Shown: piece after piece, positions 1 to 22,634 of the stretch
Position numbering within the stretch: position 1 is the first letter of the stretch
How the letters are laid out: every line of letters starts with the position of its first letter
Virus record (IMG/VR): IMGVR_UViG_3300030382_000719
Location: 1 to 22,634 of that record
Direction: 5' to 3' (one strand)
Source of the DNA: a virus
DNA: 22,634 bases
The notes under the pieces: generated by a model
What the model saw: the letters and a program-made list of their open reading frames with translations, nothing else
Told to the model about the DNA's origin: nothing
Databases searched by the model: none
Made by a program: the position numbers and the translations under genes

Positions 1-176
1 ATGTGTGCGTTGGGTTTGCTGTTACTTACGGTTGGGCTTTTGATACTGCATTCAATAGAGTACATAAGTCGAATATGTCTAAGCTTGACGCAGAAGGCAA
101 TCCACTCTATAGAGAAGATGGTAAAGTGGTTAAGTCTGACTGCTATGAACCACCGAAACTTGCGGACTTAGTATGA
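1..176 (+). CDS. Unknown protein, C-terminal part (cut by window edge)
   Basis: The third forward frame is open from the left edge to the TGA at 174-176. It encodes about 57 residues, including a hydrophilic stretch that reads like real protein (AEGNPLYREDGKVV) and ends in KLADLV. An aromatic, mildly hydrophobic segment (VGFAVTYGWAFDTAF) lies near the visible start. The stop is 1 bp before the next start codon, which fits the coupled gene packing of this operon. I do not recognise the family. A competing frame (1-171) begins with ATG and a leucine-rich stretch, but its remaining composition looks less protein-like. Confidence 0.55.
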   Translation, partial: VCVGFAVTYGWAFDTAFNRVHKSNMSKLDAEGNPLYREDGKVVKSDCYEPPKLADLV

Positions 177-177
177 T

Positions 178-894
178 ATGGCAGACCTAGACTATTTAGC
201 ATGGCTGCTTTCTGTTTCTTATGAACCAAAGTTGGACGGTGGTGGACAACTTTTAGCACCTGTCTTTTATAAATTATTAAAGGATGAGAAGGTTAAGACT
301 ATATACGAGTGGTGTGCTGGCCCTTCTTGGATTGGGCTATGGTTACTACATAAAGGAGTATGCGAAGAACTTGTTGTATCTGATATAAACCCGAAGGCTA
401 TGGAGCATGTAAAAAAGACGGCAAAAGAAAGTTCTTATCCTGTTAGAACTTACGTCAGTGATAATATGAAAGACATCCCCTCTTGGGAAAAGTTTGATAT
501 AGTTGTTGCAAACCCTCCTAATTATGTTAATATACAAACAAGTCATTCTATTGGGCGTATGCGAGAAGATTTAAGGCCATCGGATATAGATTGGAAAATA
601 CATAAAGATTTTTATAAGAACATAGGAGGATATCTGAAAGAAAAAAGTAAGATGTATATATCAGAAGTCGGTCTTAATGATAAAGAAATATATTTATCTG
701 GTGAAGGATTTTATAATAATACAAAAGAACTATATGATGTTAGAGAAAGAAAACCCATAGAGGATTTTAAAGAGATGATCAAGGAAAACAATTTAGTATT
801 GGATACCGTGATACCATATACACATATGATAAACCAGCATTGGTCTGAAGGCAACGAACTTTCTATGCTTAAAATAGGGTTAAAGAAACAATGA
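178..894 (+). CDS. SAM-dependent methyltransferase, small-domain (HemK/PrmC-like) fold
   Basis: The 238-aa protein has the landmarks of a class I Rossmann-fold methyltransferase. Motif I is near residues 44-50 (EWCAGPS, binding the SAM methionine end). An acidic loop after strand 2 is at D69-I-N71 (ribose contact). Motif IV is VVANPPN at 109-115. An NPP(Y/N) motif is typical of enzymes that methylate planar nitrogens: N6-adenine DNA or RNA methylases and the PrmC/HemK glutamine methylases. The C-terminal third is lysine-rich and AT-rich. No target-recognition domain is visible, so the substrate (DNA base, protein glutamine, RNA or small molecule) is open. It starts 1 bp after the previous stop, and its TGA overlaps the next ATG. 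It may protect phage DNA or modify a host factor, but that is speculation. Confidence 0.75.
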   Translation: MADLDYLAWLLSVSYEPKLDGGGQLLAPVFYKLLKDEKVKTIYEWCAGPSWIGLWLLHKGVCEELVVSDINPKAMEHVKKTAKESSYPVRTYVSDNMKDIPSWEKFDIVVANPPNYVNIQTSHSIGRMREDLRPSDIDWKIHKDFYKNIGGYLKEKSKMYISEVGLNDKEIYLSGEGFYNNTKELYDVRERKPIEDFKEMIKENNLVLDTVIPYTHMINQHWSEGNELSMLKIGLKKQ

Positions 895-971
895 TATATC
901 CTGTACTTTTATCTTTCCTTATGTTATGGTTCATTGCAGTGATGTGGGTTACTTGTGATGTTATATTTTAA
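891..971 (+). CDS. Tiny single-TM peptide (26 aa)
   Basis: This short ORF starts with the ATG of an ATGA overlap with the methyltransferase stop. It encodes 26 residues that are almost entirely hydrophobic (LLSFLMLWFIAVMWV core), enough for one membrane span with hardly any soluble part. Its TAA leads straight into an AAGGAG ribosome-binding site for the next gene. The exact stop-start coupling and hydrophobic content support translation, but a peptide this short could also be a leader that keeps ribosomes moving. The function is unknown. Confidence 0.5.
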   Translation: MIYPVLLSFLMLWFIAVMWVTCDVIF

Positions 972-976
972 AGGAG
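971..976 (+). promoter_or_regulatory. Strong Shine-Dalgarno AAGGAG for the 49-aa ORF
   Basis: AAGGAG lies 6 nt before the ATG at 983 and directly abuts the stop of the upstream 26-aa ORF. It is one of the clearest ribosome-binding sites in the plus-strand operon and supports the reality of the small gene that follows. Confidence 0.7.
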
Positions 977-982
977 AACGAT

Positions 983-1132
983 ATGGAACTACCTATTAAT
1001 CTTGTGAATGATATTGTTAATTATCTAACACGACAACCATACAGAGAAGTTGTTAGTTTAATTAATAAAATTATTCAAGAGCAAGCACAACAACAATCAG
1101 CACAAGAGGAGCTACCTTTAGATGATAACTGA
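983..1132 (+). CDS. Small acidic/Gln-rich hypothetical protein (49 aa)
   Basis: A 49-residue ORF with a strong Shine-Dalgarno. The first 33 residues look amphipathic and helical (LVNDIVNYLTRQPYREVVSL). They are followed by a glutamine/alanine-rich run and the acidic tail EELPLDDN. Its stop lies inside the start of the ribonucleotide reductase gene (11-bp overlap), so the two are probably translationally coupled. I do not recognise a family. Similar short helical proteins often sit before phage nucleotide-metabolism enzymes, but no function can be given. Confidence 0.65.
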   Translation: MELPINLVNDIVNYLTRQPYREVVSLINKIIQEQAQQQSAQEELPLDDN

Positions 1133-3035
1133 CTATCAATCATTCATCCATCAGTCTCGTTATAGCCGCTGGCTTGAGGAGGAGGGGCGTAGAGAAACCT
1201 GGGAAGAAACAGTGACAAGGCTGCTTGATTTCTATAAAGACTTCCTTAAAAATAATCATGGTTATAGTATGCCAAAGGAAGTGTATACCGATCTATATGT
1301 AGCCATCGTAACCATGCAGGTTATGCCTAGCATGAGAGCTATGATGACGGCTGGCCCTGCACTGGAACGTAATCATATTGCTGCTTACAACTGTAGTTAC
1401 CTCCCTGTAGATAGCCCTCGTTCTTTCGATGAGTGCTTATACATACTCATGCATGGCACTGGTGTAGGCTTCAGCGTTGAGAGACAGTTCATCAATCAAC
1501 TTCCTACTATCCCTGATCAATTTGAATCCAGTGAAACTTGTATCGTCGTACAGGACAGTAAGGAAGGATGGTTCAGATCATTCAAAGAACTGATTAACCT
1601 TCTGTATGCTGGTCAGTTACCTCAATGGGATATGTCAAAGGTCAGACCTCAAGGTGCCAAGCTAAAGACATTCGGTGGTAGAGCAAGTGGGCCTGAACCA
1701 TTGAACGAACTATTTAAATTCACCAGTAATATGTTTAAGAATGCTGAAGGTCGAAAGCTCAATAGCCTGGAGTGTCATGACCTAATGTGTAAGATTGCTG
1801 ATGTAGTTGTGGTTGGTGGTGTACGTAGGTCTGCATTGATTAGCCTATCCAACCTTAGTGATGATCGTATGCGTCATGCTAAGTCAGGTGATTGGTGGAA
1901 CACTGAACCTCAACGATCCTTTGCTAACAACTCTGTCTGTTATACAGATGGTTTAGATACAGGTTCCTTCTTACGTGAGTGGAGTTCATTGTATGATAGT
2001 AAGTCAGGGGAGAGAGGCATCTTCAATCGTAATGCTGCACAAGCACAGGCTGCTAAGTATGGCAGAAGAGAAGCAGACATAGAGTATGGAACTAACCCAT
2101 GTAGTGAGATTATCCTACGGCCCAAGCAGTTCTGTAATCTAAGCGAGGTTGTGGTACGAGCAGAGGATACGCTTACTACACTTTTAAACAAGGTCGAATT
2201 GGCAACCATCCTTGGTACGATCCAATCCACCTTTACAGATTTCAAAGGGCTAGGAAGACAGTGGGCTAAGAATACAGAAGAAGAAAGATTGCTTGGTGTA
2301 TCTCTCACAGGCATATTAGATAATGCAATGTTAGCTAATAAGACTAAGGATAATCTTCCTCAGATTCTTTCTGATCTAAGAGAGTATTGTGTAGATGTCA
2401 ATAGAAAATTTTCTAAACAGTTTAATATAGAATCTTCTGCTGCTATCACCTGTGTTAAACCTAGTGGTACTGTTAGCCAACTGGTTGATGCAGCTTCAGG
2501 TATCCATCCTAGACATTCTGAGTACTATATCAGAACGGTTAGAGCGGATAAGAAAGACCCACTAACTCTGTTCATGACTGATGAAGGCTTTCCTGTAGAG
2601 GATGAGAACAAGAAGCCAGAGACAACGGCTGTATTCTCATTCCCAATTAAAGCACCAAAGGATGCTATAACTAGGCACGATATGTCCGCTGTTGATCATC
2701 TAAATATCTGGAGTATCTATGCTGAACACTGGTGCGAACATAAGCCATCAATAACTGTCAGTGTCAAAGAGAATGAGTGGTTAGAGGTTGGTGCTTTTGT
2801 ATATAAGAATTTCTCTACAATGTCAGGGGTAAGTTTCCTTCCTATGTCAGAACATATATACGAACAAGCACCCTATCAGGATTGCACTAAGCAGGAATAT
2901 GAGAAGCTTTTGAAACGTATGCCAAAGAGTATCGATTGGAAGAAGCTTGGTAAGTATGAAAGAGAAGACAATACTATTTCATCACAGACATTCAATTGCG
3001 TTGGTGATTTTTGTGAAGTGGTTGATCTTGTTTAA
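1122..3035 (+). CDS. nrdJ: Class II (adenosylcobalamin-dependent) ribonucleotide reductase, monomeric RTPR type
   Basis: The 637-aa enzyme reduces ribonucleotides to deoxyribonucleotides using a B12-derived radical. Visible landmarks are: N90-C91 (AAYNCSYLPVD, first redox Cys); NPCSE at 325-329, giving the thiyl-radical Cys C327 and catalytic E329; FCNLSE with C338 as the second redox Cys, the same 11-residue spacing as in the Lactobacillus enzyme; a conserved PSGT segment at 447-450 with HPRHSEYYIRTVR after it; and a C-terminal CX4C pair (C626, C631) for reduction by thioredoxin. It is about 100 residues shorter than Lactobacillus RTPR (about 739 aa), as I recall for phage forms. It overlaps the upstream ORF by 11 bp and the next ATG by 1 bp (TAATG). 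One 60-base line I counted here is about 47% GC, against 25% in a line of the methyltransferase gene. The host must make or import cobalamin. Confidence 0.95.
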   Translation: MITDYQSFIHQSRYSRWLEEEGRRETWEETVTRLLDFYKDFLKNNHGYSMPKEVYTDLYVAIVTMQVMPSMRAMMTAGPALERNHIAAYNCSYLPVDSPRSFDECLYILMHGTGVGFSVERQFINQLPTIPDQFESSETCIVVQDSKEGWFRSFKELINLLYAGQLPQWDMSKVRPQGAKLKTFGGRASGPEPLNELFKFTSNMFKNAEGRKLNSLECHDLMCKIADVVVVGGVRRSALISLSNLSDDRMRHAKSGDWWNTEPQRSFANNSVCYTDGLDTGSFLREWSSLYDSKSGERGIFNRNAAQAQAAKYGRREADIEYGTNPCSEIILRPKQFCNLSEVVVRAEDTLTTLLNKVELATILGTIQSTFTDFKGLGRQWAKNTEEERLLGVSLTGILDNAMLANKTKDNLPQILSDLREYCVDVNRKFSKQFNIESSAAITCVKPSGTVSQLVDAASGIHPRHSEYYIRTVRADKKDPLTLFMTDEGFPVEDENKKPETTAVFSFPIKAPKDAITRHDMSAVDHLNIWSIYAEHWCEHKPSITVSVKENEWLEVGAFVYKNFSTMSGVSFLPMSEHIYEQAPYQDCTKQEYEKLLKRMPKSIDWKKLGKYEREDNTISSQTFNCVGDFCEVVDLV

Positions 3036-3259
3036 TGCCTAGTTATCATGATACTCTACAAGTTAGAGATATGAAAGAAATATTAAAGGATAATGTAAAC
3101 AATCTTGAACATCAATTAACTCATGCTAATAGTAGGGTAGCTTCTCTAACAGAAAAACTAGGAAATATCCTTGCTATACATAGAGACTTAGAGTATCATT
3201 TGCAAGGTATAGAAATTTATCTCTCTGATATTAAAGAGTTAATTGGTAAAGGGGAATGA
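3035..3259 (+). CDS. Small coiled-coil hypothetical protein (74 aa)
   Basis: The start codon shares its A with the TAA of nrdJ (TAATG), a classic reinitiation junction. The 74-residue protein shows heptad-like spacing of leucine, isoleucine and valine through most of its length (MKEILKDNVNNLEHQL, then ASLTEKLGNILAI), which predicts a coiled coil. There are no cysteines and no membrane segment. Such proteins often oligomerise or act as scaffold or inhibitor partners. A partner role for the reductase is possible from position alone but cannot be shown here. Confidence 0.75.
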   Translation: MPSYHDTLQVRDMKEILKDNVNNLEHQLTHANSRVASLTEKLGNILAIHRDLEYHLQGIEIYLSDIKELIGKGE

Positions 3260-3438
3260 TAATGCCTTGGTCAAAAGAATTACAAGATAGTTGGAAAGAA
3301 CAACAGAATGTTAAGAATGATCTAAAGGACTGCACTGTTTGTGGTTGCCCTATCACAAAAAAAGATTATGATAACTATAAGATGTGTCCTTGGTGTTATT
3401 CTGAATCTATCATTGATAATGAAGGAGGAATTATATGA
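3256..3438 (+). CDS. Small zinc-ribbon protein (60 aa)
   Basis: The 60-residue protein carries two knuckles, CTVCGC (about residues 26-31) and CPWC (about 44-47). The CxxC...CxxC pattern, with about 15 residues between pairs, is typical of a treble-clef or zinc-ribbon fold binding one Zn2+. Such mini zinc proteins bind nucleic acids or act as adaptors. The substrate here is unknown. The start overlaps the preceding stop by 4 bp (ATGA). A second in-frame ATG two codons downstream (3262) may be the true initiator. The gene carries the AGGAGG ribosome-binding site of the next ORF inside its own 3' end. Confidence 0.75.
   Translation: MIMPWSKELQDSWKEQQNVKNDLKDCTVCGCPITKKDYDNYKMCPWCYSESIIDNEGGII
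3423..3428 (+). promoter_or_regulatory. Consensus Shine-Dalgarno AGGAGG for the 29-aa ORF
   Basis: A full AGGAGG sits 6 nt upstream of ATG 3435 and 9 nt upstream of a second adjacent ATG (3438), inside the 3' end of the zinc-ribbon gene. It is good evidence that the otherwise easily missed 29-codon ORF is translated. Confidence 0.7.
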
Positions 3439-3524
3439 TGACTTTAAAAAGAATAATACAGAAGGTTAAACAGTGGTTGAATAGAAGCGATGCACCAAAG
3501 TATCTTTCTGGTAAAAATAAATGA
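3435..3524 (+). CDS. Small basic peptide (29 aa)
   Basis: A 29-codon ORF with a near-perfect Shine-Dalgarno and an ATGA overlap with the zinc-ribbon gene. The product is strongly basic (LKRIIQKVKQWLNRS, then YLSGKNK) and could form a short amphipathic, nucleic-acid- or membrane-binding helix. Its stop overlaps the next ORF's ATG (ATGA at 3521). No family is recognised. It is called on translation signals and packing alone. Confidence 0.5.
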   Translation: MMTLKRIIQKVKQWLNRSDAPKYLSGKNK

Positions 3525-3604
3525 CTAGCTGGCATGATTTTATATTAGGTTTCTCATGGGCAATAGCACTATTATGTTTGGTATTTTATATCTATCATGT
3601 CTGA
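3521..3604 (+). CDS. Tiny single-TM peptide (27 aa)
   Basis: It starts inside the stop of the 29-aa ORF (ATGA). The 27 residues consist of a short polar head (TSWHDF) followed by one hydrophobic span (ILGFSWAIALLCLVFYIY). This is the second membrane peptide of this size in the plus operon, the other being at 891-971. The stop overlaps the next ORF by 8 bp. Function unknown. Candidate roles include membrane tethering or lysis timing, but there is no sequence evidence for either. Confidence 0.45.
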   Translation: MTSWHDFILGFSWAIALLCLVFYIYHV

Positions 3605-3770
3605 TGTTCTAAAGAGGCAAAGAGATTTCTGGGATGCTAAGGTTAATCGCTATATACAGATGTTTGAATATGGCAGGGATACAGAAGAACAATTTACTGC
3701 TAACATGATACGCATGGGATTTGAGGTTAAGAATATTAATATAGCATTGGAAGAATATTATGGAAGTTAA
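3597..3770 (+). CDS. Small hypothetical protein upstream of thyX (57 aa)
   Basis: A 57-residue ORF overlapping the preceding TM peptide by 8 bp and thyX by 11 bp. It appears helical and amphipathic, with many charged and aromatic residues (RQRDFWDAKVNRYIQMFEYGRD, split by helix-type periodicity), and ends in EEYYGS. No cysteines or membrane segment are present. Position and overlap imply co-translation with thyX. The family is unrecognised. Confidence 0.6.
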   Translation: MSDVLKRQRDFWDAKVNRYIQMFEYGRDTEEQFTANMIRMGFEVKNINIALEEYYGS

Positions 3771-4422
3771 GTATACAGATCATATGGGTAATGATTTATC
3801 AGTTGTAAATGCTGCTCGTGTTTCTTTCGGTAGGAAGTCACATGAAAAAGGGTATGATCAAATTGTAATTGATGGTCATTATAAAACCTGTCCTCATGTT
3901 AGCACCAAAGATCGTAACCTTATTCAGTATCTAGCTGAACATGATCATTGGACACCCTTCGCCCATACTTCTATTACCTTCTACATCGAAGCACCTATCT
4001 TTGTAGCTAGGCAATTAGGCAAGCATCAAGTTGGATTAGTATGGAATGAAATAAGTAGACGGTACACTCATGGTACACCAAAACTTTATTACCCTGATGA
4101 GTGGAGATTAAAAGCTGAGAACAAAAAGCAAGGAAGTTCTGATGAGACTATAGAGTATGCTATTCAACCTGCTTATGTCTTTGCTTTACAATGTTATCAG
4201 AATATGATAGAGTTAGGTATTGCACCTGAACAAGCTCGTATTGTATTGCCACAATCTGCATACACTTCATGGTATTGGACAGGAAGTTTATATGCATTCA
4301 GTAGAGTATGTAGATTAAGGATACAAGATGATGCACAAAAGGAAACACGTATCTTAGCGAAAGAGATTTCTAGTAGGTGTGAGCAGTTATTTCCTGTAAG
4401 CTGGGGGGTGTTATCAGAATGA
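3760..4422 (+). CDS. thyX: FAD-dependent thymidylate synthase ThyX (flavin type)
   Basis: The 220-aa enzyme makes dTMP from dUMP using methylene-tetrahydrofolate, FAD and NADPH. The N-terminal VNAARVSF, the HDHWTPFAHTSITF block (about residues 61-74) and the signature region R84-Q-L-G-K-H-Q then NEISRRY at 96-102 are visible. The C-terminal part has ARIVLPQ (R160) and a WTGSLYAF...R segment followed by DDAQKETR, all typical of ThyX. The signature differs from the bacterial RHRxxSxNExSxRY: KHQ replaces RHR and there is one extra residue before NE. I recall similar variants from marine podophages, so the enzyme is probably active. It sits beside nrdJ in one operon for dNTP supply. Its stop overlaps the next gene (ATGA). 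Confidence 0.93.
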   Translation: MEVKYTDHMGNDLSVVNAARVSFGRKSHEKGYDQIVIDGHYKTCPHVSTKDRNLIQYLAEHDHWTPFAHTSITFYIEAPIFVARQLGKHQVGLVWNEISRRYTHGTPKLYYPDEWRLKAENKKQGSSDETIEYAIQPAYVFALQCYQNMIELGIAPEQARIVLPQSAYTSWYWTGSLYAFSRVCRLRIQDDAQKETRILAKEISSRCEQLFPVSWGVLSE

Positions 4423-4631
4423 AGACAATTAAACAGTGGGTACTGTTACATGATGAGCTTCCCAGAATAGGGTCAGGCTTTAGGCATGTTAATGTTTCAA
4501 TAGGAAAGAAGTGGGCGCATATACAATCTATTGCTACTAAGGTAAGACAACGTATAAAGATAGGGAGATGGGATGAGATTGAAAGGTCTATGAAAAAATA
4601 CTTAGAAAGAAATATAAATAAAAATGTCTGA
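4419..4631 (+). CDS. Basic hypothetical protein (70 aa)
   Basis: It begins in an ATGA overlap with thyX and ends 8 bp inside the homing endonuclease gene. The 70 residues are rich in lysine and arginine (SIATKVRQRIKIGRW and a MKKYLERNINKNV tail), with a short N-terminal segment that could be a beta hairpin (KQWVLLHDELP). A nucleic-acid-binding role is plausible from charge only. No family recognised. It may have been next to the 70-aa ORF at 5348 before the endonuclease gene arrived. Confidence 0.65.
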   Translation: MKTIKQWVLLHDELPRIGSGFRHVNVSIGKKWAHIQSIATKVRQRIKIGRWDEIERSMKKYLERNINKNV

Positions 4632-5358
4632 AGCTTTTGTATATTTATGGTATGATGCAGGATGGAAGCAAACTGGTGGGCCAAGGTATTATATCGGCAA
4701 GCACAAAGGAACATTGGACAGTGGGTATGTATGTTCTTCTAAATATATGAAGCCTGAATGGGGAAAGAGAGGATGTAAAAAGGTAGGATGTAGACATCTA
4801 TTCGGAGAGGAAGGACATCATGGAGATTTCCATAGGCGTGTGCTTGCTTATGGAACTGAACAAGAGATGATAGACTTTGAGATTAAATTATTAGAAACAA
4901 GAAAAGATTATTTTGGAAGTAGGTATTATAATAGGGTGGTAATGTGGACGCCTTGTAACTCTGGTGAAAATAACCCACAGTATAAACATGGTTTGACTAA
5001 TACTTCTGAATATAAGAGAAGCAAACAAAAACGATATCGTGAAAAGAATAGAGAAAAGGAATTGTTAAGAAAGAAACAATATAGAGAACAGAATAGGAAA
5101 AAGTTAGCGTTAAAACAGAAACAATATTGTGAACAGAATAGGGAAAAGGTAGCGTTAAGACATAAACGATATAGAGAACAGAATAGGGAAAAGTTAGTGT
5201 TATATAGGAAACAATATTATGAACAGAATAGAGAAAAGATAGCGTTACGAAGTAGACAATATTATGAACAGAATAGAAAAAAGATATTGTTAAGACAGAA
5301 ACAATGGAGTGAAAGAAAGAAACTAGAAATATTGGAAAGTATTATAAGTGAAAGATAA
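4624..5358 (+). CDS. GIY-YIG family homing endonuclease with tandem basic repeats
   Basis: The 244-aa protein opens with a GIY-YIG-type nuclease core. FVYLWYD (residues 5-11) stands for the GIY strand, and RYYIGKHKG (21-29) for the YIG strand and following turn. A G-x-x-x-S block (YVCSS) follows, then a Cys/His-rich region (CKKVGCRHLFGEEGHH) and an acidic helix EIKLLETRKDYFG with a probable metal-binding Glu. Residues from about 137 form six near-identical 15-residue repeats with consensus QYxEQNREKxALRxK, long basic helices likely to grip DNA. The gene is AT-rich and lies free-standing immediately beyond thyX, overlapping both neighbours slightly. Phage nucleotide-metabolism genes are common homing targets. 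It is a selfish element, though a regulatory or exclusion role is possible. Confidence 0.8.
   Translation: MSEAFVYLWYDAGWKQTGGPRYYIGKHKGTLDSGYVCSSKYMKPEWGKRGCKKVGCRHLFGEEGHHGDFHRRVLAYGTEQEMIDFEIKLLETRKDYFGSRYYNRVVMWTPCNSGENNPQYKHGLTNTSEYKRSKQKRYREKNREKELLRKKQYREQNRKKLALKQKQYCEQNREKVALRHKRYREQNREKLVLYRKQYYEQNREKIALRSRQYYEQNRKKILLRQKQWSERKKLEILESIISER
5032..5301 (+). repeat. Six tandem 45-bp repeats (15 aa each) inside the endonuclease gene
   Basis: Counting codons, six consecutive in-frame 45-bp units run from a CGA codon at 5032 to just before the CAATGG at 5302. Each encodes a variant of [RQ]Y-x-E-[QK]-N-R-[EK]-K-x-x-L-x-x-[KR]. The central units share the DNA core gaacagaataggaaaa or gaacagaatagrgaaaag. 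Divergence between units is low, which suggests recent duplication. Copy number may vary between relatives. Confidence 0.9.
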
Positions 5359-5560
5359 GATAACCTTATTCCAGTACACCGTCTACCTCACACCACATAA
5401 TACGGTTGAGGTAGAGTCCTCTATCCTTGAGCAAGAGGATTGGGATATGGCTATGGAAGATTTCGAAGAGTATGCAGAAGCTACTACCGTTTCCAACTTC
5501 CTTGCTTACCTTAAAAAATTAATGGTATCAATTAACAGTGGAGTTACTACTTACTTTTAA
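5348..5560 (+). CDS. Acidic hypothetical protein, last gene of the plus operon (70 aa)
   Basis: It uses a GTG start (5348) overlapping the endonuclease end by 11 bp, with GGAAAG about 10 nt upstream. The 70 residues are acidic in the middle (SILEQEDWDMAMEDFEEYAEA) and end in a short hydrophobic/aromatic C-terminus (NSGVTTYF). The fold may be a small alpha/beta domain. Its TAA overlaps the stop of the opposite-strand 914-aa gene by 4 bp. Base composition is higher in GC than the endonuclease gene, suggesting this is older phage sequence. Family unknown. Confidence 0.65.
   Translation: MKDKITLFQYTVYLTPHNTVEVESSILEQEDWDMAMEDFEEYAEATTVSNFLAYLKKLMVSINSGVTTYF
5383..5439. other. Tandem inverted repeats near the operon convergence
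   Basis: CTACCTCA (5383-5390) pairs perfectly with TGAGGTAG (5407-5414). The stem can be extended by ACC/GGT across one bulged base. A second stem follows, TCCTCT (5417-5422) with AGAGGA (5434-5439). Both lie in the 5' half of the last plus-strand gene and 118-174 bp past the stop of the last minus-strand gene, so they would fold in the 3' trailer of the structural transcript. No T-run follows on either strand, so neither is a canonical intrinsic terminator. Function is uncertain. Confidence 0.4.
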
Positions 5561-8301
5561 TTTATTAGTTCTTTAACACCTTTAGCGAAACTAAAAATTC
5601 TATCTTCCCAATCTTTTCCAAAACGAAACATAACATTTGCTCTAAATCTAGTTGCTAAATCAGGGCTACTAGCATAGTGCAACTTATAATAAGAATCTAT
5701 CATATCTCCTTTGTCACCTTCCATAGCTCCTACTAAAAGCTTGTCCCCTTCTCCTTTAAGTATATTTCCTTTATCATCTCTCAGAGATCGTTCAAACATA
5801 TTTGTTACAAATAAAGCTGTTTGTTGTTCTGGTGTTAATCTACTTGCATCTTTATGTTTTCTAGCATTCTTTACCCATGCAGGTATATCATTAACATCCT
5901 TATAATGTCTTTGAAGTCTGTTTAAAGTCATATCTACATCATTGTCTCCAAACTGATAACCTCCTTTAAAACCATATTTATTTTTTGCATTCCAATTACC
6001 ATCACTTTCTATTTTTAAAACTTCATTTGTGAAATGATCAAAATTTTCTAATGCTTGTTGTCTTTGTTGGGCAGTTACATATCCTTCCTTAATTAGTCTA
6101 TTATAATTTCTATTAAAAATATCCAAAGACAATCCCGTTATATGTTTCATTTGGTTTGTATTAGGTAAAGGTTTTTCTTCTGGAATTGGTGGGGTTGCCA
6201 TTAGCTTACCCCCATCTTGCATTCCTACTACACCACCATTACGCATATCTACTACACCACCTTTAGCAAATGGTACGAAGCTATCTTGTGCTATCTGTGC
6301 ATCTTGTTTTTCCCAATCTCTTTCTAACTGTGCAAGATTTACATATCCTGTTCTCTCTCCAGTTCTTTCGTACTCTCCCTCTTCTTCAGCCGCCAGTGTA
6401 TCAAAATACTTTTGGGTTAATGGAGTAAATCCTGCTGCCTTATTCTCATCTTTTATTTTTTGATTACGTAAAGCATATGCATTCTTTATAAGTTTGTTTT
6501 GTTCTCCTACTGTTTCATCACTAAGATTATAACCGGGAGGCAATATGAACTCTGTTCCAGTTCCTCCTCCTTGCATTTGTTTTGATTGGAAATTTCCCAT
6601 AGGTCCATACTTTTTCCAATAGGCAGCATTTACATCTCTTGCCTTTCCTAATCTTTTTTCATAGTCTGCTTTATGATACTCGGAAAAATTTTTAAACCCT
6701 AGTCCTTGTGCCATTTCTCTGTTCTGTTCTATCTTTCTTTGCATCTCCGCAATTTGTTTAGGAGTTTCAAAATCACTAAGACTAGTCTGTTGGCTTTCAT
6801 CTTTATAATAAGCAGAGTCTATCTCTCCCCCATTCTCCATTAAACTAGCCTGTCCACCACTAGCCATGAGAGAGGCAGCAACTACCGCTGCTCCTACGGT
6901 ACCACCGTTACGCATATCAACTATACCTCCTGCTTTCTTACCAAAGCTGAAGCTTTCTGGATCAAACTCTTTAGCAAAGATAGACTTTATCTTTTTAGGA
7001 TCAAGGAACATATAACTAAATGCTCCATAATCTTCAACAAAATTTGGGTAAGCAAACGCATCATATCCATTGTCTTCTAAAATTTTCCATAATGCTTTGA
7101 ACCAACCATCAATTAAGGAAGGATGTATCTTTTCAGGAATAAACATATTTGATTCTGGGTCTAGTTGTTTTGTATTTCGAAATATATTTTTCATATGGAA
7201 AGTATGTGCTGCTTCCATTAATTGTTTCCATAAAGTAGGAGACATACCTTTTAATGGATCAAATTTAGCTCCTTCCATTCTACTTACTTTTGCTATAAAG
7301 TTATCTAATTTACTTAGCTTTACTTCATTTTTTAAATAAACAAATTTACCATCTTCAGGCCAGAAAATAAAATCACCGTTTTCTTTAACATACTTTTTTA
7401 AATCATCTACTGTTTCTATAGAAGGATCAAGAGTATTTTTAATAATATCTTTATTTTTCTTGAAATCTTTTTCTAAATTATCTTTTCTTAGTATATGTCT
7501 TATAGTTTTTTTAGGATTTCGTTCTACATCTATATTCGATAATTCCTCAAGCCATTTACTAGGTAGTTTAAATCTTCCCATATCAGGAACGATAGCTACA
7601 TTATCTAGCTTTGTTACAAGGGGTAGCATTGCTTGCCCTAGTTGCTCTTCCTTTTGTTTTCTAAGAGTAACACCCATTACTTTCGCTTCAGGTTTTCCTA
7701 ACATTTCATTCTGTTTACTCATAGCAGAAAGAGTACCTAAATGTATTCCTATATCCTTTCCTTCTGATTCTTTTAATAATAGTGGATTAAGATATCCTGT
7801 TCCTTCTCCTTTAGGATCAAATTGAATTTTTTCTCCTGCTCTAGTAAAATGAAAAAGAGGGACAGTATATCCTTGTTCTTGTGCTTTCCTATATGGTGCC
7901 TTCCATACTTCTGGCATCTGATTAATATCAATAGGGTCTGGTATTAATACTTCATCTGCTTCTTCTTTTGATAAACCAAGGTCTTCTACTTGTTGTCTAA
8001 GAGCAGATCGTTGGGGTTGCGAAGGTACAAGCTCATCCATCTCTTCTCTTACAGGAGGAACTACATCCATCTCTGCTATAGGTAATTGATCAACAGGAGT
8101 TTCAACTGGAGTTATAGGTGCTGGTTCTTCTGGTAGTAATCCGTATGAACTTTGTGGTATAGTTGCAAAAGATTCTGCTTCTTCTTCAGGAGTCAACACA
8201 CGCAAGGTAGGCTCATGTTTCATAATAGCTCCAGGCTCAGGACTCATAAGTTTTTGAGCGCCCTTAGTTAGAAGCTTTGCTAGTTGTGCTACTAGTGGCA
8301 T
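5557..8301 (-). CDS. Large virion protein: probable ADP-ribosyltransferase-like domain plus C-terminal lytic transglycosylase/lysozyme-like domain
   Basis: The 914-aa protein is the last gene of the structural operon. Residues 1-140 are Pro/Glu-rich linker. Residues about 145-445 resemble the ART fold of the PolyVal/phage type: PLFHFTRAG (148-156, with H151 and T153), DIGIHLGT (183-190) and a closing GYDAFAYPN...FLDPKKIKSIF block (412-442). Gly-rich hydrophobic patches follow (458-495), with VDMRNGG at 461-467 and again at 684-690. Residues about 718-914 look like a lysozyme/SLT domain: IESDGNW (catalytic candidate E765) then FKGGYQFG (778-785). By analogy with T7 gp16, the lytic domain would open peptidoglycan during DNA entry. 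An ART domain could modify host proteins after ejection. The domain assignments rest on motifs by eye; the lytic call is firmer than the ART call. Confidence 0.72.
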   Translation of the reverse strand: MPLVAQLAKLLTKGAQKLMSPEPGAIMKHEPTLRVLTPEEEAESFATIPQSSYGLLPEEPAPITPVETPVDQLPIAEMDVVPPVREEMDELVPSQPQRSALRQQVEDLGLSKEEADEVLIPDPIDINQMPEVWKAPYRKAQEQGYTVPLFHFTRAGEKIQFDPKGEGTGYLNPLLLKESEGKDIGIHLGTLSAMSKQNEMLGKPEAKVMGVTLRKQKEEQLGQAMLPLVTKLDNVAIVPDMGRFKLPSKWLEELSNIDVERNPKKTIRHILRKDNLEKDFKKNKDIIKNTLDPSIETVDDLKKYVKENGDFIFWPEDGKFVYLKNEVKLSKLDNFIAKVSRMEGAKFDPLKGMSPTLWKQLMEAAHTFHMKNIFRNTKQLDPESNMFIPEKIHPSLIDGWFKALWKILEDNGYDAFAYPNFVEDYGAFSYMFLDPKKIKSIFAKEFDPESFSFGKKAGGIVDMRNGGTVGAAVVAASLMASGGQASLMENGGEIDSAYYKDESQQTSLSDFETPKQIAEMQRKIEQNREMAQGLGFKNFSEYHKADYEKRLGKARDVNAAYWKKYGPMGNFQSKQMQGGGTGTEFILPPGYNLSDETVGEQNKLIKNAYALRNQKIKDENKAAGFTPLTQKYFDTLAAEEEGEYERTGERTGYVNLAQLERDWEKQDAQIAQDSFVPFAKGGVVDMRNGGVVGMQDGGKLMATPPIPEEKPLPNTNQMKHITGLSLDIFNRNYNRLIKEGYVTAQQRQQALENFDHFTNEVLKIESDGNWNAKNKYGFKGGYQFGDNDVDMTLNRLQRHYKDVNDIPAWVKNARKHKDASRLTPEQQTALFVTNMFERSLRDDKGNILKGEGDKLLVGAMEGDKGDMIDSYYKLHYASSPDLATRFRANVMFRFGKDWEDRIFSFAKGVKELIN
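6232..6921 (-). repeat. Duplicated VDMRNGG-type glycine motif within the 914-aa protein
   Basis: The heptapeptide VDMRNGG occurs at residues 461-467 (DNA 6901-6921) and 684-690 (DNA 6232-6252), each preceded by KxGGxV-like residues (AGGI, KGGV) and followed by a Gly/Val patch. A weaker relative (MENGGE) is near residue 488. Similar MxNGG motifs flank linkers in other marine phage virion proteins as I recall them. They may mark domain boundaries or membrane-interacting loops. Confidence 0.6.
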
Positions 8302-8528
8302 TACGATCCCTTAATTAAATAAGAAACAAACCACATTAATCCACTACCAATAAAAGCAAGGACTGTAGCTGCTCCATATACAACTGCTCTATCTTTTTCC
8401 AGTACTCTAATTCTTTCTTCGTTCTTTGTTATAAGACTATCAATTTGATTCTGTTCTCTTATAAGTAAATCCATCTTACCATCTAGTCTTCCTAGAAGAA
8501 GGTATACATCTTGCTTATCATCAGACAT
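8301..8528 (-). CDS. Coiled coil plus C-terminal TM protein (75 aa, holin-accessory/XhlA-like topology)
   Basis: The 75 residues form an N-terminal charged helix with heptads (LLLGRLDGKMDLLIREQNQI, then NEERIRVLEKDR) and then a single hydrophobic span (about 49-70) ending with KGS. This layout (cytoplasmic coiled coil, C-terminal anchor) is shared by XhlA-like haemolysin/holin-accessory proteins and several phage membrane proteins. There is no signal peptide. It overlaps the next gene's start by 1 bp. In the virion block it could also be a small structural or ejection factor. The lysis reading is only a topology-based inference. Confidence 0.68.
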   Translation of the reverse strand: MSDDKQDVYLLLGRLDGKMDLLIREQNQIDSLITKNEERIRVLEKDRAVVYGAATVLAFIGSGLMWFVSYLIKGS

Positions 8529-8749
8529 TATGTTTTCTTCTTATTTGTAAAATGTAAATGAACTTTTTTTAATTCATTAAAAGGAATATTTAATAACTGT
8601 GAACCATATTCCATCTGACTATTAGTTAGTGTATTAAAATTCTTTGTATTATATTTTTCTTTTAAAATTTTATTAACTTTATTAATACGAGAATTACTAG
8701 GATTTTTTATTTGTCCAGTATAGTTCATTATATCTTTATGTTTCCACAT
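8528..8749 (-). CDS. Small basic hypothetical protein (73 aa)
   Basis: The 73 residues are Asn/Lys-rich and basic (KVNKILKEKYNTKNFNTLT, ending in FTNKKKT), without Cys or TM segments. A helix-turn pattern (LTNSQMEYGSQLLNIPFNELKKVH) might be a small helical domain. Both ends overlap neighbours by 1 bp, so it is tightly coupled in the virion operon. Low GC. Family unknown. It is probably a minor virion or assembly protein by position only. Confidence 0.7.
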   Translation of the reverse strand: MWKHKDIMNYTGQIKNPSNSRINKVNKILKEKYNTKNFNTLTNSQMEYGSQLLNIPFNELKKVHLHFTNKKKT

Positions 8750-9234
8750 TACGTTTTCTTACGGACAAACCCGCCTTCGTTTAATGCTCCTAATGATGCA
8801 GTAAAATCAGAGAATACAGGAGGGGAAGTAAAACCAATAGCATCTGTAATAGAAGAAAAGAAACCAGTATTAGCAGGAAGATCGGAAGTAGTTATTCCTG
8901 GTACACCTGTAGGTAATGGAGTAGGAACACCCGCTCCACGAAATGTTTCACCAAATCTTTGGATAGCATCCCCAATAGGATTTCCTATTGGACCTTGTCG
9001 TCCACTTGGTCTTGCAATTCTGGCAGGAGCTACATCTGGGTCTCTTTCTGTTCTTTCTGGTTGTGGTATATTTGTAGATCGAATTTGTAAGTTACTTCTT
9101 CCAGGTCTACGTCTACCAGGTAAAGAAATTTCTTCTGTAAGAGGATCAATAGCACGAGGCCCACTAAGAGTACCATATGCTCTCATCTGAGTACTAGCGT
9201 CAGTATCAGAACTTGCTGCTTTTGTATATGCCAT
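8749..9234 (-). CDS. Proline/arginine-rich hypothetical virion-block protein (161 aa)
   Basis: The 161-aa protein is rich in Pro, Arg, Gly and Thr, with no obvious globular domain in the first 80 residues (LPGRRRPGRSN, RPSGRQGPIGN). A more ordered C-terminal part has ITDAIGFTSPP and ends ALNEGGFVRKKT. It starts 5 bp after the stop of the 1458-aa gene, with a GAGG-type ribosome-binding site inside that gene's end. An antisense ORF of nearly equal length exists on the plus strand, but this strand fits the operon. Probably a disordered minor virion or assembly protein. Confidence 0.68.
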   Translation of the reverse strand: MAYTKAASSDTDASTQMRAYGTLSGPRAIDPLTEEISLPGRRRPGRSNLQIRSTNIPQPERTERDPDVAPARIARPSGRQGPIGNPIGDAIQRFGETFRGAGVPTPLPTGVPGITTSDLPANTGFFSSITDAIGFTSPPVFSDFTASLGALNEGGFVRKKT

Positions 9235-9239
9235 AGTTT

Positions 9240-12200
9240 TTAATCCTCTATATATATATTTTTATTTTCTTGTTGTAATATACTATCTAAGTCTCTCATG
9301 ATCATATCTTCTCCTGGTACCTTTTCATCTCTTAAAGTATTAAGAATTATTCTTAATGCTTTTCCTTGTAGTCTTTTAATAGGATATTCATTATGAAAAA
9401 TATTCTTTATATATTCATTTGAAAAGCTTGCTTTATATTTATCCGGTCCTGCTGCTTCTCCTTTAAAAGAACCTCTAGCAAGATCACTAAGAGTTTCTCC
9501 ATTTAGACCAAGTGTTAATCCATGTCCAAAAATAGTTTTAACTCTTCGTGCAATTTCTTTTTCTTTAGTAAGAAAGTTTTTATATTCTTCTATAAGATTT
9601 TCTCTAAGGTTTGGGTCTTGCCAATTCTGTCTATTATTTATAAATTTATTAAGTTTAAAAGTATTAGCACTCTTTTCTCTATGTGCATCTGATAGTGCAA
9701 AACCAACACGAGAAGGAATATGAACATTCTGTGGTTTTAATCCTGATACTAATCCTAAATAAGTATGCCATTTTGGGTCTACTTCTGTTCCCCATTTAGT
9801 TTTTGTAATACTTGTTGTTAAATCTTCTATGTTTTTAAAAACAGTAGGATACATAGCATTTCTTAATTCTCTATTTATAAGCTCTCCATCAAATTCTTTT
9901 CTTCCTTGAGATGCTTCAATAAATTCGTTAAAAACTTTAGCAAGTGCAGCAGGACCAACAGCAGGAATTATATAAGGGTCCATTGCAACTTTGAAAGATT
10001 CCCATGATGCGTTTATTAATCTTGAATTAAGTACAGCATCAGATTCATTTTCATTAAAGGAATGCATTGCTACTTGAGCAATCCTACTAAGATAAGAGAA
10101 AGGATCAGTATAGCCTAAAGGCATAGCTTTTAATGTACCATCTTTAAGCTTACCCATATAGAAGTAATTTGTACCGAATGCCCATTCAGCCGAAAGGTAT
10201 TTAGATTCTAATGCTTCTCGTTGATCATCTGTAATACCGTTTAATGCAGCAGAGAAACCACCTATTCCTCCTACTGTAATGCCTGAAGCTCCTGCTAAGG
10301 ATGCTGCTCGTATTGATCCTCTTGCTCTCATTGCTGCACTACCAGAACGTAGCTCTCTTGCAGCAAGTCTCCATGAGTTAGTATAGTTACGAGTAACTTC
10401 CATAGGAAATGCAACAAAGTTACCAATGGGATACTGTCTAAAGATACGAGTACTACCTGTTAATTGGCTATATGTAGGTGTAAACATATTAACTTTTTTA
10501 GCAGCGGCCTCTTCAATTAATCTGGAAATACTTTCTCCTTCGTTTAATCTTTTCCTAACATCAAATACACCAAGAGTATCAGCATGTTTAATAAAGGCAT
10601 CTGTATTTTTACCATCACCGAAAGCTCTAAACAACCAACCAAATTCTGATTCAAAAGCAGATATCTTATTTATGTTATCTGACATTTCATATACTTCAGA
10701 GGCTACATCTACAGCTTTAACAAGAGTTCTCTTTCCTTTTCCAGTAAGAGTTTCTTTTCCTTTTCCAGCAAAAAGCTTATTTTCTAAATGATGTAAAGGG
10801 TTAGCATTCTTTATCATTAAATTATAAGCTTCTTTAAAAAGACCTGCTCTCATACCATTATGTACAACACCAAGTTCTATTAAACGTGTAATGCTATCTA
10901 CATCACCATCATTTAACTCACCTCGTTTTTTAAACTTATTAAACATAGGAACAGTTCTACGGAAAATAGAATAAGTGGGACTACCTTCTATATTACTTGT
11001 CGATGCTACTGCTTTTACCCATGCTCGTGTGCTAAAAGGAACAATACCATTATAAGCATTTTGAAGCATACCACCAATAAAGTTTCTCATATGTGTGGTT
11101 GGCGATAGTACTGTCTTTGAAAGATTAAAAGCAAATGTAGAACCAGCCATTACTCTTTGTATTGCTGATTCTCCTAGATCATAAAAGTTAGACATTGCGT
11201 CATAGTATTTTTTATATTCAGGATCAATAAAGATATTATCAAAAGGATTATCCATAAAAGATGCTGGTTCATTATCTAATAATTTTTTTGCTTCATTATT
11301 CCACATTCCATTTAACTGTTCATCGTTAAGTTCAAAGGACCGGGAACCTGCTTTTATAGCTTGCCAATCTTTTCGAGGACTTCCTCTAGTCATGAAAGGT
11401 TTTTGTGTAGAACTTCTTCGTAAGCCAATAGATACAAGATCACGTTTTAATTTATAATCTTCTACAATCTTTTTTGTTTTAAATACAGTACCAGCAAAGA
11501 GTTGTCTTGGATCAGTAATCTCACCAAGTAACATCTTAACATATTTCTCATCTATATCCTCTAATTTTATTTTTGTAGGAGCTACTCCTCCTTTTCCTTT
11601 TAATTTACGAGCAGTACTTGGTACGGCAATACTTACCATAGCTTGAAGAGCAGCATCATCATCATTAATACCATCGAAACTTTTAAAATATTTTATGATT
11701 TCATCATACTCTTTTTGATTTAATCTTTCCCCTAAAGATTTTTTAAGATTATAATCTGGGTCTTCATACATACTATACATTCTATGAAGATATGTTTTTT
11801 CTAATTCTTTCTTTTGTAATGTTTTAAAGAATGTGTTTTCTATTGGATTCCCGGTATCGTCTAGTATTCTTTCTCCTTTAGTATTTAATTTATACTTAGA
11901 GAAAGCACCGCTCTCAATTAAGTCCCTTGATGTTTCTGCTATAAGAGAACGCCATTCATCTACAACTTCTTTTACCTCTGATCCATCTGGTAATAGGCTT
12001 TGTATATCTGCTGCTTTTGCAGCTTTACTATCATGTGTTGTTAAAGCTTTTATAAAAGTATGATGAATAGCTCTTTCGGCTTCATTAAAAGAAGTTCCCT
12101 TTTCTTTTTTCCATGCTTTCTCAAATCTCTTGATAAGAATATCTATCTTCTCACCAGATGCGATTAACATTCTTTCTGCATCTCGCATACGTTCTGCTGT

Positions 12201-13616
12201 TTCTGGACCTAATCCAAAATGAGAAGTAAAATTACGTACTAGAAACCCATGTGCTTTCTTCATTGGGTTCCATTTTCCTACGGGGGTTTCTTTTACTATT
12301 GGTTTTCCTTGAGCATCTAATTCATAGTCTAATGACATCTCTTTTAAATCTACTCTATCTAAAATATCACGCATATCGTCATCACTTTTAAAACGTCTTA
12401 TGGCTATTCCACCATTTTCATTAGTAACAACATTATACTCTATTCCATCTGTATCTTTTAAAGTTACTTGAGTAGTCTCAGGAGCTTCTGGAGAAGCACG
12501 AGATATTGTTCTATTAGAAACAGTAACTTTTATAGATTCTCCATTTGCATTAACCCAATTAAGAGGGTACTCTTGTTCTATACCAGGACTTAAACTTGCT
12601 CCTACATTGTTAGCATATGCATCGTCAATATTTTCTTTAGTAATAATTGTAGGAGTATCTTCAATATCTAATTCACGACTAACCATTTCTTTTTTTAGAT
12701 CATCGGTAGTAGAAGTAGTTCTATCTTTACCAAGAATTTTTGAATAGGAACCATTACTAAAAAATTTAGAAAGAGCTTTAGAACCTGTCCCTAAAGCTCC
12801 ACCAAAGCCAGCCCCTATAACAGCCGTAGTTAAAAGCTCATCATAATTAAAACTTTCTGATTCTCCTGTAACATTATGTCTAACTTCTCGTATACCAGAA
12901 TCAATCTCTAAGTTTTGTTTTTCAATATCATATGTACTGGCCCATCCTGCACCTGATATCATTCCTGTAGTAATAGGACGTTTAGCTACTTCTCGTCCGT
13001 ATGCTCCAAAGATACTTTTACGGAAACCTCTAATTAAAGCATTCTTAGCTGTTTGTCCTCCAACTTTACCTGCTACTCCTCGTGCAAGAAACCCTGCTCC
13101 TCCTGTAAATACTCCAATATAATTTAGAGGGTCTTTTATTAATGCTTCAGAAACATCTAAAAATTGATCTTTAAAAGGACGGCTTCCTTCACCAGTAGCA
13201 TTAGTACGATCATACCTATCAAATAATAAACCAACATCAAACTTATCTTGTTCTGATAAACTATTCTGATTAACAAGAACCTTACCTAAACCAAAGGTTA
13301 AGTTGTTATCTATGTAGGCAAAGTCCGACATAAACGCATCAACAGCTTCTTCATCAGTTCCTGTAAAGTCTTCACCATTTTTACGTTTGTAATATCGTTT
13401 GAAAGAATTTAATAGGACAGTATCTTTATGTAAATTAGAATATTGTAATTCTGATGTTAAAGAAATATTATCGCTGGCCTTTTTAATTTGTTGTTCAGTT
13501 GCATTATTTGCAAACTGATACATTCCTATTCCTGGTATATGACGTAGATGATGAGTATTAGTATCATACTCATAGTCATCAGGATTAACAGAATATGTTG
13601 TAGTTCTTTCTACCAT
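9240..13616 (-). CDS. Giant internal/ejected virion protein (1458 aa)
   Basis: At 1458 residues this is the largest gene here and the central member of the virion block, comparable in size and place to T7 gp16 or other injected core proteins. I see no catalytic signature. The protein is mainly helical and charged, broken by Gly/Ala-rich amphipathic segments that could enter membranes: about 164-190 (YIGVFTGGAGFLARG), 215-226, 262-280 (TTAVIGAGFGGALG), 822-860 (FAFNLSK through QNAYNGIVPF) and 1103-1126. Residues about 320-420 look beta-rich. The stop-start overlap with the upstream gene is 1 bp. Probable role: part of the structure that carries DNA across the host envelope. This is inferred from size, pattern and position, not from a recognised family. 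Confidence 0.8.
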   Translation of the reverse strand: MVERTTTYSVNPDDYEYDTNTHHLRHIPGIGMYQFANNATEQQIKKASDNISLTSELQYSNLHKDTVLLNSFKRYYKRKNGEDFTGTDEEAVDAFMSDFAYIDNNLTFGLGKVLVNQNSLSEQDKFDVGLLFDRYDRTNATGEGSRPFKDQFLDVSEALIKDPLNYIGVFTGGAGFLARGVAGKVGGQTAKNALIRGFRKSIFGAYGREVAKRPITTGMISGAGWASTYDIEKQNLEIDSGIREVRHNVTGESESFNYDELLTTAVIGAGFGGALGTGSKALSKFFSNGSYSKILGKDRTTSTTDDLKKEMVSRELDIEDTPTIITKENIDDAYANNVGASLSPGIEQEYPLNWVNANGESIKVTVSNRTISRASPEAPETTQVTLKDTDGIEYNVVTNENGGIAIRRFKSDDDMRDILDRVDLKEMSLDYELDAQGKPIVKETPVGKWNPMKKAHGFLVRNFTSHFGLGPETAERMRDAERMLIASGEKIDILIKRFEKAWKKEKGTSFNEAERAIHHTFIKALTTHDSKAAKAADIQSLLPDGSEVKEVVDEWRSLIAETSRDLIESGAFSKYKLNTKGERILDDTGNPIENTFFKTLQKKELEKTYLHRMYSMYEDPDYNLKKSLGERLNQKEYDEIIKYFKSFDGINDDDAALQAMVSIAVPSTARKLKGKGGVAPTKIKLEDIDEKYVKMLLGEITDPRQLFAGTVFKTKKIVEDYKLKRDLVSIGLRRSSTQKPFMTRGSPRKDWQAIKAGSRSFELNDEQLNGMWNNEAKKLLDNEPASFMDNPFDNIFIDPEYKKYYDAMSNFYDLGESAIQRVMAGSTFAFNLSKTVLSPTTHMRNFIGGMLQNAYNGIVPFSTRAWVKAVASTSNIEGSPTYSIFRRTVPMFNKFKKRGELNDGDVDSITRLIELGVVHNGMRAGLFKEAYNLMIKNANPLHHLENKLFAGKGKETLTGKGKRTLVKAVDVASEVYEMSDNINKISAFESEFGWLFRAFGDGKNTDAFIKHADTLGVFDVRKRLNEGESISRLIEEAAAKKVNMFTPTYSQLTGSTRIFRQYPIGNFVAFPMEVTRNYTNSWRLAARELRSGSAAMRARGSIRAASLAGASGITVGGIGGFSAALNGITDDQREALESKYLSAEWAFGTNYFYMGKLKDGTLKAMPLGYTDPFSYLSRIAQVAMHSFNENESDAVLNSRLINASWESFKVAMDPYIIPAVGPAALAKVFNEFIEASQGRKEFDGELINRELRNAMYPTVFKNIEDLTTSITKTKWGTEVDPKWHTYLGLVSGLKPQNVHIPSRVGFALSDAHREKSANTFKLNKFINNRQNWQDPNLRENLIEEYKNFLTKEKEIARRVKTIFGHGLTLGLNGETLSDLARGSFKGEAAGPDKYKASFSNEYIKNIFHNEYPIKRLQGKALRIILNTLRDEKVPGEDMIMRDLDSILQQENKNIYIED

Positions 13617-14935
13617 TATTTTACTTTTGGTGTAGCAGGCATTACTATTGCAGCGTTCGTCGCTTCCCTATCATTATCAGGATCAAGAGGAGGACTAGCT
13701 TGCTTTTGCTTTATCTTTTGATTACCTGTTTGATCTTTTACTCCATAATAATAGTATTGTAATTGTTCTTTATAATCTTTTAAAGCCTTATCTTGCATAG
13801 CTAATTGTATTGCTGAGTTAATATTAGTCTCTGCCCTCTCTTTTGTAAAATCAAAACCACCAATTAAAGATAAAGCAAAAGCTTTTCTAAATACTACGTT
13901 TTTAACGGCTGTTTGAAATTGAGCATTCAATCTAAATTGAAGATTTTTCTTAGTGAGATCATTTAATTTAGTAACTTGGGCTTGATATGCATCCCAATAT
14001 ATTCCTTCTTTTCTCGGACCTCGGTGTATCATCCACTGCTCTTTAGCTTTATCTACTATACGTGTTTGTGCACTAATTAAACCAGAAATCTTTGAACTCT
14101 TCTTCTCTAAAACTCTATCTATATCTCCAATTCTTTTAGTTAATGCTGCATTATATAATTCGTGTGCCTCTAACATTTCACGAGGTACATCTTGTAATGT
14201 TGTATTTAATGCTTTTGTAAACCCAGCACTAGCAAAAAGTTTTTGTTTCTCTTCAGGGGTTGCTCGTATTAATTGTTCAACACTAAGCTTATTATCTTCT
14301 AAAGCTTTTGTAAATGTATTTGCAAGGCGAGTACGTTGGTAATCAAGATTTATATATTGCTTATTACCACTAGAATATAATCGTCGTCCATCATCAGCAG
14401 TATAAAGAAGTTGTCCATCTTGAATCGTAGGTTGTTCATCTTTATTAAAAACTTTAAATGAGTTTTTGTTTTTTGCAGCAGCATCAATAGAAGAATATAA
14501 AGAAGATTTATTATTTACAATACTTTTCATAAATTCTTTAGTTGAATCACTACCTCTTACAGTTGGAAGAATAGCCTGTAAACTATTATTAGCATCAAAT
14601 GTATTTTTTATTTTAGTTGCTTCTAATTTTGCATCTAACTCCTCTGCTCTTGTTCTTTCCCGAAGAGGTGTTTCTGCTTCATAGACAGCAGTAGCAAAGT
14701 TTACTCTACGATCAGCTTCTTGTTCAATCTGTCTTTCACGAAAACCTGTTACTGCATTTATAAGTGAACCAACTCCAGACAAAGGTTTATTTATATTCTC
14801 TGGATTAAGATCATTTTGTAATTGAGGCATTAGGCCATTAAAAATTTCTTCAAGAACACCACCATCTTCTCTAGCAGAATTGTTTCTTGCAGTTGTTTCT
14901 CTTGCCCTTTGATATGCTTCTGTTAAACTAGCCAT
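13616..14935 (-). CDS. Helix-rich internal virion protein candidate (439 aa)
   Basis: The 439-aa protein is almost wholly helical, with Gln, Ala, Arg and Lys in heptad-like order (RERQIEQEADRRVNFATAVY; TRAEELDAKLEATKI). A short beta-type segment is near residues 170-195 (GQLLYTADDGRRLYSS). The C-terminus is a disordered, proline-rich tail (KQKQASPPLDPDND). There is no signal peptide or TM segment. Its last base is the first base of the 1458-aa gene. Its size, helicity and position immediately before the giant protein suggest a core-stack component comparable to T7 gp15. No homology is recognised. Confidence 0.72.
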   Translation of the reverse strand: MASLTEAYQRARETTARNNSAREDGGVLEEIFNGLMPQLQNDLNPENINKPLSGVGSLINAVTGFRERQIEQEADRRVNFATAVYEAETPLRERTRAEELDAKLEATKIKNTFDANNSLQAILPTVRGSDSTKEFMKSIVNNKSSLYSSIDAAAKNKNSFKVFNKDEQPTIQDGQLLYTADDGRRLYSSGNKQYINLDYQRTRLANTFTKALEDNKLSVEQLIRATPEEKQKLFASAGFTKALNTTLQDVPREMLEAHELYNAALTKRIGDIDRVLEKKSSKISGLISAQTRIVDKAKEQWMIHRGPRKEGIYWDAYQAQVTKLNDLTKKNLQFRLNAQFQTAVKNVVFRKAFALSLIGGFDFTKERAETNINSAIQLAMQDKALKDYKEQLQYYYYGVKDQTGNQKIKQKQASPPLDPDNDREATNAAIVMPATPKVK

Positions 14936-15427
14936 TTATATATTCTCCATATCTAAGAAACTTCCTGTATTTTCTGGAATCTCTGGTAGTTCCATCATCT
15001 CTGGCATTTCTTCCATTTCATCTGCCCGTAATTCATTTTTCATATCTACAAAATCTTCAGCAGAAATTTCTGGCATGTTTGAATCATTCATAATTTTAAT
15101 ATTTTTAACACCGGCTTCTTTAGCATCTGCTAATATATGAAGAAGTAATGCTGGTTTAATAATTTCAGCAACATCTACTGTAAAGATACCTTCCATAAAT
15201 CCCAGCTTAACTAGATTATTTACTATAAATTCTATAGTAACTCCTGCAATAATTAATTTTAAGATTTCATCTTGAGTATTGTTTGATAAATATCTTTCTA
15301 ATAGAAACTCCATTGCTTCTACAGAAGAAGAAATAAGAGGGGGATTATCAAAAGGAAACTGTCCAAGTTTACGTGTTATAGATTCTCCTGGTATAGCTTG
15401 ATTTAAAAATACTTTAGACGTATCCAT
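14936..15427 (-). CDS. Marine-phage virion-associated protein of unknown function (163 aa)
   Basis: The 163-residue acidic protein starts with an IPGESITRKLG motif and a FDNPPLIS segment, then an amphipathic helical domain (DEILKLIIAGVTIEFIVNNLV), a GIFTVDVAEII helix and a Met/Glu/Pro-rich tail. An IPGxSLT...PWxxPP start followed by a GxHTVDV-like helix is a pattern I recall from many marine phage proteins of unknown function. It overlaps the preceding gene end by 1 bp and lies directly next to the 439-aa gene. Probably a small structural or assembly protein. Moderate certainty for the family resemblance, none for function. Confidence 0.72.
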   Translation of the reverse strand: MDTSKVFLNQAIPGESITRKLGQFPFDNPPLISSSVEAMEFLLERYLSNNTQDEILKLIIAGVTIEFIVNNLVKLGFMEGIFTVDVAEIIKPALLLHILADAKEAGVKNIKIMNDSNMPEISAEDFVDMKNELRADEMEEMPEMMELPEIPENTGSFLDMENI

Positions 15428-15726
15428 TATAGAAGTCCCTTTTTCATTTTATTATTTCTAATAGCCTGGGCATCTGCATGGAGATATTCCATAATTTCTC
15501 CTGGTTTAAATCGTGCTAATGCAGGAAGATATATTTCAGCAAGGTCAATAGTTGATTGTTCTTTCTGAGTTAAATTTTCTTTAGAACGTAGTTGTTCAAA
15601 AATATTTATATTCCCTTGCTTTTCAACAAATCCTAAAGCATCCTCTATAGAAACAATAATAGAAGAATCTTCTAATCTTACCTTTTCATTTTCTTTTAGT
15701 ACATCTAATAAAGAAGTATTAAACAT
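15427..15726 (-). CDS. Small acidic helical hypothetical protein (99 aa)
   Basis: A 99-aa ORF overlapping the upstream 596-aa gene by 8 bp and the next gene by 1 bp. It looks helical and acidic in the first half (LLDVLKENEKVRLEDSS), with a basic C-terminal tail (RNNKMKKGLL). A PALARFKPGEIMEYLHADAQA segment could be an amphipathic helix. No Cys, TM or recognised motif. The overlap pattern implies co-translation with the 596- and 163-aa proteins, so a chaperone or minor virion role is possible. Confidence 0.72.
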   Translation of the reverse strand: MFNTSLLDVLKENEKVRLEDSSIIVSIEDALGFVEKQGNINIFEQLRSKENLTQKEQSTIDLAEIYLPALARFKPGEIMEYLHADAQAIRNNKMKKGLL

Positions 15727-17509
15727 TCCAATTTACCTTTCGTACTTGCTTATCCATAAAGTATTTTATTCCTTTTTTAAGCAAAGGCTTATTAGAAATA
15801 AATTTAGAAATAGATATACTATGTGTTATATATAATTTCTTAAACCATTTTGGAGAATCATGATACATCCAATGACGGAATTTAAGCCATTCAGTTGTTT
15901 CAGTTCCATATACTTCTTGTGCAATAGGACAAAAACCAGCAAAGATACTACCAGCAGCACCTATAATAGAAGGAAGAAGACTACCACTACTACTTCTATT
16001 TCTTCCTCCAGAAGCAGAAGCAGCTAATTCAGCAGCCGCTAATTGTACTGCTCTATTTTCATTACCTTCTGCTGTTGCAAAAATACGAGTAGCTGTATCT
16101 CTATAAGTTAAATATTGTTGTTGATAATCACGAGTATTAATAGCATTAACTTCACGAGCATTAAATTCGTTTACAAGCATTTGATTTGCATTATCCACAA
16201 GAGTAATTCTTCTTCTATGTTGTGCATTAGAAGCTTCAATCTGTGTTTGTAATTCTGAATTAAATCTTTCTCGTAAATCTTTTTGCTTTGCATTAAACAC
16301 TTCTATAGTATTTGTTTGATTAGCATTGAATTGTTCTACAGCAGTTACTCTATTAGCATTATTCTCTCTAACTTGAACACCTAATTGAGAAAAGAACTGA
16401 TCTGTTTGTGCTTCTGTTGTAACATTAAGTTGTTCCATAGCATTATCTGCTGCTTGATCACTAAGTAGAAACTGATTAATTGCTGCTTGATTTAATACTT
16501 CTTCCTGTTGCTCTTGTCTTAAATTTTGAGTATCGATTTCTAGAAAGGCTCTAGAAAGTTCGATATTAGAATTTAATCGTACACCAACATTAGTCTGATC
16601 CATATTAGCAAAAACAGAAGCATTAGCTAAAGCTGTAGCTTGTTTATGAGTTAAATTCTGTAGTTGTATAGTAGCAAATTTTTGAGCATCTTCTCTTGCA
16701 ATAGGAATACCTGATTCTATAGTAGATTGTATTATAGCAGCAGCAGCCATAGAAGAAGCACCTAGTCCTCTTGCTAACATACGATTACCTGCTTCTAGTA
16801 TAGGTTTTGCAAAAAGATTAGTAAAGTTACCCTCTCCTTCAAAGAGTTGTTTTAATTGAAAAGATACTGTAGCTCTTTCATCTAGTTCTTCTGTTTGTGC
16901 TTCAGCAAGAGATTCTGCTGAAACAGTACCTTCAATATCATCCGGGTCTATTTGAAATGTAGGAGCAGCTAGCGTTGCAGCTTCCATCTTTGCTTCTTGT
17001 CCTGCAACTGTAGTTGCTGTACCTTGAGGAGCATCTAAAGTAGGAGCTTCAGTAACTTGTACTGCTGGAGCAGCTTCAGTAACAGCAGCTTCAGGAGTGT
17101 CACCTAATAGTTTACCTGTAGTAGTTAAAAATTCATCTTCTCCTGCTACAAGATCAGGTTTTTCCATTTCTACAAGTTCAGGAGCGTCTGGTGGTTTTAC
17201 ATCTTGAAGACGATCAACACCTAATTGTGCAGCAAGTTCTGCTTCTGCTCTTCGTTGTTCATCAGTACGAAATTCTTGACCAGCAAGTTCTGGTTCTGCA
17301 TCTGCCTGTTTTTCGAACTCTTCAGGAGTAATGAACCTAGTTCCTCCACCAGCACCACGCCCAGATTCGCCAAATTGAGCGATTTGTTCAGGGGTTGCAT
17401 CACTAATTATATTACCAGAAGATGCGGCGTCACCCGGTTGACCGCTAAGTCTATGAATCTTACCGTCCCGATAAACTAAATTATTGCCTAAGATGATTGA
17501 TGAGGGCAT
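15719..17509 (-). CDS. Virion protein with low-complexity N-terminus, long coiled coil and conserved C-terminal WxxAREVYG-like domain (596 aa)
   Basis: Residues 1-60 contain a compact start (LGNNLVYRDGKIHRLSG) and a Gly-rich turn. Residues about 85-200 are Ala/Glu/Pro/Thr-rich and probably disordered. Residues about 210-490 are a long Gln/Asn-rich helical region without many aromatics (VEQFNANQTNTIEVFNAKQK). Residues 510-525 are a small hydrophobic patch (SLLPSIIGAAGSIFAG). The last about 70 residues begin FCPIAQEVYG and continue with WLKFRHWMYHDSPKWF and FISNKPLLKKGIKYFMD. This C-terminal block matches the C(W)xAREVYG...FREWxLxxxPxWF...KFIxxKP pattern I recall at the ends of many marine phage internal or tail proteins. 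It is the first gene of the virion block. AAAGGAAAG lies upstream of the ATG. Confidence 0.78.
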   Translation of the reverse strand: MPSSIILGNNLVYRDGKIHRLSGQPGDAASSGNIISDATPEQIAQFGESGRGAGGGTRFITPEEFEKQADAEPELAGQEFRTDEQRRAEAELAAQLGVDRLQDVKPPDAPELVEMEKPDLVAGEDEFLTTTGKLLGDTPEAAVTEAAPAVQVTEAPTLDAPQGTATTVAGQEAKMEAATLAAPTFQIDPDDIEGTVSAESLAEAQTEELDERATVSFQLKQLFEGEGNFTNLFAKPILEAGNRMLARGLGASSMAAAAIIQSTIESGIPIAREDAQKFATIQLQNLTHKQATALANASVFANMDQTNVGVRLNSNIELSRAFLEIDTQNLRQEQQEEVLNQAAINQFLLSDQAADNAMEQLNVTTEAQTDQFFSQLGVQVRENNANRVTAVEQFNANQTNTIEVFNAKQKDLRERFNSELQTQIEASNAQHRRRITLVDNANQMLVNEFNAREVNAINTRDYQQQYLTYRDTATRIFATAEGNENRAVQLAAAELAASASGGRNRSSSGSLLPSIIGAAGSIFAGFCPIAQEVYGTETTEWLKFRHWMYHDSPKWFKKLYITHSISISKFISNKPLLKKGIKYFMDKQVRKVNWNV

Positions 17510-17529
17510 TATCTATTCTTTCCTTTTAA

Positions 17530-17955
17530 TTATCTAGCTGCACTTGAACCGAAATAGAAACTTACTATAGCCGCAAGCGTATGAATGTATGCAGGAGCTA
17601 ATGCAATACCATCAATAGCTTTCCATCTTACTTTATCAGCTTGCTCCCAGATTAATGGTAAAGACCATTCTCCTGATTCTGTTACTGATACAACAATAGG
17701 AATACCAAAGAAAGGGGCAGCAAATGGAACTATAACGATACAGCCTACACAGATAAGAGCGATTAATCTACGAGTAAATGCAAACTGTTTATCTTTTAAG
17801 CCATGTTCACGGGCTGCTGATACTGCCTTCTGCTGTTGAGCCATTGCAGCAATCATCATACGATGTTGTTCTGCTTTGGCTTTCATAACCTGTCCAATCA
17901 TAGTAGTTATGAAGCCCATAGCAGAGCCACCTAATAGTGTCATTACTAAGTTCAT
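17530..17955 (-). CDS. Small multi-TM membrane protein, possible holin (141 aa)
   Basis: Hydrophobic segments are at about 4-22 (glycine-rich, VMTLLGGSAMGFITTMI), 63-90 (LIALICVGCIVIVPFAAPFFGIPIVV) and 114-137 (GIALAPAYIHTLAAIVSFYF). A charged helix (25-58) separates the first from the second. Three membrane spans in a small phage protein next to an exported protease suggest a holin of the three-TM type, although no signature is decisive. It lies 6 bp after the protease stop. The alternative is a membrane-anchored assembly factor. Confidence 0.68.
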   Translation of the reverse strand: MNLVMTLLGGSAMGFITTMIGQVMKAKAEQHRMMIAAMAQQQKAVSAAREHGLKDKQFAFTRRLIALICVGCIVIVPFAAPFFGIPIVVSVTESGEWSLPLIWEQADKVRWKAIDGIALAPAYIHTLAAIVSFYFGSSAAR

Positions 17956-17961
17956 ATCTTA

Positions 17962-18798
17962 TTACTTCTTTTCAGGTTTAGGTTTTCTATTCTCTGGCTT
18001 GAGATACTTATCTCCTACGATGAAACCGTGAAAGTTATCACGTAGGAAAGTATGTACTGTCTCTGTAGGAATAGACCAACCCATATGAGTTACTGCTTGA
18101 AACCCAGCCGCTGATACTCTTGAAGGTACACCAATCATCTCATAGTGTTTACGGGTATCAGAATACGCAAACAATGCACCACCACTATTACCAAAGATAA
18201 TAGGAGCAGTTGCTAGTTGATATCGATAACCGTTAATAACTTGTTCAGCAAAAGCCATCTCTCCGCTTGTCATGGAAGGAGGATAACCTAATCCTGCACC
18301 TACTGCCCATACAGTCTGCCCTAACTTTGGCGACTCTTTCTCTGGCAGCATGTAAGCAATACGTACTACTCCACGTTCTGTATCACGTAGTTTCAATAAG
18401 GCTAAGTCTCTTTGCTCATCATGTGCTACAATATCTGCTATACGTCCACGAGTACCTACTGAACGGGAACAGCGAACATAGTCAAACCAGAATGCAGTAA
18501 CAGGTTCTCTTGTTTCTCGCTTGATCTTCTTACCTTTCATTCCATCCCATACTTCTCTTATAGTAATCTGTTCACCAATTACATGGTAATTAGTAAGGAT
18601 GTATGATTCCCATTTGCCTTCATGTTGTCTTGAATAAAGAACTGTACCAGAACCTGATGTATTAATACGTACTGCTGTATCTAACATCTCTTCATGTTGT
18701 GGTCCACAGTTTGCTGCTAGTACAGCAGATATACTAGAACAGAATAGCAGACCAGCAAATAAAGAAATTTTGATATTCTTAAAAAAGTTCTTTTTCAT
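17962..18798 (-). CDS. Secreted trypsin-like (S1/HtrA-type) serine protease with signal peptide
   Basis: With the start at 18798 the protein has 278 residues. They comprise a Sec signal peptide (KKNFFKNIK, then ISLFAGLLFCSSISAVLA, cleavage likely after A28) and a chymotrypsin-fold protease. The catalytic triad is H72 (LTNYHVI), D131 (EQRDLALLKL) and S205 in GNSGGAL. The start was chosen because of AAAGGAA (18804-18810) 5 nt upstream, the position of the signal sequence, and an adjacent 50-aa gene that would otherwise be overlapped by a 17-codon extension. Cysteines C31 and C110 may form a disulphide in the periplasm. There is no PDZ domain, so it is shorter than DegP. Its target could be a host envelope protein, a competing phage receptor or a virion protein. 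It is not a prohead protease type. Confidence 0.85.
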   Translation of the reverse strand: MKKNFFKNIKISLFAGLLFCSSISAVLAANCGPQHEEMLDTAVRINTSGSGTVLYSRQHEGKWESYILTNYHVIGEQITIREVWDGMKGKKIKRETREPVTAFWFDYVRCSRSVGTRGRIADIVAHDEQRDLALLKLRDTERGVVRIAYMLPEKESPKLGQTVWAVGAGLGYPPSMTSGEMAFAEQVINGYRYQLATAPIIFGNSGGALFAYSDTRKHYEMIGVPSRVSAAGFQAVTHMGWSIPTETVHTFLRDNFHGFIVGDKYLKPENRKPKPEKK

Positions 18799-18799
18799 A

Positions 18800-18952
18800 T
18801 TAGTTCCTTTTATTAAATAACTCAAACAGTGTCTGCACTTTTTCTTCAAGTACTTTTACACGTACTAATATCTCTGCTCTGAAGGCTATTGCTACTGCTC
18901 CCACTGCAATTACCCCAGATATAATCGGCCATATATCTACTACTTGTTCCAT
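18800..18952 (-). CDS. Small N-terminal TM / C-terminal coiled-coil protein (50 aa)
   Basis: On the minus strand an ATG (18950-18952) opens a 50-codon ORF. It encodes an N-terminal hydrophobic span (IWPIISGVIAVGAVAIAF), a basic turn (RAEILVRVK), a short leucine/glutamate heptad (VLEEKVQTLFELF) and a basic end (NKRN). It begins 1 bp before the stop region of the chaperone-like gene and stops 1 bp before the protease start, with the protease ribosome-binding site in its own last codons. The layout resembles small spanin, holin-antagonist or class II holin-like proteins. Translational coupling with the protease suggests a common envelope task. Confidence 0.7.
   Translation of the reverse strand: MEQVVDIWPIISGVIAVGAVAIAFRAEILVRVKVLEEKVQTLFELFNKRN
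18804..18810 (-). promoter_or_regulatory. Ribosome-binding site AAAGGAA that fixes the protease start
   Basis: AAAGGAA on the minus strand sits 5 nt before the ATG at 18796-18798. It decides for the internal methionine in front of the signal peptide and against a longer reading frame opening at 18849, whose first 17 codons overlap the 50-aa gene. Confidence 0.75.
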
Positions 18953-19408
18953 TTATTTTAAAGCATCAGGAACGTATACATCAATATCATCTGTGTTATT
19001 AAGGTCTGCTAGTACAGTTTCAGCATCAGGTGGAAGATCACGTAACGTAACCTTCTTAGCAGCTACACCAGCTTTATCTAATCCTTTTGGATGTACACCT
19101 TCGTCTGCCAGTTGATATTCAAGATCAAGTTCTTTTAGTTTAGCATTACGATCACTACGGATTTCCTCTAACCGCTCCGCCCGTGCTTTAGGTAGACGCC
19201 ATGCATGTGTCTTCAGAGCATCTGCTGTGATCTCTACTGCTAAAGTATCGGCGGCTGGCACAACAGCTTCCTTTGTTATAACACCATCGGCATCACGTTC
19301 AGCAGGGACTGTATTGGCCTCAACCAGTTCAGCTAAAATACCGCTGACTGATCCGGCATCACCGACACAGGTTACCGTGCCGTCGGCGTTAACTATTAGT
19401 TCATTCAT
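18953..19408 (-). CDS. Tail-fibre assembly chaperone-like protein (151 aa)
   Basis: The chosen start at 19408 (MNELIVNADGTV) has GGAG about 9 nt upstream. The longer frame from 19459 would overlap the fibre gene by 59 bp, while this start overlaps by 8. The N-terminal half is a small beta domain (NADGTVTCVGDAG). The C-terminal half has a helical stretch with the pattern IRSDRNAKLKELD...AKKVTLRDLP, which resembles the R-x-x-LL-x-D...YR-x-x-LRDLP motif of phage tail-fibre assembly (Tfa/gp38-like) proteins. Position directly after the fibre gene is classic for such a chaperone. GC is high, like the distal fibre, suggesting the pair moved together. Confidence 0.72.
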   Translation of the reverse strand: MNELIVNADGTVTCVGDAGSVSGILAELVEANTVPAERDADGVITKEAVVPAADTLAVEITADALKTHAWRLPKARAERLEEIRSDRNAKLKELDLEYQLADEGVHPKGLDKAGVAAKKVTLRDLPPDAETVLADLNNTDDIDVYVPDALK

Positions 19409-21809
19409 TTTCGAGTTCTCCAAAAAATAACATATAAAACTCGCCATCCGCATCCGCACTATCCTCTGTTCTAGCCATGGAGATTCGAGAGGTTGTTTGC
19501 GCCCAAGTGCTTATGCTGAAATCAATGGCGCTGGAATTGTCTTTGGTGCCGCCTATGGAAATGTAATCGGCGCTTTTGAAAGGTATGCCAAAGTCCAAAT
19601 AACAAATCCCAGTGCTTCCAGACGTATTTGCTTTTATGTTATAGCTAGATGCGATTGTCCCATCCGTATTGCCTTTAATCCACGCCTTAGCCTTCCCCAG
19701 ATCAACACCGGCTGGCAGATCACTAGCCATCCCCCGCACCATCTCGTTAACTTGCCGTTGGTCAACCGCTGGTGCTGTTACATAAGCATTAGCACTATTC
19801 TGTTCTGTCCGTAATGCACCCCACAGCTTGCCTTTTTCACTGTTACCAGAATTAACTGTAGGTTTGCTGTCTACAACTAGACCATCGAATATGGTGATGG
19901 CATCTGTCTGTGTGACGATGACCTTATTTGTTAGTGGATCAACATTAAGATCAAGCACTGCATCGGTGGAGCCAGATTGAAGCAGGCATTCGGCAGAGGC
20001 AACGAACATCCCCTTTTCAGCTTCGTACATCTGGCGGATTTGCGTGGCGCTTGGGGCAGTAGTCGAAAGCCTATCAAGTGCCATTGTCGAAGTTGATGCT
20101 GGCTGTGTGGAATTATCCGCAAAAATACCAATCCGTTTAAGGATTGTGCCACTTAAAGAACCTGCATTGGCAGTTTCACTTTTATTCAAAACCCCGTCAA
20201 TATACAAATAGCGTTCTGTTGAGCTTACCCGAACAAAGTCAACTTTGTGCCATACTCCAGTATCTAAAGCCCCAACCGCAGATGACGTAACAATATTGGC
20301 CGTAGCTCCATCGTCTACGGCATCTATATTACCAGCAGTAGATAGCGAAAGTCTAAATTCAAGAGACCCATCAGCATTGGAGATAGCAGTCAGACATTCA
20401 TCCCCTGATGTACCAGAAGACTTAAACCAGATGGATGAATAAACAGAACCAGTGCCAATTGAGTTATAATCAGAATCATTAGCTCGGCTCAAGTAGTTCG
20501 ACGTTGACCAACCGCTATATCCAAGCAATTCACATCCAGATTCCACAGCTCCTTCAGTCACCGTTCCGTTTTCGGTGAGGGTATTAGATCGGCTGGAATA
20601 GTCCGCTGTCTTTGAATTGGCTAACCACGCCCCACGTGGGGCAGGCATCATGTATCCCGTATTGTACGTTCTGGTAATTAGTGCGGATGCAGAATTTTCA
20701 GCGGCGTTGGCGACATTTACATGAGGTGATGTAGGTACAACACCCAAAAAAGATGTCAGGCCGCTGGCACTTGCGCCCACTGTCAAATTGCCTTGCCCAC
20801 CCATAGCATTTGTAATGCCTAAACCGGGGAGAGACTGTGTAGCCGACGACGAACCATAATCACCAAGACTCCAATCGTCAGCCGCAATGGCTGATATAGG
20901 TGGTTGAGATACAACGATCCGGTCGCCGGACGATTGACCAAAAGTTACCTTGCCGTTTTGTATCAGACAGATAGCGGGATTATCAATTGTACCTGCAACA
21001 TCAAAAACATTGCCGTCATCTTTGATGATCGATCCTAAATCCGCTCCAGTACCATAAGAACATGCGAACGTAGGTAGAGGGCCACCAGTTCTGGCATCGT
21101 AAGCCGGTTGGTCTGAAAGACCAGCATCAACATTTTGCACATCGTTATTGGTTAGTGCCGGTCCAGCAGATGAAGACAATGTTCTAGGCCAGCCAACCGT
21201 TCGTTCTGCCCAACTGCCAGAATGTGGGTCGATGATGGCGATGCCGTCCTCCGAAGACACAATGAGGTAGCCCATGCAAGCTGCTATTGCTGTTGGTGTA
21301 GCAGCAGAACTAAGATCAACTGTTCCTAATGGTGTAGTACTTATTGTCCCACTTGTTTGTTCTGTTAAATCCCAGATATTTATTTCTGTATTACTACCTT
21401 CATCCTCAATAGTCGCTAACATAAGACTAGAAAATAACGAAGCCTTATTCCATAAACCGTTCCACGCTCTACCATCTACGGAAGGGCCAAATATAACTTG
21501 ATCTACAAAGTTAGCATTAGTTTGTAATACACCAGCATAGGCACTTTCTGGATCAGTACCAAAATTATTAGCTGTACCACTATTCGTAATTGTAGCACCA
21601 CTGTCAATTGTTAATGTTGATCCAGATAATACATTAAAACTGTTAGCACTAAACTGAAAATCATCGGCTCCAGCTATTTTAATATCAATGGTATCATCTG
21701 TATCTGCTGTAATCGTTGTATCACCATCAGCATCCAGCATTAATTCTGTTCCTTGAATATTAACAGAAGCAGGAGAAGGCCCTCCAATAACCTTACCTAG
21801 AATAGTCAT
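19401..21809 (-). CDS. Tail fibre / receptor-binding protein with propeller-like, LamG-like and fibre-tip domains (802 aa)
   Basis: Residues 1-75 carry a beta-solenoid-like repeat (MLDADGDTTITADTDDTID, then FQFSANSF and GSTLTIDSGATI) typical of marine phage fibres. Residues about 130-365 have blade-like strands (INIWDL, GYLIVSSEDGIAIID, AICLIQNGKVTFG). Residues about 450-600 form a LamG/concanavalin-like jelly roll (YSSIWFKSSGTSG; GVWHKVDFVR then RYLYIDG) likely to bind glycans. A further strand (KVIVTQTDAITIFDG, 629-643) resembles another blade. The end (GKAKAWIKGN, SYNIKANTSGSTG, YLDFGIPF, SADYISIGG) matches the AWxxFxG...SxNVSS...GxYxVxF tip domain of phage fibres. It adsorbs to the host surface. 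The N-terminal 180 residues are coded in AT-rich DNA, the remainder in GC-richer DNA. Confidence 0.85.
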   Translation of the reverse strand: MTILGKVIGGPSPASVNIQGTELMLDADGDTTITADTDDTIDIKIAGADDFQFSANSFNVLSGSTLTIDSGATITNSGTANNFGTDPESAYAGVLQTNANFVDQVIFGPSVDGRAWNGLWNKASLFSSLMLATIEDEGSNTEINIWDLTEQTSGTISTTPLGTVDLSSAATPTAIAACMGYLIVSSEDGIAIIDPHSGSWAERTVGWPRTLSSSAGPALTNNDVQNVDAGLSDQPAYDARTGGPLPTFACSYGTGADLGSIIKDDGNVFDVAGTIDNPAICLIQNGKVTFGQSSGDRIVVSQPPISAIAADDWSLGDYGSSSATQSLPGLGITNAMGGQGNLTVGASASGLTSFLGVVPTSPHVNVANAAENSASALITRTYNTGYMMPAPRGAWLANSKTADYSSRSNTLTENGTVTEGAVESGCELLGYSGWSTSNYLSRANDSDYNSIGTGSVYSSIWFKSSGTSGDECLTAISNADGSLEFRLSLSTAGNIDAVDDGATANIVTSSAVGALDTGVWHKVDFVRVSSTERYLYIDGVLNKSETANAGSLSGTILKRIGIFADNSTQPASTSTMALDRLSTTAPSATQIRQMYEAEKGMFVASAECLLQSGSTDAVLDLNVDPLTNKVIVTQTDAITIFDGLVVDSKPTVNSGNSEKGKLWGALRTEQNSANAYVTAPAVDQRQVNEMVRGMASDLPAGVDLGKAKAWIKGNTDGTIASSYNIKANTSGSTGICYLDFGIPFKSADYISIGGTKDNSSAIDFSISTWAQTTSRISMARTEDSADADGEFYMLFFGELENE
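19410..21270. other. Compositional island covering the distal fibre and chaperone
   Basis: Hand counts of 60-base lines give 53% GC (19441), 63% (19681), 38% (20161), 43% (20641) and 55% (20881), against 33% at 21361 and 35% at 17101. The higher-GC stretch begins within the fibre gene at about 21240-21300 (residue about 180) and extends into the start of the chaperone gene. Within it the sequence is uneven, suggesting several exchange events rather than one. Confidence 0.65.
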
Positions 21810-22157
21810 TTATGTTATCTCCATAATTGATAGTGCAATATCTACTGCACCACTTGCTGTAACAGAGAGTGTATCTGTAGTTTCCATTACAATTTTATTA
21901 CCGCCCAAAAGTTCTAATGAACTATTCCCCGGAATAGCGGAAGAAGTAACAAGTTCTACATCTTGGTTAGTTTCATTATTAGCTCCTGCTCTATTAGCAG
22001 TATCTGTTCCAAGAGTAACTGAAGATGTAATAGCACCAGAAGTCGTATTACCTACTATTAATCCTAGTATAATTGTAGTAGTACTACCTGCAACAGTATA
22101 AATTACATCCGCTGATGTCACTCCTGCCTTAGTTATAACTTTAAATGTATTTGCCAT
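21810..22157 (-). CDS. Small beta-rich virion structural protein (115 aa)
   Basis: The 115-aa protein starts MANTFKVITKAGV and runs through TTTIILGLIVGNTTSGAIT, with SSLELLGGNKIVMETTD and SGAVDIALSIMEIT at the end. This is a pattern I recall for a small structural protein common in marine cyanophages and pelagiphages (MANTFK...IPAGSSLEVIGGNKIVLE...SVMEI). It is a beta sandwich with no charged helix. It lies between two fibre genes and directly abuts the next gene's start, supporting a tail-fibre or neck/baseplate-associated role. Start supported by AGGAAAGG upstream in the 15-bp gap. Confidence 0.8.
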   Translation of the reverse strand: MANTFKVITKAGVTSADVIYTVAGSTTTIILGLIVGNTTSGAITSSVTLGTDTANRAGANNETNQDVELVTSSAIPGNSSLELLGGNKIVMETTDTLSVTASGAVDIALSIMEIT

Positions 22158-22172
22158 ATCAACCTTTCCTTT

Positions 22173-22634
22173 TTATCCTAAAGCAATTACTAAACCAACA
22201 TCTACTAATGCTGCACCACCAACAGTAAGCGTTCCTGCTACTGCTACATTTGCACCAGTCATAGTTATAGCAGTTGTGTCAGAAGAACTAGATGTAATTC
22301 TTAGTTCACCACTATTGTTTTTAAGATTACCAAATTGTGTTCCACCATCTTTTAACTTGATATCTGCACCACCCGCATCAAGAACAATATCAGCAATCGA
22401 GTCTAATGTAATATCTCCGCTATTAGTTGATTGTATTGTTACTCCTGTATGACCATCAATAGTAGTTGTACTGGCTTGAGAATCAATAGTTATAGTACCA
22501 GAAGTTGTTGTAAATGAAGAATCAGTATCACCTGCTGCTACTTCATCAGCACAAATATCTGTCAGTGTAATATACGAATCAAGTTGATCTGCTGTAACAT
22601 ACTTAGTTGTTCCTGCATCATCTATTAGAAACTT
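22173..22634 (-). CDS. Fibre-like virion protein, C-terminal part (cut by window edge)
   Basis: The minus-strand frame ends with TAA at 22173-22175 and is open to the right window edge (about 153 residues). It has short beta repeats: GTITIDSQASTTTIDGHTG, ITLDSIADIVLDAGG, ADIKLKDGGTQFGNLKNSG, then ELRITSSSSDTT and GTLTVGG. This tandem LxIxS/DIxLDAGG pattern is typical of the C-terminus of beta-solenoid tail or fibre proteins in marine phages. The segment near the edge has a KYVTADQLDSYI linker. It is upstream of the 115-aa and fibre genes in the same operon. Confidence 0.8.
   Translation of the reverse strand, partial: KFLIDDAGTTKYVTADQLDSYITLTDICADEVAAGDTDSSFTTTSGTITIDSQASTTTIDGHTGVTIQSTNSGDITLDSIADIVLDAGGADIKLKDGGTQFGNLKNNSGELRITSSSSDTTAITMTGANVAVAGTLTVGGAALVDVGLVIALG

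Follow-up and report, generated by a model that had tools for sequence, protein, structure and literature searches.

The window analysed here is the whole 22,634-nucleotide stretch of the viral record, which derives from a virus of bacteria, probably a marine, short-tailed phage. A preliminary description had placed a 914-aa protein at 5557-8301 and named no strand; the open reading frame is real, it lies on the minus strand and reads from 8301 down to 5557, and the plus-strand frame over the same interval contains many stops. The genes that matter for its interpretation are the following.

5557..8301, minus strand: P0001, the 914-aa protein, final gene of a minus-strand operon, its ATG sharing bases with the stop of the holin-like gene
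8301..8528, minus strand: 75-aa holin-like gene directly upstream of P0001, with a charged N-terminal part and one C-terminal hydrophobic stretch
9240..13616, minus strand: 1458-aa ejection/virion-type protein encoded in the same operon, with relatives in phages Y3, 023Pt_psg01 and HTVC027P
21810..22157, minus strand: 115-aa relative of HTVC203P gp43, a 'putative virion structural protein'; its own PHROG is a family of unknown function

The overlap of the P0001 start codon with the upstream stop is TAATG, with GGGA just upstream of the ATG, and the layout of the holin-like gene resembles that of HTVC027P gp86. Over the stretch that it shares with the 1458-aa protein, the 023Pt_psg01 relative matches phrog_22602 'virion structural protein'; it is the only one of the two relatives scanned (023Pt and HTVC027P) to match a virion PHROG. 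By homology, two operon neighbours thus place P0001 among virion genes. Searches of viral contigs with the 1458-aa protein and with a 439-aa protein of the window returned no relatives, and Rfam and tRNA scans of the window found nothing.

Within P0001, the motifs named in the preliminary description all lie at the residues given there (FHFTRAG 150, GIHLGT 185, GYDAF 412, FLDPKKIKSIF 432, ESDGNW 765 and GGYQFG 780), and the protein is laid out as follows.

7912..8301, minus strand: leader and Pro/Glu-rich linker, residues 1-130, without a family match
6952..7884, minus strand: divergent ART-PolyVal-like domain, residues 140-450 (held-out profile, alignments, fold comparison)
7849..7851, minus strand: His151 (FHFT), strand-1 His of the predicted ART active site, invariant in the ART alignment
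7741..7743, minus strand: His187 (GIHLGT), strand-2 position, Tyr in the published family (alignment, motif tally)
7102..7539, minus strand: mostly helical insertion in the ART-like domain, residues ~255-400 (alignment gaps; helices in a low-confidence model)
7060..7062, minus strand: Asp414 (GYDAF), strand-5 Asp, invariant in the ART alignment
7033..7035, minus strand: Glu423 (YPNFVE), Glu of YxNxxE, invariant in the ART alignment (also motif tally)
6202..6936, minus strand: middle linker with Gly-Gly motifs, residues 456-700 (phage-record search)
6901..6930, minus strand: GGIVDMRNGG, copy 1, residues 458-467
6232..6261, minus strand: GGVVDMRNGG, copy 2, residues 681-690
5617..6099, minus strand: lysozyme/lytic-transglycosylase-fold domain, residues 735-895 (profile and fold comparison)
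6007..6009, minus strand: Glu765 (ESDGNW), predicted catalytic, invariant in the lytic alignment and followed by GGYQF at 780-784

P0001 has no clear transmembrane stretch, its best 19-residue hydropathy mean being 1.36 in a crude test. The middle linker (query residues 451-705) had zero matches in phage records, and the exact DNA pattern of the Gly motifs occurred in 0 stretches of the viral contigs.

The proposal that residues 140-450 hold an ART-type domain was borne out by a held-out profile of eight ART sequences (six of them H-type) that had not been retrieved with P0001. This profile scored 34.3 bits on P0001, compared with 8.6 bits for the best of 2,000 shuffles, none of which scored as high, and 1.9 bits for the top other protein of the window. 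The set was taken from two record lists (3 of 15 and 4 of 10 records) and is one step removed, since the records from which it started, pT24 and Tunturi_5, were themselves reached via P0001. The six H-type members alone gave 31.8 bits, against 10.0 for the best shuffle and 4.0 for the best other window protein. The score is concentrated in residues 404-446, which contribute 26.0 of the 34.3 bits, and the N-terminal half accounts for 5.5 bits. A seven-member profile of Tyr/Trp/other-type ARTs reached 0.6 bits on P0001 (262 of 2,000 shuffles as high) and a nine-sequence, Tyr-dominated profile 7.3 bits (1 of 2,000 as high). The failure of these profiles and the success of the His-type ones mean that the homology is visible only via the His-type subgroup. 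In pairwise comparisons of residues 395-455 with the eight held-out sequences, 9 of 500 shuffles reached the score of the Massilia sequence, and 12 of 500 that of the Bosea sequence.

When residues 347-492 were compared by tblastn with 50,697 phage records, 4 records from 3 phages matched, and two of these phages contributed PF18760 members matched within that very domain, Tunturi_5 gp225 (E 4e-3) and pT24 gp157 (E 0.5). BLAST matches obtained from P0001 in the ART region are confined to residues 379-457, and the region of residues 153-346 alone (204 aa) had zero phage matches even at E 10. The Pfam model PF18760 matched neither P0001, nor the window at E of 10 or below, nor the isolated domain, and the ART alignment profile had zero matches among PDB sequences. 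All 7 rows of the ART alignment other than P0001 match PF18760, and His151, His187, Asp414 and Glu423 are invariant across P0001 and these seven. His151 and Asp414 align with the strand-1 His and strand-5 Asp of ART-PolyVal, but the strand-2 Tyr of the published configuration is absent, its place being taken by His187. This Tyr is not defining for the Pfam family, since the seven other rows carry His there and yet match PF18760. YxNxxE accompanies H[FL]G in 15 of 15 rows and appears in 0 of 16 rows that lack H[FL]G (one cut row excluded). On these sequence comparisons, we place residues 140-450 with ART-PolyVal (PF18760; HYD2-type ARTs) as a divergent relative rather than a filed member, in a subgroup with His for Tyr in strand 2 together with YxNxxE. 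The helical insertion, of ~150 aa, exceeds anything at that place in the aligned ART relatives.

The predicted structure of the ART-like domain is of low confidence (pLDDT 51, pTM 0.46). Two of the fold matches listed for this poor model span the domain, 9k3a_B (Z 5.5, 124 aa, rmsd 4.3), a chain of the cyanophage A4 pre-ejectosome, and 6kyf (Z 3.6, 118 aa, rmsd 4.3), an anti-CRISPR; the ART fold match is partly circular, because the model was built on ART rows. Matches in BFVD to the same low-confidence model include ART-PolyVal proteins; the two best of those that carry a name have E values of 8e-3 and 3e-2. TetR and other helical folds were also returned, on or around the insertion, and were set aside as common helical arrangements.

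The lytic domain proposed around E765 was borne out as well. A profile of five rows that exclude P0001, found via P0001 directly or in one further step, gave 67.1 bits on residues 735-895, whereas the highest-scoring of 2,000 shuffles reached 8.8. Glu765, Gly780, Gln783 and Phe784 are invariant in the lytic alignment of four sequences, as a Glu followed by G-x-x-Q-F. For the structural model (pLDDT 62, pTM 0.64), VIA fold matches 1-7 are all of lysozyme/LT type or homologues (Z 6.1 to 4.1, the following match 2.7), and the fold matches include MltC, phiKZ gp144 and the phi6 lysin. Foldseek returned nothing for this model at E of 0.001 or below in PDB or BFVD, no curated Pfam family matched the domain above its cut-off (Transglycosylas PF06737 gave 14.8 bits, cut-off 27), and the lytic alignment profile found two chance-level rows only among PDB sequences. 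By profile and predicted fold, residues 735-895 are a lysozyme/lytic-transglycosylase-fold domain, with Glu765 as its predicted catalytic residue.

The relatives of this domain come from pelagiphages, HTVC203P gp47 and a 2329-aa protein of EXVC032P Baldr, and more weakly from Vibrio phage 1.204.O gp11 (E 4), which matches phrog_3883 'internal virion protein'. HTVC203P gp47 had no PHROG match itself and lies between the internal virion proteins B-like and D. The lytic family of P0001 is thus found in or beside internal virion proteins, but, unlike in P0001, an ART-like domain was not found in these three proteins.

The complete fusion was not seen elsewhere within the searches made. Relatives of whole P0001 were found neither by tblastn against phages nor by six peptide patterns in viral contigs, and phmmer against PDB returned one chance-level row. 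A lytic domain was detected by Pfam in 0 of 13 ART-bearing proteins, a count limited by the fact that the lytic domain of P0001 also escapes Pfam; in this set Y3 ORF31 and A-4L gp27 are below the PF18760 cut-off, and five entries (L012, L013, L015, L021 and L055) are truncated where the locus ends. Comparison of whole P0001 by blastp with 771 ORFs of at least 80 aa from loci L002-L025 gave matches to the ART end or to the lytic end and none to both, and the ART profile, which does not pick up Tyr-type domains like the one in Y3, found none in the ORFs of the six loci that carry the lytic domain (L005, L006, L008, L010, L011 and L024). Two BFVD entries, 'Cell wall hydrolase, SleB' (probability 0.28) and 'LT_GEWL' (probability 0.10), weakly match the ART model, so other ART-lytic fusions may exist.

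Although unseen elsewhere in these searches, the fusion is no new principle, and P0001 seems to be a further representative of an established class of injected phage proteins. Iyer et al. 2017 described phage polypeptides with several unrelated enzyme domains as polyvalent proteins, with ART as their commonest predicted protein-modifying domain, with lysozyme domains proposed to breach peptidoglycan, and with injection alongside the DNA proposed on the model of T4 Alt (PMC5512222). The idea of ART and lysozyme domains in injected polyvalent proteins was therefore published in 2017 and is less new than the preliminary description supposed. P0001 resembles these proteins, by homology, in joining two unrelated domains in one phage polypeptide. 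It differs from them in its length of 914 aa, in having no Pfam match to an LPD, a metallopeptidase or an RNA polymerase domain, in its divergent His-type ART with an insertion, and in a lytic domain of the HTVC203P gp47 family. With the PF18760 members Tunturi_5 gp225 and pT24 gp157 it shares HxT, HFG/HLG, D, YxNxxE and P-x-x-(I/V)KS in the same order, but it falls below the Pfam cut-off, carries the helical insertion and has HLGT instead of HFGT. The top fold match of its ART model, 9k3a chain B, is the A4 pre-ejectosome protein gp27 of Anabaena phage A-4L. This solved cyanophage protein seems to hold an ART-like domain as well, which PF18760 matches weakly around residues 1424-1478 (13.1 bits, cut-off 31.2). 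Unlike P0001, gp27 has 1717 aa and a Tyr-type GTYFS, and the M23 domain that cuts the wall belongs to its neighbour, gp28. T7 gp16 carries a transglycosylase domain within an ejected core protein (PMC8954989), whereas the lytic domain of P0001 is C-terminal and accompanied by no clear membrane segment. Orthology with T7 gp16 was rejected, as there was no HMM match and hhalign gave a probability of 0.2%, though with the ES..QF motif in register.

We give a probability of roughly 0.6 to the reading that P0001 is a two-enzyme, virion-associated protein of the ejection type, a small 'polyvalent' protein that would deliver a host-modifying ART. We infer packaging and injection from its relatives and from gene order, and catalysis by the domains and their target are likewise putative. 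P0001 would be made from the same operon as the large virion-type protein, be packaged, and exit the capsid along with the genome. The C-terminal lytic domain (Glu765) would then cut peptidoglycan, and the ART-like domain (His151, His187, Asp414, Glu423) would arrive in the cytoplasm and may ADP-ribosylate a host macromolecule as infection starts. The two-domain interpretation offered earlier is partly supported: P0001 joins an ART-type domain, related to ART-PolyVal, and a lytic domain in one polypeptide, within an operon that has virion-type genes. T4 Alt is an ART that its phage delivers together with the DNA (PMC9503650, PMC5512222), and the parallel drawn with it is sound only as an analogy: Alt belongs to the R-S-E active-site clade (PMC5512222) and P0001 has His/His/Asp, so an Alt-type ART was rejected.

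The best surviving alternative, though an unlikely one, is that P0001 is a lysis enzyme, its lytic domain an endolysin paired with the holin-like gene and its ART-like part a passenger or late-acting. P0001 directly follows that gene, a usual endolysin position, and in 023Pt_psg01, where the large virion protein and a small gene of similar kind come first, an M15 peptidase occupies the corresponding place. Moreover, no second endolysin was recognised among the larger window proteins scanned (10 by PHROGs and 10 by Pfam), but one may lie outside the window, which may be a fragment. The lytic relatives in or beside internal-virion-type proteins also argue against a lysis enzyme, as does HTVC203P, which carries its own, separate M15 peptidase gene besides gp47, and an endolysin of 914 aa that included long linkers and an ART domain would be very unusual. 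Slightly less likely again is an ART-like domain that is no longer an enzyme and keeps its fold to serve the ejection machinery in a structural or binding role, with the insertion over the former NAD site. Its strong divergence, below the Pfam cut-off, its large helical insertion and the similarly weak-scoring domain in the A-4L gp27 pre-ejectosome chain would suit such a role, but all four subgroup motif residues are kept, which is unexpected for a decayed site. That the likeness of residues 140-450 to ARTs is chance, or a short C-terminal motif in a domain of another kind, is very improbable: the concentration of the score in residues 404-446 and the failure of Tyr/Trp-type profiles would fit it, but no shuffle equals the held-out score, and the N-terminal HxT and HxGT stand at the right places, though outside the span of the BLAST matches.

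An extension of the two-enzyme reading, unlikely as it stands, makes P0001 a single-polypeptide 'cut and modify' protein from a catalytically distinct His-His-Asp/Glu ART subgroup (HFG/HLG with YxNxxE), in which the insertion would gate the NAD site until passage through the portal, so that the enzyme would be active only after delivery. If the two-enzyme reading itself is true, wall opening and host modification are tied to one molecule, and the two would therefore enter the cell in the same number of copies, right as infection begins. Changes that the phage makes before any gene is read would become testable with one purified protein. Such ARTs could also hide below the Pfam threshold in ejection-type proteins, so that short-tailed phages may have more of them than has been counted; according to a survey from 2022, only 3% of siphoviruses and podoviruses have ARTs (PMC9503650).

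The two kinds of domain also occur side by side in separate proteins. In Caulobacter phage Jess A an ART-PolyVal protein is encoded directly beside an SLT protein (gp039c / gp040c), and, unlike that of P0001, its ART is Tyr-type. As a side observation, PF18760 gave a single match across 299 genomes of one phylum.

The 914-aa protein P0001 is a genuine two-domain phage protein, combining an ART-like domain (residues 140-450) with a C-terminal lytic domain (residues 735-895), and the likeliest reading of it is as an ejection protein, a small one of the polyvalent kind. Its ORF runs from 8301 to 5557 on the minus strand, and the motifs named in the preliminary description were all found at their residues. 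The gene is the final one in a minus-strand run, and its ATG overlaps the preceding stop codon. The genes of the window discussed here are:

4624-5358, plus strand: gene in which a 45-base repeat occurs about six times (5029-5305) and encodes a basic EQNREK repeat tail; the start of the product resembles GIY-YIG by motif, and there is no Pfam match
5557-8301, minus strand: P0001
8301-8528, minus strand: holin-like gene
9240-13616, minus strand: 1458-aa protein
17962-18849, minus strand: trypsin-like serine protease (PF13365, 1.2e-14) of the run that ends with P0001; a hydrophobic stretch lies at its N-terminus
21810-22157: 115-aa gene

Plus-strand genes converging on P0001 include those for a class II ribonucleotide reductase and ThyX. 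ThyX has 1,794 phage matches, and the best 10 all come from pelagiphages and roseophages; 4 of these 10 are annotated or unannotated records of the Roseobacter phage SIO1 type. This points to a marine alphaproteobacterium as the probable host. The 22,634-base record is possibly a fragment, since it is listed as linear.

The ART-like domain is placed by no Pfam, PHROG or NCBIfam model, and the evidence for it comes from its relatives. Searching 50,697 phage records by tblastn with residues 347-492 gave four records from three phages (Tunturi_5 gp225, pT24 in two records and one unannotated Enterobacter phage); the Tunturi_5 and pT24 proteins are members of PF18760 (ART-PolyVal), the matches of P0001 fall within that domain, and viral contigs gave five further relatives. 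PF18760 matches all seven sequences aligned with P0001, and a profile of these seven, all chosen through P0001, gives it 52.3 bits (best of 2,000 shuffles, 8.2). Because of that choice, a held-out profile was built from eight sequences, none retrieved with P0001: pT24 gp156, which PF18760 picked out when run on the pT24 record, and seven hits of a tblastn search that used the Tunturi_5 gp225 domain as query. P0001 scored 34.3 bits with this profile, while the best of 2,000 shuffles reached 8.6 and the best other window protein 1.9. The test is not fully blind but at one remove, since pT24 and Tunturi_5 had come up through P0001. The ADP-ribosyltransferase assignment proposed earlier from pattern holds as profile homology, but not as a match to the Pfam HMM.

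With only the six held-out members that carry His in strand 2 (His-type), P0001 still scored 31.8 bits (best shuffle, 10.0; best other window protein, 4.0). A profile of seven Tyr, Trp or other-type ARTs gave 0.6 bits, equalled or exceeded by 262 of 2,000 shuffles, and a Tyr-dominated profile of nine sequences 7.3 bits, equalled or exceeded by 1 of 2,000; judged by these scores, the domain is kin of one ART subgroup only. Phage ART-PolyVal domains fall into two types: across 32 ART sequences, with one set aside as cut at its N-terminus (L023), YxNxxE stands near the end in all 15 whose strand 2 has H[FL]G (P0001 counted; six of these had been retrieved without it) and in 0 of the 16 others. 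The two motifs together (7033-7743 in P0001) may mark a catalytic subgroup. The alignment gives His151, His187 and Asp414 as the counterparts of the His, Tyr and Asp of the ART-PolyVal configuration described in PMC5512222, with Glu423 as a fourth invariant, so that strand 2 carries His187 in P0001 whereas the described configuration has Tyr. The tandem pT24 genes gp156 and gp157 (2025-3150 of the pT24 locus), labelled 'P domain-containing', are both His-type ART-PolyVal.

Structure prediction for the ART part gave a poor model (pLDDT 51, pTM 0.46), with parts of its last strands at 71-76 pLDDT and a dip to 55 between them. Two of the 50 VIA rows listed span the domain. One is 9k3a chain B (Z 5.5, 124 aa, rmsd 4.3), a protein of the pre-ejectosome of cyanophage A4; the other is the anti-CRISPR 6kyf, taken to be the ADP-ribosyltransferase AcrIF11 (Z 3.6, 118 aa, rmsd 4.3). 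Most of the remaining rows are helical ones that fall on or near the helical insertion within the domain. BFVD gave a single row at E <= 0.001, without a name; among the named rows that follow it, Dickeya phage JA11 contributes an ART-PolyVal-like protein (E 8e-3) and pT24 a protein of 176 aa (E 3e-2), gp157 judging by its length. Since the model rests on ART rows, the fold match is supporting rather than independent.

The claimed C-terminal lytic domain was borne out. With the last 214 aa as query, matches were obtained to gp47 of pelagiphage HTVC203P (E 8e-7) and to EXVC032P Baldr (E 1e-4), the match to Vibrio phage 1.204.O being at chance level there (E 4). P0001 scores 67.1 bits with a profile made from five of its relatives alone, four retrieved through it and one through Baldr (best of 2,000 shuffles, 8.8), and Glu765, Ser766, Gly780, Gln783 and Phe784 are invariant in the four-sequence alignment. 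AlphaFold gave a model of moderate quality (pLDDT 62, pTM 0.64), whose VIA rows are headed by MltC (Z 6.1, 121 aa, rmsd 4.2), phiKZ gp144 (Z 5.9, 123 aa, rmsd 4.1) and the phi6 lysin (Z 5.8, 128 aa, rmsd 4.2), followed by RpfB and Pae87 entries, with the first row of another kind at Z 2.7; plain Foldseek gave no match at E <= 0.001 in PDB or BFVD. There is a good probability of a lysozyme/lytic-transglycosylase fold, and lytic activity is predicted. The middle linker is flanked by repeated Gly-Gly motifs, GGIVDMRNGG (6901-6930) and GGVVDMRNGG (6232-6261).

Gene context and the relatives of the lytic domain suggest, with a probability of roughly 0.7, that P0001 is delivered with the virion. The 1458-aa operon protein has relatives in Pseudoalteromonas phage Y3, phage 023Pt_psg01 and HTVC027P; across the same stretch the 023Pt_psg01 relative belongs to phrog_22602, a virion structural protein, and the HTVC027P relative, annotated as a putative structural protein, has no PHROG match. 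The 115-aa gene matches HTVC203P gp43, a putative virion structural protein. A role in lysis is unlikely: P0001 lies directly 3' of the holin-like gene and the corresponding place in 023Pt_psg01 is taken by an M15 peptidase, but relatives of the lytic domain occur within or adjoining internal-virion-type proteins, and HTVC203P carries its M15 peptidase gene separately.

Iyer et al. 2017 (PMC5512222) already proposed that polyvalent proteins bearing ART and lysozyme domains are injected, with T4 Alt as a comparison, and the figures of that paper may include ART-lysozyme fusions. Head-packaged phage ARTs are argued for in PMC9503650, and swapping of lytic domains between ejection proteins is described in PMC8954989. 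No ART-lytic fusion was found in titles and abstract openings on phage ARTs with ejection proteins, lytic transglycosylases or polyvalent proteins, nor among 771 ORFs compared with P0001, and a Pfam scan, which misses the lytic domain of P0001 itself, found a lytic domain in 0 of 13 ART-bearing proteins. Within this already proposed class, P0001 stands out by the fusion and by the unusual subgroup of its ART.

ART-like domains were also seen in other phage proteins. The 9k3a chain is gp27 of Anabaena phage A-4L (20116-25269 of its locus), a solved pre-ejectosome protein that appears to carry an ART-like domain, with a weak PF18760 match around residues 1424-1478 (13.1 bits, cut-off 31.2) and the motifs LYHGT and GTYFS at that site. 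Y3 ORF31 (9110-12193 of the Y3 locus) shares a long stretch with the 1458-aa virion-type protein and so has the look of an ejection protein whose N-terminal part is an ART; in PMC11654794 the Y3 ART is counted among auxiliary metabolic genes, under the name 'ADP-ribosyltransferase'. In Caulobacter phage Jess A (1953-10338 of its locus), an SLT protein adjoins a 2039-aa ART-PolyVal/LPD22 protein; both are annotated 'lysis protein' and are probably ejection proteins.

Follow-up and report, generated by a model that had tools for sequence, protein, structure and literature searches.

A predicted Sec-exported, HtrA-like protease of a probable marine phage and its recurrent proximity to lysis genes

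The canonical HtrA/Deg proteases DegP, DegQ and DegS (MEROPS S1C) carry one or more C-terminal PDZ domains. Lysis cassettes, accessory lysis enzymes and HtrA-type proteases are each already known; in the open-licence literature we found no publication that counts a protease among the lysis proteins of phages, and no precedent for a lysis role of periplasmic or trypsin-like proteases encoded by phages. Mycobacteriophage LysB is a known accessory lysis enzyme (PMC5707550, PMC8309991), encoded in the lysis cassette in addition to holin and endolysin and aimed at an outer envelope layer. The protease described here would resemble LysB in these respects, although LysB is an esterase, and for the protease we infer the lysis role.

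The window analysed is the whole 22,634-nucleotide stretch of IMG/VR record IMGVR_UViG_3300030382_000719. A sequence-only reading had proposed a cassette of three coupled genes in which an exported trypsin-like protease lies between two membrane proteins, and all three genes were confirmed, at 17530-18952 on the minus strand. In order of transcription from the upstream neighbour, the features are:

18953..19408, minus strand: 151-aa upstream neighbour with weak similarity to tail-assembly chaperones (PF16778, E 0.0023, below cut-off), given for context only
18800..18952, minus strand: 50-aa protein, N-terminal TM segment followed by a short coiled-coil; directly after the upstream gene
17962..18798, minus strand: protease, 278 aa, ATG at 18798 and stop ending at 17962; HtrA-like serine protease
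17530..17955, minus strand: 141-aa protein, multi-TM and holin-like; phrog_38283, E 1.5e-14

From the upstream gene onward the intergenic gaps are 0, 1, 6 and 20 bases, and the proposed close coupling of the trio is borne out by the 1 base between the 50-aa gene and the protease and the 6 bases between the protease and the 141-aa gene. An AAAGGA-type ribosome site precedes the protease ATG at 18798. A longer protease frame starting from a TTG at 18849 overlaps the 50-aa gene and is unneeded; the ribosome-binding sequence of the ATG is good, and translation from it opens with a clean signal peptide. The 50-aa protein has no convincing family match in Pfam or PHROGs. The trio is flanked on one side by an 802-aa fibre-like gene and the 151-aa gene, and on the other by a 596-aa late gene; the label "fibre" is fair, as the 802-aa protein carries a Laminin_G_3 domain, and the label "internal virion" for the 596- and 1458-aa proteins is an inferred one.

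The protease matches the Pfam models Trypsin_2 (E=9.9e-15) and Trypsin (E=2.8e-5), and the PHROGs clusters phrog_11383 (E 1.6e-14) and phrog_9683 (E 1.3e-6), phage clusters labelled "protease", neither of which has an assigned lysis role. The nearest solved structures by PDB sequence match are the protease domains of HtrA and DegQ. Comparison of an AlphaFold2 model (pLDDT 73, pTM 0.73) using VIA-align gave DegS (6ew9) as the best match (Z 23.5, rmsd 3.6 over 188 residues, 22% identity), with DegS, DegP, AlgW and related protease domains at Z 22-23.5 over ~170-190 residues; the best Foldseek E value for the model was 5e-10. The catalytic residues, each invariant in two alignments of the family (A1, 28 sequences, and A6, 35 sequences), are encoded as follows:

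18583..18585, minus strand: catalytic H72 codon
18406..18408, minus strand: catalytic D131 codon
18184..18186, minus strand: catalytic S205 codon, within the GNSGG motif

The numbering H72/D131/S205 given earlier is correct when counted from the ATG, and the triad is intact. Triad and GNSGG motif are invariant throughout A1 and A6, the latter reaching down to ~38% identity, and also in the homologue of Microcystis phage Mae-JY35, which is 24% identical; the protease is therefore no chance ORF. Cys31 and Cys110 were, by eye, both present or both absent in each member of A6, as would be the case for a disulphide formed in an oxidising compartment (the periplasm). The protease-domain fold, the H-D-S triad, the GNSGG motif and predicted Sec-type export are thus common to the phage enzyme and DegS, DegQ and DegP. 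In contrast to these, the phage chain stops soon after the protease domain, its family is restricted to viruses, and no PDZ domain was found (the 278-aa protein matches trypsin models only, and the longest family ORF has 372 aa). Because the PDZ domain is missing, sequence and model together identify an "HtrA-like protease domain" rather than a canonical HtrA protein.

The export signal of the protease lies at its N-terminus:

18712..18798, minus strand: predicted Sec signal peptide, residues 1-28/29, cleavage between VLA and A or between LAA and N

A rule-based export signal was found in 34 of 35 family members, in agreement with the Sec signal peptide proposed earlier, whereas of 144 background ORFs in these loci only 4 had one; the sole member failing the rule (L023) begins at a contig edge. 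The mature protease is 96% identical to that of locus L009, whereas the signal peptides of the two are 28% identical. The same pattern is seen more widely, with signal peptides 24–32% identical and mature parts 89–96% identical when the window (18712-18798) is compared with L009, L011, L013 and L017. These comparisons suggest an export signal that turns over rapidly between phage backgrounds yet is kept. The mature protease has a dN/dS of 0.03-0.09 (where computable), indicating purifying selection. Export of the protease, as predicted from these sequences, is well supported.

Pattern scanning and alignment identified at least 400 IMG/VR loci encoding relatives of the protease. In GTDB, 84,980 species genomes gave 4 hits, all on short MAG contigs, of which three (L114-L116) have virus-like neighbours and one (L117) is ambiguous, as it carries cell-type genes; on these grounds a bacterial origin of the protease was rejected. 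Among annotated phage records, Mae-JY35 alone has a detectable homologue, and it is the only isolate found with one. The family is restricted to viruses, widespread, and mobile among phage backgrounds. A 53-kb relative, G001, encodes a protease 76% identical to that of the window. Because the G001 terminase is ~50% identical to terminases of Pelagibacter and Roseobacter phages, the window, whose own terminase lies outside the contig, probably derives from a related marine phage.

Outside a set of close relatives (L002-L005, L025 and L026; partly L011, L027, L028 and L042), the protease is not accompanied by the 50- and 141-aa partners; the 50-aa protein is 78-98% identical in L002-L005, L025, L026, L011, L028 and L042. 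Dozens of relatives encode proteases that are 72-92% identical next to different neighbours; elsewhere the protease adjoins an upstream Hsp20 gene, a 129-aa 3TM protein, coiled-coil TM proteins of 85-111 aa, holins, spanins or endolysins. The protease thus does occur elsewhere without the two membrane genes, the outcome that had been named as refuting the proposal, so the trio is lineage-specific and its proposed standing as a fixed system is lost. A looser association, of the protease with lysis and membrane genes, replaces it. Two further features of these loci were observed. A gene for the small heat-shock protein Hsp20 repeatedly lies immediately upstream of the protease (in L056, L061, L091-L093 and many of the loci from L009 to L024), and in HTVC104P (L049) an Hsp20 gene lies upstream of a 3TM gene of the 141-aa family with the protease absent. 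In four loci (L010 4161-4445, L014 5663-5947, L015 3407-3691 and L016 4710-5039) the protease gene shares its 3' end with the gene of a secreted-looking protein of ~94 aa, which could be a partner or inhibitor of the protease.

Proximity to endolysin, holin or spanin genes recurs across lineages. In Mae-JY35 an amidase, a small TM gene, an Rz-like spanin (phrog_1026), an Rz1-like spanin (phrog_1275), a TM-coiled-coil gene and the protease lie in a row, and in L152 so do the protease, GTA_holin_3TM (E 7e-19), a coiled-coil TM gene and a GH24 lysozyme, with a similar arrangement in L030-L032 and L041. A SAR-like GH24 lysozyme is encoded two genes upstream of the protease in L116; an M15 endolysin adjoins the protease in L059, in L089 and, on the opposite strand, in L063/L064/L068. 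A search of 46 contigs bearing the protease revealed GH24 lysozyme (PF00959) in 6, at no more than ~1.4 kb from the protease in every case. The Rz1-like spanin phrog_1275 was recognised in 3 of the 49 records searched for it, all three times within ~1.1 kb of the protease; in most protease-bearing contigs searched, no Rz1-like spanin was recognised. Four lineages are exceptions, having a recognised M15 endolysin 6-25 kb from the protease (G034, G039, the G006/G012/G015 group and G019).

A permutation analysis of contigs with a recognised endolysin, taking one per lineage as far as could be judged and random placement as the null, found an endolysin within 2 kb of the protease in 9/13 contigs, compared with 3.5 expected (p 0.0005), and in 6/10 contigs of at least 10 kb, compared with 1.7 expected (p 0.002); the samples are of modest size, and in these counts some lineages are possibly not fully independent and some loci were first noticed by context, but whole contigs were counted. 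A small TM neighbour was present for 18/32 protease clusters (80% identity) and 29/150 background genes (p 5e-5). Structural or DNA-metabolism genes also adjoin the protease in many contexts (L063, L074 and L083). The idea that the protease substitutes for spanins is weakened by their coexistence with it in Mae-JY35, L059 and L067; since the Mae-JY35 and L059 cassettes already hold spanins, the enzyme is not simply a spanin substitute.

The family of the 141-aa protein was found in 27 phage records, with relatives in Pelagibacter and Roseobacter phages, and occurs also without the protease, both in other contigs and in cultured Pelagibacter and Roseobacter phages. The earlier description of three TM segments rests on hydropathy; a simple scan agrees for TM2 and TM3, the first hydrophobic stretch being weaker. 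In size and hydrophobic layout the protein is similar to GTA_holin_3TM (PF11351), and it holds a place in the window equivalent to that of the PF11351 holin, which adjoins the protease in L152 and lies nearby in L030-L032, L041 and L158. It differs in having no Pfam holin match, to PF11351 or otherwise, and no convincing profile-profile match (from very shallow profiles, hhalign to GTA_holin_3TM gave a probability of 0.7% and E 0.076), and profile comparisons did not establish homology to either these holins or the 129-aa 3TM protein. Relatives of the 141-aa protein in HTVC024P (gp35; L047 4989-5420) and in Skadi phages are labelled "peptidase M15". We rejected this label for the family: gp35 has no Pfam match, belongs to phrog_38283, and has TM segments and no obvious zinc site, which makes misannotation probable in HTVC024P and the Skadi phages.

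That no classical endolysin is visible in the window holds for the main late genes, scanned with Pfam and PHROGs, and for the whole contig, searched for M15_3, phrog_465 and Amidase_2 endolysins without a hit; a family search of the 53-kb relative G001 likewise found no GH24, M15_3, phrog_465 or Amidase_2 endolysin. This falls short of showing absence, the window being a 22.6-kb fragment that encodes one protein with a weakly lysozyme-like C-terminus:

5557..6210, minus strand: C-terminal part of a 914-aa protein, with weak similarity to lysozymes/transglycosylases; the window's only peptidoglycan hydrolase candidate

This region matches PF06737 (E 0.046) and the tail lysozyme cluster phrog_27932 (E 0.023), and tblastn links it to HTVC203P (E 7e-7) and the Atu_ph04 tail lysozyme (E 0.009). 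No relatives of it were found in an IMG/VR scan, none of the comparable large proteins encoded in L100, L102, L103 and L105 has a homologous C-terminus, and its AF2 model (pLDDT 49) is too poor to judge. The C-terminus, whose gene adjoins that of a 75-aa coiled-coil TM protein, may be the peptidoglycan hydrolase of this phage or a virion-borne one. The 914-aa protein as a whole (5557-8301, minus strand) is a mosaic in which DGG/NGG-type motifs recur. Its large counterpart in L102 has an ART-PolyVal domain, which suggests that such proteins are polyvalent. A conserved protein of 73-76 aa, with a coiled-coil and then a C-terminal TM segment and weakly DUF7201-like, is encoded at the end of the late operon (window 8301-8528, minus strand; L050 17644-17865; L100 5331-5561), and is a possible second small lysis-type membrane protein. 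Elsewhere in the window, the C-terminal half of a 244-aa ORF (4624-5358, plus strand) consists of tandem similar basic repeats (RKQYREQNREK-type); its N-terminal half may be a homing-nuclease-type domain.

From the gene context, we tentatively propose, at somewhat less than even confidence, that this HtrA-like envelope protease is made late, is exported by Sec and assists holin and endolysin during the lysis phase. Of the roles suggested for it before, lysis assistance is retained as the leading option for an exported protease, catalytically intact by sequence, in an envelope-directed cluster, and is detached from the trio as a fixed system. Weighing against it are the four lineages with a distant M15 endolysin, the many contexts in which the protease has structural or DNA-metabolism neighbours, and the failure of the family searches to find an endolysin in the window or in G001. 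In such a mechanism the protease would be exported before holin triggering and build up in the periplasm, where it would cut host envelope proteins, most simply the ties between outer membrane and peptidoglycan, or outer-membrane proteins. Once the endolysin acts, the outer membrane would yield, and the debris would capture fewer progeny. Its partners in the window would be the 141-aa protein, probably as a holin-like component, and the 50-aa protein as a small membrane component.

Several other roles were weighed against this. The export signal and conserved triad would also suit a protease that removes or clips outer-membrane receptors, resulting in superinfection exclusion and in debris that no longer inactivates progeny, and a host-takeover gene might well be placed as loosely in the genome as the protease is in several lineages. 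In phage T5, Llp serves against such inactivation of progeny by debris. Llp, a receptor-blocking lipoprotein that blocks FhuA, provides a precedent for receptor inactivation (PMC9586334); the purpose is possibly common to both, although Llp is not an enzyme. An exclusion gene is, however, expected early, whereas the protease lies in a late operon with structural and lysis genes, and its product, with no surface-anchoring signal, would be periplasmic and hardly able to reach external loops. We consider receptor clipping unlikely. The kinship with DegS, DegQ and HtrA, the nearest relatives by fold and sequence, together with the recurrent upstream Hsp20 chaperone gene, might instead point to a phage DegP/DegQ-like activity that clears misfolded periplasmic or outer-membrane proteins and keeps the cell intact until timed lysis. 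DegP-type quality control uses PDZ domains, which no member examined has, and Hsp20 is cytoplasmic and adjoins the 141-aa family without the protease in HTVC104P; a role in envelope proteostasis thus seems quite unlikely.

Small coiled-coil TM genes are the commonest direct neighbours of the protease, which would fit an enzyme that processes or releases a phage lysis protein, such as a membrane-tethered endolysin or the coiled-coil TM partner, rather than cutting host proteins. The SAR-like lysozyme of L116 is also compatible with this, and proteolytic release of a tethered endolysin has been proposed for Mu, where the releasin is only hypothesised (PMC9239132). The neighbouring endolysins are, however, of unrelated types (GH24, M15 and amidase), most without signal anchors, and such maturation appears improbable. 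A virion protein, a morphogenesis protease or a passenger gene moved with late-gene modules, in each case without a lysis role, would explain why the protease sits among structural genes, is mobile between backgrounds and in several lineages lies far from recognised lysis genes. A prohead or virion protease would be expected to be cytoplasmic and to have no export signal, whereas this family has kept its signal peptide (34/35) though it diverges in sequence, making a cytoplasmic role unlikely, including the cytoplasm-processed virion component that had been named as the alternative; the low dN/dS speaks against neutrality of a passenger. This group of explanations is likewise improbable. Among the readings, a role in the lysis phase is the most likely, with a chance we would put slightly below even; the protease would weaken the attachment of the outer membrane to the wall, or rid the debris of outer-membrane proteins.

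More doubtfully, exported HtrA-like proteases may represent an unrecognised class of phage lysis proteins, mainly of aquatic phages, that use proteolysis to break the outer membrane or whatever tethers it. Published models of Gram-negative phage lysis comprise holins, endolysins, spanins, disruptins and releasins, and a widespread exported protease in lysis neighbourhoods would add an enzymatic way to handle the outer envelope. The family provides a directly testable candidate for outer-membrane opening where no Rz1-like spanin is recognised.
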